Source: an uncultured Alphaproteobacteria bacterium (GTDB lineage: Bacteria; Pseudomonadota; Alphaproteobacteria; HIMB59; GCA-002718135). From it: 64,000 nucleotides of DNA. The notes beneath the pieces were generated by a model. It saw only the letters and a list, made by a program, of their open reading frames with translations, made no database searches and was not told where the DNA came from. The position numbers and the translations under genes were made by a program. The DNA lies in contig CACFOQ010000008.1 of NCBI GenBank assembly GCA_902567855.1, positions 1 through 64,000 on the forward strand, read 5' to 3'. Within the stretch, counting starts at the first letter, position 1; each line of letters opens with the position of its first letter. Positions 1 to 64,000 of the stretch are shown here, piece after piece.

Positions 1-87
1 ATTAAAAATTAATGGTTGAGGTATTCCCCAAAAAGTAGAAGCAAAGGAAGTAAAAAAAACCCCTTTTAAAAGATTGCTTTTGCTCAA
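1..87 (-). CDS. EamA/DMT-type transporter, N-terminal fragment (cut by window edge)
   Basis: Downstream of grxD on the same strand, an open frame runs from a TTG at 87-85 off the left edge. It reads a short polar start (residues S-K-S-N) and then a hydrophobic helix with an F-W-G-I-P-Q-P motif around residues 18-24. This resembles the first membrane helix of EamA drug/metabolite exporters, which often carry a WG near the end of helix 1. Only 29 codons are visible. The frame is closed by a stop at 102-100, so TTG at 87 is the only reasonable start. It lies 2 nt past the grxD stop, which suggests co-transcription. The family call is an inference from one helix. Confidence 0.4.
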   Translation of the reverse strand, partial: MSKSNLLKGVFFTSFASTFWGIPQPLIFN

Positions 88-89
88 AG

Positions 90-434
90 TTAAGAAGGTT
101 TAACTTGTATTCCTCTTGAATTTAATAATTCTAGAAGCTCTCCACTTTCATACATTTCCTTAACAATATCACATCCTCCTATAAATTCTTTTTTAACATA
201 TAATTGAGGAATAGTTGGCCAATCGGAAAACTTTTTTATTCCTTCTCTCATTTCATTACTGTCCAAAACATTAATACTGCTAAAGCTAATTCCTAGGTTT
301 TTTAAAACTTGTACCGTAGCAGCTGAGAATCCACACATAGGAAAATCAGGCGTACCTTTCATAAATAAAACAACATCATTGGCATTTAATTCATTATTTA
401 TACTTTCTGTAACGTCAATATTAATATCATTCAT
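90..434 (-). CDS. grxD: monothiol glutaredoxin, Grx4 type
   Basis: This is a 114-residue glutaredoxin with the CGFS active site at residues 34-37, preceded by the F-M-K-G-T-P strand. The GSH-binding W-P-T-I-P-Q block and the later G-G-C-D motif are also present, and the length is full for a single-domain monothiol Grx. Such proteins coordinate a bridging [2Fe-2S] cluster with glutathione and pass it on in iron-sulfur assembly, often with a BolA partner. bolA lies only 3 nt upstream in the same direction, the classical Grx-BolA pairing. Start is an ATG. Confidence 0.95.
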   Translation of the reverse strand: MNDINIDVTESINNELNANDVVLFMKGTPDFPMCGFSAATVQVLKNLGISFSSINVLDSNEMREGIKKFSDWPTIPQLYVKKEFIGGCDIVKEMYESGELLELLNSRGIQVKPS

Positions 435-437
435 ATT

Positions 438-668
438 TTACTCCAATTTTGTTTTTAACATTAAAGCATGTAATTCTTTACCCATTTTACCTTCTAGAGA
501 GTTATACACCATTTTATGTTGCTCTATCTTACTTTTTCCATCAAAAGTTTTTGAAATAACTGTTGCGCTATAATGATCCCCATCACCTCTTAAATCCTCA
601 ATTATTACTTTAGCGTCTGGAATAGAACTTTTAATTAGTTCTTCAATTATTTTTTTTTCTAAAGGCAT
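438..668 (-). CDS. bolA: BolA family protein
   Basis: A 76-residue single-domain BolA-like protein (IbaG/BolA fold). The family pattern is visible: a helical start, L-R-G-D-G-D-H-Y (26-33), then Q-H-K-M-V-Y at 50-55, and a C-terminal K-E-L-H-A-L in which His67 is the invariant cluster ligand. BolA proteins form heterodimers with CGFS glutaredoxins that hold or transfer [2Fe-2S] clusters. The gene is 3 nt upstream of grxD, so the two partners are probably made from one transcript. The ATG at 668 is the only start giving the full domain. Confidence 0.93.
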   Translation of the reverse strand: MPLEKKIIEELIKSSIPDAKVIIEDLRGDGDHYSATVISKTFDGKSKIEQHKMVYNSLEGKMGKELHALMLKTKLE

Positions 669-711
669 TAAATATTAAATAAAGTATTTATGTTCAAAAG
701 AAAAGTAAGAA

Positions 712-2007
712 TTAAATTTTAAATTTATTTTTATAAATCCAATCAATACTATCTTTTATATCATCATTTGTTAAAAGCTTCTTTATTTCTTTCTCGCTCA
801 GAAATTCATTAATCTTATTATCTTTTAATAATAATTCTATAAATTTTTCTTTTGTATTCCAAGCTTTTGTGCACAAAGATTGTACAGTTAAATACGCTTC
901 TTGACGAGAAAGCCCCTTTTTAATTAGTGCTTTTAAAATATCTTGGCTTTTGTGCAACCCTCCTAAACTATTTAAGTTTTTTTCCATATTTTCTGGGTAA
1001 ACAATTAAATTTTCAATAATGTTAGAAAGTCTATTTAGTGCAAAATCCATTGCTATATTGATATCCGGCGCAAGTATTCTTTCTACACTAGAATGACTTA
1101 TATCTCTTTCATGCCACAGAGCTATATTTTCCATTGTAGGAACAGTAGCACTTCTTATATATCTAGCTAGACCAGTTAAATTTTCACTTAAAATTGGATT
1201 TCTTTTATGAGGCATTGCTGAAGAACCTTTTTGACCTGAACTAAAAAATTCCTCAACTTCTAAAATCTCAGTTCTTTGTAAATGTCTTATTTCGATAACT
1301 AATCTTTCAATAGATGAAGCAATTATCCCCAAAGTAGAAAAATAAAATGCATGTCTATCCCTTGGTATAACTTGCGTTGAAATGTCCTCAGTTTTTAAAT
1401 TTAATTTTTTTGCTACATGTTCCTCTATTCTAGGGTCTATTGAATTGTAAGTTCCAACTGGTCCAGAAATAGAACAAATAGAAATTTCTTCTTTTGCAAT
1501 TTCCAATCTTTTTAAATTTCTTAAAAATTCAAAGTAAAAAGAACCCATCTTTAAACCAAATGAAATCTGTTCAGCATGCACACCATGACTTCTACCAATC
1601 ATAAAAGTATATTTGTGCTCGACAGATTTTTGTTTTAAATTATTAATTAATTTTTTTAACTGCTCAGTAATAATTTCAGCTGTTTGTTTTAATTGATATG
1701 AAAATCCAGTATCAATAATATCACTTGAAGTTACTCCAAAGTGAAAATACTTAGAATTTTCACCTATATAGGTGCTAACATTATTTATATAAGCCACAAC
1801 ATCATGCTTTGTTTCTTTTTCAATTTCTTTAATTTCATCAATATTAAATTTTGCTTTTTTTCTTATATCTTCTGCTGCTTTATTTGGTATTTCACCAAGT
1901 TCAGAAAGTTTTTCAGCTATCAAGCATTCAATTTCAGTCCAAATTTTAAATTTATTTTCATCTGACCATATTGATTGAATTAAAGGTCTATTATATCTTG
2001 GAATCAT
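712..2007 (-). CDS. purB: adenylosuccinate lyase
   Basis: A 431-residue member of the fumarase/aspartase superfamily. The lyase signature G-S-S-A-M-P-H-K-R-N-P lies at 261-271 and the catalytic G-R-S-H-G-V-H-A region at 138-145. PurB cleaves SAICAR and adenylosuccinate with release of fumarate, serving two steps of purine synthesis. Length and motif order match the bacterial enzyme of about 430 residues. It lies 7 nt downstream of map on the same strand and 43 nt upstream of bolA, so a map-purB-bolA-grxD transcript is plausible. Confidence 0.95.
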   Translation of the reverse strand: MIPRYNRPLIQSIWSDENKFKIWTEIECLIAEKLSELGEIPNKAAEDIRKKAKFNIDEIKEIEKETKHDVVAYINNVSTYIGENSKYFHFGVTSSDIIDTGFSYQLKQTAEIITEQLKKLINNLKQKSVEHKYTFMIGRSHGVHAEQISFGLKMGSFYFEFLRNLKRLEIAKEEISICSISGPVGTYNSIDPRIEEHVAKKLNLKTEDISTQVIPRDRHAFYFSTLGIIASSIERLVIEIRHLQRTEILEVEEFFSSGQKGSSAMPHKRNPILSENLTGLARYIRSATVPTMENIALWHERDISHSSVERILAPDINIAMDFALNRLSNIIENLIVYPENMEKNLNSLGGLHKSQDILKALIKKGLSRQEAYLTVQSLCTKAWNTKEKFIELLLKDNKINEFLSEKEIKKLLTNDDIKDSIDWIYKNKFKI

Positions 2008-2014
2008 TAAGCTC

Positions 2015-2809
2015 TTATAAAGGATTTATTGGAAAATCGGAATTATTATGAGAAAGAGTAAATATTTCATTGCCTTTTTCAGTAATACCAATTGTATGTT
2101 CAAATTGTGCTGACAAAGATTTATCTTTTGTAACAGCTGTCCAACCATCGTTTAATATTTTTGTTCTCCAATCTCCTAAGTTTATCATTGGTTCTATTGT
2201 AAAAAACATTCCTGGTTTTAATATTGGCCCTTCTCCAAGATTTCCATAATGCAAAACACTGGGAGGAGTATGAAAATCTTTTCCTATCCCATGTCCACAA
2301 AAATCTCTTACAACTGAGTAATGATTTTTTTCTGCATGATTTTGTATTTCATACCCTATATCTCCTAAATGTTTCCCTGGTAAGGCATTTTCTATGCCTA
2401 TAAGTAGGCACTCATATGTTGTTTTTAATAGTGAATAAATTTTATTGTTTATTGGTCCCGCAACATACATTCTTGAGCTATCACCATACCAACCATTTAA
2501 AATAACAGTGACATCAACATTAATTATATCATTATCTTTTAATATTTTCTGATCATTAGGAATCCCATGACACACAACATGATTAACAGATGTACAGACT
2601 GATTTAGGGAAACCTTTATAATTTAAAGGTGCTGGAATAGCTTCATTTTTAATAATTAATTCATGACAAAAATCATTAATTTCTAACGTAGATATACCCG
2701 GTTTAATAAGTGATTTTAATTGATCTAATATTTTTGCAGCAAGAGACCCAGCCTTTCTCATACCTTCAAAATCTTTAGATGTATAAATAGGTATATTGTT
2801 AGACTGCAT
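2015..2809 (-). CDS. map: methionine aminopeptidase, type I
   Basis: A 264-residue type I enzyme that removes the initiator Met from nascent proteins. All five metal ligands are visible: Asp99 and Asp110, His173 within C-G-H-G-I-G, Glu206 in F-T-I-E-P-M and Glu237 in Q-F-E-H-T. The substrate-side His81 (V-N-H) is also present. There is no N-terminal zinc-finger extension, as usual in bacteria. The gene is divergent from the CinA-like gene across 88 bp that must hold both promoters. Confidence 0.95.
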   Translation of the reverse strand: MQSNNIPIYTSKDFEGMRKAGSLAAKILDQLKSLIKPGISTLEINDFCHELIIKNEAIPAPLNYKGFPKSVCTSVNHVVCHGIPNDQKILKDNDIINVDVTVILNGWYGDSSRMYVAGPINNKIYSLLKTTYECLLIGIENALPGKHLGDIGYEIQNHAEKNHYSVVRDFCGHGIGKDFHTPPSVLHYGNLGEGPILKPGMFFTIEPMINLGDWRTKILNDGWTAVTKDKSLSAQFEHTIGITEKGNEIFTLSHNNSDFPINPL

Positions 2810-2897
2810 TAAATTTTCTTTTATACTAATAATTAGAAGTATTAAATAGATATCAGATATATATTTAATTGAAGCTTTTAATTGTATAAAAGCAATA

Positions 2898-3644
2898 ATG
2901 GCAATTTTAAAAGCTGGAATATTGGTAATAGGAGATGAGATTTTATCTGGTAGAACTCATGATACAAATTCAAATTTTATAGCAAAAAAACTTACTGAAT
3001 CAGGAATCTCTTTAGAAGAAATTAAAATTATTCATGATCATAAAGAAACAATCATTATTAATATAAAAGAATTTCATAAAAAATATGATTATGTTTTTAC
3101 TACAGGAGGTATTGGCCCAACTCATGACGATATAACGTCTGAAAGTATTGCTGAAGCATTTAATTTAAAATACTGCTTTCATGACGAGGCTTACAAAATA
3201 TTAGAAAATTATTATCCTGTTGGTCAATTTAATGAAGGAAGAAAAAAAATGGCAAAAATGCCTGAGAATGCAAAATTAATAGAAAATCCTCTTACTGTAG
3301 CCCCAGGATTCATCGTAAAAAATATTTATGTGCTACCTGGTGTCCCAGAAATCATGCAAAAAATGTTCATTAGTTTATTAGAAAAAATACAAAAAGGCCC
3401 TCCAAAAAAAATCATAACAATTAATACAAATTTATATGAAAGTGCTATTTCAACAAATTTAGAAAAGATTCAAAAAAAATTTAAAGAATGCAGTATAGGT
3501 AGCTATCCTTTTTTTAATTATATTACAAAAGTCGGAGGTGTAAATATTGTTATTTCTTCTTGGACAATTGAAAATCTAGACGAAATTTCCATAGAAATTC
3601 AAAATATGATTTCATTATTAGGTGGAAAAAGTTCAATAGTCTGA
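2898..3644 (+). CDS. CinA-like / molybdopterin-binding (MoCF) domain protein
   Basis: A 248-residue protein made almost entirely of the MoaB/Mog-like MoCF domain. It begins with the G-I-L-V-I-G-D-E-I-L-S-G-R strand and carries the signature F-T-T-G-G-I-G-P-T-H-D-D-I-T at 67-80. The P-G-V-P motif (around 147) is typical of COG1058, the N-terminal half of CinA. It lacks the C-terminal NMN deamidase domain found in full CinA. COG1058 proteins have been linked to ADP-ribose/CoA pyrophosphatase activity; the role here is uncertain. moaA is nearby but on the other strand, so a molybdenum-cofactor role is not demonstrated. Confidence 0.8.
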   Translation: MAILKAGILVIGDEILSGRTHDTNSNFIAKKLTESGISLEEIKIIHDHKETIIINIKEFHKKYDYVFTTGGIGPTHDDITSESIAEAFNLKYCFHDEAYKILENYYPVGQFNEGRKKMAKMPENAKLIENPLTVAPGFIVKNIYVLPGVPEIMQKMFISLLEKIQKGPPKKIITINTNLYESAISTNLEKIQKKFKECSIGSYPFFNYITKVGGVNIVISSWTIENLDEISIEIQNMISLLGGKSSIV

Positions 3645-3659
3645 TAAATGCATAAATTT

Positions 3660-3744
3660 GGCCTCGTGGTGGAATGGTAGACACAAAGGACTTAAAATCC
3701 TTGCCCTTTTGGGAGTGCCGGTTCAAGTCCGGCCGAGGCTACCA
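3660..3744 (+). tRNA. tRNA-Leu (UAA anticodon)
   Basis: An 85-nt cloverleaf with a long variable arm. The acceptor is GGCCTCG paired with CGAGGCT (one G-U at the end). The anticodon stem AAGGA/TCCTT encloses a 7-nt loop CTTAAAA with anticodon TAA. The T arm is GCCGG-TTCAAGT-CCGGC, followed by discriminator A and an encoded CCA at 3742-3744. The long variable arm with the UAA anticodon identifies leucine. It starts 15 nt after the CinA-like stop. Confidence 0.95.
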
Positions 3745-3770
3745 AAAAAAATTAAAAAACCTATTTCCAT

Positions 3771-4148
3771 ATGATTAGATTTGTAACTTTAGGAACTAAT
3801 GATTTAAAAAAAAGTTCTAATTTTTATGATGAAATTTTAAAGATATTAGACATTATTAGAATTGAAGAAGAAGAAGGAAGATATGTGGGGTATGCAAAAG
3901 AAAAAACAGAAAAATTAGCATATTTTTATATTATGAGCCCATTTAATAAAGATAAAGCTACAATTGGAAATGGAACAATGATTTCATTTGATGCTCAAAC
4001 ACCAGAAAAAATTAATGAAATTCATAAAAAAGCTATAGAACTTGGAGCAATCAATGAAGGTGACCCTGGACCCAGACATGGTGAAAATTATTATGGATAT
4101 TTTAGAGATTTAGATGGAAATAAAATTTGCGTGTTTGCTGAAAATTAA
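3771..4148 (+). CDS. VOC superfamily (glyoxalase/dioxygenase-like) protein
   Basis: A 125-residue single vicinal-oxygen-chelate domain with two beta-alpha-beta-beta-beta halves. It opens with the typical F-V-T-L-G-T-N-D-L-K-K-S strand-helix and ends with a Y-G-Y-F-R-D-L-D-G-N-K hairpin. Such small proteins include glyoxalase I-like and uncharacterised lyases. The usual N-terminal metal-ligand His (second or third residue) is replaced here by Arg/Phe, so metal binding and catalysis are uncertain. It converges on nadK, ending 4 nt from the nadK stop. Confidence 0.75.
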   Translation: MIRFVTLGTNDLKKSSNFYDEILKILDIIRIEEEEGRYVGYAKEKTEKLAYFYIMSPFNKDKATIGNGTMISFDAQTPEKINEIHKKAIELGAINEGDPGPRHGENYYGYFRDLDGNKICVFAEN

Positions 4149-4152
4149 AGAT

Positions 4153-4911
4153 TTAAGAATAAAATTGTTCTTTTAATACTCTTTCTTCCATTGAATGTTT
4201 AGAATCTAACAGTATTTTACAAGAACTTTTTTGAGAAGAAATAATATCAACTTTTACTATATTTCTAAATTCACTATGATCTGCTGTAACGCTTACAGGT
4301 CTATTAATATTATCAATAACTTCAAATTTTATATTTGAGTTATGTTGTAATAGGGCACCTCTCCATCTTCTAGGACGAAATGCACTTATAGGAGTTAAAG
4401 CTAGTAAATTAGAATTAAGTGGTATGATACTTCCATGAGCAGAGAGATTATATGCAGTACTACCTGCAGCAGTTGCAACTAATACACCATCACATACAAG
4501 TTCTTTAATTCGTTCAATTTCATTTATCTTAATTTTAATCTTAGAGGCTTGATGAGTTTGTCTCATCATTGAAACTTCATTAAATGCAATTGAATTAAAA
4601 GATTTATTGTTACTATCAGTAGCATTCATTTGAAGAGGATACAAAATTGTTTCATGTGATTGTTTTACTAATATTTCTAAATCTTCATCATTTTTGGCAT
4701 TCATAAGAAAACCTACTGAACCACAATTTATGCCAAAGAAGGGTTTATTTAATTGATGAAAGTCATGTAAATTTTTAAGCATAAAACCATCTCCGCCTAT
4801 TGGCACTATTATATCTGCATCCTCAGGCTGATTTTGTCCATATTTAGATACTAAGTATTCCTTAGCTTCTATCGCTTCTTTTGATTTTGAATTACTAAAA
4901 TAAAATTTCAT
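4153..4911 (-). CDS. nadK: NAD kinase
   Basis: A 252-residue ATP-NAD kinase that phosphorylates NAD to NADP. The G-G-D-G motif lies at 39-42, the N-E motif at 111-112, and the glycine-rich D-G-V-L-V-A-T-A-A-G-S-T-A-Y block at 141-154. It is on the short side of the family, as in other alphaproteobacteria. Its ATG shares one base with the moaA stop (TAATG), indicating translational coupling with moaA. Confidence 0.93.
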   Translation of the reverse strand: MKFYFSNSKSKEAIEAKEYLVSKYGQNQPEDADIIVPIGGDGFMLKNLHDFHQLNKPFFGINCGSVGFLMNAKNDEDLEILVKQSHETILYPLQMNATDSNNKSFNSIAFNEVSMMRQTHQASKIKIKINEIERIKELVCDGVLVATAAGSTAYNLSAHGSIIPLNSNLLALTPISAFRPRRWRGALLQHNSNIKFEVIDNINRPVSVTADHSEFRNIVKVDIISSQKSSCKILLDSKHSMEERVLKEQFYS

Positions 4912-5903
4912 TAGCCACCTGTAACATTCATATGTCTTTGAATATAAGGTTTATTATTTTCTTCAATTAAAAAATCATGTCTCTTAGGTTTAATTTTTAG
5001 AGCATAATTAATTTTTTCTTTAATATAATCATTGCCATAATCATTTCTTAAGATATCTCTAAAATCAATATAATCATTTTGTCCTAAGCACATAAAAAGT
5101 TTTCCAGTACTAGTAATTCTAATTCTATTACAAGATGAACAGAAATTATTACTTAAAGGTGTAATAAAGCCAACATTTATAGATAATTTTTTGCTTTGAT
5201 AATATAAAGCTGGACCACCAGTACTCTTATCAATTTTTTTAAATTCAAAAATTGAATTAAGCTTATTAAAAGTTTGATCTAATGGAATAAATTGATGATA
5301 TCTATCAATTCCAGTTTCTTCCATTGGCATAACTTCAATGAAAGTTATATCTATTTTTAATTTGTTGGCCCAAATTATCAATTTTTCTAATTCATTTTCA
5401 TTAAAGTTTTTCAATGCTACAACATTTATTTTGACTTTTATTTTATTCTTTATTGCTTCTTTGATACCTTTGATTACATTATCTAAATTTCCAAATCTTG
5501 TAATCTCTTTATATTTGTCTGGATCTATAGTATCTAAAGAAATATTAATTCGATTAACTCCAAATTTTTTTAATTCTTTTGCATGTTTTGCTAATAAAGT
5601 TCCGTTTGAAGTTAATGTAATCTCTTTTAAATTAGTTTTATTTTTTTTAAAATTTAGTTTTTTTATTAATTCAATAATATCTCTTCTTACTAAAGGCTCC
5701 CCACCGGTAATTCTGATTTTACTTACACCAAGTTCGATAAAGTTATCACAAAGTCTTTCAATTTCTTCTAGAGTTAATATTTCACTTTTTGGTAAAAAAG
5801 TCATTTTTTCTTTCATGCAGTAAACACATCTAAGATCACATCTATCTGTTACAGAAACTCTCAGGTAGTTTATTTTTCTGCTGAATTGATCAACTAATGT
5901 CAT
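4911..5903 (-). CDS. moaA: GTP 3',8-cyclase MoaA
   Basis: A 330-residue radical-SAM enzyme catalysing the first step of molybdenum cofactor synthesis. It has the N-terminal C-x3-C-x2-C SAM-cluster site at Cys22/26/29 and the C-terminal second-cluster site Cys255/258/272. It ends in the double glycine required for activity. A TTG four codons further upstream (5915) is also in frame; the ATG at 5903 is preferred because it gives the usual N terminus just before the Q-F-x-R strand. The gene overlaps the DUF3553 stop by 14 nt and is coupled to nadK. No other moa genes are in the window. Confidence 0.93.
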   Translation of the reverse strand: MTLVDQFSRKINYLRVSVTDRCDLRCVYCMKEKMTFLPKSEILTLEEIERLCDNFIELGVSKIRITGGEPLVRRDIIELIKKLNFKKNKTNLKEITLTSNGTLLAKHAKELKKFGVNRINISLDTIDPDKYKEITRFGNLDNVIKGIKEAIKNKIKVKINVVALKNFNENELEKLIIWANKLKIDITFIEVMPMEETGIDRYHQFIPLDQTFNKLNSIFEFKKIDKSTGGPALYYQSKKLSINVGFITPLSNNFCSSCNRIRITSTGKLFMCLGQNDYIDFRDILRNDYGNDYIKEKINYALKIKPKRHDFLIEENNKPYIQRHMNVTGG

Positions 5904-6084
5904 TATAAGATACAACTTCTAAATTAATTTCATTTATGTTGACAACTTTTTTGCCAACATTTTCAAAATTTACTGTAATTTTATTATCTATTGATGATTG
6001 TATTTGACCAATTCCCCATTCATTATTATTTTTGTTAATTACATAGTTCCCTGGAATGAAATCCATTCTATTTTCTTCAACCAT
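5890..6084 (-). CDS. DUF3553 family small protein
   Basis: A 64-residue protein with the DUF3553 pattern: F-x-P-G-x-x-V near the start, E-W-G-I-G-Q-I-Q-S in the middle, then I-T-V-N-F-E-N-V-G-K-K-V-V. These are short SH3-like beta proteins found in alphaproteobacteria, of unknown function. The ATG at 6084 was chosen over a TTG one codon upstream; an internal ATG at 6066 would also keep the whole domain. It overlaps moaA by 14 nt, so both are probably co-translated. Confidence 0.8.
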   Translation of the reverse strand: MVEENRMDFIPGNYVINKNNNEWGIGQIQSSIDNKITVNFENVGKKVVNINEINLEVVSYNDIS

Positions 6085-6111
6085 CAAATTTACTATATAC
6101 TTTAAATGTAT

Positions 6112-6522
6112 TTAATTTAATTTTTTTTCTGCTTTTTCATGCATTTCTTGTGCTTCTAAACTTAATGTAGCAACAGGTCTTGCCTCTAGCCTTTTTATAC
6201 TTATTGGCTCTCCAGTTTCATCGCAATATCCATAACTTCCATCCTCAATTCTTTTTAAGGCAGAGTCAATTTTGTTAATTAACTTTCTTTCTCTATCTCT
6301 TGTTCTTAATTCAAAAGATCTTTCTATTTCTTCAGAAGCTCTATCTGTAACATCAGGTTTTGCAGTATTTTCTTCTTTTTGAAGATTAGCTAGAGTTTGA
6401 CTAGATTCTTTTAGCAAATCTTTTTTCCAATCAATTAATTTAATGCGAAAATATTCTTTCATTTTTGCATTCATAAATTTTTCTTTTTTTGTTGGTTTAT
6501 AGTTTTTAGAAATTTTAGTCAT
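6112..6522 (-). CDS. dksA: RNA polymerase-binding transcription factor DksA
   Basis: A 136-residue DksA: a long coiled-coil (about residues 17-95) followed by a degenerate zinc finger and a C-terminal helix. Only Cys100 of the four zinc ligands remains; the other positions are Thr103, Ser121 and Ala124, a pattern common in alphaproteobacterial DksA. The protein binds the RNA polymerase secondary channel and acts with ppGpp. It is divergent from recA across 229 bp. Confidence 0.9.
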   Translation of the reverse strand: MTKISKNYKPTKKEKFMNAKMKEYFRIKLIDWKKDLLKESSQTLANLQKEENTAKPDVTDRASEEIERSFELRTRDRERKLINKIDSALKRIEDGSYGYCDETGEPISIKRLEARPVATLSLEAQEMHEKAEKKLN

Positions 6523-6653
6523 TTTTTTAGGACATGAGCAAATATCAAAAGATATTAATAATTCAAGAAATATAATGCTAAAATATATAAAATCAATTTT
6601 AGATGTTATAATAAATCTATATTTTTCAAATAGTTAAATAATATATCTAATAA

Positions 6654-6668
6654 GAACAAAAATAGAAC
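6654..6668. promoter_or_regulatory. LexA (SOS) box upstream of recA
   Basis: GAAC-AAAAATA-GAAC is an exact match to the alphaproteobacterial LexA operator GAAC-N7-GAAC (equivalent to GTTC-N7-GTTC). It sits 84 bp upstream of the recA ATG in the dksA-recA divergent region. A third GAAC follows at 6680-6683, but its spacing (11 nt) does not fit a second operator. No lexA gene is in the window. Confidence 0.75.
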
Positions 6669-6751
6669 TTTTCAAATAAGAACAAAACATGTACAAAATC
6701 AAAAATTTGCAAGAATCTTATTTAAAAACTAAGGAACAAAGGAGAAAATAA

Positions 6752-7849
6752 ATGTCTCAAACTAAATTTAAAGTAATAGAAAATAATAATATGGATAAAG
6801 AAAATAGAAATAAGTCATTGGAAGCTGCCGTAGGATTAATTGAAAAAAACTATGGAAAAGGCTCAATCATGAAGCTTGGCTCTAAGACAAATGTTGAAAT
6901 TGAGTCTATTTCAACTGGCTCATTAGGACTTGATATTGCCTTGGGCATTGGTGGAGTGCCCAAAGGAAGAATAGTAGAGATCTATGGTCCTGAAAGTTCA
7001 GGTAAAACAACTTTAGCTACCCACATAGTTGCCGAATCTCAAAAAAAAGGTGGAAATTGTGCCTTTATAGATGCTGAACATGCTTTAGATCCAGCTTATG
7101 CAAAAAAACTAGGAGTAAATTTGGAAGAATTATTAATTTCTCAACCTGATACGGGAGAGCAAGGTTTAGAAATTGCAGATTCGCTAATCAAATCAGGTGG
7201 TATAGATGTTTTGGTTGTAGATTCTGTGGCAGCACTAGTACCACGAGCAGAACTTGAGGGAGATATGGGAGATTCTCTTCCAGGACTGCAAGCTAGATTA
7301 ATGAGTCAAGCTTTAAGAAAATTAACTAGTTCTATAGCTCAATCAAATACATTGGTTGTTTTTATCAATCAATTAAGAATGAAAATAGGAGTAATGTTTG
7401 GGAGTCCTGAAACTACAACTGGCGGTAATGCTTTAAAATTTTATTCATCTGTTAGATTAGATATTAGAAGAATAGGAGCCATAAAAGAAAAAGATGAAAT
7501 TATAGGCAATCAAACTAGGGTTAAAATAGTTAAAAATAAGGTTGCCCCTCCATTTAAAGTTGTAGAATTTGATATTATGTATGGAGAGGGAATTTCTAAA
7601 TTAGGCGAACTTGTTGATTTAGGCGTTAAGGCAGAAATTATTGATAAGTCTGGTTCATGGTTTGCATACAATAATCAAAAAATTGGTCAAGGCAGAGAGA
7701 ATGTTAAAACTTTTCTTAAAGAAAATCCTGAAATTAAAAAGGAAATAGAAAATAAAATACTTCTAAATGCTGGAATAGTTGAAAAAGCTATGATGGAGGG
7801 AGAAGTTAAAACTAAAGAAACTAAAGATGGTAAGACAAAAGAAGAGTAA
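6752..7849 (+). CDS. recA: recombinase RecA
   Basis: A full-length 365-residue RecA that polymerises on single-stranded DNA, drives strand exchange and stimulates LexA cleavage. It has Walker [10 protein letters not shown] at 79-87, the F-I-D-A-E-H-A-L-D block and the [12 protein letters not shown] loop 2 region. A strong ribosome site (AAAGGAG) precedes the ATG at 6752. Regulation by LexA is suggested by the upstream GAAC-N7-GAAC box, and a hairpin terminator follows. Confidence 0.97.
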
Positions 7850-7868
7850 TAAATATTAATAATTTTTT

Positions 7869-7898
7869 AAAAAGGGAGTAATTATCTCCCTTTTTTTT
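7869..7898 (+). terminator. rho-independent terminator after recA
   Basis: The stem AAAGGGAG/CTCCCTTT with loop TAATTAT is followed by an 8-base T run. It separates recA from alaS, implying that alaS has its own promoter in the remaining 40 bp or depends on readthrough. Confidence 0.85.
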
Positions 7899-7937
7899 GT
7901 ATTAGACATACTAAAAATCTAGTAATAATACTTGCTA

Positions 7938-10900
7938 ATGAATTCCAACAAAATTAGATCAACATTTTTGGAGTATTTTAGTAAAAATGGACATGAAATA
8001 GTTCATTCTAGTCCATTAGTTCCACATAATGACCCAACTTTAATGTTTGCAAATTCTGGCATGGTTCAATTTAAGAACATTTTTACAGGAAAAGAGAAAA
8101 GAGACTATAAAAGAGCTGTTACGTCACAAAAATGTGTGAGAGCTGGTGGTAAACATAATGATTTAGAAAATGTAGGATACACTGCTAGGCACCATACATT
8201 TTTTGAAATGTTAGGTAACTTCTCTTTTGGTGATTATTTCAAAGATAATGCAATAGAATTTGCATGGAATTTAATAACTAAAGAATTTGGGATTAATAAA
8301 GAGAAATTAATTGTTACTGTCTTTAGTGAAGATGAAGATGCTTACAATTATTGGAAAAAAATAGCAGGTTTAAATGATGACAAAATTATTAAAATTAGCA
8401 CTTCTGATAATTTTTGGTCAATGGGAGATACTGGACCTTGTGGACCATGTTCAGAAATTTTTTATGATCATGGAGATAAATATCCTGGAGGTCCACCAGG
8501 AAGCTCAAACGAGGATGGAGATAGATTTATAGAAATTTGGAATTTAGTTTTTATGCAATTTGAACAAGTAACGCCTTCAGAAAGAATTAATCTTCCAAAA
8601 CCATCTATCGACACTGGTATGGGCTTAGAAAGAATATCTGCTTTATTAAATGGTACAAATGATAATTATGATACAGATCTTTTCATTCCATTAATTAATA
8701 AGTCTATTGATTTATTAAATGATGATAGTCAATCTAATAGTCCTAGCCATAGAGTTATAGCAGATCATTTAAGATCATCATCTTTTTTAATTGCAGATGG
8801 TGTTACTCCATCGAATGAAGGAAGAGGCTATGTTTTAAGAAGAATTATGAGAAGAGGAATGAGACATGCTCATACTTTAGGAAATAAAGATACAGTTTTT
8901 GACAAAGTTTTTCCTACTTTGCTTAATATTTTTAAAGATTCATATCCTGAATTAAAAAGAGCTGAAGATTTAATAATTAATACATTTGTAAATGAAGAAA
9001 CTAAATTTAAAGAAACTGTAGAAAAAGGCTTAAAACTTTTAGAGGAAGTTATTCTATTATCTCCAAAAAAAATTGATGGAGAAATTGCATTTAAATTATA
9101 TGATACTTATGGTTTTCCTTTAGACTTAACTCAAGACTATCTAAAATCAAAAAAAATTGAAGTAGATATCGAATCTTTCAATAAGAAAATGAAAGAACAA
9201 AAAGATAGAGCTAGAAAAAACTGGAAAGGCATAGGTGATCAAGAAGATCAAAAAAAATGGTTTCAAATTACTGAACATTTAAATTCTACTGAATTTTTAG
9301 GTTATGATCAAATAGAGTCTGAAAGTAAAATTATTTCTATAATTAAAAAAGATAGTGAAATTGATAATTTATTAGAAAAAGAAGAGGGGATTATCATTTT
9401 AAATCAAACTCCTTTTTATGCTGAAAGTGGTGGACAAATAGGGGATAGTGGAAAAATTATTTTTAATAATAGTGTTTTTGAAGTATCTGATACAACAAAA
9501 TTATTTGGGACTTTTTATTTACATCACGGTAAAGTTACAATTGGTAATTTTAATAAAGGTAATAATGTAAATGCTATTATTGATATAAAAAAACGTGAAT
9601 TAATAAAATCCAATCATTCATCTACTCATTTATTACATTCTTCTTTGAGACAAATACTAGGTAAACATGTTTCTCAAAAAGGTTCATTAGTTAATAACGA
9701 AAAACTTAGATTTGATTTTAGTCATAATGAACCAATAAGCCTAGAAAATATTGTTAAAATTGAAAATTATGTAAAAAAAGAAATTGAAGCAAATACATTA
9801 GTCGATACGAAAATTATAGATCATCAAAAAGCAATTGATGAAGGAGCTATAGCCTTATTTGGTGAAAAATATGGTGATGAGGTTAGAGTCATTTCAATGG
9901 GTACTAGAGAAAATAATCAGATATTTTCAAAAGAACTTTGTGGAGGTACTCACGTGGATAAAACTGGAGATATAATTGATTTTAAAATAATTAACCAATC
10001 AAGTGTAGCTTCTGGCATAAGAAGAATAGAAGCCTTAAGTAATATTACTGTAGATCAATATAAAGAAGAACAAATAAAGATAATAAAACAAAAAAAAGAA
10101 GAAAATCAAATAAAGATAAAAGAAATTATAGAAGAAATAAAAAAATTTGATAAAAATTTTTCTTATAATTATGATAATAATGAAGATCTATCTGCTTCTA
10201 TAAAAGAATTAAGGAAAGATTTAGATTTAAAAAAACAAAATCAAAATAAAGAAAAAATATCACAAAATATTGTTAATGAAAAAGTTAATGATATAGAATT
10301 TATTTATTTGATAGCAGATGATTATCCTCCTAAATTATTAAAACAATTTGTTGATGATCAAAAAAATAAATATAAACAAAAGTGTGTTTCTCTTATAATA
10401 TCTAAAAATGATAATAAATTATCGATTGTTCTCGGCGCTACTAATGATTTAACAAATAACTTTGACTCTTCTCAAGTTATTCAAGATGTCTCAATAATTT
10501 TAGGAGGAAAGGGTGGTGGAGGACGTAAAGATCTTGCACAAGCTGGTGGTTTAAGTTTATCAAAAAAATATAATGAAGAGGTTGTTTTAGTTGAAGCAGG
10601 TCATATTGGGTGGGGGTCCTCAGCGAGAAACGCAGGTTTTTGCTGTATACCTCCTGCAAAAATGTCCGTATCAAAAATGTTTAAGAAATATGGAAAAGAA
10701 GAAACTAAGAAATTTTTTCAAAATACAATTGAAGGATCAAATTTTACAAAAGATTTAATATCAGAATACAATATTGATTGTGACTTAACTGGAAATTGTA
10801 ATTATGAAGTTGCCCCACATCCTGACTACTTTCAATCCATTAAAAAAGAAGCAGATGTGTATAAAAAAGAATTTGGAATAGAAACAGAAATATATTCTCA

Positions 10901-11723
10901 ATCAGAATTTAATGAAATAGGACATACAGGTGAAGAACAATTTGGGGCTTTTTCTTATAAACCTGGATTTGCAATTAATCCTTTAAAATTTTTACTTGGA
11001 TTAGCTAAAGAAGCAAAAAAGTCTGGTGTTAAAATTTATCAAAAAAGCAAAGTTAGCAAAATAGAAAAAAAGAATGGAAAGTATAATATTATAATAAATG
11101 AAAACAAAATAACATCGAATAAAATAGTTATGGCCACTAATGGATTTTATAGAGATGACTTATTTCCAAAACTTAATAATAGAATACTTCCTGTAATATC
11201 TAATATTATTATTACAAAACCACTTACAAATGATCAAATTATGGCTCACAATTTTGTTACACACAACCCTATCTTAAATAATAGAAATTTACTTTTTTAT
11301 TATAGATTATTAAAAGATAATCGTTTCTTATTTGGTGCTAGAGGTGATTTAGTTGGAAGTGAAGAGTCTTCTTTAATAAAATCAAAAAAAATGGAACAAC
11401 AAATGAAAAAAGTTTTTCCTGAATGGGAAAATGTTGAAATTGATTATCATTGGCGAGGTCTTGTGGCCGTAACTACAAAATTTACTCCTTCAATTGGAAA
11501 GTTAGATGATGATGAAATTTACTATAGTTTTGGTTATCAAGCAAATGGGGTTAATACTGCCCCTTGGTCTGGTAGTAAACTTGCAAATTTAATTGTATCA
11601 AATAGTAAAGAGCTTAATATTTCAAAATTTTATCAAGGATTACCAAAAAAGTTTCCTTTTCCAAAATTAAGACTATTTTATCTTAAGATGTATTTAGCAT
11701 ATCATTCATTAAGGGATAAATAA
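7938..11723 (+). CDS. alaS: alanyl-tRNA synthetase fused in frame to a truncated DAO-family FAD oxidoreductase
   Basis: A single frame of 1261 residues. Residues 1 to about 871 are a complete-looking AlaRS: a class II catalytic core (F-x-N-S-G-M-V-Q-F-K), the editing-domain H-S-S-T-H near 560-564, C-G-G-T-H at 668-672, and the C-terminal glycine-rich G-G-K-G-G-G-G-R-K-D-L-A-Q-A-G-G ending at 871. From about 872 the chain becomes a DAO-family flavoprotein (G-W-G-S-S-A-R-N-A-G-F, then a substrate domain and the C-terminal H-W-R-G/G-Y-Q-A-N-G motifs), with its normal end. The flavoprotein lacks its first strand and GxGxxG loop; the AlaRS sequence A-Q-A-G-G-L-S occupies that place. AlaRS lacks its usual last 10-15 residues. 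ATG at 7938 is preferred to TTG at 7932. The DAO part resembles PuuB-type gamma-glutamylputrescine oxidases. This is either a real deletion fusion or an assembly join. Confidence 0.85.
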   Translation: MNSNKIRSTFLEYFSKNGHEIVHSSPLVPHNDPTLMFANSGMVQFKNIFTGKEKRDYKRAVTSQKCVRAGGKHNDLENVGYTARHHTFFEMLGNFSFGDYFKDNAIEFAWNLITKEFGINKEKLIVTVFSEDEDAYNYWKKIAGLNDDKIIKISTSDNFWSMGDTGPCGPCSEIFYDHGDKYPGGPPGSSNEDGDRFIEIWNLVFMQFEQVTPSERINLPKPSIDTGMGLERISALLNGTNDNYDTDLFIPLINKSIDLLNDDSQSNSPSHRVIADHLRSSSFLIADGVTPSNEGRGYVLRRIMRRGMRHAHTLGNKDTVFDKVFPTLLNIFKDSYPELKRAEDLIINTFVNEETKFKETVEKGLKLLEEVILLSPKKIDGEIAFKLYDTYGFPLDLTQDYLKSKKIEVDIESFNKKMKEQKDRARKNWKGIGDQEDQKKWFQITEHLNSTEFLGYDQIESESKIISIIKKDSEIDNLLEKEEGIIILNQTPFYAESGGQIGDSGKIIFNNSVFEVSDTTKLFGTFYLHHGKVTIGNFNKGNNVNAIIDIKKRELIKSNHSSTHLLHSSLRQILGKHVSQKGSLVNNEKLRFDFSHNEPISLENIVKIENYVKKEIEANTLVDTKIIDHQKAIDEGAIALFGEKYGDEVRVISMGTRENNQIFSKELCGGTHVDKTGDIIDFKIINQSSVASGIRRIEALSNITVDQYKEEQIKIIKQKKEENQIKIKEIIEEIKKFDKNFSYNYDNNEDLSASIKELRKDLDLKKQNQNKEKISQNIVNEKVNDIEFIYLIADDYPPKLLKQFVDDQKNKYKQKCVSLIISKNDNKLSIVLGATNDLTNNFDSSQVIQDVSIILGGKGGGGRKDLAQAGGLSLSKKYNEEVVLVEAGHIGWGSSARNAGFCCIPPAKMSVSKMFKKYGKEETKKFFQNTIEGSNFTKDLISEYNIDCDLTGNCNYEVAPHPDYFQSIKKEADVYKKEFGIETEIYSQSEFNEIGHTGEEQFGAFSYKPGFAINPLKFLLGLAKEAKKSGVKIYQKSKVSKIEKKNGKYNIIINENKITSNKIVMATNGFYRDDLFPKLNNRILPVISNIIITKPLTNDQIMAHNFVTHNPILNNRNLLFYYRLLKDNRFLFGARGDLVGSEESSLIKSKKMEQQMKKVFPEWENVEIDYHWRGLVAVTTKFTPSIGKLDDDEIYYSFGYQANGVNTAPWSGSKLANLIVSNSKELNISKFYQGLPKKFPFPKLRLFYLKMYLAYHSLRDK

Positions 11724-11756
11724 ACTTATGAAAATTACCAGTTAGTTAATCTTATA

Positions 11757-13529
11757 ATGAAAACTTTTAAACCTTTATTATATTTAATGCCATATTTATG
11801 GCCTAAAAATAATAAAAATTTTAAAATAAGATTGATTTTAGCAATATGTTTTTTAATCTTTGCCAAATTAGCAAATGTTTCTGTTCCAATTTTTTTAGGG
11901 AAAGCCGTTGATTCATTAGATGGGCTTAATAAAAATTCTTTAATCATCTTTGTCCCTATAGTTTTTATTGCCGCTTATGGAATTGCAAGATTTTTGCATG
12001 TTGGTTTTGGTGAAATACGAGATGCTTTATTTGCAAGAATTGGACAAAATGCAATTAGAAGAGCTGCTTTAAAAGTATTTGAACATCTTCATAATTTATC
12101 ATTAAAATTTCACTTAAATAGACAAACAGGAGCTTTAAGTAGAATTATAGACAGAGGAATAGGTGCAATAGATTTTATACTTCGCTTTGTAACATTTAAT
12201 ATTTTTCCAACATTATTAGAAATGATTTTAGTTTGTCTTATTCTTTTAAACTTATTTAGTTGGTATTTCTCAATTATTACTTTTTTTGTAATCCTTTTTT
12301 ACATATCTTTTACATTTATAGTGACAGAATGGAGAGTTCAAATTAGAAAAAAAATGAATGATGCTGATAATGTTAGAGGTCAAAAATCGATTGATAGTTT
12401 ATTAAATTATGAAACAGTAAAATACTTTAATAATGAAAATTTTGAATCTTCAAATTATGATAAATCTTTAGAAGAATATGAAAAATTTGCTATCAAAAGT
12501 GCAATAAGTTTAAATTTTTTAAATTTAGGACAAGCATTAATTATCACTATTGGAATAATTGGAATGATGGTCCTAACCGTATATGAAATTCAATCAAATG
12601 AAATGAGTATTGGTGATTTCATTATAGTCAATACCTATTTAATTCAATTATCTATTCCCTTAAACTTTATAGGTTTTGTATATTGGCAAATCAAACAATC
12701 TTTAGTTGATATGGAAAATATGTTTACTCTTTTAAATGAAAAAACAGAAATAACAGACTATATTCATGCAAAAGATTTAATAATTTCAGATGCATCAGTT
12801 ACTTTTAAAAATGTTTCTTTTCATTATGATGAAAAAAGAAAAATTATTAAAGATATATCTTTTAAGATTTATCCTAATCAAACTGTCGCAATAGTGGGAC
12901 CTACTGGTGCAGGAAAATCAACAATAAGTAAAATTTTTTTTAGATTTTTTGATCCTACCTCTGGGTCAATATTAATCGATAATCAAGATATAAGAAAAGT
13001 AACACAAAAATCTCTTCGCAAACAAATTGCTGTAGTACCTCAAGATACTGTCTTATTTAATGAAACTTTGTTTTATAATATATCTTATGGTAATCCAAAT
13101 TCATCTAAAGAAGAAGTCATTCAAGTTACAAAAATGGCAAAATTACATGAATTCATTGAAAACTTACCTGATGGATATAATACTATAGTTGGAGAGAGAG
13201 GTTTAAAACTTTCTGGAGGTGAAAAACAACGAGTTGCCATAGCAAGAGCCTTACTCAAAAAACCTAAAATTTTCTTCTTTGATGAAGCTACTTCTTCATT
13301 AGATACAAAAACAGAAAAAGAAATTCAAAATAATCTAGAACATTTATCAAAAAATATAACAACTATAATAATAGCTCATAGACTTTCTACTGTTAAAAAT
13401 GCTGACAATATAATCGTATTAAATAATGGAGAAATAACTGAAACAGGAAATCACAACAAATTATTAGAATTTAATGGATTATATTCAAGTCTTTGGAGGC
13501 AGCAAGAAAAAAACTTTAAAGATAAGTAA
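11757..13529 (+). CDS. Atm1-type ABC exporter (half transporter)
   Basis: A 590-residue fused permease-ATPase of the Atm1/HMT family. There are about six membrane helices in residues 20-300, including the family segment R-I-I-D-R-G (near 120), which forms part of the glutathione-binding site in Atm1 proteins. The nucleotide domain has Walker A 381-389 (G-P-T-G-A-G-K-S-T), signature L-S-G-G-E at 485-489 and Walker B D509-E510. Bacterial Atm1 homologues export glutathione-linked sulfur, metal or Fe-S related compounds from the cytoplasm. It follows the alaS fusion by 33 nt and may be co-transcribed with it. Confidence 0.85.
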   Translation: MKTFKPLLYLMPYLWPKNNKNFKIRLILAICFLIFAKLANVSVPIFLGKAVDSLDGLNKNSLIIFVPIVFIAAYGIARFLHVGFGEIRDALFARIGQNAIRRAALKVFEHLHNLSLKFHLNRQTGALSRIIDRGIGAIDFILRFVTFNIFPTLLEMILVCLILLNLFSWYFSIITFFVILFYISFTFIVTEWRVQIRKKMNDADNVRGQKSIDSLLNYETVKYFNNENFESSNYDKSLEEYEKFAIKSAISLNFLNLGQALIITIGIIGMMVLTVYEIQSNEMSIGDFIIVNTYLIQLSIPLNFIGFVYWQIKQSLVDMENMFTLLNEKTEITDYIHAKDLIISDASVTFKNVSFHYDEKRKIIKDISFKIYPNQTVAIVGPTGAGKSTISKIFFRFFDPTSGSILIDNQDIRKVTQKSLRKQIAVVPQDTVLFNETLFYNISYGNPNSSKEEVIQVTKMAKLHEFIENLPDGYNTIVGERGLKLSGGEKQRVAIARALLKKPKIFFFDEATSSLDTKTEKEIQNNLEHLSKNITTIIIAHRLSTVKNADNIIVLNNGEITETGNHNKLLEFNGLYSSLWRQQEKNFKDK

Positions 13530-13590
13530 TGAGAAAAAAGATGATTTTTTTTTTATAAAATGTAAAAGTTGTAAAATTTCAAATAACTAA

Positions 13591-14634
13591 ATGGCTACAC
13601 CTAAAGAAAAAAATTTTTATATGCCTCCAGAATGGTATCCACACGAATGTTGTTGGATGCAATGGCCTTATAACAATCCTAATCATGATGGATATGGGAG
13701 TGTTCCTTCATGGTCTCATTTTGATTTTGATAAAGGTAGACTAGCATGGTCTCATGTGGCTAATTCTATTGCTAAATTTGAAAAAGTTAAAATGATTGTT
13801 CATCCTGATGAAATATCAAAAGCAAAGAAATTATTAAATTCTGCAATTGAAATTATTCAACTAAAAATTGATGATTGTTGGGCAAGAGATAGTGGAGCTA
13901 TTTTCTTATTAAATATAGAAAATAAACTTGGTGGTATTGATTGGGAATTCAATGGATGGGGTAAATTTAAACCTTTTAACTCTGACAATAAAGTTGCTAA
14001 ATTTATGATAGAAAATTCATCAGCTACTTATTTTAAAAATAATATGATCTTAGAAGGAGGTTCTATTCATGTTGATGGAGAAGGAACACTTTTAACCACA
14101 GAACAATGTTTGCTTAATAAAAATAGAAATCCACAATTATCTAAAGAAGAAATTGAAAAAAATTTAAAAGAATATCTAAATGTAAATAAAGTAATCTGGC
14201 TTAAGAGTGGCACTGACGAAGGAACGGATGGTCATGTTGATAATATTGCCTGTTTTGTAAAACCTGGAGTTGTTATGGCTTTATCCTGTAAAGATAAGAG
14301 TGATCCTTTTTTTGAAAAAATTAATGAAAATTTAGAAATATTAAAAACATCAACTGATAATAAGGGTAGATTAATAAATGTCATTGAATTAGAAATGTCT
14401 TATAAAAGACTTATACCAAATAATGATGAACCAAGCTCTTATATAAATTACTATATTGCAAACAATGGAATAGTAATGCCGAGTTTTGATGATCAAAAAG
14501 CAGATTTAAATGCTCAATCTATTATAGAATCAGTCTTTCCTGATAGGAAAATTATTGTTATTAATGGAATTGATATTTGTTTGGGCGGAGGTAATGTTCA
14601 TTGTATAACTCAACAACAACCTCTAAGTTCATAA
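13591..14634 (+). CDS. aguA: agmatine deiminase
   Basis: A 347-residue guanidino-group-modifying enzyme (porphyromonas-type PAD fold) that converts agmatine to N-carbamoylputrescine and ammonia. The start M-P-P-E-W-Y-P-H-E is diagnostic. The substrate-binding D-D-C-W-A-R-D (94-100), catalytic His215 in G-T-D-G-H-V-D-N and nucleophile Cys338 in G-G-G-N-V-H-C are all present. The next enzyme of the pathway, aguB, is encoded 20 nt downstream. Confidence 0.93.
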   Translation: MATPKEKNFYMPPEWYPHECCWMQWPYNNPNHDGYGSVPSWSHFDFDKGRLAWSHVANSIAKFEKVKMIVHPDEISKAKKLLNSAIEIIQLKIDDCWARDSGAIFLLNIENKLGGIDWEFNGWGKFKPFNSDNKVAKFMIENSSATYFKNNMILEGGSIHVDGEGTLLTTEQCLLNKNRNPQLSKEEIEKNLKEYLNVNKVIWLKSGTDEGTDGHVDNIACFVKPGVVMALSCKDKSDPFFEKINENLEILKTSTDNKGRLINVIELEMSYKRLIPNNDEPSSYINYYIANNGIVMPSFDDQKADLNAQSIIESVFPDRKIIVINGIDICLGGGNVHCITQQQPLSS

Positions 14635-14653
14635 TAGATAAAGAGAGAAAAAT

Positions 14654-15523
14654 ATGAAAATCAAAGTTGCTGCAACTCAAATGTCTTGCACTTGGGAAAT
14701 TGAAGAAAATATTTCAAAAGCAAAAAAACTTATTTATGAAGCAGCTAAAGAAGGTGCGAATATAATTTTACTTCAAGAATTATTTCAAACTCCATATTTT
14801 TGCATTCAATATGATGAAGAAATTTTTAAGTTAGCACAGACTTATGAAAATAATAATGTTCTAAAAGAAATGTCAAGTTTAGCAAAAGAATTAAATGTTG
14901 TTCTTCCAATTAGTTTTTTTGAAAAAGATAATAATGCGTATTTTAATTCTATTGCAGTAATTAATTCAGATGGAAACATACTTGGTAAATATCGTAAATC
15001 TCACATACCTGATGGTGCTGGTTATTTAGAAAAATATTATTTTAATCCGGGCAATACTGGTTTTGAAGTATGGGATACAGCTTTTGGAAAAATTGGTATT
15101 GGTATCTGTTGGGATCAATGGTTTCCAGAAGCTGCAAGAATTATGGCGCTTAAAGGAGCTGAAGTACTATTTTATCCTACAGCAATTGGTGATGAGTTAA
15201 TGAGTGAATATGACAGCTCAGGAGCATGGCAAAGAGTTATGCAAGGTCATGCAGCTGCAAATATAATGCCAGTTGTAGCATCTAATAGAATTGGTTCTGA
15301 GTCGGTAAAAGGTCAAGTTAATGGATTTTATGGAAAGTCTTTTATTTGTGATCGGTCAGGTAAAATTATTAAAGAAGCATCAAAAGATAAAGAAGAAATT
15401 ATTTTGGCCGAAATAGATACTGAAGAAAATCATTTATTTAGAAGAAATTGGGGACTTTTTAGAGATAGAAGAACAGATTTGTATAAAGAGATATTAACTC
15501 TTGAAGGTAAAATTAAAGATTAA
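14654..15523 (+). CDS. aguB: N-carbamoylputrescine amidase
   Basis: A 289-residue nitrilase-superfamily hydrolase with the catalytic triad Glu42, Lys115 and Cys152 (the last in G-I-C-W-D-Q-W-F-P-E). It releases putrescine, CO2 and ammonia from the AguA product. The R-K-S-H-I-P-D and G-I-C-W-D-Q-W motifs match AguB rather than generic nitrilases. A purine-rich ribosome site (AAAGAGAG) precedes the ATG. Its 3' end overlaps that of the convergent glutamine synthetase homologue by 11 nt. Confidence 0.93.
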   Translation: MKIKVAATQMSCTWEIEENISKAKKLIYEAAKEGANIILLQELFQTPYFCIQYDEEIFKLAQTYENNNVLKEMSSLAKELNVVLPISFFEKDNNAYFNSIAVINSDGNILGKYRKSHIPDGAGYLEKYYFNPGNTGFEVWDTAFGKIGIGICWDQWFPEAARIMALKGAEVLFYPTAIGDELMSEYDSSGAWQRVMQGHAAANIMPVVASNRIGSESVKGQVNGFYGKSFICDRSGKIIKEASKDKEEIILAEIDTEENHLFRRNWGLFRDRRTDLYKEILTLEGKIKD

Positions 15524-16898
15524 GATACCATTTATATTCAATATCAGAAATTTCAGAACGAAAAGATTCGATTTCCTTTCTTTTTAAATCAGCATACATT
15601 GTTACATATTCTTTTGAATAATAATCAATACAAAATTTTGAGTCTTCAAATAATCCAATAGCTTTTTCAATTGATTTGGGCATTTCAGGATCAGGGTCAG
15701 TGCAAGCATTATCAATTCTCAATTTTGTAGGAGATAGTTTATTTATAAGACCATAATGAATTCCAGATAAAATAGCCGAAAGAACTAAATAAGAATTAGC
15801 TTCAGCTCCTGCTACTCTATGTTCAATTCTTTTAGATTTTTCATCACTTCTTGGTATTCTAAAAGCTACTGATCTATTGTTGGGACCCCATGAATTATTT
15901 ACAGGAACAAATTGATCAGGCTCAAAACGTCTATAAGAATTTACATTAGAAGCAAAAATTAAAAAATTATCATATAATGTCTTTTGTAAACCACCAATTG
16001 CATAATGTAATTGTTCACTTCCCTCTTCTTTATCTCCAGAAAAAATATTTTGATTTTTTTCATCAAACAAACTTATATGAACATGCATACCACTACCTGT
16101 TTGCTCTATAAATGGTTTAGAAATAAAACTCGCCTCATAATCATGTTTGATTGCAGTTTCTTTTATTACTCTTCTAAGCAAAGCAGAGTCATCTGCAGCT
16201 TTAAGAATATCATTGGTATGATTTAAATTTATTTCAAATTGTCCTGGAGCAAATTCTGATGAGGCAGTTGATGCAGGAATATTTTGTATTTTACAAAATT
16301 CATTAACATCTTCTAAAAAATCATAAAATTCATCTAATTCTCGCATTCCATAAACCTGAGTTCCTTCACTCTGTTTATTAGTTTCATTTGATATTGCTGG
16401 TTCTGGTTTTTCAGAAATTTTTTTTCTTTTTTTAAAAAGATAAAATTCTAATTCAAAAGCAACTTTAAATTGTAAATTCAAATCTTCAGTTCGATCTAAA
16501 ACTCTAGCAAGTACATTTCTTGGATCTATGATAGAGCTATAACGTGAATCATCCTGAATTGTTATCAAAACTTGTCCTAAAGAGTCTTTATGCCATGGCA
16601 TTTTTTTTAAGGTTCCAGCTACGGGAAAATAAGTTGCATCTGGATCTCCATCAGTAAAACCTCTTCCAGCTGCATCAGGACAATAACCAGTAACATCTAA
16701 TAAAAAAGTAGAATAACAAAATTGAATTCCTGACTTAAAAAGTTTTTGAGCATCGTTAATAGGCAATCTTTTGCCTCTAATAACGCCTGACAAGTCACTT
16801 AAAATAGCATCAATATATTTAATTTCAGGATTTTTTTCTTTAAAAGAATCAAATTCATCGATTGTTGCTAGTAAAACTTTGTTATTTTGAAAAGTCAT
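15513..16898 (-). CDS. glutamine synthetase family protein, PuuA (gamma-glutamylputrescine synthetase)-like
   Basis: A 461-residue type III-like glutamine synthetase homologue. The N-terminal beta-grasp part carries G-x-T-D-G-D-P-D-A and P-W, and the catalytic domain carries F-E-L-E-F-Y-L-F, H-V-H-I-S-L and N-S-Y-L-V-L-S-A-I. It lacks the adenylylation-site region of GlnA, as in PuuA/GlnT relatives that ligate glutamate to amines such as putrescine or ethanolamine. Convergence with aguA-aguB, which produce putrescine, and proximity to pot genes support a polyamine substrate. The assignment within the family is inferred from context. Confidence 0.75.
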   Translation of the reverse strand: MTFQNNKVLLATIDEFDSFKEKNPEIKYIDAILSDLSGVIRGKRLPINDAQKLFKSGIQFCYSTFLLDVTGYCPDAAGRGFTDGDPDATYFPVAGTLKKMPWHKDSLGQVLITIQDDSRYSSIIDPRNVLARVLDRTEDLNLQFKVAFELEFYLFKKRKKISEKPEPAISNETNKQSEGTQVYGMRELDEFYDFLEDVNEFCKIQNIPASTASSEFAPGQFEINLNHTNDILKAADDSALLRRVIKETAIKHDYEASFISKPFIEQTGSGMHVHISLFDEKNQNIFSGDKEEGSEQLHYAIGGLQKTLYDNFLIFASNVNSYRRFEPDQFVPVNNSWGPNNRSVAFRIPRSDEKSKRIEHRVAGAEANSYLVLSAILSGIHYGLINKLSPTKLRIDNACTDPDPEMPKSIEKAIGLFEDSKFCIDYYSKEYVTMYADLKRKEIESFRSEISDIEYKWYLNL

Positions 16899-16956
16899 AT
16901 ATTTTTATATGAAAAAATTAATTGAATGTCTATTTAATTAAACTAAAGTAATATCT

Positions 16957-18432
16957 ATGGAGCTACATTATATATCAGCTGTTGAAGCTATAAAAAAATT
17001 CAAAGATAAATCATTATCTCCTGTAGAGCTTATAAATTCTATTATTGAAAGATCTGAAAAGATTAATCCTAAAATAAATGCTCATAACTTTACTTTTTAT
17101 GAAAAAGCAATTGAATGTGCAAAAAAATCAGAACAGAAATATTTAACAAGTTCCTCAACTCTACCTTTAGAAGGAATACCTGTTGCTATTAAAGATGAAG
17201 AAGACATTGAAGGTCAACCAAATACTAATGGCTCGTTGATATTAAAGGATCATATAGCTAATCGAACTATGATTGATGTTGAAAGAATTGTTAATTCTGG
17301 AGCAGTTATTCATTGTAGAACAACTACCCCAGAATTTTCAACTACCTCTTTCACTCATTCAAAATTATGGGGCGTTACAAGAAATCCATGGAATTTAGAT
17401 TATACACCTGGAGGTTCTTCCGGAGGGTCAGGTGCATCTTTGGCTGCAGGATGTTCAACTCTAGCAACTGGTTCTGATATTGGAGGATCAATAAGAATAC
17501 CCGCTTCTGCTTGTGGTTTAGTTGGGTTTAAGCCTCCTCATGGTCGAAATCCTCAAGAAGCTCCTTTTAATCATGATCAATATTGTGTTGTTGGCCCAAT
17601 GGCAAGAACAGTTAATGATTGTGCTCTAATGCAAAATGTAATGTCAGGACCACATCCCAAAGACATTACTAGCTTAAAACCTAAATTAAATATCCCAGAT
17701 GAATTTGAAAATATTAAAGATTGGAAAATAGCTTATTCAATGAATCTTGGTTTTTTTGAAATTGATAAAGAGGTAGAAAAAAATACACTCGATATAATTA
17801 GTAAATTAAAAGAATTAGGTGCTCAAGTTGAAGAAGTTAAAATAAACTGGAATAAAAAAGAGCTTGAAGATACTTGCTATAATTACTATGCTCATCTTTT
17901 TGCTAATTTTGTTGCAGAATTAATTCCTCAATATGAAGAAGAACTGACAGATTACGCAAGAGATGTTGGTTCAACAGCTAGAATCATCAATAAAGCATTA
18001 GTGGAAAGAAAAAAGATCAATCATCCAACTATGGGGATTGATTTAGGTATGACATTATATGAATGTAATAAAGTAGCTGGTAAAATGTATGAAGAGTTCG
18101 GTCCTATAATACACAAATATGATGCTTTTATTTGCCCTACCTTATCTATCCCTGCCGTTAAGGCAGACATTAATCTGTTTAAAGATAAAATATTAATAAA
18201 TGGAAAAAAAATAAATTCGCCTGATCTTGGATGGACTTTGTGTTATCCTTTTAATATACTCTGTCGATTACCAGTGTTGTCAATCCCTTCAGGAATAGCT
18301 AGTAATGGTGTTCCTACTGGAATACAAATAGTTGGCAAACCCTATGATGATATACCCGTTTTCCAAGCAGGATATCAATTAGAGCAGATAGAGCCATGGT
18401 TTCAAAACAATAAATTAAAACCTAATTTATAA
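16957..18432 (+). CDS. amidase (amidase-signature family)
   Basis: A 491-residue amidase-signature enzyme with the Ser-cisSer-Lys triad: Lys79 (A-I-K-D), Ser154 (G-G-S-S-G-G-S) and Ser178 (D-I-G-G-S-I-R). It hydrolyses a carboxamide. The C-terminal C-P-T-L-S-I-P and P-x-G-I-A-S-N-G-V-P-T-G-I-Q-I-V-G motifs are normal. It is not GatA: there is no GatB or GatC nearby. It is divergent from the PuuA-like gene by 58 bp and 77 bp upstream of potD, so it may act on a substrate imported by the Pot system or release glutamate from gamma-glutamyl intermediates. The substrate is unknown. Confidence 0.8.
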   Translation: MELHYISAVEAIKKFKDKSLSPVELINSIIERSEKINPKINAHNFTFYEKAIECAKKSEQKYLTSSSTLPLEGIPVAIKDEEDIEGQPNTNGSLILKDHIANRTMIDVERIVNSGAVIHCRTTTPEFSTTSFTHSKLWGVTRNPWNLDYTPGGSSGGSGASLAAGCSTLATGSDIGGSIRIPASACGLVGFKPPHGRNPQEAPFNHDQYCVVGPMARTVNDCALMQNVMSGPHPKDITSLKPKLNIPDEFENIKDWKIAYSMNLGFFEIDKEVEKNTLDIISKLKELGAQVEEVKINWNKKELEDTCYNYYAHLFANFVAELIPQYEEELTDYARDVGSTARIINKALVERKKINHPTMGIDLGMTLYECNKVAGKMYEEFGPIIHKYDAFICPTLSIPAVKADINLFKDKILINGKKINSPDLGWTLCYPFNILCRLPVLSIPSGIASNGVPTGIQIVGKPYDDIPVFQAGYQLEQIEPWFQNNKLKPNL

Positions 18433-18509
18433 AAATTGTTATTTTTTATTGAAATTTTCTCAAATTGTTGTTCATATAGCTATTAATTAATTTTTTTATT
18501 GGGGGTAAA

Positions 18510-19598
18510 ATGCCTAAATACTATGAAACTAAAAATTTTTTAGTTAAAACTTTAGGAGTGGCAATATTAACGGTTTTTATGGCCGTATTATTTTCCACTT
18601 CAAAGGTTTTTGCTGATGAGCCTGGAAGTGTTTTTCTTTGGGGCGGATATGATGATGATGGTCTGTTTGGATCATATGTAGAAGAACATGGATCACCTGA
18701 ATACTCAACATTTGGTGATGCTGAAGAAGGTTTACAAAAATTAAAAGCTGGTTTTGAAGTCGATTTAGCTTGGCCATGCCAAGGTGAAATAGCTCGTTGG
18801 GTAAGAGCTGGAGTACTTGAACCATTGGACACTTCTCGTATAGATAACTGGGATGATATGTTCCCTGAAGTAAGAGATCTACCAAGCGGTATTGTGGATG
18901 GTAAGAACTATTTTGCACCTATCGATTGGGGTGATACAACTTTATTTTACATGGCTGATCGAGTTCCATGGATGAACGCTGATAATGAAAGTTTTGATCT
19001 AATGGAAGATCCAAGAGTAAAAGGTAAAGTTGGTATATTAGACTCTGCTGCTGACTCATTATTTTTAATGATGCATCATCTTGGAATTGATATCAGAGAA
19101 AAGGATCAATTAACTAAAGCTGCTATTGATAAAGGTATCAATAAGTTTCGTGAAATGAGAGATAACGGACAAATTCGTGCGTTCTTCGGAGATACTTCTT
19201 CAATGATAGAGGCATTAGGTAACGAAGAAATAGACGTAGCTCTTGGATGGAACGAAATTGCATGGAATGCTGGAGCAAAAATGATGCAACCTGCTAATGG
19301 AACAATGACGTGGGCTTGTGGACTTGCAATTGTTAAAGGTGCTGACCTTGATAAAGCATATGCAATGATTAATGGAGCTACTAGTGCTGAAACTTCAGCT
19401 TATTTACTAAGTGAGTGGGGCTATGGTCATTCAAATAAAAAAGGCTTTGGTACTATCACTGCTGATGAATTGGCTGAGCGTGGAGTCGCATCAAATCCTG
19501 AAGAACACCTTTCTAATGGAATGTTCTCAGTCATGCCTTCAGACGAAGTAACCGACTACATGGAAGCTCAATGGGCTGAAATGGTAGCTGGTGGTTGA
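18510..19598 (+). CDS. PotD-like ABC transporter substrate-binding protein (spermidine/putrescine family)
   Basis: A 362-residue periplasmic binding protein. The signal peptide ends in S-K-V-F-A with predicted cleavage after Ala35, before D-E-P-G. The mature part is a PotD/PotF-type bilobed protein rich in Trp and acidic residues, as expected for binding cationic amines. A strong ribosome site (GGGGGT) precedes the ATG. It faces the potA end of the minus-strand importer operon (tetR-acd-potBCA), so it very likely serves that permease. Because of the carnitine-like neighbours, the ligand may be an N-methylated amine rather than a simple polyamine. This is an inference. Confidence 0.85.
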   Translation: MPKYYETKNFLVKTLGVAILTVFMAVLFSTSKVFADEPGSVFLWGGYDDDGLFGSYVEEHGSPEYSTFGDAEEGLQKLKAGFEVDLAWPCQGEIARWVRAGVLEPLDTSRIDNWDDMFPEVRDLPSGIVDGKNYFAPIDWGDTTLFYMADRVPWMNADNESFDLMEDPRVKGKVGILDSAADSLFLMMHHLGIDIREKDQLTKAAIDKGINKFREMRDNGQIRAFFGDTSSMIEALGNEEIDVALGWNEIAWNAGAKMMQPANGTMTWACGLAIVKGADLDKAYAMINGATSAETSAYLLSEWGYGHSNKKGFGTITADELAERGVASNPEEHLSNGMFSVMPSDEVTDYMEAQWAEMVAGG

Positions 19599-19620
19599 TC
19601 AGAGATTAATTTAACTCACA

Positions 19621-19654
19621 AAATAGCCTGTCTTTTTATTAGGACAGGCTATTT
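19621..19654. terminator. bidirectional terminator between potD and potA
   Basis: A 12-bp perfect stem AAATAGCCTGTC/GACAGGCTATTT with a 10-nt loop, flanked by A and T runs on both sides, so it can stop transcription from both directions. The potA stop codon (19649-19651) lies inside the 3' arm. Confidence 0.88.
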
Positions 19655-20731
19655 TTTATTTAATAAAGAAATATCTTCTAAGCTTATACTTATAAAGCAT
19701 TCGTTGTTCTCAAAAGACTGATTGTCAAAATGTTGAGAAGAAACAGTGATTATTTTTTCTATTCCTTTAGCTTCTACATAAAATCTTGTCATTTCACCTA
19801 AATATGAAGTCTGGCAAATTTTAGCATCAAGACAAATATCCCAGTCAGATTTTACTTTAGATATCATCATGGATTCTGGACGAATACTACAAACAACATC
19901 TGAAGAATTTTCTACGATATTTAAATTATTTTTAATTTTAAATTCTCCTAATCCTTCGATTGAAACATTGATAAAGTCTCCATCTCTTGATTTAGTTTCA
20001 GCTTTTAGAAAATTTGTTTCGCCAATAAAATCACTTACAAATATATTTTCTGGATTCTTATAAAGTTCATTGGGTTCAGATAGTTGTTGAATTTTTCCTT
20101 CATTCATAACTGCAACTCTGTCTGACATACTTATAGCTTCTTGTTGATCGTGAGTAACGAATACAAAAGTAATTCCTATATTTTTTTGAAGAGTTCTTAA
20201 TTCTAATTGCATTTCATCTCTTAATTTTTTATCTAAAGCACCAAGAGGTTCATCTAATAATAGAACTTTTGGTTGTCTAACTAAAGCTCTTGCTAGAGCG
20301 ACCCGTTGTCTTTGACCACCGGATAATTGATTGCTAAATCTTTCCTCATACCCCTCAAGTTTAACTAATGAGAGAACATTTTTAACTCGTTTATCTATCT
20401 CATCATTACTTAAACCAAGTTTTCTTAGTCCAAATTGAATATTTTTTTCTACATTAAGGTGAGGAAAAATTGCATAGTTTTGAAAAACCATATTTGTAGG
20501 TCTTTTGTCTGGAGGTAATGCAGTAATATCTGTCCCATCAATTAATAGATTGCCAGAAGTAGGATATTCAAATCCTGCCAATAGTCTTAATAATGTTGTC
20601 TTGCCACATCCTGAAGGTCCTAAAAGGGAAAAAAATTCACCTTCCTTAATCTCAAATGAAACATCATCAACTGCTTTTACATCTGCAAAGTGTTTTGAAA
20701 TATTATTGATTTGTATAAATGAGTTGTTCAT
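19649..20731 (-). CDS. potA: PotA-like ABC transporter ATP-binding protein
   Basis: A 360-residue ATPase of the spermidine/putrescine (PotA) type. It has Walker A G-P-S-G-C-G-K-T-T at 38-46, L-S-G-G-Q at 136-140, Walker B D160-E161, and a C-terminal TOBE-like domain of about 120 residues. The frame is open for 53 codons further upstream, but those read through the end of potC. The ATG at 20731 lies 5 nt after the potC stop and starts the conserved strand, so it is used here. It energises import with PotB and PotC. Confidence 0.9.
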   Translation of the reverse strand: MNNSFIQINNISKHFADVKAVDDVSFEIKEGEFFSLLGPSGCGKTTLLRLLAGFEYPTSGNLLIDGTDITALPPDKRPTNMVFQNYAIFPHLNVEKNIQFGLRKLGLSNDEIDKRVKNVLSLVKLEGYEERFSNQLSGGQRQRVALARALVRQPKVLLLDEPLGALDKKLRDEMQLELRTLQKNIGITFVFVTHDQQEAISMSDRVAVMNEGKIQQLSEPNELYKNPENIFVSDFIGETNFLKAETKSRDGDFINVSIEGLGEFKIKNNLNIVENSSDVVCSIRPESMMISKVKSDWDICLDAKICQTSYLGEMTRFYVEAKGIEKIITVSSQHFDNQSFENNECFISISLEDISLLNKK

Positions 20732-20736
20732 AATTT

Positions 20737-21546
20737 TTATAATTTCATCGTTATATCTTTCTTTGCTTTCCCCTGTCCAACATTTCTTAACCAGAATGCT
20801 AACAGAACAATAAAGGTAGTAAAAACAATAATTACTGCACCCAAGGCCAATACATGCGGTAATTTCTGAACAAATCTCATTTGACCCCACATATACATAG
20901 GTAATGTTGCGTCACTTCCAGTTAAAAAGAATGCAAGAATAAATTCATCAAAAGAAATAATGAAACTGAGAAGAAGAGCGGCGATTATTCCTGGCAAATA
21001 TAGTGGAAATGAGACTCTAAAAAATGTACCCCACGCATTCTCTCCTAAATCTCTAGAGGCCTCTTCAAGTGAAAAGTCGAAACCTTCAATACGGGCTATA
21101 AGTATTAACATTGCAAAAGGTGTACAAAATAAAGTGTGGCCAATTGTAACTGGAACGAGTCCCAATTTAAATCCAAGATTAACCCAAATTACAAGTATAG
21201 CTACAGCCAAGATAATTTCAGGTATCAAGAAAGGCATCATAATACCTCCATAAGAAATCTTTTCTCCTCTAAATTTATATCGAGCAAATGCCTTCGCTGC
21301 AAAAAGTGCAATTGTTGTACTAACGACACTTGCTACTACTCCTACTTTTATACTCGCCCAAAGTGCTTTATGTAGATTTCTTTTTGACCACATCTCTTCA
21401 TAGTGCTCCGTTGTAAATCCAGCAAGGGGGAAGGACATAAAATTTGCATCATTAAAACTAAATATAGGTAAGAATAAAACTGGTACATAAAGAAAACCAA
21501 AATAAAGAAGAGTATAAATTAGTAATGTATTATTTTTTTCATTCAT
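20737..21546 (-). CDS. potC: PotC-like ABC transporter permease
   Basis: A 269-residue inner-membrane permease with about six helices. It carries the cytoplasmic EAA loop E-A-S-R-D-L-G-E-N-A-W-G-T-F-F (near 161-175), followed by F-P-L-Y-L-P-G-I, where the ATPase docks. The N terminus (Y-V-P-V-L-F-L-P-I-F-S-F-N) is typical of PotC. It is 1 nt downstream of potB and 5 nt upstream of potA. Confidence 0.9.
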   Translation of the reverse strand: MNEKNNTLLIYTLLYFGFLYVPVLFLPIFSFNDANFMSFPLAGFTTEHYEEMWSKRNLHKALWASIKVGVVASVVSTTIALFAAKAFARYKFRGEKISYGGIMMPFLIPEIILAVAILVIWVNLGFKLGLVPVTIGHTLFCTPFAMLILIARIEGFDFSLEEASRDLGENAWGTFFRVSFPLYLPGIIAALLLSFIISFDEFILAFFLTGSDATLPMYMWGQMRFVQKLPHVLALGAVIIVFTTFIVLLAFWLRNVGQGKAKKDITMKL

Positions 21547-21547
21547 T

Positions 21548-22432
21548 TTAAGTTAACCTTTGAGTAAGTCTTTTTGTTACATTCGATACAATTATTGTTA
21601 TGAGCACAACAGTGGTTAGCATAATTGTAGCTGATGCAGCTCCCATAGGAATATTATTTATTTTTCCAAAGTAAGCCTGGATCATATTTGAAAGCATACG
21701 ACCTTCAATTCCTCCAAGTAAGGCTGGAGTCACATAATCACCTACTGTTGGAATGAATATGATTAATATTGCACCTATTACTCCTGGTAACGATAATGGA
21801 AATGTAATTTTCCAAAACACTTCAAATCGGGAGAGTCCAAGATCTCTACCAGCTTCAATAAAAGAAAAGTCAATTTTATCTAACGAAACATACAAAGGCA
21901 ATAAAGCAAACGCAGCCCAAGCGTGCGTAAGAGTAATAACTACTGCGGTCTCTGAGTACATAAGAAATGTAAGAGGTTCGTTAAGAATTCCTGCGTTGAT
22001 CAATGAAGAGTTTATCACACCTTTTGTTCCAAGAATAATCTTCCAAGAAAATACTCTTAATAAATAGGATGTCCAAAAAGGTAAAGTGAGTAAAACAAGC
22101 CAAAGCATTTTATTTTTTTTGACATAAAAAGCGATATAATAGCAAACTGGGTATGCTGTAATAAGTGTAATTAGAGTTACAAGAAATGATATTTTAATTG
22201 ACTTAATAAGAAGTGTAACCAGCAAATTTTTTTGAAAAAAATCAATATATCTTTGAAATGTAAAAGTATAATCAATCTCCATCATACTAACTTGAGTAAA
22301 CATACTAAAGCTCAACATTAATACCATTGGAACAACCATAGCTAAAATGACTAAAATTAAAGCTGGTGATAATAAGGTATAGGCTTTTATATTATCATTT
22401 TTTGCGTAAATTTTTCTCCAACTCTTAATCAT
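21548..22432 (-). CDS. potB: PotB-like ABC transporter permease
   Basis: A 294-residue permease with about six helices and the EAA loop E-A-G-R-D-L-G-L-S-R-F-E-V-F-W followed by F-P-L-S-L-P-G. The extended N-terminal periplasmic segment before helix 2 is typical of PotB. It is encoded 14 nt after the acyl-CoA dehydrogenase stop, so import and catabolism genes share a transcript starting at tetR. Confidence 0.9.
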   Translation of the reverse strand: MIKSWRKIYAKNDNIKAYTLLSPALILVILAMVVPMVLMLSFSMFTQVSMMEIDYTFTFQRYIDFFQKNLLVTLLIKSIKISFLVTLITLITAYPVCYYIAFYVKKNKMLWLVLLTLPFWTSYLLRVFSWKIILGTKGVINSSLINAGILNEPLTFLMYSETAVVITLTHAWAAFALLPLYVSLDKIDFSFIEAGRDLGLSRFEVFWKITFPLSLPGVIGAILIIFIPTVGDYVTPALLGGIEGRMLSNMIQAYFGKINNIPMGAASATIMLTTVVLITIIVSNVTKRLTQRLT

Positions 22433-22446
22433 ATTTTTTACTACAT

Positions 22447-23625
22447 CTATTCAATTAAAGATTTCAAACCTCTTTTATAAAGAGAATTTGCAATTATTAT
22501 TCTATGAATTTCACTCGTCCCTTCCCAAATACGATCTACTCTTAATTCTCTATAATATCGTTCTGCAACATTTTCCCTCATGTACCCTCTTCCTCCAAAT
22601 ATTTGTACTGCGCGGTCTGCAATTTTATTTGCCATTTCAGAGGCTAATAATTTTATCATGGAACATTTTCCATGTAAAATTTTAACATCTTGATTTGAGT
22701 CATGAGCTTTACATATTTCATAAAGCATTAATCTAGTTGAAGCTAATTCATTTACACAATCTGCAAGCATAAATTGTATTGCCTGATAATTTGATATTTT
22801 ATCTCCAAAAGACTCTCTTTCTTTTGCAAAAATTGTTGCTTCAGCAATTAATCTCTCGGCTGCCCCACAGCATCTAGCTGCTATTCCTAATCTTTCATGT
22901 CTAAACCAAGAATGTGTATAGTCCATTCCTATACCTTCATTACCTATTATATTTTTAGAAGGTATAGAAACATTATTAAAACGATAAATACTGTGATGAT
23001 GAGCATAAGTATGACTAAATTTAGGAGTATCAATTAATTCAATACCTTTTGTATCTTTATCAATTATAAAAAGTGAGTGTTTGTCTTTATTTTGACCAGA
23101 TTTAATTTTTGCTTGTAAAAAGAAAAAGTTAGCAAGATTTGCACTAGTCACATACCATTTTTCACCATTTATTATGTATTGATCTCCTTTTTTTTCAGCA
23201 GTAGTTTCTATAGAGCCATCTACATCAGAACCTGCACCTTTTTCGGTAATTGCATAACATTCTTTTTTTGTTCCATTTAAAAGTGGCTTTAAATAATTTT
23301 CTTTTTGAAAGTCATTAAAATTTGCTTCCATCCAATCTTGAGCTTCTGAAAAACACCAACACAAAGCATTAGTAACACGACCAAATTGTTCCCAAATAAT
23401 CATTTGTTCAAACATATTTAATCCTAGCCCTCCATTTTCTTTTGATATTCCCATACCAGGCAGTCCTAGAGAAATTGCAATATCTCGATGTTTTTTTTCT
23501 ATATCTTGTGGTAATTCTCCATCATTTTTTTCAGCATGAACTTCCCAGGGTATAAGTTCATCATTAACAAATTTTCTTATTTTTTTTTGCCACTCTAAGG
23601 CCTTAGGGGTCATTCCACTATACAT
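22447..23625 (-). CDS. acyl-CoA dehydrogenase (1)
   Basis: A 392-residue FAD acyl-CoA dehydrogenase with a normal three-part fold. It has the flavin-contact motif A-I-T-E-K-G-A-G-S-D near 128-137, a C-terminal G-G-R-G-Y-M-R-E segment and I-W-E-G-T-S-E-I-H-R. It introduces a 2,3-double bond in a CoA thioester. Placed between tetR (3 nt) and potB (14 nt), it is tied to the imported substrate. A second, distinct acyl-CoA dehydrogenase lies in the divergent operon, so two different thioesters or two oxidation steps may be involved. Confidence 0.88.
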   Translation of the reverse strand: MYSGMTPKALEWQKKIRKFVNDELIPWEVHAEKNDGELPQDIEKKHRDIAISLGLPGMGISKENGGLGLNMFEQMIIWEQFGRVTNALCWCFSEAQDWMEANFNDFQKENYLKPLLNGTKKECYAITEKGAGSDVDGSIETTAEKKGDQYIINGEKWYVTSANLANFFFLQAKIKSGQNKDKHSLFIIDKDTKGIELIDTPKFSHTYAHHHSIYRFNNVSIPSKNIIGNEGIGMDYTHSWFRHERLGIAARCCGAAERLIAEATIFAKERESFGDKISNYQAIQFMLADCVNELASTRLMLYEICKAHDSNQDVKILHGKCSMIKLLASEMANKIADRAVQIFGGRGYMRENVAERYYRELRVDRIWEGTSEIHRIIIANSLYKRGLKSLIE

Positions 23626-23627
23626 AT

Positions 23628-24281
23628 CTATAAAACATTTTTAAATTGTTTTGGAAAATTTGACTTAATAAATTCAAAGCAAATTTTTTTTGACTGTACT
23701 TTATTAAAAGTATCAGGATCTTCTAATTGATCTAACCATAAACCCATTATTAAAGCTTGAAAACCTCTAGCTATGTTTTTTTCAGATAATTTAACTTTTT
23801 CTTTTTTTATTAAATCTAAAAAGATATTTTCAGTAATTGATTGATAATATAAATCTCGCTCTTTACATATTTGATGATAAGCTGGTTTGTATTTGATTTC
23901 GCTAAAAAATGTAAACCAGACAGCTATTTTTTCTCTGGTACATATTTTTTTACTAAAATCATTCTTTATAATTCCTATTATTTTTTTTCTAGGATCATTC
24001 CCGGCTTTAGAAATACTCTTTTGAAATGAGAGTAGATATTCATTTGAAATAAATTTTAAAGTCTCAATTAATAGTAATTCTTTACTTTTAAAATGGAAAT
24101 TTACTATCCCTTGAGATAATCCTGCTCCTTGAGATACATCTTGCATTGTTAATTGGTGTATTCCTTTTTTTGATAAATTCTTAATCGTTGAAGATATCAA
24201 TTTTAAATTACTATTTTTTTTATTTTCTAATCTAATATTTCTGTGTCTCATAAAATTATAAAAACAATGATAGTTTTTCAT
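23628..24281 (-). CDS. TetR/AcrR family regulator, BetI-like
   Basis: A 217-residue TetR-type repressor. The DNA-binding helix-turn-helix lies around 30-70 (L-T-M-Q-D-V-S-Q-G-A-G-L-S-Q-G-I-V-N-F-H-F). The C-terminal domain contains V-W-F-T-F-F-S-E and K-Y-K-P-A-Y-H-Q-I-C, echoing the BetI family that senses choline. ATG at 24281 gives an 11-residue tail before M-R-H-R; the internal ATG at 24248 is also possible. The palindrome at 24310-24325, between this gene and the divergent operon, is the likely autoregulatory operator, and a second copy lies at 32645. The effector is unknown. Confidence 0.85.
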   Translation of the reverse strand: MKNYHCFYNFMRHRNIRLENKKNSNLKLISSTIKNLSKKGIHQLTMQDVSQGAGLSQGIVNFHFKSKELLLIETLKFISNEYLLSFQKSISKAGNDPRKKIIGIIKNDFSKKICTREKIAVWFTFFSEIKYKPAYHQICKERDLYYQSITENIFLDLIKKEKVKLSEKNIARGFQALIMGLWLDQLEDPDTFNKVQSKKICFEFIKSNFPKQFKNVL

Positions 24282-24309
24282 AAAAAGCTTGATTTTACAA
24301 GAAATTTGG

Positions 24310-24325
24310 TTGAATGGTCATTCAA
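24310..24325. promoter_or_regulatory. palindromic operator (site 1), probable TetR/BetI-like box
   Basis: TTGAATG-GT-CATTCAA is a perfect inverted repeat with 7-nt arms and a 2-nt spacer. It lies in the 63-bp region between tetR and the divergent flavoprotein operon, 20 nt upstream of that operon's ATG. Binding by the adjacent TetR is an inference, supported by a near-identical second copy at 32645. Confidence 0.75.
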
Positions 24326-24344
24326 AGAAATATAAGAAAATACT

Positions 24345-25973
24345 ATGAACAAATCTAAATATGATGTTGCAATTATTGGTGGTGGTCATAATGGGCTCAC
24401 CACAGCATGCTATTTAGCAAAAGCTGGACTAAAAGTAGTTGTTGTAGAAAGACATGATTATGTGGGAGGAGCAGCTGTCAGCAGAGAGCTTCATCCAGGT
24501 TGGACATATTCTAACTGTTCATACGTCTGTAGTTTGCTTAGACCTGAAATTTTTAGAGATTTAGAATTATCTAAACACGGTTTACAAATTATACCTTACG
24601 AAGGTAGTGCAAGCATGCTTAATGATGGGAGATTTTATGCACATTACCAAGATCATGATTTAACTTATAGATCTATTGCTCAATTTTCCAAAAAAGATGC
24701 TGAAGCCTATGATAGATTTGGAAAAGATGTGATGCGACAGTGTAAGATTATTAAACCTCTTTTAAAGATGACACCTCCTGATCCTACTTCATTTTCTCCA
24801 AAGGATATAATGAGTTTATTTGAATTTGCTAAATATTTTGCTGCAAAAGATGAGTTAGGAGGCTTAGGTGAGAAAGAAATATACGATACAATTCGTTTTT
24901 GGACAATGAGTGTTAGGGATTATCTCGAAGAATATTTTGAATCAGAAATTGTAAAAGTGCATTTAGCAGGATCTGCTATCATTGGAACAGCTTTAGGTCC
25001 TTATTCTCCAGGCTCTGCATATGTATTGCTTCATCATTATATGGGAGAAGTAGATGGTACTGTTGGAGCGTGGGGATACGCTAGAGGAGGTATGGGTTCA
25101 ATTACAAAAGCTATGGCATCCTCTTTTAAATCAAAAAATGGAGAAATTAAAGCTGGTTCGCCAGTCACAAAAATTCTTATTAAAAATAATAAAAGTTATG
25201 GTCTTGTTCTTGAAAATGGAGATGAAATTTATGCCGATAAAATAGTTTCAAACCTTGATGTCAAAAGAACCTTTTTAAAAGTTGTTGAGGAAAAAGAATT
25301 ACCTAATGATTTTTACAAAGCAGTAAAAAATTTTAAAATCCGAGGATCTTCAGGAAAGTTAAATATTGCTCTTGATGATCTACCTATTTGGAAAAGTATT
25401 CCAGAGGGTGATCCAGCTGGAACAGGTGACTTACATATAACTCAGAATATTGAAGAAATGGAGGGAGCATATGATGATTGGAAAGATGGAAAGTGGTCTC
25501 AATTTCCATATGTTGATATGTGTATTCCAAGTATAAATGATCCCACTATGGCCCCTCAAGGAAAACACTATATGTCTGTTTTTATTCAATATGTTCCTTA
25601 CAATTTAGCAGATGGAGGGTGGACAGAAGAAAAGCGTCTTGAATTTGGCAAACATGTGATGGGTAGGATTGGAAATTATTCAACAAACTTCAATGATATC
25701 ATTAATCATGCAGAAATTAGAACTCCTAAAGAATTAGAAGCTGAAGTTGGTTTAACAGAAGGAAATATTTTTCAAGGTGAGCTTACTATGGATCAGTTAA
25801 TGTTTAACCGCCCTGTACCTGGTTATGCTCAATATAAAACACCTATAAAAAATCTTTATATGTGTGGTTCTAGCACCCATCCTGGTGGAGGAGTAATGGG
25901 AGCTCCAGGAGCAAATGCTGCAAGAGAAATATTAAAAGATTTAAACAAAAAATTGTCAACGCATTACATATGA
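24345..25973 (+). CDS. PYROXD2/phytoene-desaturase-like FAD oxidoreductase (1)
   Basis: A 542-residue COG1233 flavoprotein. It has the dinucleotide-binding I-I-G-G-G-H-N-G at 10-17, an E-R-H-x-x-V-G-G-A-A motif and the C-terminal FAD clasp S-S-T-H-P-G-G-G-V. The family covers carotenoid desaturases and amine or unknown oxidases such as PYROXD2; nothing else here suggests carotenoid synthesis. It overlaps the next flavoprotein gene by 4 nt (ATGA), so the two are coupled and may form a heteromer. Next to a GcvT-like gene it could oxidise an N-methyl group, as dimethylglycine dehydrogenase does. That role is a hypothesis. Confidence 0.8.
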   Translation: MNKSKYDVAIIGGGHNGLTTACYLAKAGLKVVVVERHDYVGGAAVSRELHPGWTYSNCSYVCSLLRPEIFRDLELSKHGLQIIPYEGSASMLNDGRFYAHYQDHDLTYRSIAQFSKKDAEAYDRFGKDVMRQCKIIKPLLKMTPPDPTSFSPKDIMSLFEFAKYFAAKDELGGLGEKEIYDTIRFWTMSVRDYLEEYFESEIVKVHLAGSAIIGTALGPYSPGSAYVLLHHYMGEVDGTVGAWGYARGGMGSITKAMASSFKSKNGEIKAGSPVTKILIKNNKSYGLVLENGDEIYADKIVSNLDVKRTFLKVVEEKELPNDFYKAVKNFKIRGSSGKLNIALDDLPIWKSIPEGDPAGTGDLHITQNIEEMEGAYDDWKDGKWSQFPYVDMCIPSINDPTMAPQGKHYMSVFIQYVPYNLADGGWTEEKRLEFGKHVMGRIGNYSTNFNDIINHAEIRTPKELEAEVGLTEGNIFQGELTMDQLMFNRPVPGYAQYKTPIKNLYMCGSSTHPGGGVMGAPGANAAREILKDLNKKLSTHYI

Positions 25974-27436
25974 AAAAATTTGATGTAATAATAATTGGAG
26001 GCGGACATAATGGTTTAGTTGCATCTTCATATCTTGCCAAAAAAGGTAAAAAAGTTTTGGTAATTGAAAAAAATGAACATGTTGGAGGATTGGCAGAATA
26101 TGCAAATTCACTAAATTTTATCTCTCCAATCATTAAAAAAGAATTAAATATCAATATTCATAATATTAAAGATACAGATTACATCATATCTCTTGAAGAT
26201 AATCAAAATCATACAATCTTAGAGGATAAAAACGGTAAGCTATCTTTTGTAAAAACAAATGCTGATGAGAATGATCAGAAAACATTTTTATCAATTATTA
26301 ATAACTACAAATTATTTTCAAAAACTCTTGGTTCTTTTATGTATCAAAAGCCCCCAAGAGTTAAATCAGGTAAAAGATCAGACTTATTTCAATTAATGTC
26401 CATGGGATGGAAAATTAGAAAATTAGGTAAAAAAAATATGCGAGAGCTATTAAGAGTTATTGGTTTAAATATTGCTGATGATTTAGAGGATAATTTAAAT
26501 AACGATAACTTAAAGGGTTTATTATCCCATGAATCAGTTTTAGGCTCAAACTTGGGTCCTAGATCTCCTGGCTCAATATTAACTTTACTTTATAAGCAAG
26601 CAATCAATGATAATATTTTTAATTTAAAGAAGATAGAAGTTACAAACTATATTAATCAATTAGAAGATTGTTGTAAAAAAAATACAGTAGAAATAATTAA
26701 ATCCTCTGAAGTTAGAAAAATAATAACTAAAAACAACTCTGTTACTGGCATTCAATTAAATAATAATGAGGTTATAGAATCAAAATGTGTTATGTCTAAT
26801 GCTGACCCCAAAACAACTTACTTAAATTTATTAGGTGCAGAAATATTAGATACTGATTTTATTAGAAGAATTAAAAATTTTAGAAACAAAGGAAATGTTG
26901 CTAAACTTGAATTAGTTTTAGAAAATGAGATTAATATTAAAAATATTGATAAGAAAATGTATGGAAAATTTATTTACGCTCCAAATATAAAATACATAGA
27001 ACATGCATTTAATGCCAATAAGTATAATCATTATTCTAAAAATCCATGTTTGGAATTTTATGTTAATGATAACACTTTGTCAGCAAACATTTATTATGTC
27101 CCATATTTGATTAATGCTAGTCATCAAGAAAATGAAATAATTGAAAAGTGTGTTGCTGTTTTAAGTAAATTTATTCCAGATATGAAAATAAGAAAACAAG
27201 AACTTATTACTCCAAATCAAATGGAGGAAAAATATAATATATCTGGTGGTCATTGGCATCACGGTGATTTAGAAATAGATCAATTATTAATGATGAGACC
27301 TTTTTATGGATCTTCTCAATATTCAACTCCTGTTAACGGTTTATATTTATGCAGTGCTGGCACTCATCCTGGAGGAGGTTTAACTGGTATCAACGGTCTT
27401 AATGCAGCAAAAAAAATAATAGAGGACTCAAAATAA
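25970..27436 (+). CDS. PYROXD2/phytoene-desaturase-like FAD oxidoreductase (2)
   Basis: A 488-residue paralogue of the preceding protein with the same ends: I-I-G-G-G-H-N-G at 8-15 and S-A-G-T-H-P-G-G-G-L near the C terminus. It is about 50 residues shorter and clearly diverged in the N-terminal third. The tandem, overlapping arrangement suggests two unequal subunits of one enzyme rather than redundant copies. Its stop shares one base with the GcvT-like start. The substrate is unknown. Confidence 0.78.
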   Translation: MKKFDVIIIGGGHNGLVASSYLAKKGKKVLVIEKNEHVGGLAEYANSLNFISPIIKKELNINIHNIKDTDYIISLEDNQNHTILEDKNGKLSFVKTNADENDQKTFLSIINNYKLFSKTLGSFMYQKPPRVKSGKRSDLFQLMSMGWKIRKLGKKNMRELLRVIGLNIADDLEDNLNNDNLKGLLSHESVLGSNLGPRSPGSILTLLYKQAINDNIFNLKKIEVTNYINQLEDCCKKNTVEIIKSSEVRKIITKNNSVTGIQLNNNEVIESKCVMSNADPKTTYLNLLGAEILDTDFIRRIKNFRNKGNVAKLELVLENEINIKNIDKKMYGKFIYAPNIKYIEHAFNANKYNHYSKNPCLEFYVNDNTLSANIYYVPYLINASHQENEIIEKCVAVLSKFIPDMKIRKQELITPNQMEEKYNISGGHWHHGDLEIDQLLMMRPFYGSSQYSTPVNGLYLCSAGTHPGGGLTGINGLNAAKKIIEDSK

Positions 27437-28638
27437 TGAATACAGAAAAAATTTCATATAAAAAACCTCTATTAGAAACACCTTTTCATAAAAGAACATC
27501 TGAGCATTGTTATGCAAATGATTGGTATAGGTGGGCTGGTTACAAAGTTGCCAAAGAATACTCCTCAACTGAACTTGAATATACTTCAATGAGAAACACT
27601 GCAGGAGTAATAGATATAACTCCAATGCATAAATATGAAATTAAAGGTAAAGATGCAAAAAAATTTATTAATAAATTAATTACAAAAAATATTACTAATA
27701 TTCAATCTAATCAAGTAGCCTACGGCATATGGTGCAATGAAGATGGAATGGTGATTGATGATGGAACAATATTTTGCTTAAACGAAAATCATTATAGAAT
27801 TTTTTGCGCTGAGAGAAATCTTAATTGGTTTTGTGATACAGCTACTGGATTTAATGTAACTATTGAAGATATAAGCTCATCAATTGCTGCTTTAGCTTTT
27901 CAAGGTCCTTTATCTTGTAAAATTTTAAATCTTTTAAAAGTAGAAAATATAGAAAACCTTAAACCTTTTCATTTTGATAATTACAAACTTGAAAATCAAA
28001 ATGTCACAATTTCAAGAACAGGCTTTTCTGGAGATTTAGGTTATGAAATCTGGTGTGATCCTTCTCAGGCTATCGATGTATGGGACAGCTTATTTAAGTT
28101 TAACAGAGATTATAAAGTACTTGCTGCTGGAATGAACTCACTTGAGATGGTGAGAATTGAAGCAGGATTTATCCAGCCAAATGCAGATTTTATGTCTGCA
28201 GAACAGGCTTTAAGACCAAATAGAATGAGAAACCCGTATGAATTAGGTTTAGGTTGGTTAGTAAATCTAGATAAAGAGTATTTTACTGGGAAACAGGCTT
28301 TAATTAGACACAAAGAAAAAGGGCCTGAAAAAAAACTTGTAGGATTGGATGTTGAGGGAGATAAGCCTGCTATGGGATCTGTCCTCTATGATAATAGTAA
28401 GAAAAATATAGCCAAAGAAATTGGTATAGTGACAGCAGCAATGTGGTCCCCTGTTCTTAAATCTAATATTGCAATTGGATTTGTTAACAAAGAATATTAT
28501 AAGTTGGGATCTAATGTTTATGCTGAAATTTACCATCCAGAAGAATTGGATTATAGAAAAATTTGGGCTGAATGCAAAGTGGTAAAAAAGCAATTTTTTA
28601 ACAATCCAAGAAGGAATGCTATACCTGCATTTATATAG
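27436..28638 (+). CDS. GcvT/DmdA-family folate-dependent aminomethyl- or demethyltransferase
   Basis: A 400-residue protein of the glycine-cleavage T-protein family. It begins with P-F-H-K-R-T-S and has G-K-D-A-K-K-F-I, F-Q-G-P-L-S, R-T-G-F-S-G-D-L-G-Y-E-I-W and G-L-G-W-L-V-N-L motifs in family order. Members accept a one-carbon unit from an amine or methyl group onto tetrahydrofolate; DmdA demethylates DMSP. The N terminus and neighbours differ from DmdA, and it is coupled to two flavoproteins. A role accepting formaldehyde produced by N-demethylation is therefore more likely than DMSP demethylation. This is an inference. Confidence 0.8.
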   Translation: MNTEKISYKKPLLETPFHKRTSEHCYANDWYRWAGYKVAKEYSSTELEYTSMRNTAGVIDITPMHKYEIKGKDAKKFINKLITKNITNIQSNQVAYGIWCNEDGMVIDDGTIFCLNENHYRIFCAERNLNWFCDTATGFNVTIEDISSSIAALAFQGPLSCKILNLLKVENIENLKPFHFDNYKLENQNVTISRTGFSGDLGYEIWCDPSQAIDVWDSLFKFNRDYKVLAAGMNSLEMVRIEAGFIQPNADFMSAEQALRPNRMRNPYELGLGWLVNLDKEYFTGKQALIRHKEKGPEKKLVGLDVEGDKPAMGSVLYDNSKKNIAKEIGIVTAAMWSPVLKSNIAIGFVNKEYYKLGSNVYAEIYHPEELDYRKIWAECKVVKKQFFNNPRRNAIPAFI

Positions 28639-28650
28639 GGTAGATATTAT

Positions 28651-29802
28651 ATGGAATTTAATCTTTCAGAAGAACAGAATCTTTTAATTGATACTACTAA
28701 ATCATTCGTAAAAGCAGAATTATTGCAACATGAAGAATTATTAGAAAAAACAAATAATTTACCAAAAGAATTGTATGATGAAATTAAGAAAAAAAGTATT
28801 GATGCAGGCTTATATGCTTGCAATATGCCAATTGATCATGGTGGTGGTGGTTTAAATGCTTTTGATTTAACCTTAGTTGAAAAACATCTTGGATTTGCAT
28901 CACTTGCTTTAGCAGAAATTGCTTGGAGACCACAAAATATCTTAATGGCCTGCGAAGGTGAACTAGTAGATGAATATTTAAAACCGGCTATTACTGGAGA
29001 GAGAAAAGATTGTATTGCTATGACTGAACCTGGCGCTGGTTCAGATTTAAGAGGTATGAAAACGAAAGCAGTTAAAGATGGCAATGATTGGATTATCAAT
29101 GGAACAAAACATTTTATATCTAATGCTCACATCTCTGACTTTGTTGTTCTTTTTGCTTCAACAGGTGAAGATGATAAAGGTAGAAATTTACTTTCTTGTT
29201 TTTTAGTTGATTTAAAACAAAAAGGAGTTGAAGTTGCTAAAGGATATGACTGTGTCTCTCACAGAGGATATGTAAATAATATTATACATTTTAATGATTG
29301 TAGAATTCCTAGAAAAAATATTCTTGGAGAAAAAGATAAGGGTTTTGAATTAATGAATGTTTGGTTGGAAGCTACTAGATTAACTGTTGCGGCTACATCA
29401 GTATCTAGAGCAGAAAGAGCTTTTGATATAGCATTGGATTGGTCAGCTAATAGAAAACAATTTGGAAAAGTCATTGGAAAATTTCAAGGTGTTTCATTTA
29501 AACTAGCTGATATGGCTACAGAAATTAAATTAGCAAATTTAATGTTAATGGAATCAGCTTGGAAGATTGATCAAAAAACATTAACTTCCCAAGATGCAGC
29601 AATGACAAAATTATTTTGCACTGAAATGTTAAGCAGAGTTTCAGATGAAGCAATTCAAATTTGCGGAGGAATGGGATTAATGGCAGATATACCTCTTGAA
29701 AGAATATGGCGTGATGCAAGAATAGAAAGAATTTGGGAAGGCACAAGTGAAATTCAACGGCATATTATTTCACGTTCTTTATTAAGACCCCTTGGAGCAT
29801 AA
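28651..29802 (+). CDS. acyl-CoA dehydrogenase (2)
   Basis: A 383-residue FAD acyl-CoA dehydrogenase with A-M-T-E-P-G-A-G-S-D-L near 124-134, R-K-Q-F-G-K-V-I-G-K-F-Q in the C-terminal domain, and I-W-E-G-T-S-E-I-Q-R at the end. It follows the GcvT-like gene by 12 nt and precedes a CoA ligase and a CaiD homologue. Those neighbours make gamma-butyrobetainyl-CoA or a similar amino-acyl-CoA a reasonable substrate. The sequence alone does not show specificity. Confidence 0.88.
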   Translation: MEFNLSEEQNLLIDTTKSFVKAELLQHEELLEKTNNLPKELYDEIKKKSIDAGLYACNMPIDHGGGGLNAFDLTLVEKHLGFASLALAEIAWRPQNILMACEGELVDEYLKPAITGERKDCIAMTEPGAGSDLRGMKTKAVKDGNDWIINGTKHFISNAHISDFVVLFASTGEDDKGRNLLSCFLVDLKQKGVEVAKGYDCVSHRGYVNNIIHFNDCRIPRKNILGEKDKGFELMNVWLEATRLTVAATSVSRAERAFDIALDWSANRKQFGKVIGKFQGVSFKLADMATEIKLANLMLMESAWKIDQKTLTSQDAAMTKLFCTEMLSRVSDEAIQICGGMGLMADIPLERIWRDARIERIWEGTSEIQRHIISRSLLRPLGA

Positions 29803-29805
29803 TCT

Positions 29806-31842
29806 TTGAACTTAAAAAAACTTTTTAGACCAAAAAGCTTGGCTATAATAGGAGGCTATTGGGCAGACTTTGTTTATGATGGAAATAAAACTATTGGTTA
29901 TAAAGGTAAAGTTTGGCATATAAATCCTTCACGAAAAAGTACCAAAAGAAAAAAATATTATAAAAATATTAAAGATCTGCCAGAAATACCTGATTGTGTT
30001 TATCTTGCCGTTTCAAGAGATCAAACTGTAAAATTAATTAAAGATATATCTAATATGGGTGTTGGAGGAACAGTTTGCCTGGCTTCAAGATTTTCTGAAC
30101 TTAATTCAAAAGAAGGAAAAGATAAAACTAATGAACTTATAAAAAACTCTGGTAAGATGCCTTTTCTGGGGCCAAATTGTTATGGATTTATCAATTATTT
30201 AGATAAAATTTCTGTATGGTCAGATCAAGTTTCTGGAAAACCAACAAAAAAAGGTGTTGCTATTATATGTCAGAGCGGAACAATTGGTAATACTATTAGT
30301 TTTAACAACAGATCTTTGCCTATTGGCTACATAATTTCTTTAGGCAATCAATCAAAAATAACCATTGAAGATGCAATTAGTTATGCCCTTGATGATAACA
30401 GAGTAACCGCCATTGGTATTTATGCAGAAAGTTTTACCAATACTGCAAAATTAATTAAAGTATTTAAAAAATCTAAGTTAAAGAACATACCTATAGCTAT
30501 AGTCAAAGTAGGCAGATCTAAAATTTCATCTAAAACAATTTTAACACATACTGGCTCTCTTAGTGGGAAAGAAGATATTTATGATTCTTTGTTTCAAAGA
30601 ATGGGCGTAGCAAAATGCAATACATTAGGTGAATTATGTGAAATTTTAAAATTATTTCATACACATGGAGTTTTAAAAAATGATCAAATTTCAATAATGG
30701 GGCCATCTGGAGGAGATATGGCTATGATAGGTGATGTGGCAGAATCTTTATCATTAAAATTTGGCAAAATACCTCCAAAAATAAAAAATGATTTAAAAAA
30801 AGTTAATCACCCAAGCGTGATAATATCAAATCCTTTTGATTTACAAACATACAATTGGAATGATCCTGAGAATCTAGAAAAAACATTTAAATTAATATTC
30901 AAAACAAATTTTGCTTTAAATGCGCTGATGTTAGATCTTCCAAATATAGAAGATTGTGATACTGAAGAGTGGGATGCAATAGTAGATAAGTTTATAAAAT
31001 CTTCAAAAATAAAAAAAAATGGAGCAATTATTTCTTCACTTTCAGATACTCTTCCAAAATATTTAAGAGAAAAATGTCTAAAGTATAACGTTGTTCCTCT
31101 TCAAGGCATGTCAGAAAGTTTATTAGCTATAAGTAATGCAATAAAAATTGGAAAAGTATGGAAGAATTTTACTGATATAAAAATTCCTGAGGAAATACCA
31201 AATCTTAAAAAGAAAATAAAAACATATTCAGAATATGAATCAAAGTTAATTTTAAAGAAAAACAAAATACCTACTCCAAAATCCTTAGTTACAAATAAAA
31301 AGAATATATTTCGAGATTCTAAAAAAATTGGATTTCCTTTAGTGGCAAAAATAAATTCAAATACAGTTTTTCATAAAACTGAAATTGGAGGTGTTGTAAC
31401 TAATATTAATAGTGAAAAAGAATTAAAGAAAAAAACAAATAAATTTACTGGCAATATCTTAATTGAAAAAATGATAACTGATAATGTCTTTGAAATGATT
31501 GTAGGAATAAAAAACGATAATGAATTTGGTCCTACTATAATTTTAGGAGCTGGAGGAATTTATACTGAATTATTTAAAGATACAACCACCCTACTCTTAC
31601 CTTTAACTAAAAGAATGATTGTGGAAGAGATAAAAAAACTAAAATTTAGTAAAATATTATTTGGTTTTAGAGGAAAAAATAGTGGTGATTTAGATGCTTT
31701 AGTTAATTCAATATTAAAAATTGCTAAATTTGCTGAAAATAATTATGATAAAATTTCAGAAGTTGATATAAATCCATTAATAGTTTGTAAAAAAGGCAAA
31801 GGGGTGTTTGCCGTAGATGCATTAATACATTATTTTAAATAA
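29806..31842 (+). CDS. NDP-forming acyl-CoA synthetase (acetate-CoA ligase family, fused subunits)
   Basis: A 678-residue fused ligase: CoA-binding Rossmann domain (1-135), succinyl-CoA-ligase-like flavodoxin domains (140-440) with the phosphohistidine motif T-H-T-G-S, and a C-terminal ATP-grasp domain (about 460-678) containing G-A-G-G-I-Y-T-E-L-F. Such ligases make acyl-CoA from acid, CoA and ATP with release of ADP. The start is a TTG at 29806, the only start directly before the Rossmann strand. Within the operon it would activate the carboxylic acid for the dehydrogenase and hydratase. Confidence 0.85.
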   Translation: MNLKKLFRPKSLAIIGGYWADFVYDGNKTIGYKGKVWHINPSRKSTKRKKYYKNIKDLPEIPDCVYLAVSRDQTVKLIKDISNMGVGGTVCLASRFSELNSKEGKDKTNELIKNSGKMPFLGPNCYGFINYLDKISVWSDQVSGKPTKKGVAIICQSGTIGNTISFNNRSLPIGYIISLGNQSKITIEDAISYALDDNRVTAIGIYAESFTNTAKLIKVFKKSKLKNIPIAIVKVGRSKISSKTILTHTGSLSGKEDIYDSLFQRMGVAKCNTLGELCEILKLFHTHGVLKNDQISIMGPSGGDMAMIGDVAESLSLKFGKIPPKIKNDLKKVNHPSVIISNPFDLQTYNWNDPENLEKTFKLIFKTNFALNALMLDLPNIEDCDTEEWDAIVDKFIKSSKIKKNGAIISSLSDTLPKYLREKCLKYNVVPLQGMSESLLAISNAIKIGKVWKNFTDIKIPEEIPNLKKKIKTYSEYESKLILKKNKIPTPKSLVTNKKNIFRDSKKIGFPLVAKINSNTVFHKTEIGGVVTNINSEKELKKKTNKFTGNILIEKMITDNVFEMIVGIKNDNEFGPTIILGAGGIYTELFKDTTTLLLPLTKRMIVEEIKKLKFSKILFGFRGKNSGDLDALVNSILKIAKFAENNYDKISEVDINPLIVCKKGKGVFAVDALIHYFK

Positions 31843-31846
31843 TTAT

Positions 31847-32623
31847 ATGAATAAACCTATAAAAACTAAAATTGAAGGATCAATATTAGAAGTAACAATT
31901 GATCGTCCAAAAGCGAACGCTATAGACTCTAAAACTAGCATAATATTAGGAGATATTTTTGCTGATTTTAGAGATAATCCTAAACTTAAAGTTGCTATAA
32001 TAACTGGAGGTGGTGAAAAATTTTTTTCTGCTGGATGGGATCTTAAAGCTGTAAATGAAGGAGAAAGTGCTGATGCAGATTATGGCGTAGGTGGATTTGG
32101 AGGATTGCAAGAATTACCAAATATGAATAAACCTATTATTTCTGCTGTTAATGGTATTGCATGTGGAGGTGGTTTTGAAATCATGATTTCAGCAGATATT
32201 ATTATTGCTGCAGATCACGCTACTTTTGCTTTACCTGAAATTAATGTGGGTGTCATAGCTGATGCGGCAACTATAAAACTAAGAAGAAGAATTCCCTATC
32301 ATGTAGCTGTCGAATTTTTAATGACAGGTAGGTGGATGGATGTCAAAGAAGCAAAGCACTGGGGTTTAGTTAATGAAATAGTTGATAAAAAAAATTTATT
32401 AAAAAGATCCTGGGAAATTGCTGATAAAATTTCAAAAGGACCTAATTTAATATATTCATCAATCAAAGAAGTTTTAAGAGAAACAGAAAATGAAAAGGAG
32501 ATACCTTCTTTTGATATTCTTCGATCCTTAGAAACTGTAAAGAAGGTTTATGGAAGTGAAGACTTAAAAGAAGGCGCCTCTTCTTTTGTAAAAAAAACTG
32601 ATCCAAATTGGAAAGATAAATAG
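31847..32623 (+). CDS. CaiD-like carnitinyl-CoA dehydratase / crotonase family
   Basis: A 258-residue crotonase that resembles CaiD closely along its length. The N-terminal G-S-I-L-E-V-T-I-D-R-P-K-A-N-A-I-D, the G-E-K-F-F-S-A-G-W-D-L-K-A oxyanion region and the end D-P-N-W-K are all CaiD-like. Glu111 and Glu131 stand where the family's catalytic acids are expected. CaiD interconverts crotonobetainyl-CoA and carnitinyl-CoA. With the ligase and dehydrogenase upstream, the operon could convert gamma-butyrobetaine to carnitinyl-CoA. It ends 56 nt before the second operator and aminotransferase operon. Confidence 0.78.
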   Translation: MNKPIKTKIEGSILEVTIDRPKANAIDSKTSIILGDIFADFRDNPKLKVAIITGGGEKFFSAGWDLKAVNEGESADADYGVGGFGGLQELPNMNKPIISAVNGIACGGGFEIMISADIIIAADHATFALPEINVGVIADAATIKLRRRIPYHVAVEFLMTGRWMDVKEAKHWGLVNEIVDKKNLLKRSWEIADKISKGPNLIYSSIKEVLRETENEKEIPSFDILRSLETVKKVYGSEDLKEGASSFVKKTDPNWKDK

Positions 32624-32644
32624 TTAACAATTTTAATTATTTCA

Positions 32645-32660
32645 TTGAATGCTCATTCAG
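32645..32660. promoter_or_regulatory. palindromic operator (site 2) upstream of the aminotransferase operon
   Basis: TTGAATG-CT-CATTCAG matches site 1 in 13 of 14 arm positions. It is extended by TCA on the left and TGA on the right into a 22-bp imperfect palindrome (32642-32663). It lies 19 nt before the aminotransferase ATG, so a bound repressor would block transcription or initiation. The repeat count and placement suggest a shared regulon with the tetR locus. Confidence 0.72.
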
Positions 32661-32679
32661 TGAATGATAAAACTACTTA

Positions 32680-34056
32680 ATGAAAAACGATTATATTAGT
32701 GAAATTCATAAAAAAGATAGATTAGTTCTTCATCCTTATGAAGATACAAATACAAGAGGAACATATAACCGTAAACTAATTACAAAATCAGATAATATTT
32801 ATTTATATGATGAAAATGGGACTGAATATATTGATGGTCCTGGAGGAATGTGGTGTAATAATATTGGCCACGGCAATAAGGAAATTGGAGAAGCCGTAAA
32901 AAAACAACTTGAAAAATTAGAATATTGTAGTCCTTTTTCAGAATCTACTGAAATATCAGCTGAATTAGCTTCGGTTTTATCAGAGTTATCTCCCGGTGAT
33001 CTGAATACAGTTTTTTTTACCACTGATGGATCAACTGCAAATGATACTGCTTTAAGATTTATAATGTTTTATAATAATATGCTAGGTCGTCCTAATAAAA
33101 AACATATCATTACAAGAAATAAAGCTTATCACGGCAGTACCTATTTAACAGGATCAATAACTGGGAAAGATAGAGAAAAAAATAATTTTGATTTTGAAAA
33201 AGATTTTATCCATCATTTAAGTGCTCCTTTAGAGTATAGAAGAAAAGATAATCAAACTGTGGAAGAGTTTTGTGATGATCTAGTGAAAGAATTTGAAAAT
33301 AAAATTCTTGAGCTTGGTTCTGAAAATGTCGCTGCTTTTATAGCAGAACCTATTATGGCATCTGGAGGATGTATTGTTCCACCAACGGGTTATTTAAAAA
33401 GAATATGGGAAATTTGTAAAAAAAATGATGTACTTTTTATATCTGATGAAGTTGTTACTGGCTTTGGAAGAATAGGTCATTTTTTTGCTTCAGAAAAAGT
33501 ATTTGGAGTAACACCTGACATTATAACTTGTGCTAAAGGTATCACTTCAGGATATATGCCTTTGGGTGCTGTTTTATTTTCAGATAAATTGCTTAATGAT
33601 CTTAAAAATGATTCTGCTCTTTTTTTTCATGGATATACATATTCTGGTCACCCCGCTTGTTGTGCAGCAGCATTAAAGAATATAGAAATTATTAAAAGAG
33701 ATAAAATTCTAGAACATGTTCAAAATATAGAACCTTACTTTCATCAACAATTAAAAAAATTATACGATTTACCAATTGTGGGAGATATAAGAGGCAAAGG
33801 ACTTATGGCTGGAATAGAATGCGTGATTAATAAAGACAGTAAAGAGGCTCTAGTATTAGATAAAGCTATAGGCTCTAGAATCGATGAAGAGTCATTAAAA
33901 TTGGGATTAATAATTCGTCCACTTTATCATATATGTGTTTTATCTCCTGCTTTAATTATTTCAAAAAATCAAATTGATACACTTGTAGATAAATTATATT
34001 TAGCAATTAAAAATACAATAACACAATTAGAAGTAGAGGGCTTATGGAAAGGTTAA
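32680..34056 (+). CDS. class III (omega) aminotransferase
   Basis: A 458-residue PLP enzyme with the fold-type I class III pattern. It has the D-G-x-x-G-M-W-C-N-N-I-G-H-G segment (52-65), the Asp256 in F-I-S-D-E-V-V-T-G-F-G-R and the Schiff-base Lys286 in C-A-K-G-I-T-S-G-Y. Relatives move terminal amino groups of putrescine, taurine, GABA or beta-alanine to pyruvate or 2-oxoglutarate. It is the first gene of the operon after operator 2. In this setting it could deaminate a fully demethylated omega-amino acid or a diamine. The substrate is not determined. Confidence 0.85.
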   Translation: MKNDYISEIHKKDRLVLHPYEDTNTRGTYNRKLITKSDNIYLYDENGTEYIDGPGGMWCNNIGHGNKEIGEAVKKQLEKLEYCSPFSESTEISAELASVLSELSPGDLNTVFFTTDGSTANDTALRFIMFYNNMLGRPNKKHIITRNKAYHGSTYLTGSITGKDREKNNFDFEKDFIHHLSAPLEYRRKDNQTVEEFCDDLVKEFENKILELGSENVAAFIAEPIMASGGCIVPPTGYLKRIWEICKKNDVLFISDEVVTGFGRIGHFFASEKVFGVTPDIITCAKGITSGYMPLGAVLFSDKLLNDLKNDSALFFHGYTYSGHPACCAAALKNIEIIKRDKILEHVQNIEPYFHQQLKKLYDLPIVGDIRGKGLMAGIECVINKDSKEALVLDKAIGSRIDEESLKLGLIIRPLYHICVLSPALIISKNQIDTLVDKLYLAIKNTITQLEVEGLWKG

Positions 34057-34065
34057 AACTTCTTA

Positions 34066-35253
34066 ATGTTTTCCAAAATTAAAAGGTATTTTGACTTTAG
34101 TTCAATAAATTCTAGTATAAAATATTTATCTATTGTTGCTTTCTTTACAGGCACAGTTCTTGGTTATTTTTTCACAATAATAGTAATTTTACAAAAATAC
34201 GCAGGTTATTCAGAATCAACAATTGGTTTAATTGCTTCTAGTTTTTCTTTTGGGTTAATGTCTGCAGGATTTTTTGTGTCTAAAACTTTAGATAGATTTG
34301 GATTATTTAATACATTGATATTCTCAGTATGTATTCAAGCCTTATGTGTTATTTCTATGTTTGTATATTTTAATCCAATAAATTTTGTGATTTGTCATTT
34401 TATCATGGGACTTACGGGAGGCATGAATTGGATGACAATGGATACTTGGGTAAATATTGTTTCTAATAACAATAATAGAGGAAAATCTATAGGTTTATAT
34501 AATTCAGCAATTTCAATTGGTTTTGGTGTAGGGCCATTAATTGTAGCTGTTTTAGGAAGTAAAGGATCTTTACCAATTTTTATATGCTTAATAATAATGG
34601 CTTTCAGAATTTTTATGATTATTTTAATAAAGAAACATATCGAAAATGTAGAAATACCTAAGCAAAAGAAACAAATTAGTTTTTCATTCATTGTAATGGC
34701 CCCTTTTGTTTTTGTTGCTATATTTATTGGGGGAATTAATGACTCTACTTTTGGTGCTTTATTTCCTGCATTTATGATAAATGAATTCTTTTCTGACAGA
34801 CAAATTGGTTTCTATTATTTTTTAGGAGCTTTTGCTGGTGTCTTATCTCAACCTTTTGTAGGAGCATTAAGTGATAAAATAGATAAAAGAAAATTAATTT
34901 TTATTTTTCTTTGTGGAAATATTATATGGCCACTACTTCTATTAAAAACTATAAACTTAGATTATGCTGTTTACATTTCAGTTATTATATGGGGTTGTTC
35001 AAGTATTAGTTTGTATACTGTGACTTTGGCCTATTTAGGACAAAGGATAAAAATCAAGGAAATAGCAATAGCTACTTCATTATTCATCATAATATATGAA
35101 GCAGGAGAATTCATAGGGCCTATTTCCGTAGGTATAGTTATGGACAGTATGGGAAATAATGGATTTATTTATAGCCTATTAATCTTTACTAGTTTTAGTA
35201 TAATAATTGGATTTATCAGATCAGTTTTAAAAAATGCAAATAAAAATAATTAA
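34066..35253 (+). CDS. MFS transporter
   Basis: A 395-residue membrane protein with about 12 hydrophobic helices in two halves. It has an MFS loop-like S-K-T-L-D-R-F-G near 70-77 and the equivalent L-S-D-K-I-D-K-R-K in the second half. It lacks a signal peptide. It is 9 nt after the aminotransferase and overlaps the GNAT gene by 20 nt. A role in uptake or export of the pathway substrate is inferred only from location. Confidence 0.8.
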   Translation: MFSKIKRYFDFSSINSSIKYLSIVAFFTGTVLGYFFTIIVILQKYAGYSESTIGLIASSFSFGLMSAGFFVSKTLDRFGLFNTLIFSVCIQALCVISMFVYFNPINFVICHFIMGLTGGMNWMTMDTWVNIVSNNNNRGKSIGLYNSAISIGFGVGPLIVAVLGSKGSLPIFICLIIMAFRIFMIILIKKHIENVEIPKQKKQISFSFIVMAPFVFVAIFIGGINDSTFGALFPAFMINEFFSDRQIGFYYFLGAFAGVLSQPFVGALSDKIDKRKLIFIFLCGNIIWPLLLLKTINLDYAVYISVIIWGCSSISLYTVTLAYLGQRIKIKEIAIATSLFIIIYEAGEFIGPISVGIVMDSMGNNGFIYSLLIFTSFSIIIGFIRSVLKNANKNN

Positions 35254-35680
35254 AGCAAAAAAAGATAATATTAAGGATGTTGGCATTCTATTTGATTTAT
35301 ATAGACAATTTTATAAATATAATCCTGAATTAAAAAAATCTACGAAATATATTAAAGAAAGAATTTCTAAAAAAGACTCAACTATTTTTGTATGCTATCA
35401 AGACAAGGAGGCATGTGGATTTGTGCAATTATATGAAACTTTTGATTCCCTTAATATTAATAAAAAATTAATCTTATATGATTTGTTTGTAAAAAAAATT
35501 TTTAGAAAAAAAAGAATAGGTAGAAAATTAATGAATACTGCAAAAAAATTTGCAGTTAAAAAGAAAATTAAAATAATAGAATTATCTACTGCAATTACTA
35601 ATAAGAAGGCTCAATCACTTTATGAATCTCTTGAATATAAAAGAGATAAAGAATATTATAACTATTATTTAGAATTATAA
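35234..35680 (+). CDS. GNAT family N-acetyltransferase
   Basis: A 148-residue protein with the GNAT fold: central strand L-Y-D-L-F-V, followed by the acetyl-CoA pyrophosphate loop R-K-K-R-I-G-R-K-L, then a helix and the final N-K-K-A-Q-S-L-Y-E-S-L-E-Y strand-helix typical of the family. It is very Lys-rich. Its start lies inside the end of the MFS gene. The acceptor is unknown; an amine of the pathway is possible. Confidence 0.8.
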   Translation: MQIKIIKAKKDNIKDVGILFDLYRQFYKYNPELKKSTKYIKERISKKDSTIFVCYQDKEACGFVQLYETFDSLNINKKLILYDLFVKKIFRKKRIGRKLMNTAKKFAVKKKIKIIELSTAITNKKAQSLYESLEYKRDKEYYNYYLEL

Positions 35681-35682
35681 AT

Positions 35683-36252
35683 ATGAAAACTGTTAAATTT
35701 AATGAAATGAAAGATGGGGATAAAGAAGATTATGAACTTCTTGCTAAATTTGAAGATAAATACATAGAAGGTACGGCTGATAGAGTTATTCGTATTTTAA
35801 AAGGTTTAGACAGTTCATTAGGAGGTTATAAAGTTTCTAGATTAGAACACTCTTTACAAACTGCATCAAGAGCACTGAGAGATAATGCATCAGAAGAAAT
35901 GATAGTCGCAGCCCTATTACATGATATAGGAGATGAAATAGCTCCATTAAATCATTCAGAAATATCTGCAGCAGTATTAAGGCCTTTTGTTTCTGAAAAA
36001 ACTCATTGGATAGTTCAAAAACATGGATTATTTCAATCTTATTATTATAATCATCATTATGGAAATGATCGAAATTTAAGAGATAAATATAAAGATCATC
36101 CTTTTTTTATAGATACTGTTAATTTTTGCTCAAAGTGGGATCAAAATTCTTTTGATCCAAATTATGAAACTATTCCTCTTAAAGATTTTATTCCTTTAGT
36201 TTATAAAATTTTTAATAGAGACCCTCATAAACACGTATATTTAGGGCTTTAA
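35683..36252 (+). CDS. HD-domain protein, PhnZ/TmpB-type mixed-valent di-iron oxygenase-like
   Basis: A 189-residue HD-domain protein. Candidate di-iron ligands are His56, His80-Asp81 (H-D-I-G), His91 (N-H-S-E), His114 (K-H-G) and Asp153 (K-W-D-Q-N-S-F-D). The 24-residue spacing from His56 to His80 equals that in PhnZ, and the overall length is similar. PhnZ and TmpB cleave C-P bonds of hydroxylated aminophosphonates; TmpB releases glycine betaine. The protein lies at the end of an operon with an aminotransferase and transporter, not with phosphonate genes. An oxygenase role is an inference, and a plain phosphohydrolase cannot be excluded. Confidence 0.65.
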   Translation: MKTVKFNEMKDGDKEDYELLAKFEDKYIEGTADRVIRILKGLDSSLGGYKVSRLEHSLQTASRALRDNASEEMIVAALLHDIGDEIAPLNHSEISAAVLRPFVSEKTHWIVQKHGLFQSYYYNHHYGNDRNLRDKYKDHPFFIDTVNFCSKWDQNSFDPNYETIPLKDFIPLVYKIFNRDPHKHVYLGL

Positions 36253-36257
36253 TTATA

Positions 36258-36725
36258 TTATTTTTTTAATTTATTAATAAGATGTAAATTTCCTGGTTTA
36301 AAATTATTTTTATTATCTTCTATAAAATTTTTAATTAAGCCACTTTTTGATTCCTCAAATTCAGTTACTTTACGAGAATTCAAATCAACATATAATGAAC
36401 AAACCTCTGTTGTAGCTGCTAAGTATTTCTCTGACTTGTGAATCATTTCAAGTTTATAAACAATACGTTTTTTATCAAAATCAATAAAAAGTAAATTAAT
36501 ATCAACTTCATCTCCAACTTTAACTTCCATGTCATAAGTTGTGTGCGATTCTACAGCAAAAGTAGTTCTTTTTTCAATTTTAGCTGCATCTTCTCCTATA
36601 TTAAATTTTTGCAGCAAAACCTCCCAAGCAGAATCAAAAAGATGAATATAAAAAGCAAGGTTCATATGACCGTTATAATCAGTCCATTCAGATTTAACGC
36701 GACCTGTTTTTAAATAAATACTCAC
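36258..36725 (-). CDS. hotdog thioesterase, betainyl-CoA thioesterase (CdhB)-like
   Basis: A 155-residue 4-hydroxybenzoyl-CoA-thioesterase-fold protein. It begins [13 protein letters not shown], with the catalytic Asp before the Y-N-G-H-M-N motif, as in the thioesterases fused or adjacent to L-carnitine dehydrogenases. Those release glycine betaine from betainyl-CoA. The start is a GTG. It is divergent from a BKACE gene 43 bp away, which would produce betainyl-CoA from dehydrocarnitine, giving a consistent pair. Confidence 0.72.
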
Positions 36726-36768
36726 TTGTCTAATTCCTTATTCTGAGATACATCAAATTATATTAAAA

Positions 36769-37659
36769 ATGAACAATGAAGTTATAATAAGTTGTGCTGT
36801 TACTGGATCTGGTGATACTGCTAAAAAGCATCCTGAACTTCCAATAACTCCGAAACAAATAGCTGACGCTGCTATAGAGGCAGCGAAGGAGGGAGCTGCT
36901 ATTGCTCATATGCATGTGCGAGAACCAGACGGAAAACCAAGCAGAAAACTTGAATATTATAAAGAGGTTGCAGATAGAATCAGATCAAGCGATACTGATG
37001 TTGTAATCAATTTTACTACTGGTATGGGAGGAGACTTTGAAGTTGGAGAAGGAAAAGATCCTTTAAATCCTATAGGGCCTAACACCGATATGGTACATGC
37101 TCTTGATCGTTTAGAGCATGTTGAGGAATTATTGCCAGAAATATGCACTTTAGATTGTGGCTCTCTGAATTTTGGAGATACAAATATGTTATTTGTCCAT
37201 ACTCCAATCCAGTTAAGAGCTGCTGCAAAAAAAATGCAAGATTTAGGAGTTAAACCAGAAATGGAAGCTTTTGAAATGGGTCACTTATGGTTTGCAAATC
37301 AATTATATAAAGAAGGACTAGTTGATGGACCTCCAATGTATCAAATATGTTTAGGCATACCTTGGGGCTCTCCAGCTGATACAAGCTCAATGAAAGTAAT
37401 GGCAGACATGATACCTTCTGAAGGTATCTGGGCTGGTTTTGGTATAGGAAGACACCAAATGCCTATGGCTGCTCAAGCAGTAATTTTAGGTGGAAATGTT
37501 CGAGTAGGTCTTGAAGATAATTTATATTTAAAAAAAGGAGTATTAGCATCGAACGGTCAATTAGTTGAAAAAGCTGCAAGAATAGTTGATGATTTGGGTG
37601 CAAAGATATTAAATCCTGAAGAAGTAAGAGAAAAATTAAAATTAAAAAAACATTTTTAA
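36769..37659 (+). CDS. beta-keto acid cleavage enzyme (BKACE, DUF849), dehydrocarnitine-cleavage (CdhC)-like
   Basis: A 296-residue zinc TIM-barrel BKACE. It has V-I-I-S-C-A-V-T-G at the start, zinc ligands His47 and His49 in A-H-M-H-V-R, and conserved [10 protein letters not shown]. These enzymes condense a beta-keto acid with acetyl-CoA to give acetoacetate and a new CoA ester. Pairing with the betainyl-CoA-thioesterase-like gene suggests dehydrocarnitine as substrate and glycine betaine as final product. No carnitine dehydrogenase is seen in the window. Confidence 0.82.
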
Positions 37660-37665
37660 ATTTTT

Positions 37666-38673
37666 ATGAGTATTGAATCAAAATATGTTGCCTTAAAAGA
37701 ATACATACCTATGGGGAATCCTAGTTTATCTCATTTTGATTTAAAATCTGAAACAATTTCTCTAAAAAATGATGATGAAGTTTTAGTAACTAATAAATGG
37801 ATATCTGTAGATCCTTATATGAGAGCTAGAATGACTGAAAGGAAAAATTATAAACCTCCTTTTGAAATTGGTAAACCAATGGAGGGAACAGCAATTGGAG
37901 AAATAATTGAAAGTAAATCAAATAATTTTAAAAAAGGAGATTTCGTACTAAGTGAATTTGGTTGGAGAGATAATTTTATTGCAAATTCAGCATCACTTAA
38001 AAAAATTAACCCTATTAATGTACCTATACAAACATATTTAGGTCCTTTAGGTTTTACTGGTCATACAGCATATATTGGACTTTTTAGAATAGCAAAAATA
38101 AAACAAAACCAAACTATTCTTGTTTCTTCTGCAGCAGGAAGTGTAGGATCTACTGTTTGTCAAATTGCTAAAATATTAGGATGTAAAGTTATTGCAAGTA
38201 CTGGTAGTGATGAAAAAGTAGAGTGGCTAAAAAAAGAAATTGGTGTTGATCATGCTTTTAATTACAAAAAAATTGATAATCTAGTTTTGCACTTTAAAGA
38301 TATTTGTCCAGAAGGTTTTGATATTTACTTTGATAATGTTGGAGGAGGTTTTCTTGAGGCGGCAATTTTTAGAATGAAAAATTTTGGTAGAATTGTTATT
38401 TGTGGAAGGATTTCTCAAATGAATGCAACTTCACCTGGTGAAGGATTAAAAAATATGGCTCATGTGTTAGTAAAAAGATTAACTATTAAAGGTTTTTTAA
38501 TATTTGATCATTATGATGATTATAAAGATTTTGAAAATGATATGAGCAATTGGGTAATAAATAAAAAAATTAAATGGAGAGAAACTATCGTTGAGGGTAT
38601 TGAAAATTCACCTCAAGCTTTCTTAGACTTATTAAATGGCAAAAATATAGGCAAAATGATTGTTAAAATCTAA
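37666..38673 (+). CDS. MDR family NADP-dependent oxidoreductase (CurA/2-alkenal reductase-like)
   Basis: A 335-residue zinc-independent medium-chain reductase. It has W-I-S-V-D-P-Y-M-R-A-R-M near 45-56, the nucleotide loop S-A-A-G-S-V-G-S and Y-F-D-N-V-G-G. It reduces activated double bonds with NADPH. It follows the BKACE gene by 6 nt, suggesting one transcript, perhaps reducing a crotonyl-type intermediate. It overlaps the convergent regulator by 4 nt. Confidence 0.85.
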   Translation: MSIESKYVALKEYIPMGNPSLSHFDLKSETISLKNDDEVLVTNKWISVDPYMRARMTERKNYKPPFEIGKPMEGTAIGEIIESKSNNFKKGDFVLSEFGWRDNFIANSASLKKINPINVPIQTYLGPLGFTGHTAYIGLFRIAKIKQNQTILVSSAAGSVGSTVCQIAKILGCKVIASTGSDEKVEWLKKEIGVDHAFNYKKIDNLVLHFKDICPEGFDIYFDNVGGGFLEAAIFRMKNFGRIVICGRISQMNATSPGEGLKNMAHVLVKRLTIKGFLIFDHYDDYKDFENDMSNWVINKKIKWRETIVEGIENSPQAFLDLLNGKNIGKMIVKI

Positions 38674-40115
38674 ACAGTCACATAAGGGGACGTGCCTCGA
38701 TAATTAATATCTAATTTTAAATCTTTATCTATGGGAGGAAATGCTCTTTGTTGACAATTAATTCTAGGACATATCCTGCATGAAATTCCTATGGGTGTCT
38801 CTAAGTTTTTATTTTGAAGGTCCATTCCTTCAGAATATGTTAATTCTTTTGCATATTGAATATCACAACCTAAGCCAATAGAAACAAAACTTTTTGGCAT
38901 ACCATGTTTTTCTATTCCTTTTTCAAAAGCTCTAGCTATACAAAAATATACTTTTCCATCTGGCATTCTTGATATTTGAGGATGAATTTTTCCAGGATTT
39001 AAAAAAGCTATATATACATTCCATCTTGGACATGAGCCTCCATGTCTTGGAATATGAATACCAGATAAAGAAAATCTTTTAGATACATTGCCAGCTATAT
39101 CTGTTTTTAAAAAATGAAATGGCACTCCTTCAGAGCCAGGTCTTTGTAAATTAGTTAAACGATGAGTAATTTGTTCAAAGCTAGCAGCATAATGATGCAT
39201 TAATATCTCAATATCATACTTGTATTTTTTTGCACTTTTAAGAAAATCTTCATAAGGCATCAATAGTGCAGCTGAAAAATAATTTAATAATGATATTTTC
39301 AGTAAAGCAATTAATTCATCTGAATAAAATTTATTTTTATTAATTATTTGTTCTATAATTTTTTGACATTCGCAATAACCTATTTGATAGGCTAGATGAA
39401 AATTTCTAGCAGTATAGGTAAGCATTTCTGATAAAATAAGAGTATTATTTTTATCATCAAATTTTTTAACTGATTTTTCATCTTCTTCTGGCGGTACTAT
39501 TTTAACTTTTATATTATGCTCGCTTTGTAAATAACTTGTAAATTTGATTTCAGTAGACCCTATTCCAGGCCCAAACTGTAAACCAATTTTATCTCTTAAG
39601 GAATCGGCTTTTTTTTCTAAAGAATCAAAATAATTTTTATTTTCTTGCAAAAAGTCTGAAACAATTTCTACTGGCAAACGAGTAGATCTTCTTTCTGAAA
39701 TACCTGATTCTACATCCATAATTTCAAGACGATTTTGCATATCATCTCTTAAGCTTTTGTAAGAATCATTGAGCATCAGCAATGCTTTAGCAATATTAGG
39801 ATTACTACCAATAAATTCAGCAGTCTCTAAATTAGTGATATCTAAGTCATCAAATATTTCATTGCTTAAAACTTCCATTGTGTCAGCTAATATTCTTTTA
39901 TTACTCTCTACTGTTAAATCTTTTAAAGAAAGATTAAGCTCATTACCTATTTTGATCAAAAGAGGAACAGTAAGTGTTCTTCTGCCATTTTCTAAAAGAT
40001 TTAAATAACTTGCTGAAATACCAAGATTTTTTGAAAAATCAGATTGAGATATGCCTTTTGATCTCCGCTCTTTTCTAATTCTAGGACCAAGGTTTATTAA
40101 TTCAGAAGATTTCAT
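38670..40115 (-). CDS. XRE family regulator with ImmA/IrrE and DUF2083 domains (ScfR/RamB-like)
   Basis: A 481-residue regulator: Cro/C1-type HTH (about 10-65), a middle domain with an IrrE-like helical segment (about 215-300) and a C-terminal DUF2083 region with a C-R-I-C-P-R-I-N-C motif (Cys446/449/454). Related proteins (RamB, ScfR, MccR) control glyoxylate-cycle and short-chain acyl-CoA genes in response to acyl-CoA pools. It is next to acyl-CoA and acetoacetate-producing genes and divergent from the small ORF at 40240. The cysteines could bind a metal or cluster; this is speculative. Confidence 0.82.
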   Translation of the reverse strand: MKSSELINLGPRIRKERRSKGISQSDFSKNLGISASYLNLLENGRRTLTVPLLIKIGNELNLSLKDLTVESNKRILADTMEVLSNEIFDDLDITNLETAEFIGSNPNIAKALLMLNDSYKSLRDDMQNRLEIMDVESGISERRSTRLPVEIVSDFLQENKNYFDSLEKKADSLRDKIGLQFGPGIGSTEIKFTSYLQSEHNIKVKIVPPEEDEKSVKKFDDKNNTLILSEMLTYTARNFHLAYQIGYCECQKIIEQIINKNKFYSDELIALLKISLLNYFSAALLMPYEDFLKSAKKYKYDIEILMHHYAASFEQITHRLTNLQRPGSEGVPFHFLKTDIAGNVSKRFSLSGIHIPRHGGSCPRWNVYIAFLNPGKIHPQISRMPDGKVYFCIARAFEKGIEKHGMPKSFVSIGLGCDIQYAKELTYSEGMDLQNKNLETPIGISCRICPRINCQQRAFPPIDKDLKLDINYRGTSPYVTV

Positions 40116-40239
40116 ATTTACAAAATTTACAAATTAAGATTTTTTACAATCACGTTCTTTACATAAATTATGGCTGAAATTCAAAAAAAAAATTGATTTT
40201 TTTTAGATTAGTAAATAATGTCAATTATCGAGGAAAACT

Positions 40240-40419
40240 ATGCAAAAAAATGAAAAAACTAAGAAAAAAGCTAAAAGTAAAGAGTTTAATAATACTCTAA
40301 TTACTAATGAATTTACCAAAAAAGATATTGAAAAGTCTTATGATTTAGACAATTTAAAAGGTACTGAAGCCTATTACTCAAATAGATATGGCTGGACCCT
40401 AAGAAAATCTATCGATTAA
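40240..40419 (+). CDS. hypothetical 59-residue protein
   Basis: An ATG at 40240 preceded by CGAGGAAA (good ribosome site) opens a 59-codon frame ending at 40417-40419. The protein starts very Lys-rich (K-N-E-K-T-K-K-K-A-K-S-K) and ends with Y-Y-S-N-R-Y-G-W-T-L-R-K-S-I-D. It is soluble, without a signal peptide or cysteine. It fills most of the 318-bp gap between the ScfR-like regulator and ppc. I do not recognise a family. The strong ribosome site and ordinary codon use argue that it is real. Confidence 0.6.
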   Translation: MQKNEKTKKKAKSKEFNNTLITNEFTKKDIEKSYDLDNLKGTEAYYSNRYGWTLRKSID

Positions 40420-40433
40420 ATTAACTTTTATAT

Positions 40434-43118
40434 TTAACCTGTATTTTTCATTGAAGCTGAAATACCTGAAATAGTAACAATCATTGCATCCATTAGTATT
40501 TTTTTGCTTTTTGTATTTATATTTTTCTTGTTTAATCTTTTCATTATATCTGCTTGAAGTAAGTTTAAAATTTCTGCATAGGTATTTCTTAATTTGATTG
40601 ATTTTCTGAAAGCTTTTCTTTGGTTTATTATATTATTAGGAATGATTTTTTTATTAATTTCAATTAATTCAGTAAGTTTCGCCCTTAATTCATTTCCAAT
40701 TTTTTTTAATTCAGGAGTTGCTAAACATTCTTCATAATATCTAATTACTCGTTGATCTGTTTTTATCAAAACCATATCTAACATATCCATCATTTCATAA
40801 AAAAATGGCCAGTTTTTAATCATCTCATCTAAAATTTTTTTATTTTTTCCTTTTGAAGCAAAATTTAAAGCTTCATATGTGCCCAGCCATGCTGGTAATA
40901 ACATTCGAATTTGTGTCCAGGCAAAAACCCAAGGTATAGCTCTTAAACTTTTAATATCTTTTGAAGCATTTCTCTTAGAAGGTCTCGATCCTATATATAA
41001 TTTGCCAATAATATTCTTTGGGGTGACTTTATCAAAATATTTTAAAAAATCTTCATCTTCTAATAAATAATGTCTATATACCTTACTAGAAATAATGCTC
41101 ATTGAATCTATTAATGCCCTCCATTCCTTACTAGGCTTGCTAGGAGGAGATAAAGTTGCTTCAAGTACTGCTCCTATATAGGTCCCTAAACTATATTCAG
41201 CCATAGATTCAGATCCATATTTTTGTTGTATTACTTCTCCTTGTTCAGTTACTCTAGTCATTCCCATTACAGTGCCTGGTGGTTGAGATAAAAGTGCTGC
41301 ATAAACTGGGCCTCCACCTCTACCAACTGACCCCCCTCTTCCGTGAAAGAAATTCAATTTTATTTTATGCTTATTAGCTACTGAACATAATTTTTCTTGA
41401 GCACAATATTGAGCCCAGCTAGCTGCAAATTTTCCAGCATCTTTACTGGAGTCTGAATATCCAATCATAATTTCTTGCTCATTTGAAAAAATATTTGTGT
41501 ACCATCTATTTTTAAATAAATTATCTACAATTTTAGATGAATTTTGTAAGTCTGATAATGTTTCAAAAAGTGGCACTATTCTTAAAGGGTTTTTAACTCC
41601 AGCTTCTTTTTGCAATAGTAAAACAGCTAGAATATCAGAAACTTTAGATGTCATAGAAATAACATAAGCTCCTAAAAATTCGTTTGAAGTATTGGCAATC
41701 ATTTTAAAAGTTTCCCATGTTTCTTTATCAGTATCATTAAATTTAATTTTGTTAGGTATTAGTGGTCTTTTAGATTTATATTCTCTAGTTAAAAATTTTA
41801 TTTTTTCTTGTTCTGATAATTTTGTATATTCCTTTAATGCTAATTTCTTACAAATTGTATTTAATAATGAAGTATGCCTTGATGACTCTTGTCTAATATC
41901 TAATTTTGCTAAATTTAATCCAAAAGTATGACTAAGTCTTATTATATCGAGAACTAAGCCATTAGCTATAATATCACATTTTACTGAACATAAAGAATTA
42001 TAAACTTCATTTAAAGGATCAAGAATTTCATTTATAGAATTAACTAATAATTTTTTTTTAGGTTCTCTTTTCTCTAAAAGAGCATCTTCTATTTCTCTTT
42101 GAGTTTGTTGTAACTTATTTCTAATAGGTCTTAAAAAAACTCTGTATGGTTCCCAAGTTTTACCTACTTGTTTTTTTATTTTTTTTGAGCAATCAAATAA
42201 TGATAAACTTTGAATTAATTTAGTAAATTCTTTCTCATATAGGCTCGCTGCTTCCCATCTAGATAACAAAACTACTTCCATAGTTGTTTTAGATGTAACA
42301 TTTGGATTTCCATCTCTATCTCCACCCATCCAAGAGCTAACCTTGATTGGAGAATAATTAATAGGTAAGTTTTTATTAGTAAATTTATTAACTGCATTAT
42401 CAAATCTTGAACATATTTTAGGAATCGAATTCCAGAGTGAGTCCTCAATTACAGCCAAACCCCATTTGGCTTCTTCAACAGCCGTGGGTCTAGATCTTTT
42501 TATTTCATCCGTTTTCCATACTGAAGTAATTTCTTCTTTTAATTTTTTTTCAAGTATTCCTTTTTCTCTCTTAATATTTTGTCTTTTAAGAATTTGTATA
42601 TTATTTAATTCGTCTAATATATTATTTACATTGGCATATTTTTGAATCAATGTTCTTCTTTTAACTTCTGTAGGGTGAGCTGTTAAAACTAAATCAATAC
42701 TTATATTTTTTGCTACATTAAAAAATTTATTTTTAGAAACATTTGGATTTTTTTGAACATCTAATAACGCTTCTTCTAAAATTACTATTTCATTAGTCTC
42801 TTGAGTTTTACGAATAACATGATCATGAATATTGTGAATACTATACAATGATTCAGCAATATTAGAAAAATCTAAAAACCTACTAAATGATTTAGCTATA
42901 ATTAAGGTTTCTGTCGAAGTAAGATTTGAAATTTGATTTTTTAATTTTTTAAATGATTGCTTATTTAAACCTTCATTACTTCCTCTACTATTTTTTGAAA
43001 GAGTTCTAATCTTTTCAATCTTATCAAAAATAGCAGTGTTTTCTTGTTTTTTTATAACACTACCTAATATTTCTCCTAAGAGATGAATAGTAGATGAGAG
43101 TTCAATTTTTTTTGTCAT
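40434..43118 (-). CDS. ppc: phosphoenolpyruvate carboxylase
   Basis: An 894-residue PEP carboxylase that makes oxaloacetate from PEP and bicarbonate. It has the catalytic L-T-A-H-P-T-E with His148, G-Y-S-D-S-S-K-D-A-G, F-F-H-G-R-G-G-S-V-G-R-G-G-G-P and the C-terminal N-T-G needed for allosteric inhibition. Length and motif order are those of the bacterial enzyme. In a heterotroph it is an anaplerotic enzyme, balancing growth on C2/C3 compounds. About 235 bp upstream contain no gene I can recognise, only A+T-rich sequence that probably holds its promoter. Confidence 0.95.
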   Translation of the reverse strand: MTKKIELSSTIHLLGEILGSVIKKQENTAIFDKIEKIRTLSKNSRGSNEGLNKQSFKKLKNQISNLTSTETLIIAKSFSRFLDFSNIAESLYSIHNIHDHVIRKTQETNEIVILEEALLDVQKNPNVSKNKFFNVAKNISIDLVLTAHPTEVKRRTLIQKYANVNNILDELNNIQILKRQNIKREKGILEKKLKEEITSVWKTDEIKRSRPTAVEEAKWGLAVIEDSLWNSIPKICSRFDNAVNKFTNKNLPINYSPIKVSSWMGGDRDGNPNVTSKTTMEVVLLSRWEAASLYEKEFTKLIQSLSLFDCSKKIKKQVGKTWEPYRVFLRPIRNKLQQTQREIEDALLEKREPKKKLLVNSINEILDPLNEVYNSLCSVKCDIIANGLVLDIIRLSHTFGLNLAKLDIRQESSRHTSLLNTICKKLALKEYTKLSEQEKIKFLTREYKSKRPLIPNKIKFNDTDKETWETFKMIANTSNEFLGAYVISMTSKVSDILAVLLLQKEAGVKNPLRIVPLFETLSDLQNSSKIVDNLFKNRWYTNIFSNEQEIMIGYSDSSKDAGKFAASWAQYCAQEKLCSVANKHKIKLNFFHGRGGSVGRGGGPVYAALLSQPPGTVMGMTRVTEQGEVIQQKYGSESMAEYSLGTYIGAVLEATLSPPSKPSKEWRALIDSMSIISSKVYRHYLLEDEDFLKYFDKVTPKNIIGKLYIGSRPSKRNASKDIKSLRAIPWVFAWTQIRMLLPAWLGTYEALNFASKGKNKKILDEMIKNWPFFYEMMDMLDMVLIKTDQRVIRYYEECLATPELKKIGNELRAKLTELIEINKKIIPNNIINQRKAFRKSIKLRNTYAEILNLLQADIMKRLNKKNINTKSKKILMDAMIVTISGISASMKNTG

Positions 43119-43353
43119 AAATTTTTTTATGTGTAAAAAAGATAATTTAGAAAAATTAATATATTAATATTTTAATAAATACAGATGATTTTTTTATTAA
43201 AACTCATGGGTTTCTATTATAAATTTTACTTAAATTATTAAAAAATGGTAATTTAATTAAATAACTTTTGGTGCTCTATTTAATACGCTTGTTTTGAACA
43301 AAATTATTTTTTTTATTTTTTAATATATTTTTAATATTAGATTCATCTATAAA

Positions 43354-44139
43354 TTATTTATTTTTCCAAACTGGAGATCTTTTTTCAATAAATGAGTTTA
43401 TTCCTTCAATAGCATCTTTTTTCATCATATTTTCTGTCATAATTTTACTAGCATATGTATACGCTTGCTTCATAGGTTGTTCTAACTGTTTATAAAAAGC
43501 CTCTTTTCCAATGGCTAAAACTAAATTTGATTTTGAAGAAATTAAACTGGCAATTTTTGTTACTTCCTTATCTAACTTTGAAGAAATAAAAAAATTATTT
43601 ATTAAGCCTATTTCTTTGGCATACTTTGCAGTAATTGGTTCACCAGTAAGAAGCATTTCCATAGATCTTTTTCTATTAACTTTTCTGCTCAAAGCCACCA
43701 TAGGAGTACTACAAAATAATCCAATATTAACACCTGGGGTAGCAAAAATTGCTTTGCTATCACTGTAGGCCAAATCACAACTTGCAACTAATTGACATCC
43801 TGCAGCAAATGCTGCACCATGAATCTTAGCTATAACTGGTTTTTTGTGATTAACTATATTTAACATTAGTTCAGAACATTTATTAAATAATTTTTGATAT
43901 TCAAATTTTCCTTTTAAACCTTTTATTTCTTTTAAATCATGTCCAGCACAAAAACCTTTTCCTTGACCCTCAATTATAATTACTTTTACTTTATTATCTA
44001 AATTTAATTTTTTAAAAATTTCTATTAAAGATAAAATCGTTTTAAAGGATAAAGCATTGTAAGTTGAAGGTTCAGCTAAGATAATTTTAGCAATACCTTT
44101 CTTATCAATTGATAAGATAATATTTTTGTAACTTTTCAT
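43354..44139 (-). CDS. enoyl-CoA hydratase/isomerase family protein (ECHDC3-like)
   Basis: A 261-residue crotonase. It has the oxyanion motif G-K-G-F-C-A-G-H-D-L-K-E and H-G-A-A-F-A-A-G-C-Q-L-V-A-S-C-D, then A-T-P-G-V-N-I-G-L-F-C-S-T-P. The Glu usually found near the F-A-L-P-E position is replaced by G-V-N, as in ECHDC3-type members whose activity is unsettled. It ends in P-V-W-K. It stands alone between ppc and a divergent homocysteine methyltransferase. Confidence 0.82.
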   Translation of the reverse strand: MKSYKNIILSIDKKGIAKIILAEPSTYNALSFKTILSLIEIFKKLNLDNKVKVIIIEGQGKGFCAGHDLKEIKGLKGKFEYQKLFNKCSELMLNIVNHKKPVIAKIHGAAFAAGCQLVASCDLAYSDSKAIFATPGVNIGLFCSTPMVALSRKVNRKRSMEMLLTGEPITAKYAKEIGLINNFFISSKLDKEVTKIASLISSKSNLVLAIGKEAFYKQLEQPMKQAYTYASKIMTENMMKKDAIEGINSFIEKRSPVWKNK

Positions 44140-44202
44140 TTGATGAAATTTATCTATTTTGCATTAGTATACTTAGCAAAACTATATTAGTATAGAAAAA
44201 TA

Positions 44203-45102
44203 ATGATTGAGAAAAAGAAAAAATACATTCTGGATGGAGGTTCTGGACAAACTCTACTAGAAATGGGTCTTAAACCAGAAGGAAGACTTTGGTCAGCCAC
44301 AGCTTTGATTAATAAAAATTTACATAAAATGATTATAGATATGCATTTAGATTTTATAAATGCTGGATCAGATTTAATTGTAACTAGTAATTTTTCTGTA
44401 AGAAAAAGAAGGTTTTTAGAATATAATAAGTTAGAATTTTTTGAACAAGCTACCAATGATTCAGCTATACTAGCTAACAAGGCAAAAGATATTTCTCGAA
44501 AAAATGTTTTAATAGCAGGATCTCTTCCTACTCAAGAAATTGTTTATTTTTCAAAAAGGGTCGCAGATGATAAAGAAATATATAATGGCTTTAATGAAAC
44601 TGCTAAAATTTTAGATCCTAACGTTGATTTATTTTATTTAGATGTTTTGAGTAGTATTAATGAAATTAAAATTGCTTGTGAGGCCATTAAAGATTTTGAA
44701 AAACCAATTTTAATTGGTGTTCATTTAAATAATAAAGGTTATTTGCCTTCGGGAGAAACAATCGATGATTTAATACCAATTACCAGTAATTATAATACTT
44801 GTGGAATAATAGCCGCTTGTGTTTCTCCAGAAATAGTAAATCTTGCAATGCCTAAATTAACAAATCAAAAATTACCTTTCGGATTTAAGGTTAATGCATT
44901 TAAAAATATACCTGAGAATAATCCTTTAGATGCCGATTTATATGATAATGGATATCCAACAGAAAGATATGGCACACGTGCTAATGAATTTAATCCAGAA
45001 GTATTCAAAAAATTTGTTCAAAATAAATTAAAAGATGGTGCAACTTTATTGGGCGGTTGCTGTGAAATTAAACCTAGACACATAAAAGCATTAACTAAAT
45101 AA
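44203..45102 (+). CDS. zinc-dependent homocysteine S-methyltransferase family protein
   Basis: A 299-residue Pfam S-methyl_trans protein. It begins L-D-G-G-S-G-Q-T-L-L and has zinc ligands Cys206 (A-A-C-V-S) and Cys286-Cys287 (G-G-C-C-E-I). Family members move a methyl group from S-methylmethionine, betaine or a corrinoid to homocysteine. With a betaine importer and oxidases close by, glycine betaine is a possible methyl donor, but its length and start are nearer to MmuM-type enzymes. The donor is undetermined. Confidence 0.8.
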   Translation: MIEKKKKYILDGGSGQTLLEMGLKPEGRLWSATALINKNLHKMIIDMHLDFINAGSDLIVTSNFSVRKRRFLEYNKLEFFEQATNDSAILANKAKDISRKNVLIAGSLPTQEIVYFSKRVADDKEIYNGFNETAKILDPNVDLFYLDVLSSINEIKIACEAIKDFEKPILIGVHLNNKGYLPSGETIDDLIPITSNYNTCGIIAACVSPEIVNLAMPKLTNQKLPFGFKVNAFKNIPENNPLDADLYDNGYPTERYGTRANEFNPEVFKKFVQNKLKDGATLLGGCCEIKPRHIKALTK

Positions 45103-45121
45103 TTAAAATTTTAAATCTAAA

Positions 45122-46753
45122 TTATTTATAAATTTCAGCTTTTATAGGCTCTTCTTCTTTTCCTAAAATTAGATCTGAAGCTTTTTCTGCAATCATTACT
45201 GTTGCTGCATTCAAGTTACCACTAACAATATCTGGCATAATAGAAGAGTCAATAATCCTTAAATTTTGTATACCATGAACTTTAGTTTCTTCATCTACAA
45301 CTGACATTTTATCGATACCCATTTTATTAGTACATGAAGGATGATATGCTGTGTCTCCGGTATTTCTTATTATCTCATCTAGTTGTTCATTAGATTTACA
45401 ATCATTTCCTGGGCGAATTTGCTCGCCTAAATAAGAGGATAAACTTGGTTGTCTAAAAATATTATTTGCTATTTTAACACTTTCTCGCATTTGTTCTAAA
45501 TCTTCTTCTTCTTTTAAATAATTAAATTGAATTATGGGATCATCATTGGTATTTTTACTGCGAAGCTTAACAAACCCTCTACTTTTTGGTCTATTAGGAG
45601 AAGCATGAAATTGAAAACCATCAAATGAAGGATTGGTTAATCCATGATTAATTACTAAAGATGGAAAAAAATGGAATTGTATGTTTGGATGTGAATAATT
45701 AGAATTAGTTTTAACAAAACCACCTAATTCAAGGTGTGAATGAGCTAACATCCCTTTTTTAAATAAAAACCATTTAAGTCCTTCTATACCTTGTGTGATA
45801 TAATTAGTTGATAAATTATATAAAGTTTCTTTTTTCTTTGATTTGTGTTGTATATATATTTCAAAATGATCTTGAAGATTTTGACCTACTCCAGGTAAGT
45901 CATGAATTATATCAATATCCAATTTTTTTAGCTCTGTTGCGTCACCTATTCCTGATAATTGCAATAATTTAGGTGAATTAATTGATCCAGCAGATAATAA
46001 AACTTCTTTTCTTGCAAAAAATCTTTCTTTTTTGTTATTTACTTGTACTTCAATGCCAATTGCAATTTTGTTTTTAAACAAAATTTTTAATACATTAGAA
46101 TTTGTAAAAATTCTTAAATTTGAATTATTTTTAATTGTATTTAAAAAGGCTTTTCCAACTCCATATCTTTGTCCTCGATTGATAGTCACATCAAATGTAC
46201 CAAAACCTTCTTGTTTAAATCCATTTGAATCTTCAAATAATTCAAAGCCAGCTTCTTTGGCTGCATTTAAAACAGATTGAAATAATGGAAATCCTTCATT
46301 AATTTTAGATCTATTTACTTTTAATGGGCCATAACCTCCTCTATAAAGATTTTCACCTCCAGACCATGTTTCTAATTTTTTAAAATATGGCAAAACATTT
46401 TCATAACTCCATTTTTTTAAACCATAGGAAGCCCATCTATTAAAGTCTTCTGGATGTCCTCTTACGAAAACCATCCCATTATGTGAGGAGCAACCTCCAA
46501 TCATTTTTCCTCTTGGACAAAAAATTCTTCTGTTATTTAAATATGGTTCTGGTTCAGAATAGTACTTCCAATTCATTTTTGGATCATGCATTGTATATAA
46601 AAGTGCACTTGGCATATTCACTTTCCAGGTATTATCAGTTAGTCCTGATTCAAATAATGCTATAGAATTTTTTTCATTAGAACTTAAACGATTTGCTAGA
46701 ACGCACCCAGCAGACCCTGCGCCAATTATTAAATAATCGAAGTCTTTGTCCAC
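45122..46753 (-). CDS. GMC oxidoreductase, choline dehydrogenase (BetA)-like
   Basis: A 543-residue FAD alcohol dehydrogenase. It has G-A-G-S-A-G at 11-16, the GMC signature around G-K-M-I-G-G-C-S-S-H-N-G-M, and active-site His471 (Y-H-P-S-C-T-N-K-M-G) with Asn513 as the His/Asn pair. It oxidises an alcohol to an aldehyde. BetA-like sequences are widespread and often act on other alcohols, so choline is only one option. The GTG start shares one base with the SDR stop. Two genes that could complete choline oxidation, an aldehyde dehydrogenase and ProXWV, lie in the same run. Confidence 0.82.
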   Translation of the reverse strand: MDKDFDYLIIGAGSAGCVLANRLSSNEKNSIALFESGLTDNTWKVNMPSALLYTMHDPKMNWKYYSEPEPYLNNRRIFCPRGKMIGGCSSHNGMVFVRGHPEDFNRWASYGLKKWSYENVLPYFKKLETWSGGENLYRGGYGPLKVNRSKINEGFPLFQSVLNAAKEAGFELFEDSNGFKQEGFGTFDVTINRGQRYGVGKAFLNTIKNNSNLRIFTNSNVLKILFKNKIAIGIEVQVNNKKERFFARKEVLLSAGSINSPKLLQLSGIGDATELKKLDIDIIHDLPGVGQNLQDHFEIYIQHKSKKKETLYNLSTNYITQGIEGLKWFLFKKGMLAHSHLELGGFVKTNSNYSHPNIQFHFFPSLVINHGLTNPSFDGFQFHASPNRPKSRGFVKLRSKNTNDDPIIQFNYLKEEEDLEQMRESVKIANNIFRQPSLSSYLGEQIRPGNDCKSNEQLDEIIRNTGDTAYHPSCTNKMGIDKMSVVDEETKVHGIQNLRIIDSSIMPDIVSGNLNAATVMIAEKASDLILGKEEEPIKAEIYK

Positions 46754-47535
46754 TAAATCATTCTTTCAGTATTTCCATCCACACTTATAGATTGACCAGA
46801 TATATTTTTTGAAAAATTACTTAGTAAATAAATTATAATAGAAGTTATTTCATCTTTTGACACAAATGATCTCATAGACACCATAGATTCAAATTCTTTT
46901 TTTATAATAGAGGATTTACTCTTTAAAAGATTAGCTTTTGCTTCAATCACCCTATCCATTCTCTTACCTTCTACTGACCCAGGACAAACAGCATTAACTC
47001 GAATATTATGTTTTCCTAACTCCATAGCCATACTCTTGGTAAGACCTACAATTGCCCATTTGCTTGCTGCATAAGGTGTTCTTTGAGGAAAGCCGTATAA
47101 ACCTGCTGAAGAAGATATATTAATAATAGAGCCAGACTTATTTTTTTTTAATAACGGAACTGAATATTTTGAAAAATAAAAATGACTATTTAGATTAGTT
47201 GATATTGTATTTTCCCATTCGGTATTTGTAATTTTATCCAAATATTTTGTTGGGCCTGCAATACCAACATTATTAATCAGACCATCAATACTTTTTATAA
47301 AATTTATAGACTCAAAATATTTTTTTACCTGTAAGAAGTCATTTGCATCTAACTGATAAGCATGAATCTTATTTTTATATTTCTTATTTCTTTTAAGCTT
47401 GTCTATCTTTTTTTTATCTATATCCGTAATAAAAACATAGCCTCCAAGATCAATAATTTTTTTTGCAATAGAAAAACCAATACCATCTGCTGCTGCAGAA
47501 ATTATAAATTTTTTATTTTTAAAATTAATTTTCAT
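46753..47535 (-). CDS. short-chain dehydrogenase/reductase (SDR)
   Basis: A 260-residue classical SDR. The cofactor loop reads A-A-A-D-G-I-G instead of the usual T-G-x-x-x-G-I-G. Other motifs are N-N-V-G at 88-91, catalytic Ser142 region, Tyr155 and Lys159 (Y-A-A-S-K) and C-P-G-S-V. The Asp at the end of strand 2 (T-D-I-D) suggests NAD as cofactor. It oxidises or reduces an alcohol/ketone. It is coupled to the GMC gene and 5 nt downstream of the luciferase-like gene. Confidence 0.85.
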   Translation of the reverse strand: MKINFKNKKFIISAAADGIGFSIAKKIIDLGGYVFITDIDKKKIDKLKRNKKYKNKIHAYQLDANDFLQVKKYFESINFIKSIDGLINNVGIAGPTKYLDKITNTEWENTISTNLNSHFYFSKYSVPLLKKNKSGSIINISSSAGLYGFPQRTPYAASKWAIVGLTKSMAMELGKHNIRVNAVCPGSVEGKRMDRVIEAKANLLKSKSSIIKKEFESMVSMRSFVSKDEITSIIIYLLSNFSKNISGQSISVDGNTERMI

Positions 47536-47540
47536 ATAAA

Positions 47541-48692
47541 TTATTTAAAATATGGAATTACTTTTTCAGAAAATAAATTCATACTTTTTAATATTTTTTT
47601 AAATTCTATACCTGGAAATTGCTGTAATAAAACAATATGCTGAAGATTAATTGCTTCAATGTAATAATTAATTTTTTCTTTAATGTATTTGCTATCACCT
47701 ACCCAAATTAGATCATGATCTAATAAAAAATCAAACCAACTATTATTTAAATCATTGTTTGTTAACTCAGCCCCTTCATCTAAATATGATTTTCTTGACC
47801 ATTCTCCAGATGGTCTACTTCCACTTAAAAATTCATAATACAAATTAATTGATTGCTCAACATCTCTACGAGCTTCTTCTAAAGAATCAGCTACATAAAT
47901 TATAACACAGATACCTACATTTTTTCCTAAATCAATTTTATCATTTCTATGCTTTAAAGCTGATGATTTATATTGTTCCCAGCAAGTATTAAGTTTATTT
48001 AAAGGATTTGACATTCCAATAACATTATATCCCTTCATACCTGCAAGATTATAAGTTTGAGGAGTATTAGACATTAACCAAACAGGGGGATGTGGTTTTT
48101 GAAAAGGTTTAGGGTGTATATACATACCTATATATTCGCCATCTTCTTTGTGATATTTTTTGTCCAAAGGATTAAAAAATCTATTTGTCTCTTTCCATCC
48201 TGGCTCTGGAAATTTGTAAAACTGCCCTTCATATTTAAAAGGATCTTCTGTCCAAGCTTTTAAAATTATATCTAGACATTCTTTAAATAAATCATTACTT
48301 TTTTTATTATCTCTTCTGTCAGCATCCTTATTGAATTGTATACAAACTCTTTCATTAATTCCTTTGCTTGCCCCAAAGTCAACTCTCCCTTCAGTTAAAT
48401 GATCCAATACAGCTATATCTTCAGCAACTCTAAGAGGATGCCAATCAGGCAAAACAACTGGGCTTTGACCAACTCTAATTTTTTTTGAATGAGCTGCTAG
48501 GTCAGCACACATTAGTATAGGATTTGGAGGAGCATTTAAGTAACCATTATGTGCAAAATGATGTTCAGTTAACCATACTGTTTCAAAACTAGCATCTTCA
48601 GCTAGTTGAGTTTGCTCTCTCATCATCTTAGCAGTTGCGATCCAAGGAATATTTTCACCGGGATTAAAAAAAGGTATAAAATCAAATCTCAT
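47541..48692 (-). CDS. LLM class flavin-dependent monooxygenase (bacterial luciferase-like)
   Basis: A 383-residue TIM-barrel flavin monooxygenase. It begins R-F-D-F-I-P-F-F-N-P-G, has W-L-T-E-H-H-F near 40-46 and G-R-V-D-F-G-A-S-K-G. Luciferase-like enzymes use reduced FMN and oxygen for oxygenation, often of aldehydes, sulfonates or amines. It overlaps the hydrolase gene by 4 nt, so a monooxygenase-hydrolase sequence acting on an ester or amide product is plausible. The substrate is unknown. Confidence 0.83.
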   Translation of the reverse strand: MRFDFIPFFNPGENIPWIATAKMMREQTQLAEDASFETVWLTEHHFAHNGYLNAPPNPILMCADLAAHSKKIRVGQSPVVLPDWHPLRVAEDIAVLDHLTEGRVDFGASKGINERVCIQFNKDADRRDNKKSNDLFKECLDIILKAWTEDPFKYEGQFYKFPEPGWKETNRFFNPLDKKYHKEDGEYIGMYIHPKPFQKPHPPVWLMSNTPQTYNLAGMKGYNVIGMSNPLNKLNTCWEQYKSSALKHRNDKIDLGKNVGICVIIYVADSLEEARRDVEQSINLYYEFLSGSRPSGEWSRKSYLDEGAELTNNDLNNSWFDFLLDHDLIWVGDSKYIKEKINYYIEAINLQHIVLLQQFPGIEFKKILKSMNLFSEKVIPYFK

Positions 48693-49555
48693 AAAGTCTT
48701 CACAATATTATTCATAATTTTCTTAAATAAATTACTATTTGAATCGCCAATACAATCTACAGTATCAAAATGATCACAATTTTCAATAGGTAATAAAGAA
48801 ATAGAATTTGTCAAAGAAGAAAATTTTTTAAATAGATCAATAGATTGTCTTTGCATATCTGGAGGTTCTTTAGATCCATAAGCAATGAGTAAGTTTTCGT
48901 TTAAATCAAATGTTCTATAAAAAGGACTTTCATCTATTGCCTCCTTGTGATTTAATTTTAATCTTTCATTCTCTGAACATTGTAATAAAGGAATTAAATC
49001 ATATATTCCAGAAACAGCAACGGAATAATTTATAAATTTATGTGGCATAAAAGAATTAATTTTATTCCAATCTGTCATTAACATTTCAACTGTTAAATGA
49101 GCTCCTGCAGAATGACCCATTAAATTAAAGTTTTGTTTATTGATATTTAGTTCATCTGCATTTTTCCAAAGATAAGTAATTGCTTGTTGAATTTGATATT
49201 TAATATTAGAAAATTTAACTTGAGGACACATTTCATAATTTACAAAAGCAACAGAAATATTTAAATTATTATAAGGTTCTGCTAAAAAACTATAGACAGA
49301 TTTATCGCCTCTTTGCCAATAACCTCCATGAATATAAAGTAAAAAAATTTTACTATTATTTACAGAATATAAATCTAAAACGTTTCTTTCATTCTTTCCA
49401 TATTTTAAGTTAAATTTTGGTTTTACTTTTTCAGAATAGTCTTTAGATTTTTTAATCCATTTAGGTATTACTTCAGTTTGATAATTAGGTCTTAAACCTC
49501 TTAAATAATATTGATTCTCTATTTCATCTTTTGTAAGCTTAGTAAATTCTTTCAA
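48689..49555 (-). CDS. alpha/beta hydrolase, kynurenine-formamidase-like
   Basis: A 288-residue alpha/beta hydrolase with H-G-G-Y-W at 76-80 (oxyanion) and nucleophile Ser149 in G-H-S-A-G-A-H. The catalytic acid Asp and His (C-D-H-F-D) lie near the C terminus. The H-G-G-Y-W motif is typical of kynurenine formamidases and related esterases/amidases, but no tryptophan-pathway gene is close. The start is a TTG at 49555. It is translated in overlap with the luciferase-like gene. Confidence 0.82.
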   Translation of the reverse strand: MKEFTKLTKDEIENQYYLRGLRPNYQTEVIPKWIKKSKDYSEKVKPKFNLKYGKNERNVLDLYSVNNSKIFLLYIHGGYWQRGDKSVYSFLAEPYNNLNISVAFVNYEMCPQVKFSNIKYQIQQAITYLWKNADELNINKQNFNLMGHSAGAHLTVEMLMTDWNKINSFMPHKFINYSVAVSGIYDLIPLLQCSENERLKLNHKEAIDESPFYRTFDLNENLLIAYGSKEPPDMQRQSIDLFKKFSSLTNSISLLPIENCDHFDTVDCIGDSNSNLFKKIMNNIVKTL

Positions 49556-49559
49556 AAAA

Positions 49560-50219
49560 TTATCCTTTTTTTTCTATTTCAAGCCATTCATTTGGATTTG
49601 TTCCAAATTTATTCATAGCATGTTCTTTATAAGCTTCTCTTTGGCATAATTTATTATACCATTTCTCAATATTTGGAAAAGATGGTCTTATTATATCAAG
49701 TTCAAAGTATTTAAACATTCCTGCTCCAACTGGAATATCTCCCATTGTAAATGAGTCACCTATAATGTAATTTTTACCATCAAGTTGTTTTTCTAAAATC
49801 TCCATAGTAGAATTTAAATTTTTTACCAATTCTTCTATTTTATTATTATCTCTATCATTTTCTGAAACTCTAACTTTATTCCAAAAAATAGGAAATAATT
49901 TTGGCATAAGTGTTTCTTGAAACCATTCAATCCATTGATCTGCTAAAGCAGCTTCACAAATATCTTTAGGCCATAAAGAACCATGTCCATATTTTTTTGA
50001 TAAATAACGGATAATTGCATAAGATTCCCATAAAATAAAATTTCCATCTTTTATAGTTGGTATATATAAATTTGGATTTAACTTTTTATAATCTTCATTT
50101 TTTAAACCTCCAAAAGACCCGCCAACATTGTGTCTTTTATAATCTAAATTCAATTCCCCAACAGTCCACATGACATGTATAACCTGGTTAGAATTTTTTC
50201 TTCCCCATACTTCTAACAT
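49560..50219 (-). CDS. glutathione S-transferase family protein
   Basis: A 219-residue GST: thioredoxin-like N-terminal domain (about 1-80) with I-P-T-I-K-D-G and W-E-S-Y-A-I-I-R-Y-L for glutathione binding, then a helical C-terminal domain (I-I-G-D-S-F-T-M-G-D-I-P). It is 9 nt from proV and 4 nt from the hydrolase. A detoxification role for a reactive intermediate of the neighbouring oxidases is inferred from position only. Confidence 0.85.
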   Translation of the reverse strand: MLEVWGRKNSNQVIHVMWTVGELNLDYKRHNVGGSFGGLKNEDYKKLNPNLYIPTIKDGNFILWESYAIIRYLSKKYGHGSLWPKDICEAALADQWIEWFQETLMPKLFPIFWNKVRVSENDRDNNKIEELVKNLNSTMEILEKQLDGKNYIIGDSFTMGDIPVGAGMFKYFELDIIRPSFPNIEKWYNKLCQREAYKEHAMNKFGTNPNEWLEIEKKG

Positions 50220-50228
50220 TGAACTGTT

Positions 50229-51272
50229 TTATTTTTGGTGAGCCGTTTTGCTTAGTGAAATAGCTAATTCTTTTTCTGTTATATAGCCCATTGTATCGCC
50301 TTTATTATCAACTACAACAATTGTAGATCTATCAGATAAAACTTTAGGAAGAAATTCTTCAATATATACACTTTCATTTACTTTGTAAGTATCAGATAGC
50401 TTCAAATCTTTTGCATTGAATTGATCTGCTTTAATCATGACAGTTTTAGCTCTTAAAACTTTTGCTCTATTTACATCTTTTACAAATGCTTCAACATAAT
50501 CATCAGCAGGATTCATGATAATTTGCTCAGGTGTTCCTACTTGAACCAATCTTCCTCCATTTAAAATTCCAATATGGTCTCCAAGTCTCAAAGATTCATC
50601 TAAATCATGCGTTATAAATACTATTGTTTTTTTTAATTCTGATTGCAATTCAATTAATTGTTGCTGCATATCACTTCTAATAAGTGGATCTAAGGCACTA
50701 AAGGCTTCATCCATTAACAATATACCTGGATTAGTTGCTAAAGCTCTAGCCAACCCTACTCTTTGCTGCATTCCTCCTGAAAGTTGACTGGGATATTGAT
50801 TCTCAAAGCCAATAAGTCCAACAGCTTCAATTTGTTTCATAGCTATTTCATTTCTTTTTTCTAATTGCATCCCCTGTATTTCTAACCCGTATGCAACATT
50901 TTGAATAACAGTTTTATGAGGAAATAATCCAAATCTTTGAAAAACCATACTCATTTCATTTTTTCTAAAGTCAATTAATTGATTTTCATTTAAGTCTAAA
51001 ACATTAGTACCATTTACTATCACTTCACCATGAGTTGGATCTATTAATCGATTGATATGTCTAATTAAAGTTGATTTACCTGATCCAGATAAGCCCATAC
51101 AAACAAAAGTCTCTCCTTCTTCAATTGATATTGATACATTATCAAGCCCAACTGTATGACCTGTTTCCTCAAGAACTTGTTCTTTTGATGCTCCTTTTTG
51201 AACCATTGGCAAAATACTTAATGGATCAGTACCAAAAATTTTATAGATATTTTTTATTTCAATTTTAGACAC
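50229..51272 (-). CDS. proV: glycine betaine/proline-type ABC transporter ATP-binding protein
   Basis: A 347-residue ProV/OpuAA-type ATPase. A family-typical extension before the ATPase core contains E-V-L-E-E-T-G-H-T-V-G, followed by Walker A at 60-68 (G-L-S-G-S-G-K-S-T). It then has L-S-G-G-M-Q-Q-R and D-E-A-F-S-A-L-D-P. A C-terminal half-CBS region (about 280-340) may sense ionic strength or nucleotides. The start is a GTG. It lies 2 nt downstream of proW. Confidence 0.92.
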   Translation of the reverse strand: MSKIEIKNIYKIFGTDPLSILPMVQKGASKEQVLEETGHTVGLDNVSISIEEGETFVCMGLSGSGKSTLIRHINRLIDPTHGEVIVNGTNVLDLNENQLIDFRKNEMSMVFQRFGLFPHKTVIQNVAYGLEIQGMQLEKRNEIAMKQIEAVGLIGFENQYPSQLSGGMQQRVGLARALATNPGILLMDEAFSALDPLIRSDMQQQLIELQSELKKTIVFITHDLDESLRLGDHIGILNGGRLVQVGTPEQIIMNPADDYVEAFVKDVNRAKVLRAKTVMIKADQFNAKDLKLSDTYKVNESVYIEEFLPKVLSDRSTIVVVDNKGDTMGYITEKELAISLSKTAHQK

Positions 51273-51274
51273 AA

Positions 51275-52291
51275 TTATTTTTTCTTTTTAGCGGGTTGTG
51301 TTCTTTCTTGAATTCTTTCTCCATAAGCTTGAGTAATTCTATCAAAGACAATTGCTAATAGAACTATGGCAAGTCCTGCTTCTAATGAAGATCCAACATT
51401 TAATTGTTGTAAACCAAGCAAAACTTCATCACCTAGACCTCTTGTGCCTATCATTGAAGCAACAACAACCATAGCTAACGCCATCATGGTGCATTGATTT
51501 ATTCCTTGCATTATATTTGGTAAGGCTAAAGGTAATTGTACTCCCCACAATTTTTGTTTTTTATTTGCTCCAAAAGATTCAGCTGCTTCTAAAATTTCTT
51601 TATCAACTAATCTTATTCCTAGGTCTGTTAATCTAATTAGAGGTGGGCAAGAATATATGAATATACCTATAATTGCAGGAATAGCACCTAAGCCAAACAA
51701 AATGATTCCAGGAATTAGATAACAAAAAGCAGGTATTACTTGCATTAAATCTAATATAGGAAGAATTGCATTTCTAACCTTGGGGCTTCTCGCCATAGCA
51801 ATTCCAATTGGAATTCCTACAATTACACATAATACGATACCAATAAACACAATTGTAGTTGTTTCTATTGCTTTATCCCAAAAACGTGGATTTAGAAAAC
51901 CAATTGAAAAAGTACACAATCCAACAAATAAAGTAGTTCCATATTTCTTTCCACTTGCATAAAAAGTAAGAAGGACAACTGCAAAAACTATTATTGGCCA
52001 AGGAACATCTACAAGAAAGTTTTTTATAATTGAATATGAACGCAATAATCCATAACCAATAGCATCAAATATAAGTCCATACTTGGCACTAAATGCCCTC
52101 CATCCGTCATTTATCCAGACCATAAAAGGTACATCTAGCCATTTAGGAAAATTATTTAACCATCTAAGATCAGTAATTAATTCTCCAACACTGTCCGGCT
52201 TTCTCTTACTTGAATTATAACTTACTATTAAAAGTAATATAAAAATTAAGAAGAAACCAAAATTAAAATATTTTTTATATTTTTTTAACAT
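51275..52291 (-). CDS. proW: glycine betaine/proline-type ABC transporter permease
   Basis: A 338-residue ProW permease. An N-terminal segment with one helix (about 12-27) and an amphipathic stretch precedes the transporter core. The EAA loop E-A-A-E-S-F-G-A-N-K-K-Q-K-L-W is followed by Q-L-P-L-A-L-P-N-I-M-Q-G. It is preceded by a hairpin at 52303-52326 that separates it from proX. Confidence 0.92.
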   Translation of the reverse strand: MLKKYKKYFNFGFFLIFILLLIVSYNSSKRKPDSVGELITDLRWLNNFPKWLDVPFMVWINDGWRAFSAKYGLIFDAIGYGLLRSYSIIKNFLVDVPWPIIVFAVVLLTFYASGKKYGTTLFVGLCTFSIGFLNPRFWDKAIETTTIVFIGIVLCVIVGIPIGIAMARSPKVRNAILPILDLMQVIPAFCYLIPGIILFGLGAIPAIIGIFIYSCPPLIRLTDLGIRLVDKEILEAAESFGANKKQKLWGVQLPLALPNIMQGINQCTMMALAMVVVASMIGTRGLGDEVLLGLQQLNVGSSLEAGLAIVLLAIVFDRITQAYGERIQERTQPAKKKK

Positions 52292-52302
52292 TATTGAAAA
52301 AA

Positions 52303-52326
52303 TCTAGGGGAACTTAATCCCCTAGA
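52303..52326 (-). terminator. intra-operon hairpin between proX and proW
   Basis: A perfect 8-bp stem TCTAGGGG/CCCCTAGA with an 8-nt loop. On the minus strand it is followed by a T6 run. It looks like an intrinsic terminator placed inside the operon, so it would let proX be made in excess over proW and proV, or stabilise the proX message. Confidence 0.75.
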
Positions 52327-52343
52327 AAATTATTAATGATTAT

Positions 52344-53369
52344 TTAAAGAGCACTTTTGATTTTAGCTGCAACATCAGCTGAAACCCAAGACTCCCATAC
52401 GTCATTAGTAGATAAGAAATGCATAGCAGTTGCTTCCATATCTCCACCTGACTCATCTACATAATATGCTAACATTTCATTAACTAACGGAGTAGGTAAT
52501 GAATAGTTTTTAATCATATCATTTATCTCAGGATTTGCTTCTGCCCATTTAGTAGTAGACATTTTAGTCAAAGCCATATCTTTATATTCACATGCACAAG
52601 AAGGAACATATGATTCTTGACCATTAGCTTTAATATCTTCTACTACTACTGACATAGCTTGCCAACATTCAGCATCATATGCTGGCTCTTCAAGTCTTAC
52701 CATATCAATATCAGGCTTACCCATTAAACTTGTTGGAGTCCAATAGTAAGAAAATACTGGTTGACCTTTTGCAAATCCACCAGCTATAGCAGCATCCAAT
52801 GCGCCACCAGAACCTGGATCAAAGTTTGTATAGAATTCATCTAAACCATATTCTTTTTGTTTAACAAAATTAATTGTGTAACAAGTCCATCCAGAAATAC
52901 AGCTAGTCATTCTTCCTTTTGAAGGATCTTCAGGATCTTTAAACAATTCCCAAATGCCAGGTTTTTTCATATCTTCAACTGATTTTAAACCATGTGCTTC
53001 AGCAGTTGCTCTATCAACCCAAAAAGCTTGTTCAGAAGCAGGGGTATTAATTCCTAAATGCTGAATTGTTCCAGCCTCAAAATGAGGTTTTAATAATTCA
53101 ACTAAGTTATCTTCCCAAACTTCAGTTACAACATCAATTTGTCCATCAAAAAAAGCAGCCATAATTGGTGTAGTGCTTCCTTTAGTCACTTCAACATCAC
53201 AACCATAACCATGTTCAATCATAAAAGATGAAATAGCAGTATGAATGTTTGCACTATCCCAGTCAAAATCACCTAAGTGAACACTGCAACCAGCTTTAGC
53301 ACTAGATGCACCTAGTGAAATTCCAGACAATAAAACTAGAGATAGGATAAATTTTTTTACGAATTTCAT
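52344..53369 (-). CDS. proX: glycine betaine/choline-type ABC transporter substrate-binding protein
   Basis: A 341-residue OpuAC-domain periplasmic binding protein. The signal peptide (K-K-F-I-L-S-L-V-L-L) ends at A-K-A with cleavage near residue 26. The mature part has aromatic-rich segments, such as I-S-G-W-T-C-Y-T and Y-Y-W-T-P, suited to a quaternary-ammonium cage. A consensus ribosome site (AGGAGG) precedes the ATG. Carnitine, choline, glycine betaine or DMSP are all possible ligands. Confidence 0.88.
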   Translation of the reverse strand: MKFVKKFILSLVLLSGISLGASSAKAGCSVHLGDFDWDSANIHTAISSFMIEHGYGCDVEVTKGSTTPIMAAFFDGQIDVVTEVWEDNLVELLKPHFEAGTIQHLGINTPASEQAFWVDRATAEAHGLKSVEDMKKPGIWELFKDPEDPSKGRMTSCISGWTCYTINFVKQKEYGLDEFYTNFDPGSGGALDAAIAGGFAKGQPVFSYYWTPTSLMGKPDIDMVRLEEPAYDAECWQAMSVVVEDIKANGQESYVPSCACEYKDMALTKMSTTKWAEANPEINDMIKNYSLPTPLVNEMLAYYVDESGGDMEATAMHFLSTNDVWESWVSADVAAKIKSAL

Positions 53370-53513
53370 AAATTTCCTCCTAAAAAAAATTAATTAATTA
53401 ATTGCTAGCACTTAAACAATATAAGTGAAAAAATACAACAGTAAATTTAGAAAAAAAGCCTGTAATTGCCCAAATTTTTTATATTTTTATTAATTTATAT
53501 GTATAGAAACGGT

Positions 53514-54944
53514 TTATTTCCAATCAGTTATAGCTTTAACTTCAAGATACTCTTCGAGGCCCCATTTTCCTCCTTCTCTTCCATTTCCAGATTGACGAAA
53601 ACCTCCAAAAGGAGTTCCACCAGATACACCCTTACCATTTACTTCAACTCCACCAGATTTAAGTTGTCGCGCTACTCTTTTTGCTTTTTCCTTATCTTGA
53701 GTTTGAACATAGTTAGTTAACCCATAATCAGTATCATTAGTGATAGCTATTGCCTCTTCTTCAGTTTCAAATGGTATAATTGATAAAACAGGACCAAATA
53801 TTTCTTCACGAGCAATTGTCATATCATTATTAACATCTGAAAAAATTGTAGGTTTAACAAAATATCCCTTTTCTAAATCATCAGGTCTATCTGGACCGCC
53901 AGCAACTAAATTTGCACCCTCTTTTATTCCAGTATGAATTAAGTTTTGAATTTTATCATATTGAACTTTTGAAACTACTGGGCCTATGTGATTTCCTTTT
54001 TTTGAAGCAATATCAACTTTAGTATTTTGTGCTTGTTCAATAGCTTCTTTAACTGCTCTCTCATAGATTGATTTCTCTACAAGCATACGCGTTGGATGAT
54101 TACAAGATTGCCCTGAATTTCCCATTACATGCTTTACACCTCGCTTAATGGCATCAGGGTCAGAATCTGCAAAAACTATATTGCCACCCTTGCCTCCAAG
54201 TTCTAAAGTAACTCTTTTAATAGTATCGGCAGAATTTTTAGTAATTAATTTACCTGCTCTAGTTGATCCAGTAAATGAGACCATATCAATTTTTGGATGA
54301 CCAGATAATTGAGTTCCAACTCCTTCACCATTTCCATTAACTAAATTAAATACACCTGCAGGAAATCCTGCTTCATGAACCATTTCTGCAAAAACCATTC
54401 CAGATAAAGGAGCAATTTCAGATGGTTTTAATACCATTGTGCATCCAGCAGCTAAAGCGGGAATTACTTTTAGAGTAATTTGATTAATTGGCCAATTCCA
54501 AGGAGTTATTAATGCACATACTCCTATAGGCTCATAAACAATATGATTATCTGATTCTTCGTCAAAAGTAGATTCAAATTCGAATTTCTTTAATGTTTTA
54601 ATAAAATTTTTAATATGATTAGCACCTGATTTACTTTGTTCCTCATTTGCCCAATCGTAAGGTGCGCCCATTTCCAATGAAATTGATTCAGTCATATCAT
54701 TCCATCTAGCTTTGTATATTTCATATAACTTTTCAATTAATTTTAGTCTTTCTTCTTTTGAAGTTTTGCTCCATGAAGGTAATGCCTTGTTTGCAGATTC
54801 AATTGCTAAATCGGTATCAGCTGAACTACCTAATGAAATTATAGCGCAAACTTCTTCATTAGATGGATTAATTACTTCAAGATCATTAGGAGCAATAGGA
54901 TCTACCCATTGTCCATTTATATAAAATTGTCTTTTATCTAACAT
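53514..54944 (-). CDS. NAD(P)-dependent aldehyde dehydrogenase
   Basis: A 476-residue aldehyde dehydrogenase with Asn150 (T-P-W-N-W-P), Glu248 (L-E-L-G-G-K-G) and catalytic Cys281 (G-Q-S-C). The C-terminal G-G-x-x-x-S-G-x-G-R-E motif is normal. It oxidises an aldehyde to an acid. In this minus-strand run it could act after the GMC enzyme, for example as betaine aldehyde dehydrogenase, or on the aldehyde from the omega-aminotransferase. Asn282 after the Cys (rather than the usual bulky residue) does not define a substrate. Confidence 0.88.
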   Translation of the reverse strand: MLDKRQFYINGQWVDPIAPNDLEVINPSNEEVCAIISLGSSADTDLAIESANKALPSWSKTSKEERLKLIEKLYEIYKARWNDMTESISLEMGAPYDWANEEQSKSGANHIKNFIKTLKKFEFESTFDEESDNHIVYEPIGVCALITPWNWPINQITLKVIPALAAGCTMVLKPSEIAPLSGMVFAEMVHEAGFPAGVFNLVNGNGEGVGTQLSGHPKIDMVSFTGSTRAGKLITKNSADTIKRVTLELGGKGGNIVFADSDPDAIKRGVKHVMGNSGQSCNHPTRMLVEKSIYERAVKEAIEQAQNTKVDIASKKGNHIGPVVSKVQYDKIQNLIHTGIKEGANLVAGGPDRPDDLEKGYFVKPTIFSDVNNDMTIAREEIFGPVLSIIPFETEEEAIAITNDTDYGLTNYVQTQDKEKAKRVARQLKSGGVEVNGKGVSGGTPFGGFRQSGNGREGGKWGLEEYLEVKAITDWK

Positions 54945-54958
54945 AACAGTAGTCTTTT

Positions 54959-55837
54959 CTATCTTACTTTAAGAGTATTTTCAATTTTGTTTTCTCTATA
55001 AGCTATGTATAAACCTCCTAATACAATCAAAATAGCCCCTATAACTATAGAAGAATTAGGGATTTCATTATAAAAAAAATACCCCATAATGCCTACAAAA
55101 ATAAAAGAAGTGTATTCAAAAGGTGAAATAACAACTACTTCAGCATATTTTGCAGCTTGAGACATAAAGTAATGTCCTAGTGAACCAGTAAAACCTAAAC
55201 TCATTAGAAAAATTAATTGAGGTAATTCAGGAAAAACAAAGTTTTTAGGGAAAAAAATTAATGAGGTTATTAAAAGAGCAAGAGAGTAATAAAAAATAAT
55301 TGCTATACTTGAATCAGTATTCATTAGTGAACGAGTACTTAGATAAACACTAGCCATAAACAATGCTGATATCAAAGGTAATAGGGATACTAGCTTAAAA
55401 ACGTCAGATCCTGGTTTTACAATTATAATTACTCCTATAAAGCCAACTAAGATTGCACTTATTCTATGTATGCCAAGTTTTTCTCCTAAAATAGGTACTG
55501 CTAGCAATGCGGCAATAATTGGAGCAGAATGAACAATTGCAATATTTTCTGTAAGAGATAAATATTTTAAACCAAAAAAATAAAAAACTACACATCCAAC
55601 AGCTGAAAAAGCTCTAACAAAATGTCGAATAGGTTTTTTAGTTTTTATTGATTTAATACCAAAGATAAATATTAAAAGTAAAGAAACCAAAATACCACTA
55701 AAAGCTCTAAAAAAAATGACCTCCCACACTGGAAAATAACTATTTAAACCTTTTACTATTACATCATTAATACTAAGGCATAACATGCCAATAGTCATAA
55801 AAATTATACCTAAAATATTATAATTAATTTTTTTCAT
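54959..55837 (-). CDS. EamA/DMT family transporter
   Basis: A 292-residue membrane protein with about ten hydrophobic helices in two EamA repeats (F-F-R-A-F-S-G-I at 42-49; A-P-I-I-A-A-L-L-A-V-P-I-L-G-E near 105). Family members export metabolites or amino acids. It lies 14 nt upstream of the aldehyde dehydrogenase and is the first gene of that minus-strand run. Substrate unknown. Confidence 0.82.
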   Translation of the reverse strand: MKKINYNILGIIFMTIGMLCLSINDVIVKGLNSYFPVWEVIFFRAFSGILVSLLLIFIFGIKSIKTKKPIRHFVRAFSAVGCVVFYFFGLKYLSLTENIAIVHSAPIIAALLAVPILGEKLGIHRISAILVGFIGVIIIVKPGSDVFKLVSLLPLISALFMASVYLSTRSLMNTDSSIAIIFYYSLALLITSLIFFPKNFVFPELPQLIFLMSLGFTGSLGHYFMSQAAKYAEVVVISPFEYTSFIFVGIMGYFFYNEIPNSSIVIGAILIVLGGLYIAYRENKIENTLKVR

Positions 55838-55893
55838 GTTTTTTAATTTTAAAAAAAAAGTTTATATTTAATTATTAAATGATTTTTACATAG

Positions 55894-57036
55894 ATGAATA
55901 ATAAAGTGTTTGCCATAAAGAAAATTACATTATCATCTACTGCTGTTAGTATCATTTGGGAAGATAACAAAAAAAGTTTATTTCATTTCTTATGGCTTAG
56001 AGATAATTGCCCTACTTCATTTCACCCAGATACGAGAATGAGAATATTCAATATTTTATCTGTTTCAAAAGATATTTATCCTATGAAAATAAAAAAAGAG
56101 TATAATAGATTAATAATTCATTGGAGTGAGAATAATCACATAAGTAAATATGATTTAAAATGGTTAAGGAATCATTGTTATACTAATAAAAATAGCCAAA
56201 GTACTGTTTCTAAAAAGATTTTTTGGAAAAATAATCTTAAATCAAAACTAAGTTTAATATCTTTTAATTATGAGAAAATTATTAAATATGAAAAAAATTT
56301 TATTCAATGGCTTGAATTGCTTACTTCCTATGGTGTAACAATAATTAAACAATCGCCTACAACTACTAATTCTGGATTTAAAATATTAAAAAAGATAGGT
56401 ACTTACAGAGAAACTTTTTTTGGAACACCGTTTGAAGTAGCCAATATTCCTAAACCAAATAATCAAGCTTATACTTCCGATGCGCTATCTAATCATACTG
56501 ATCTACCATACTATGAATATGTGCCTGGGTATCAATTTTTACATTGTTTAAAAAATAACGCTAAAGGTGGGAATTCAACAATCGTTGATGGATTTAGTGT
56601 CGCTAATTATTTAAAAAAGAATGAAAAAGAAATTTTTAATATTCTGACTAATACTGAAGTTAAATTTAAAGATAATGATTATACTCAAAAATCTTTAAGA
56701 ATCTTTTATTCACCAATAATTAAATTAAATTTACAAAAAAACTTTGATGAAATTAGAATTAATTTGGGTGCTATGGCAACTTTGGATATAAAATCAAACA
56801 AAATGAAAAGATTTTATGAAGCATATCGTTTTTTTTATTCTTTATTACATAATAAAAAATATTTAGTTGAATTTAGATTAAAGAAAGGTGATTTGCTATG
56901 TTTTGATAATAGGAGGATTCTTCATGGAAGGGCATCTTTTAATCCACATTCTGGTAATAGGCATTTACAAGGCTATTATATAGAACGTGAAGAAATTTAT
57001 TCAAAATTAAATTATTTAAAAAAAATATTAATATAA
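55894..57036 (+). CDS. Fe(II)/2-oxoglutarate dioxygenase, gamma-butyrobetaine hydroxylase/TmpA-like
   Basis: A 380-residue protein with the GBBH-like N-terminal domain (about 10-97: F-L-W-L-R-D-N-C-P and W-L-R-N-H-C) and a TauD-type catalytic domain. Iron ligands are His200 and Asp202 (S-N-H-T-D) and His344 (I-L-H-G-R). The full zinc-ligand set of the N-terminal domain seems incomplete: only Cys39 of the usual cluster near C-P is seen. The architecture is shared by gamma-butyrobetaine hydroxylase (making carnitine) and TmpA (hydroxylating 2-trimethylaminoethylphosphonate). The sequence does not decide between them. It is 57 bp from the divergent EamA gene. Confidence 0.8.
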   Translation: MNNKVFAIKKITLSSTAVSIIWEDNKKSLFHFLWLRDNCPTSFHPDTRMRIFNILSVSKDIYPMKIKKEYNRLIIHWSENNHISKYDLKWLRNHCYTNKNSQSTVSKKIFWKNNLKSKLSLISFNYEKIIKYEKNFIQWLELLTSYGVTIIKQSPTTTNSGFKILKKIGTYRETFFGTPFEVANIPKPNNQAYTSDALSNHTDLPYYEYVPGYQFLHCLKNNAKGGNSTIVDGFSVANYLKKNEKEIFNILTNTEVKFKDNDYTQKSLRIFYSPIIKLNLQKNFDEIRINLGAMATLDIKSNKMKRFYEAYRFFYSLLHNKKYLVEFRLKKGDLLCFDNRRILHGRASFNPHSGNRHLQGYYIEREEIYSKLNYLKKILI

Positions 57037-57780
57037 TTAATTTTTATAAATACTATTTTTTTGATCAAGTAATCTTAATAATGCAGGCCATTCATGGTGT
57101 CCTAATCTAAATCTTGGATCTTCATACTGTCCTGCTGCATATTCCATAATATTATCTGAAGGAACTATAATTGGTTTTCCGGTGGACATAGTATCAAGTT
57201 GATTCTTACAAGTTTTATCTAAATAATACATTAGTATAAATGCTTCTCCAATAGTTTCACCGCAAGTTAATAAGCCGTGATTTCTTAAAATCATAACTTT
57301 ATTTTTGCCTAAGTTTTTTGCTATATCTTTGCACTCCTCTACTTCAGTAGACATACCTTGCCAATCATGATAGCTAACTCTATTGTGAAAAATTGCTGCA
57401 TCTTGGAAAGTTGGTTTTAATCCATCTTTTAAACAAGAAATAGCCAAACCTGCTCTTGTATGTGTGTGCATTACACAGTTAATTTCTTTTCTTGCTTTAT
57501 GTACTGCTCCATGAATAATATATCCAGTGTAATTTATGTTTCCTTCTCCACTAACAATATTTCCATCTAAATCTATTTCTAAAAGATTTGAAGCTGTCAC
57601 TTCATCATATCGTAAGCCAAATTGATTTATTAAAAATGTTTCTTTTTGCTCAGATGTTTTTGCAGTGATGTGGTTCCATATTATATCAGTCATTTGAAAA
57701 TGATAAGCAAGATGATAGCAAGCTGCTAAATTTACTCTATTTCTCCATTCCTCTTCATTAAAATCTTTTTTTAAATTCAT
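57037..57780 (-). CDS. class II aldolase/adducin family protein
   Basis: A 247-residue zinc-type class II aldolase domain. Zinc ligands His105 and His107 (M-H-T-H-T) and His168 (R-N-H-G) are visible, as is the phosphate/substrate loop I-T-A-K near 38. Members include fuculose-phosphate aldolase-like enzymes and decarboxylases. It converges on the dioxygenase gene with no gap and diverges from the desulfurase-like gene by 44 bp. Substrate unknown. Confidence 0.82.
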   Translation of the reverse strand: MNLKKDFNEEEWRNRVNLAACYHLAYHFQMTDIIWNHITAKTSEQKETFLINQFGLRYDEVTASNLLEIDLDGNIVSGEGNINYTGYIIHGAVHKARKEINCVMHTHTRAGLAISCLKDGLKPTFQDAAIFHNRVSYHDWQGMSTEVEECKDIAKNLGKNKVMILRNHGLLTCGETIGEAFILMYYLDKTCKNQLDTMSTGKPIIVPSDNIMEYAAGQYEDPRFRLGHHEWPALLRLLDQKNSIYKN

Positions 57781-57824
57781 TATTCTTTACTTTTAATTCA
57801 AAAATTTATAATCATAAATAAGAA

Positions 57825-59072
57825 ATGTCATTAAATAATATTACTTTAGATATAGAATACGTAAAAGCTCAATTTCCTGCTTTTACAGACCCATTAAGCT
57901 CTAAATGGACATTTATGGAGAATGCTGGAGGCAGCTATGTTCCTCACAATGTAATAAATCATCTAAATAATTTTATGACTTCTACAAAAGTTCAACCATA
58001 TGCAGATTTTGATATGTCAAAAATAGCTGGTCAGAATATGGATAAAGCAACTAAATTATTTGCAGATATGATTAATGCCCAAAAAGATGAAATTATTGTA
58101 AGTGGCTCAACTACCATGAATATGTATGTATTATCTAATGCGATTAAACATATTTTAAAACCAGGAGATGAAGTCATTGTAACAAATCAAGATCATGAAG
58201 CAAATATTGGATCTTGGAGAAGACTGGCTTCATTAGGAGTTACTATTAAAGAATGGAAATTAAATCCTAAAAATGCAGAACTTGAAATTGATGATTTAAA
58301 AAAATTACTATCAAATAAAACAAAAATTGTATCAGTAACTCATTGTTCTAATATTGTGGGTTCAATAAATAATCTTAAATTAATTGCTAAGATAGTTCAT
58401 GAATTTGGCGCCTATATTGTAGGTGACGGTGTCTCATATGCTCCTCACGGATTTCCAAATGTAAAGGACTTAGACGTGGATTTTTATGCTTTTAGTTTAT
58501 ATAAAACTTATGGTCCTCATTTAGGATTATTATATGGAAAAAAAGAAATTTTAGATAATTTGACTAACCAAAATCATGAATTTTTAGAAGGAGATGTGCC
58601 TTACACCTTAAATCCTGGAGGTCCAAATCATGAAGAACTTGCTAGTTTAGTTGGCATTTATGAATATTTTGATAACTTGTATAAACACCACTTTTCAGAA
58701 CGCAAGGTGTCTACAAGAGAAAAAATAAATCAAATTAATGAAATAATTTCAAATCACGAAGAAAAAATTGCCAATCCCTTACTTGAATTTATTAATTCTC
58801 ATAAAAATATAAAGTTAATTGGAAAAAATAAAATAGAAAATAGAAATAGAGCACCAACAATCGCATTTACTTTTAATAACAAATCATCAAAAACTGTAGC
58901 TCAAGAACTTGTTAATCAAGGTATAGCAACTAGAAATGATAATTTTTATGCATGGAGATGTTTAAAAGCTCTTGGCATTGATACTGAAGATGGTGTTATT
59001 AGAACTAGCCTTGTGCATTATAATTCCCAAGATGATGTTACAAAACTAATAAACGCTCTAAAAAATATATAA
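57825..59072 (+). CDS. cysteine desulfurase-like class V aminotransferase
   Basis: A 415-residue PLP enzyme of class V. It has a S-G-S-T-T-M-N region (93-99), His124 (Q-D-H-E-A-N), Asp201 and Schiff-base Lys227 (S-L-Y-K-T-Y-G-P-H). It lacks the catalytic-Cys loop of IscS/SufS near the C terminus, so it is more likely a lyase or aminotransferase of the CsdA-like family than an Fe-S cluster desulfurase. No suf or isc genes are nearby. Role unknown. Confidence 0.75.
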   Translation: MSLNNITLDIEYVKAQFPAFTDPLSSKWTFMENAGGSYVPHNVINHLNNFMTSTKVQPYADFDMSKIAGQNMDKATKLFADMINAQKDEIIVSGSTTMNMYVLSNAIKHILKPGDEVIVTNQDHEANIGSWRRLASLGVTIKEWKLNPKNAELEIDDLKKLLSNKTKIVSVTHCSNIVGSINNLKLIAKIVHEFGAYIVGDGVSYAPHGFPNVKDLDVDFYAFSLYKTYGPHLGLLYGKKEILDNLTNQNHEFLEGDVPYTLNPGGPNHEELASLVGIYEYFDNLYKHHFSERKVSTREKINQINEIISNHEEKIANPLLEFINSHKNIKLIGKNKIENRNRAPTIAFTFNNKSSKTVAQELVNQGIATRNDNFYAWRCLKALGIDTEDGVIRTSLVHYNSQDDVTKLINALKNI

Positions 59073-59075
59073 TTA

Positions 59076-59864
59076 TTAATAAGCAGAGTTTGATGATTTA
59101 GATTTATTTTTATCTTTTATTTCTTCAATTATATTATTAGCGTAAGTAGACATAATTCTAAAATCAGAAGATACAGAAATAAATTTAAATCCTAGATCAA
59201 TCATTTCTTTTGCATAATTAACACTACCAGTATGAATCCCTGCAATCTTATTGTATTCTTTAGTTTTTGTAGCAATCATCTTAATATTAGAAAACACTGG
59301 ATCTTCTTTAATATCAAATTTAGGTTTTAATCCATAAGAAGTACTCATATCTGCTGGACCTATATAAATACCCGTTAAATTAGGAACAGATAATATTTCT
59401 TCAAGATTTTCTACAGCTTGTTTCGTTTCAATCATTGCCAATGAAATAATATTATCATTAGCTTTTTCAAAATAATTTTCTCCAAAAAACATTTGTGCCC
59501 TCATTGGCCCAAAACTTCTTTGTCCAATTGGGGGATAATAACAATAAGAAACAAAATCTTCACATTCTCTCTTAGAATTAATCATAGGTGCAATAATTCC
59601 AGTAGTACCCAAATCTAACATTTTCATAATAATACCTGGCTCATTCCAGGGAACTCTCACTATAGGATTAGGATTATTGATACAAATTGCTTGTATCATT
59701 GATACAGAAGAAGAATAATCATTTTGACCATGTTGCATATCTATTGTTACTGAATCCCAAGGCATTTTGCTAAAGGCCTCAGCTGTAAATGAATTAGGTA
59801 TAGATAACCAAGCATTGATACATGGTTTGTTCTGCTCCCATAAAGATAAAATTTTATTTTTCAT
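59076..59864 (-). CDS. HpcH/HpaI aldolase family protein
   Basis: A 262-residue TIM-barrel aldolase. It has T-I-D-M-Q-H-G near 40-46, R-V-P-W-N-E-P, G-I-I-A-P-M-I, M-I-E-T-K-Q-A and G-P-A-D-M-S. These cleave or form 4-hydroxy-2-oxo acids (2-dehydro-3-deoxyglucarate type) with pyruvate as donor. It converges on the desulfurase-like gene with a 3-nt gap. The substrate cannot be read from the sequence. Confidence 0.85.
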   Translation of the reverse strand: MKNKILSLWEQNKPCINAWLSIPNSFTAEAFSKMPWDSVTIDMQHGQNDYSSSVSMIQAICINNPNPIVRVPWNEPGIIMKMLDLGTTGIIAPMINSKRECEDFVSYCYYPPIGQRSFGPMRAQMFFGENYFEKANDNIISLAMIETKQAVENLEEILSVPNLTGIYIGPADMSTSYGLKPKFDIKEDPVFSNIKMIATKTKEYNKIAGIHTGSVNYAKEMIDLGFKFISVSSDFRIMSTYANNIIEEIKDKNKSKSSNSAY

Positions 59865-59889
59865 ATTAAAAATAAATTACAGTATTAAA

Positions 59890-61746
59890 TTAAAGTATGC
59901 AATCTTTTATATATTTTCTAAAAAAAATATTAATCATATTTTCGTCTTCATTATCTAAAATATTTTGTAATTCATCAATAAATTTTTTGTAATCACTAAT
60001 ATGATTTTCTTTATAATCATCTTTAAATATATATTTATTTTCAGTATTAACAAAATGTTCACCAAGAGTAAGATCCTCATGTAATTTTTCACCTGGTCTT
60101 AATCCTATAAATTCTATATCTATTTCACCATTTTTATCATCTAATTTATTTTTATAGCCAGCTAAACTAATCATTTTTTTTGCAATATCTAAAATTTTTA
60201 TTTTCTTTCCCATGTTTAATATAAATTTATCTCCATCTTTAGACATAGAACTTGCTTCTAAAACTAGACCAACGGCTTCTGGTATACTCATAAAATATCT
60301 TGTAACGGCTGGATCAGTAACTGTTATAGGGCCTCCATTTTTAATTTGTTGATTAAATAATGGTATTACAGATCCTTTTGAATTAATAACATTTCCAAAT
60401 CTTACTATAGAAAATTTAGATATTGGAGATCTATTTTTATCAAATGAGTTTGTTAATAACATTTCTGAAATTCTTTTAGACGCACCCATTATACTAGAAG
60501 GTTTAATTGCTTTATCTGTAGAAATATAAATGAAGTTTTCCACTTTATATTTGATTGCATTTTGCATCAAATAATAGGTGCCAATAATATTGTTTTTAAC
60601 AGCCTCATATTTATTATTTTCAAGTATTGAAACATGTTTATATGCCGCAGAATGAAAAACAATATTAGGTGTATATTTTGAAAAAATTTTATTTAATTTA
60701 CTTAAATCAAAAATATCCCCTAAAATGAATTGAATCTCTATTTTTTGTAATTCTTTTTTTAAATTAATTAATGAACTAATTTCATTTGAAATCTTAAATA
60801 AATTAAATTCATTATTATCAAGTATCACTATTTTTTTTATATTATAATTTAATAATTGTTTTGATAATTCACTGCCAATTGAACCTCCTGCACCAGTTAC
60901 TAAAATAACTTTTTTAGACAAAAATTTAGAAATTTTTGACTGATTCCACTTAATGTCTCTATTAATTAGATCTGATGTTATAAACTGAAATTTATCTAAA
61001 TTAATATTATCTATTATTAAATCATTTAATTGAGGTACAATTTTTATTTTAATATTAAATTTTTCACACTTGCCAATAATTTCTTTTCTTTTTAGTAGGC
61101 CCAAACTAGGTATAGCGATAATAATAAATTCTGGATTAAAACGCTTAATAAGAATTTCTAGTTTATCAGGATTAAATATGGAAATATTATTAATTTTATT
61201 TTGAATTTTGTTAGTGTCATCATCTATAAAACAACATATATTAAAATTATTATTACTTCTCTGAGATAATGCATAGCCTGCTTCACCAGCACCATATATT
61301 ATAACATTTGTTTTTTTATCTAAACTTAGTAATTCTTTATAAATTATAACAAGAAGCACTCTTGAATAGATTATTAAAACATAAAAAATTAAAGATTGGA
61401 GTATTGTAATTATTAAATTTTCATAAAAGAAAAGAATAAAATAATTAAGAAAATAAAAAATTACACCATATAGAAAAACAGCAAAAAATGATTTTAGAAT
61501 AAAATCAAAGCCTAAATAACGTATAATCGATTTATATAGTCCTACAGAATAAAAAATTGGTATGAATAAAAATAAAGATATAAATATTATTACTGGATAA
61601 TCAAAAATACTAATAAATAACTGTTTAGTTATAATTGCTATCGAAACATATAAAGCTAAAAAAGCACTCAAAAAATCTATTAATAACAAAAATAAAACTT
61701 TATTTCTTCTTGATAGGCTAATTAAAAAATTTTTTATAATAATCAT
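59890..61746 (-). CDS. membrane-anchored UDP-sugar 4,6-dehydratase (WbpM/PglF/CapD-like)
   Basis: A 618-residue protein with four N-terminal membrane helices (about 15-130), a linker Rossmann domain with G-A-G-E-A-G, and a C-terminal SDR domain with V-T-G-A-G-G-S-I-G. The active region S-T-D-K-A-I-K-P-S-S-I-M-G-A-S-K carries Met in place of the usual SDR Tyr, typical of the large inverting or retaining UDP-GlcNAc dehydratases. It makes a UDP-4-keto-6-deoxy sugar for glycan building. It overlaps the DegT gene by 4 nt. Confidence 0.88.
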   Translation of the reverse strand: MIIIKNFLISLSRRNKVLFLLLIDFLSAFLALYVSIAIITKQLFISIFDYPVIIFISLFLFIPIFYSVGLYKSIIRYLGFDFILKSFFAVFLYGVIFYFLNYFILFFYENLIITILQSLIFYVLIIYSRVLLVIIYKELLSLDKKTNVIIYGAGEAGYALSQRSNNNFNICCFIDDDTNKIQNKINNISIFNPDKLEILIKRFNPEFIIIAIPSLGLLKRKEIIGKCEKFNIKIKIVPQLNDLIIDNINLDKFQFITSDLINRDIKWNQSKISKFLSKKVILVTGAGGSIGSELSKQLLNYNIKKIVILDNNEFNLFKISNEISSLINLKKELQKIEIQFILGDIFDLSKLNKIFSKYTPNIVFHSAAYKHVSILENNKYEAVKNNIIGTYYLMQNAIKYKVENFIYISTDKAIKPSSIMGASKRISEMLLTNSFDKNRSPISKFSIVRFGNVINSKGSVIPLFNQQIKNGGPITVTDPAVTRYFMSIPEAVGLVLEASSMSKDGDKFILNMGKKIKILDIAKKMISLAGYKNKLDDKNGEIDIEFIGLRPGEKLHEDLTLGEHFVNTENKYIFKDDYKENHISDYKKFIDELQNILDNEDENMINIFFRKYIKDCIL

Positions 61747-62918
61747 TTTGTTGCTTTTGAAAAAATATCATTGAGAACTTTGCCAATATATTTAATTTCA
61801 CTTATTTTTAAATTATGATGAATATTTAATGCAATAGACTTTTGACCTAAAATTTTAGCATTTGGCAAAACTTTTTGTGAATTATTACCTAAATTGGTGA
61901 AAGATTTTTCTAGATATATCTCAGGGCAACTTCCAGAACCACAATTAATTCCAAAATTATTTAAATATTTAAGAATTCTATTTCTTGACCAATTTTTTTT
62001 AAGGAATTTTGAATTCAATTTAAAATAGTATCTATAATAAGAATTAGTGTAAGATTTGTTATATTCAAATAAATTAATAGACCGATAATTTTTTAAAAGA
62101 TTATTAAAGAAATTAGCATATTCATTTCTAATTTTAATTCTTGATGAAAGTTTTTTTAATTGATTAATACCTAAAGATGCTTGCATTTCTGTTATTCTGT
62201 AATTAGAGCCAAAACTATCATGGATATACTTAAATACATTATTATTATTTTTCTTAAAATATTTTGTATGATCTTTTCCTTGGTCCTTATAACTCCAAAT
62301 AAAACTCCAATATTTTTTTTTATTTGTAGAAATCATTCCGCCTTCTCCACCAGTTGATATTATTTTATCATTACAAAAAGACCAAGTGGCAATATCTCCA
62401 AATGTGCCAACATATTTATCTTTTATTTTTGCTCCATGTGCTTGAGAGCAGTCTTCGATTACAAATAAATTATTTTTTCTTGCAAATGGTACTATAGAAT
62501 TCATATCACAAGGATATCCTCCTAAATGAACACAAATTATAGCTCTAGTTTTCTTTGTCATAACTTTTTTAATTGAATTAAGTGATATATTTTGAGTTTT
62601 TAAATCTACATCTGCAAAAACTGGCTTACCATTAGCTTGTATAATTGAAGCTGCAGAAGAATAATATGATCGGGGAGTTACAATAACTTCATCATATTTA
62701 GAAATTCCGACAGCCTTTAAGGCTAATTCTAATGCCACTGTTCCATTAGATACAGCTACTGAATATTTTATATTAAAATATTTAGAAAAATTATTTTCAA
62801 ATTTTTTTCCTAAATGACCAAAAAGATAGTTTACCTTTCCAGAATTTAAAACTTTTTGAACATCATTGATTTCAACATCACTAAAATTTGGCCAAATTGA
62901 AAATTTATTTTTTTTCAT
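61743..62918 (-). CDS. DegT/DnrJ/EryC1 sugar aminotransferase (PglE/PerA-like)
   Basis: A 391-residue PLP aminotransferase with the Schiff-base Lys185 (F-C-N-D-K-I-I-S-T-G-E-G-G) and Asp/Gln contacts in E-D-C-S-Q-A-H-G. It would aminate the 4-keto group made by the downstream dehydratase. It overlaps the acetyltransferase gene by 14 nt. Together they suggest a bacillosamine-, QuiNAc4NAc- or perosamine-like sugar; which one is not resolved. Confidence 0.87.
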   Translation of the reverse strand: MKKNKFSIWPNFSDVEINDVQKVLNSGKVNYLFGHLGKKFENNFSKYFNIKYSVAVSNGTVALELALKAVGISKYDEVIVTPRSYYSSAASIIQANGKPVFADVDLKTQNISLNSIKKVMTKKTRAIICVHLGGYPCDMNSIVPFARKNNLFVIEDCSQAHGAKIKDKYVGTFGDIATWSFCNDKIISTGGEGGMISTNKKKYWSFIWSYKDQGKDHTKYFKKNNNNVFKYIHDSFGSNYRITEMQASLGINQLKKLSSRIKIRNEYANFFNNLLKNYRSINLFEYNKSYTNSYYRYYFKLNSKFLKKNWSRNRILKYLNNFGINCGSGSCPEIYLEKSFTNLGNNSQKVLPNAKILGQKSIALNIHHNLKISEIKYIGKVLNDIFSKATK

Positions 62919-63525
62919 TAATTATAGTATTTTGAAAATTATAGTATTTTGTATTTGAAGAGATATCTTTATAAACAATTGTGCCTGCACCTATTGTTAC
63001 ATTAGTTCCTATTCTAATATTTTGAATTATCTTTGTGCCTATTCCGATAAAACTCATTTTTCCTATTTTCACACCTCCAGCTATATTAACTCCAGGACAA
63101 ATATGACAAAAAGAATTAATTGAACAATCATGATCTATAGAACTAGACGTGTTAATTATACATGAATTTGATATTTTTGTAGAAGCATTGATAACTGTTT
63201 TTGGCATAACTACAGAGCCCTTACCTATTTTTGCATACTTACTAACAAAAGATGATGGATGAATTAATGAAATAATTTTATATTCTTTTTTAATCAATTC
63301 AAAAAAGATATCTTTTCTTTTATTGTTATCACCAATAGCAATAATAAAAGGTATAGCCTTATATTCTTTTGTTTTATTTATTTTTCCAGCATAATTTCCA
63401 AGAAACTTTATTTCTTTAGATTTATTTATATCATCAAAATAAAAAATTTGATTATAATTTAAGCTTAAAGCTATATCGCCAACAACTTTACCATGCCCTC
63501 CTGCTCCAATTATACCTAATTTCAT
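62905..63525 (-). CDS. sugar O/N-acetyltransferase, PglD/NeuD-like
   Basis: A 206-residue protein: an N-terminal Rossmann-like domain (G-I-I-G-A-G-G-H-G-K-V-V, 4-15) and a C-terminal left-handed beta helix of hexapeptide repeats (about 100-190), including the catalytic-type His in S-I-D-H-D. PglD acetylates the amino group of UDP-4-amino-sugars; NeuD acts in sialic acid synthesis. The neighbouring aminotransferase and dehydratase favour the PglD role. Confidence 0.85.
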   Translation of the reverse strand: MKLGIIGAGGHGKVVGDIALSLNYNQIFYFDDINKSKEIKFLGNYAGKINKTKEYKAIPFIIAIGDNNKRKDIFFELIKKEYKIISLIHPSSFVSKYAKIGKGSVVMPKTVINASTKISNSCIINTSSSIDHDCSINSFCHICPGVNIAGGVKIGKMSFIGIGTKIIQNIRIGTNVTIGAGTIVYKDISSNTKYYNFQNTIINEKK

Positions 63526-64000
63526 TTTTCGATATTTCTTATTAATAAAAATGCTTCAGCAAAATTTTTAGAAATATTACTTCCTCTATATTTAGCTAAA
63601 GATTTAATAGAATTTATAGATCTAGGATGATTATTTTTTTTAATTTGTGATTTATAGAAATTAAATGCTGAAATTTTTTTCTTAATATCATTAGAGCTAA
63701 GTACAATATAATAATTAGGAATAAAATATAAATTATCTTTTTTTACTCCCCATTCAGTTTCAGATAACGTTTCATAAGATAAAATTAATTGTATACTTTT
63801 AGGTGATAAAGGTCTGGAAGCTATCAAACTTGCTTTATGAATAATTTGATGATCTATATGAGCGTCACCTAAATGAGGTATAAATAAAATCTGAGGATTT
63901 ATTTTGTTAATTAGTTTTTTTAATTCATCACTAATTTTTGCAATAGGATATTGGTCTAAATATGGAGCTGGAAACTCATAAAAGAATGTTTCTTTAATTC
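63522..64000 (-). CDS. PIG-L (LmbE-like) deacetylase, partial at window edge
   Basis: The frame is open from position 64000 through 63827 to the stop at 63522, so the gene runs past the right edge and its N terminus is missing. The visible 158 residues contain the PIG-L metal motif H-x-x-D-A-H-I-D-H and a trailing helical part with K-Y-R-G, as in LmbE-like N-acetyl-sugar deacetylases. The first metal motif (usually P-H-P-D-D) would lie outside the window. It overlaps the acetyltransferase start by 4 nt, so deacetylation and re-acylation of a surface sugar belong to one operon. Confidence 0.8.
   Translation of the reverse strand, partial: IKETFFYEFPAPYLDQYPIAKISDELKKLINKINPQILFIPHLGDAHIDHQIIHKASLIASRPLSPKSIQLILSYETLSETEWGVKKDNLYFIPNYYIVLSSNDIKKKISAFNFYKSQIKKNNHPRSINSIKSLAKYRGSNISKNFAEAFLLIRNIEK

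Follow-up and report, generated by a model that had tools for sequence, protein, structure and literature searches.

Genes at the locus

The window analysed here, a stretch of 64,000 nucleotides from an uncultured alphaproteobacterium, carries on its plus strand three overlapping genes (24345-28638, hereafter the trio), which encode two COG1233 flavoproteins, FP1 and FP2, and a GcvT-like THF protein. FP1 (24345-25973; 542 aa), identified as a COG1233/CrtI-fold FAD protein from its ORF and by Pfam and NCBIfam, displays the motifs GGGHNG at residue 12, GNIFQGE at residue 473 and HPGGGVMGAPG at residue 512. Its fast-evolving COG1233 partner FP2 (25970-27436; 488 aa), whose gene overlaps that of FP1 by 4 bp, retains both FAD motifs (GGGHNG at 10, HPGGG at 466) and has the EGNIFQG of FP1 replaced by GGHWHHG at 426. 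The GcvT gene (27436-28638; 400 aa, with GCV_T and GCV_T_C domains) follows with an overlap of 1 bp.

By Pfam and NCBIfam, FP1 and FP2 are CrtO/CrtI-like flavoproteins, with the fold and FAD motifs of the COG1233/CrtI-PYROXD2 superfamily present in both; their scores are far under every curated NCBIfam cut-off. Since this holds for all carotenoid equivalogs, carotenoid desaturation was rejected as their function. In fold comparison, the models of both proteins match the CrtI-type 4rep best, followed by amine oxidases such as NicA2, MAO and putrescine oxidase. The longest Pfam match of FP1 is Amino_oxidase (residues 17-380), and the DAO match (PF01266) is confined to the N-terminal Rossmann stretch, residues 7-54 in FP1 and 5-47 in FP2. 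In the GcvT protein, Asp109 and Tyr96 align with Asp96 and Tyr83 of the T. maritima T-protein, the position of Asp109 lying within a DDGT motif in most members of the family and within ADG in two divergent members of family f122. Its closest NCBIfam model is that of the THF domain of TMAO demethylase (249.9 bits), ahead of GcvT (228 bits) and DmdA (156.8 bits); neither the cut-off of the DmdA model NF009133 (410) nor that of the glycine cleavage T-protein model gcvT (TIGR00528; 181.7 bits against 235.85) is reached. In the label GcvT/DmdA-like, given to this protein by the initial annotation, the second half is thus imprecise. Another homologue of GcvT length is encoded on contig C4 of the same genome.

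Three further genes on the plus strand follow at spacings of 3-12 bp from GcvT onwards: ACAD1, an acyl-CoA dehydrogenase and putative gamma-butyrobetainyl-CoA dehydrogenase (28651-29802), an ADP-forming acyl-CoA ligase with CoA-binding, Succ_CoA_lig and ATP-grasp_5 domains, proposed to be a gamma-butyrobetaine-CoA ligase (29806-31842), and a CaiD-like protein, a candidate crotonobetainyl-CoA hydratase (31847-32623). The last scores 287.6 bits against the crotonobetainyl-CoA hydratase model (cut-off 500), and both ACAD1 and the CaiD-like protein stay under the cut-offs of the CaiA/CaiD models in NCBIfam. All six genes from 24345 to 32623 proved to be intact ORFs at the positions initially assigned, but the operon does not end there. 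It extends to about 36252, with small gaps or overlaps on the same strand, through a class III aminotransferase (32680-34056; NCBIfam PRK07036, above cut-off), an MFS transporter (34066-35253; Pfam/NCBIfam search), a GNAT-type acetyltransferase (35234-35680; recognized from its ORF and from similar GNAT genes beside other trios, of which one, L080, is annotated as such) and an HD-domain protein distantly related to TmpB/PhnZ (35683-36252). Of the enzymes that accompany the trio, this aminotransferase is the most regular; the initial annotation did not include it. Beyond the operon lie a thioesterase on the minus strand (36258-36725), which matches carnitine 3-dehydrogenase (CDH) over its C-terminal domain (positions 345-483), and, on the plus strand, a beta-keto acid cleavage enzyme (BKACE; 36769-37659) proposed to cleave dehydrocarnitine.

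Upstream, a divergent TetR regulator (23628-24281, minus strand) resembles BetI (101.7 bits, below cut-off). It is neighboured by a second acyl-CoA dehydrogenase, ACAD2 (22447-23625, minus strand), whose homologues (52-58%) adjoin the trio in 8 loci (Kiloniella, Porticoccaceae, Halieaceae and others), and by a PotABC-type ABC transporter (19649-22432, minus strand; ATPase 19649-20752, permeases 20737-21546 and 21548-22432). The substrate-binding protein (18510-19598, plus strand) is a distant PotF homologue from which the polyamine-binding motifs are absent.

Conservation of the trio and its proposed chemistry

In 75 of 80 homologous loci of other species, spread over Alpha-, Beta- and Gammaproteobacteria, the three genes recur in unchanged order, and in the remaining five a contig ends within 438 bases; the trio is therefore conserved far beyond chance. 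Roseobacters, rhizobia and marine Gammaproteobacteria carry it widely, and it is present in culture-collection strains such as Kiloniella laminariae DSM 19542, Shimia gijangensis DSM 100564, Mesorhizobium loti DSM 2626, Shinella granuli DSM 18401 and Peteryoungia aggregata. Class-level FP1 homologues fetched at more than about 50% identity all adjoin trio partners, contig ends apart, and in the tree all FP1 sequences fall into a single clade, as do all FP2 sequences (100/100 support each), with similar branching in the two. GcvT is a gene of its own in all 75 complete trios and is never fused to a flavoprotein, nor was a genuine FP1-FP2 fusion found. An apparent fusion of 1064 aa in Roseovarius mucosus (L112) was traced to a frameshift, the normal FP1 C-terminus resuming in another frame after a run of G. 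The initial annotation, which described two translationally coupled flavoproteins running into the GcvT gene, would have been refuted had these genes not been kept together in other genomes; the gene-neighbourhood survey that it proposed clearly shows that they are.

The usual companions of the trio are a TetR regulator, a class III aminotransferase, a PotFGHI-type importer and a GbcA/CntA-like Rieske oxygenase. Among the 56 loci of at least 19 kb, TetR was counted in 53, the aminotransferase in 49, an ABC ATPase in 44 and the Rieske gene in 30. The trio-adjacent Rieske proteins are closest to carnitine monooxygenase and stachydrine demethylase, and also to GbcA. The window operon contains no Rieske gene; the two GbcA-like Rieske genes of this genome lie on other contigs, and their products are only 23-30% identical to the trio-adjacent proteins.

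These companions point to THF-linked N-demethylation of a methylamine, possibly derived from a quaternary compound, and the proposal in the initial annotation of an N-demethylation delivering its C1 unit to folate agrees with this context of Rieske oxygenase, aminotransferase and importer. That the trio carries out an N-demethylation as such seems somewhat more likely than not. About evenly balanced, in our judgement, is the more specific proposal of a three-subunit THF-linked N-demethylase that acts on a methylamine, the freed amine then being transaminated. FP1, for which the paralogous FP2 would be an indispensable partner, would oxidise an N-methyl group of a tertiary or secondary methylamine by hydride transfer to FAD, and the GcvT subunit would trap the iminium or formaldehyde so formed as 5,10-methylene-THF. 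After several such rounds the primary amine would remain, which the class III aminotransferase would convert to the aldehyde; in species with a GbcA/CntA-like Rieske oxygenase, the quaternary betaine would first be brought to the tertiary amine. Complex formation and the electron acceptor are, like the chemistry and the substrate, inferred. With equal reserve, the trio may be regarded as a new class of THF-linked N-demethylase, in which a CrtI-fold flavoprotein heterodimer feeds GcvT and supplies the missing oxidative step between betaine-type Rieske demethylation and transamination. A literature search of limited paper coverage, directed at the trio, at operons with PYROXD2 and at betaine pathways that combine Rieske oxygenase and aminomethyltransferase, found no description of its function.

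Against the proposed demethylase count the lack of a Rieske gene in the window operon, the lack of a genuine FP1-FP2 fusion, and the occurrence of carbon-chain desaturation in the superfamily of FP1 and FP2, so that C-N oxidation does not follow from the fold. It is conceivable that both proteins desaturate or isomerise a carbon chain, as their nearest fold among CrtI-type desaturases would suggest, and that GcvT passes an intact methyl group directly to THF, a transfer which its homologues DmdA and LigM accomplish without a flavoprotein. On the other hand, the GcvT protein scores better with the models of TMAO demethylase and GcvT than with that of DmdA and retains the aspartate of the T-protein, the aminotransferase partner suits dealkylation to an amine, and we know of no direct methyl transfer from an ammonium group to THF by a GcvT fold. 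This reading as a whole is considered quite improbable.

The CoA genes and the candidate substrates

The initial annotation had seen the CoA genes as part of one new pathway with exactly this gene set, in which they process the acid remaining after demethylation. Neither point is upheld by the survey: a CoA ligase accompanies the trio in only 9 of 80 loci and a CaiD-like gene in 2-3 of 80, and the CoA genes are missing from two genera of family f1 (L040, L196), where GcvT adjoins the aminotransferase. In three other lineages (L167, L122, L128) they adjoin CDH and/or BKACE, Peteryoungia (L167) having the full ACAD1-ligase-CaiD-BKACE-CDH set next to the trio. ACAD1 of the window shows 54-59% to acyl-CoA dehydrogenases in L167, L128 and L122, and the CaiD-like protein 57-61% to homologues in L167 and L128. 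A series of all genes acting on one N-methyl amino acid would account for the close same-strand spacing that the window shares with the majority of the 19 syntenic relatives inspected, but given the rarity of the CoA genes beside other trios and their association with carnitine genes elsewhere it is very unlikely. A nitrogen analogue of DmdABCD was rejected as well, GcvT not being DmdA and the CoA genes being separable.

Because of their position beside CDH and/or BKACE elsewhere, the CoA genes match the gamma-butyrobetaine/carnitine route, and they fit a separate module of the known path from gamma-butyrobetaine via carnitine to glycine betaine. CDH scores above cut-off in L167 and L122 and is present in 11 of 17 trio genomes, compared with 55 of 372 in the class. 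In the genome under study, a CDH domain on contig C2 (360.8 bits) and the window thioesterase match complementary parts of NF005716, so that ligase, acyl-CoA dehydrogenase, CaiD-like protein, CDH, BKACE and thioesterase are all present here and clustered in relatives. The module nested between GcvT and the aminotransferase (ADP-forming ligase, ACAD1, CaiD-like protein) would thus lead from gamma-butyrobetaine to carnitine, which CDH, encoded elsewhere in the genome, BKACE and thioesterase would carry on to glycine betaine. The HD protein was dismissed as a member of the trio pathway; in relatives without the trio its gene is still found beside thioesterase-BKACE and hence belongs to the carnitine core. 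Also rejected was a glutarate/5-aminovalerate betaine route (aminotransferase, aldehyde dehydrogenase, ligase, glutaryl-CoA dehydrogenase), as ACAD1 is not closest to glutaryl-CoA dehydrogenases and the CoA genes follow carnitine genes instead.

For the trio itself, the gamma-butyrobetaine family is the most likely source of the substrate, a C4 betaine being put forward tentatively, at less than even confidence. The path would run from gamma-butyrobetaine through dimethyl- and methyl-GABA to GABA and succinate semialdehyde. Six of the 17 trio genomes have no CDH, some of these genomes being incomplete, and the binding proteins at the Gammaproteobacterial trio loci look polyamine-specific, a poor fit to a zwitterionic betaine. 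The main rival, which we hold to be unlikely, keeps the same N-demethylase chemistry and takes as substrate an N-methylated putrescine or polyamine entering by the polyamine-type importer; the Rieske oxygenase would serve quaternary forms, and either a transaminase or a gamma-glutamyl route resembling Puu would carry out the deamination. Trimethylated putrescine would in addition supply 4-trimethylaminobutyraldehyde as a source of gamma-butyrobetaine, and in this way the presence of the CoA module would be accounted for. Along these lines, a PotF/SpuD-like binding protein lies beside the trio in Gammaproteobacteria and Kiloniella, that of L144 keeping the NW-x-DY, W-x-GD and WFD motifs; genes for a gamma-glutamylputrescine-synthetase-like GlnS, a PuuC-like aldehyde dehydrogenase, a DAO protein and a class I amidotransferase occur nearby; and the PDB neighbours of the trio aminotransferase, after the nearest, 3i5t, include putrescine, polyamine and GABA transaminases. 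However, the binding protein of the window belongs to a distant type that lacks these motifs, its rhizobial counterpart lies closer to it, and no Puu-like model reaches its curated cut-off. We know of no established occurrence of abundant natural methylated putrescines in seawater.

Comparison with known systems

Methylated amines and betaines make up a major share of marine and plant-derived organic nitrogen. As its members carry no annotation beyond "NAD(P)/FAD-dependent oxidoreductase" and "aminomethyltransferase", reconstructions of how these compounds are turned over would overlook the trio. The principle of a demethylase composed of flavoprotein and GcvT is known; what would be new is that a COG1233/CrtI-type pair takes the part of the DAO flavoprotein. 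Should the proposed chemistry be right, flavoproteins of different folds have given rise to this principle on more than one occasion.

Closest in principle are dimethylglycine dehydrogenase (DMGDH), sarcosine dehydrogenase (SARDH), dimethylglycine oxidase (DMGO) and MABO, which combine flavin-dependent N-methyl oxidation with a GcvT-fold THF site, as is predicted here. In these enzymes a DAO flavoprotein is mostly fused to GcvT, whereas the trio consists of three separate genes with a paralogous COG1233/CrtI-type pair; of the features of DMGDH, SARDH and DMGO, it has the GcvT fold and the catalytic Asp and lacks both a full-length DAO match and the GcvT fusion. The substrate of MABO is N-methylaminobutyrate, with a transaminase presumed to act next (PMC6122326). 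SoxBDAG and MgdABCD are likewise multi-subunit flavoenzymes with a GcvT-like part, but the operon contains no SoxB, SoxD or SoxG homologues and its GcvT has no fused SoxA N-terminal part. According to a paper that cites the description of the homarine pathway, Mgd takes part in homarine catabolism, which argues that homarine demethylation uses genes other than the trio.

In dmmDABC, a GcvT-domain protein that stands alone, DmmD, accompanies an N-demethylating oxygenase (PMC5520151). TMAO demethylase (Tdm) provides the nearest model of the trio GcvT, yet the partner enzymes are unrelated in both cases, there being neither a Tdm catalytic domain nor DmmABC. DmdABCD, which demethylates DMSP, also places a GcvT-like gene beside CoA ligase, acyl-CoA dehydrogenase and crotonase; it differs in that the window GcvT is not DmdA by cut-off, the ligase is ADP-forming, flavoproteins are present and the CoA genes group with carnitine genes. 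The aerobic conversion of gamma-butyrobetaine to carnitine in strain HK4, together with that of carnitine to glycine betaine, is likened to the locus by gene content (ligase, acyl-CoA dehydrogenase, CaiD-like protein, BKACE and thioesterase, plus CDH in the genome), the CDH and thioesterase domains here being split over two loci. In a small marine genome, SAR11_1303/1304 place a stand-alone aminomethyltransferase beside a monomeric sarcosine oxidase (PMC3160333), an arrangement that shares with the trio the separate flavoprotein and GcvT genes and differs from it in its single, DAO-type sarcosine oxidase.

The flavoprotein-GcvT unit and its conservation

All six genes of the initial annotation proved intact and correctly placed in an ORF check. 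The COG1233/CrtI-type flavoproteins FP1 (24345-25973, +) and FP2 (25970-27436, +) overlap by 4 bp, FP2 and the GcvT-like tetrahydrofolate (THF) protein (27436-28638, +) by 1 bp, and the genes of the acyl-CoA dehydrogenase ACAD1, an ADP-forming CoA ligase and a CaiD-like hydratase follow at spacings of 3-12 bp (28651-32623, +). A class III aminotransferase (32680-34056, +) and, 3' of it, an MFS transporter, a GNAT protein and an HD-domain protein continue the strand run to 36252; left of the trio, the opposite strand encodes a TetR regulator resembling BetI, another acyl-CoA dehydrogenase and an ABC transporter of PotABC type. The G+C content of the window is 28.6%, its genome being a draft of 1.35 Mb (82% complete). 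A glutamine-synthetase-like ligase and an amidase (15513-16898 and 16957-18432) are located 5' of the binding-protein gene; such GlnS-like genes occur again beside gammaproteobacterial trios and in genomes of f1 relatives without the trio.

A GcvT orthologue is present in 20 of 150 genomes of the order, and in the loci fetched at this level FP1 and FP2 precede it, contig ends apart. Across the class, FP2 and GcvT adjoin FP1 homologues of more than about 50% identity. Aestuariispira is among the relatives at this level: FP1 and FP2 of L083, a locus from a genome of the class, are identical to those of L117, which places the class as Alphaproteobacteria. When 84,980 species were scanned with an FP1 alignment, 80 loci were obtained, all from Alpha-, Beta- or Gammaproteobacteria; they are the nearest to one query and not a random sample. 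The order FP1-FP2-GcvT is found in 75, with a contig end within 438 bases in the other five, in support of the early suggestion that the flavoproteins and GcvT belong together. The FP1/FP2 junctions are mostly overlaps of 1-14 bases, those of FP2/GcvT overlaps or short gaps. Beside COG1233 paralogues of 35-46% identity the partner genes are mostly missing (L097 and L099-L102), with the exception of L098 (43%), where they are present. FP1-FP2-GcvT is one unit. At the end of FP1 in Roseovarius mucosus DSM 17069 (L112:11500-11720), a frameshift in a G run, either an assembly error or real, places FP1 and FP2 in one frame.

Properties of the three proteins

In a maximum-likelihood tree FP1 and FP2 form separate clades (100/100 each) with similar branching orders. 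FP2 evolves several-fold faster than FP1 in most lineages (alignments A2, A5), as if it were a scaffold or specificity subunit, and both FAD motifs are kept in the two proteins despite this fast change. The AlphaFold models (FP1, pLDDT 81, pTM 0.84; FP2, pLDDT 85, pTM 0.85) match best the CrtI-type gamma-carotenoid desaturase 4rep, the next matches including the amine oxidases NicA2, MAO and putrescine oxidase. By model scores the GcvT-like protein comes closest to TMAO demethylase, in its THF domain, and to GcvT, with DmdA well below. The T-protein aspartate is kept (Asp109, aligned with Asp96 of T. maritima), as is Tyr96; judged from the alignment, Leu occupies the position of T. maritima Arg227, as it does in TMAO demethylase. 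About ten matches to the GcvT domain were counted in this small genome (L001-L008), and several of them lie in long reading frames of DMGDH/SoxA size, which amounts to a strong investment in oxidising methylamines.

A carnitine core and a separate CoA module

The initial annotation had placed the CoA genes in one set with the trio, which did not hold: in two f1 genera the aminotransferase directly follows GcvT, without ligase, ACAD1 and CaiD (L040, complete; L196, cut at a contig end). Of the 80 trio loci, L122, L128 and L167 carry an ACAD1 of the window's type (54-59%), L128 and L167 CaiD (57-61%), and L128, L136 and L167 the beta-keto acid cleavage enzyme BKACE (50-53%). The CoA genes are a module separate from the trio. 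In Peteryoungia (L167) the order ACAD1-ligase-CaiD-BKACE-CDH adjoins the trio, where the carnitine 3-dehydrogenase (CDH) scores 630.7 against a cut-off of 592 (L122, 595.8). In strain HK4, conversion of gamma-butyrobetaine to carnitine is analogous to fatty acid degradation (PMC2131755).

In the window's genome CDH is split into a dehydrogenase domain on contig C2 (L190:9644-10639; G000:C2:115646-116632) and a thioesterase domain in the window (36258-36725), which jointly cover the carnitine 3-dehydrogenase model; in relatives the domains are near neighbours, or fused (L167, L122). Trio-less f1 genomes keep HD protein, thioesterase, BKACE and CDH at the same locus, so that carnitine degradation is its core and the trio an accessory cassette. 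CDH is present in 11 of 17 trio genomes versus 55 of 372 genomes of the class (by genus, 7/11 versus 42/273; Fisher p ~0.0003, uncorrected for kinship).

The HD protein (35683-36252), a distant TmpB/PhnZ relative, stays beside thioesterase-BKACE-CDH in f1 relatives, and homologues (53% identity) adjoin the trios of L118 and L122. The C2 CDH is flanked by a DddP-like gene (362.7 bits, under the cut-off of 600) and a GbcA-like Rieske oxygenase (L190:8344-9624 and 14144-15325). On contig C10 a dioxygenase resembling TmpA and gamma-butyrobetaine hydroxylase (337 bits, under the TmpA cut-off of 400) lies near a second GbcA-like Rieske oxygenase (L191:5333-6415 and 7485-8588).

Proposed substrate and relation to known demethylases

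At 56 trio loci of at least 19 kb, the neighbours comprise TetR (53), class III aminotransferase (49), ABC ATPase (44), Rieske oxygenase (30) and methyltransferase (24). Those of the Rieske proteins that were tested are similar to carnitine monooxygenase, stachydrine demethylase and GbcA, whose substrates are quaternary N-methyl compounds. A SAM methyltransferase (ArsM-like or sarcosine/dimethylglycine methyltransferase-like) is a frequent neighbour of the trio, in L081 (26126-26899) and at some 30 other loci, which is odd for an operon that would demethylate. From this gene context, Rieske oxygenase, flavoprotein with GcvT, and aminotransferase would act in turn in stepwise N-demethylation followed by transamination.

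The carnitine neighbours speak, tentatively, for gamma-butyrobetaine as substrate, together with its dimethyl and methyl forms. N-methylated putrescine, which shares the four-carbon backbone, is the rival: in Gammaproteobacteria and Kiloniella, Puu-like enzymes stand beside trios, as do binding proteins similar to PotF/SpuD, of which that of L144 was checked for polyamine motifs and has them. The window's own binding protein has lost these motifs.

The trio with its aminotransferase has its best characterised counterpart in MABO; this enzyme removes the methyl group of N-methylaminobutyrate, and the 4-aminobutyrate so formed is likely to be transaminated (PMC6122326). DmmD, a stand-alone GcvT protein paired with an N-demethylating enzyme (PMC5520151), is a precedent for the separate GcvT protein. 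No description of the trio was found in the limited literature searched, and it is therefore called a putative variant on the known principle of flavoprotein plus GcvT demethylation; what we call new is that a different flavoprotein family would serve here as a separate pair.
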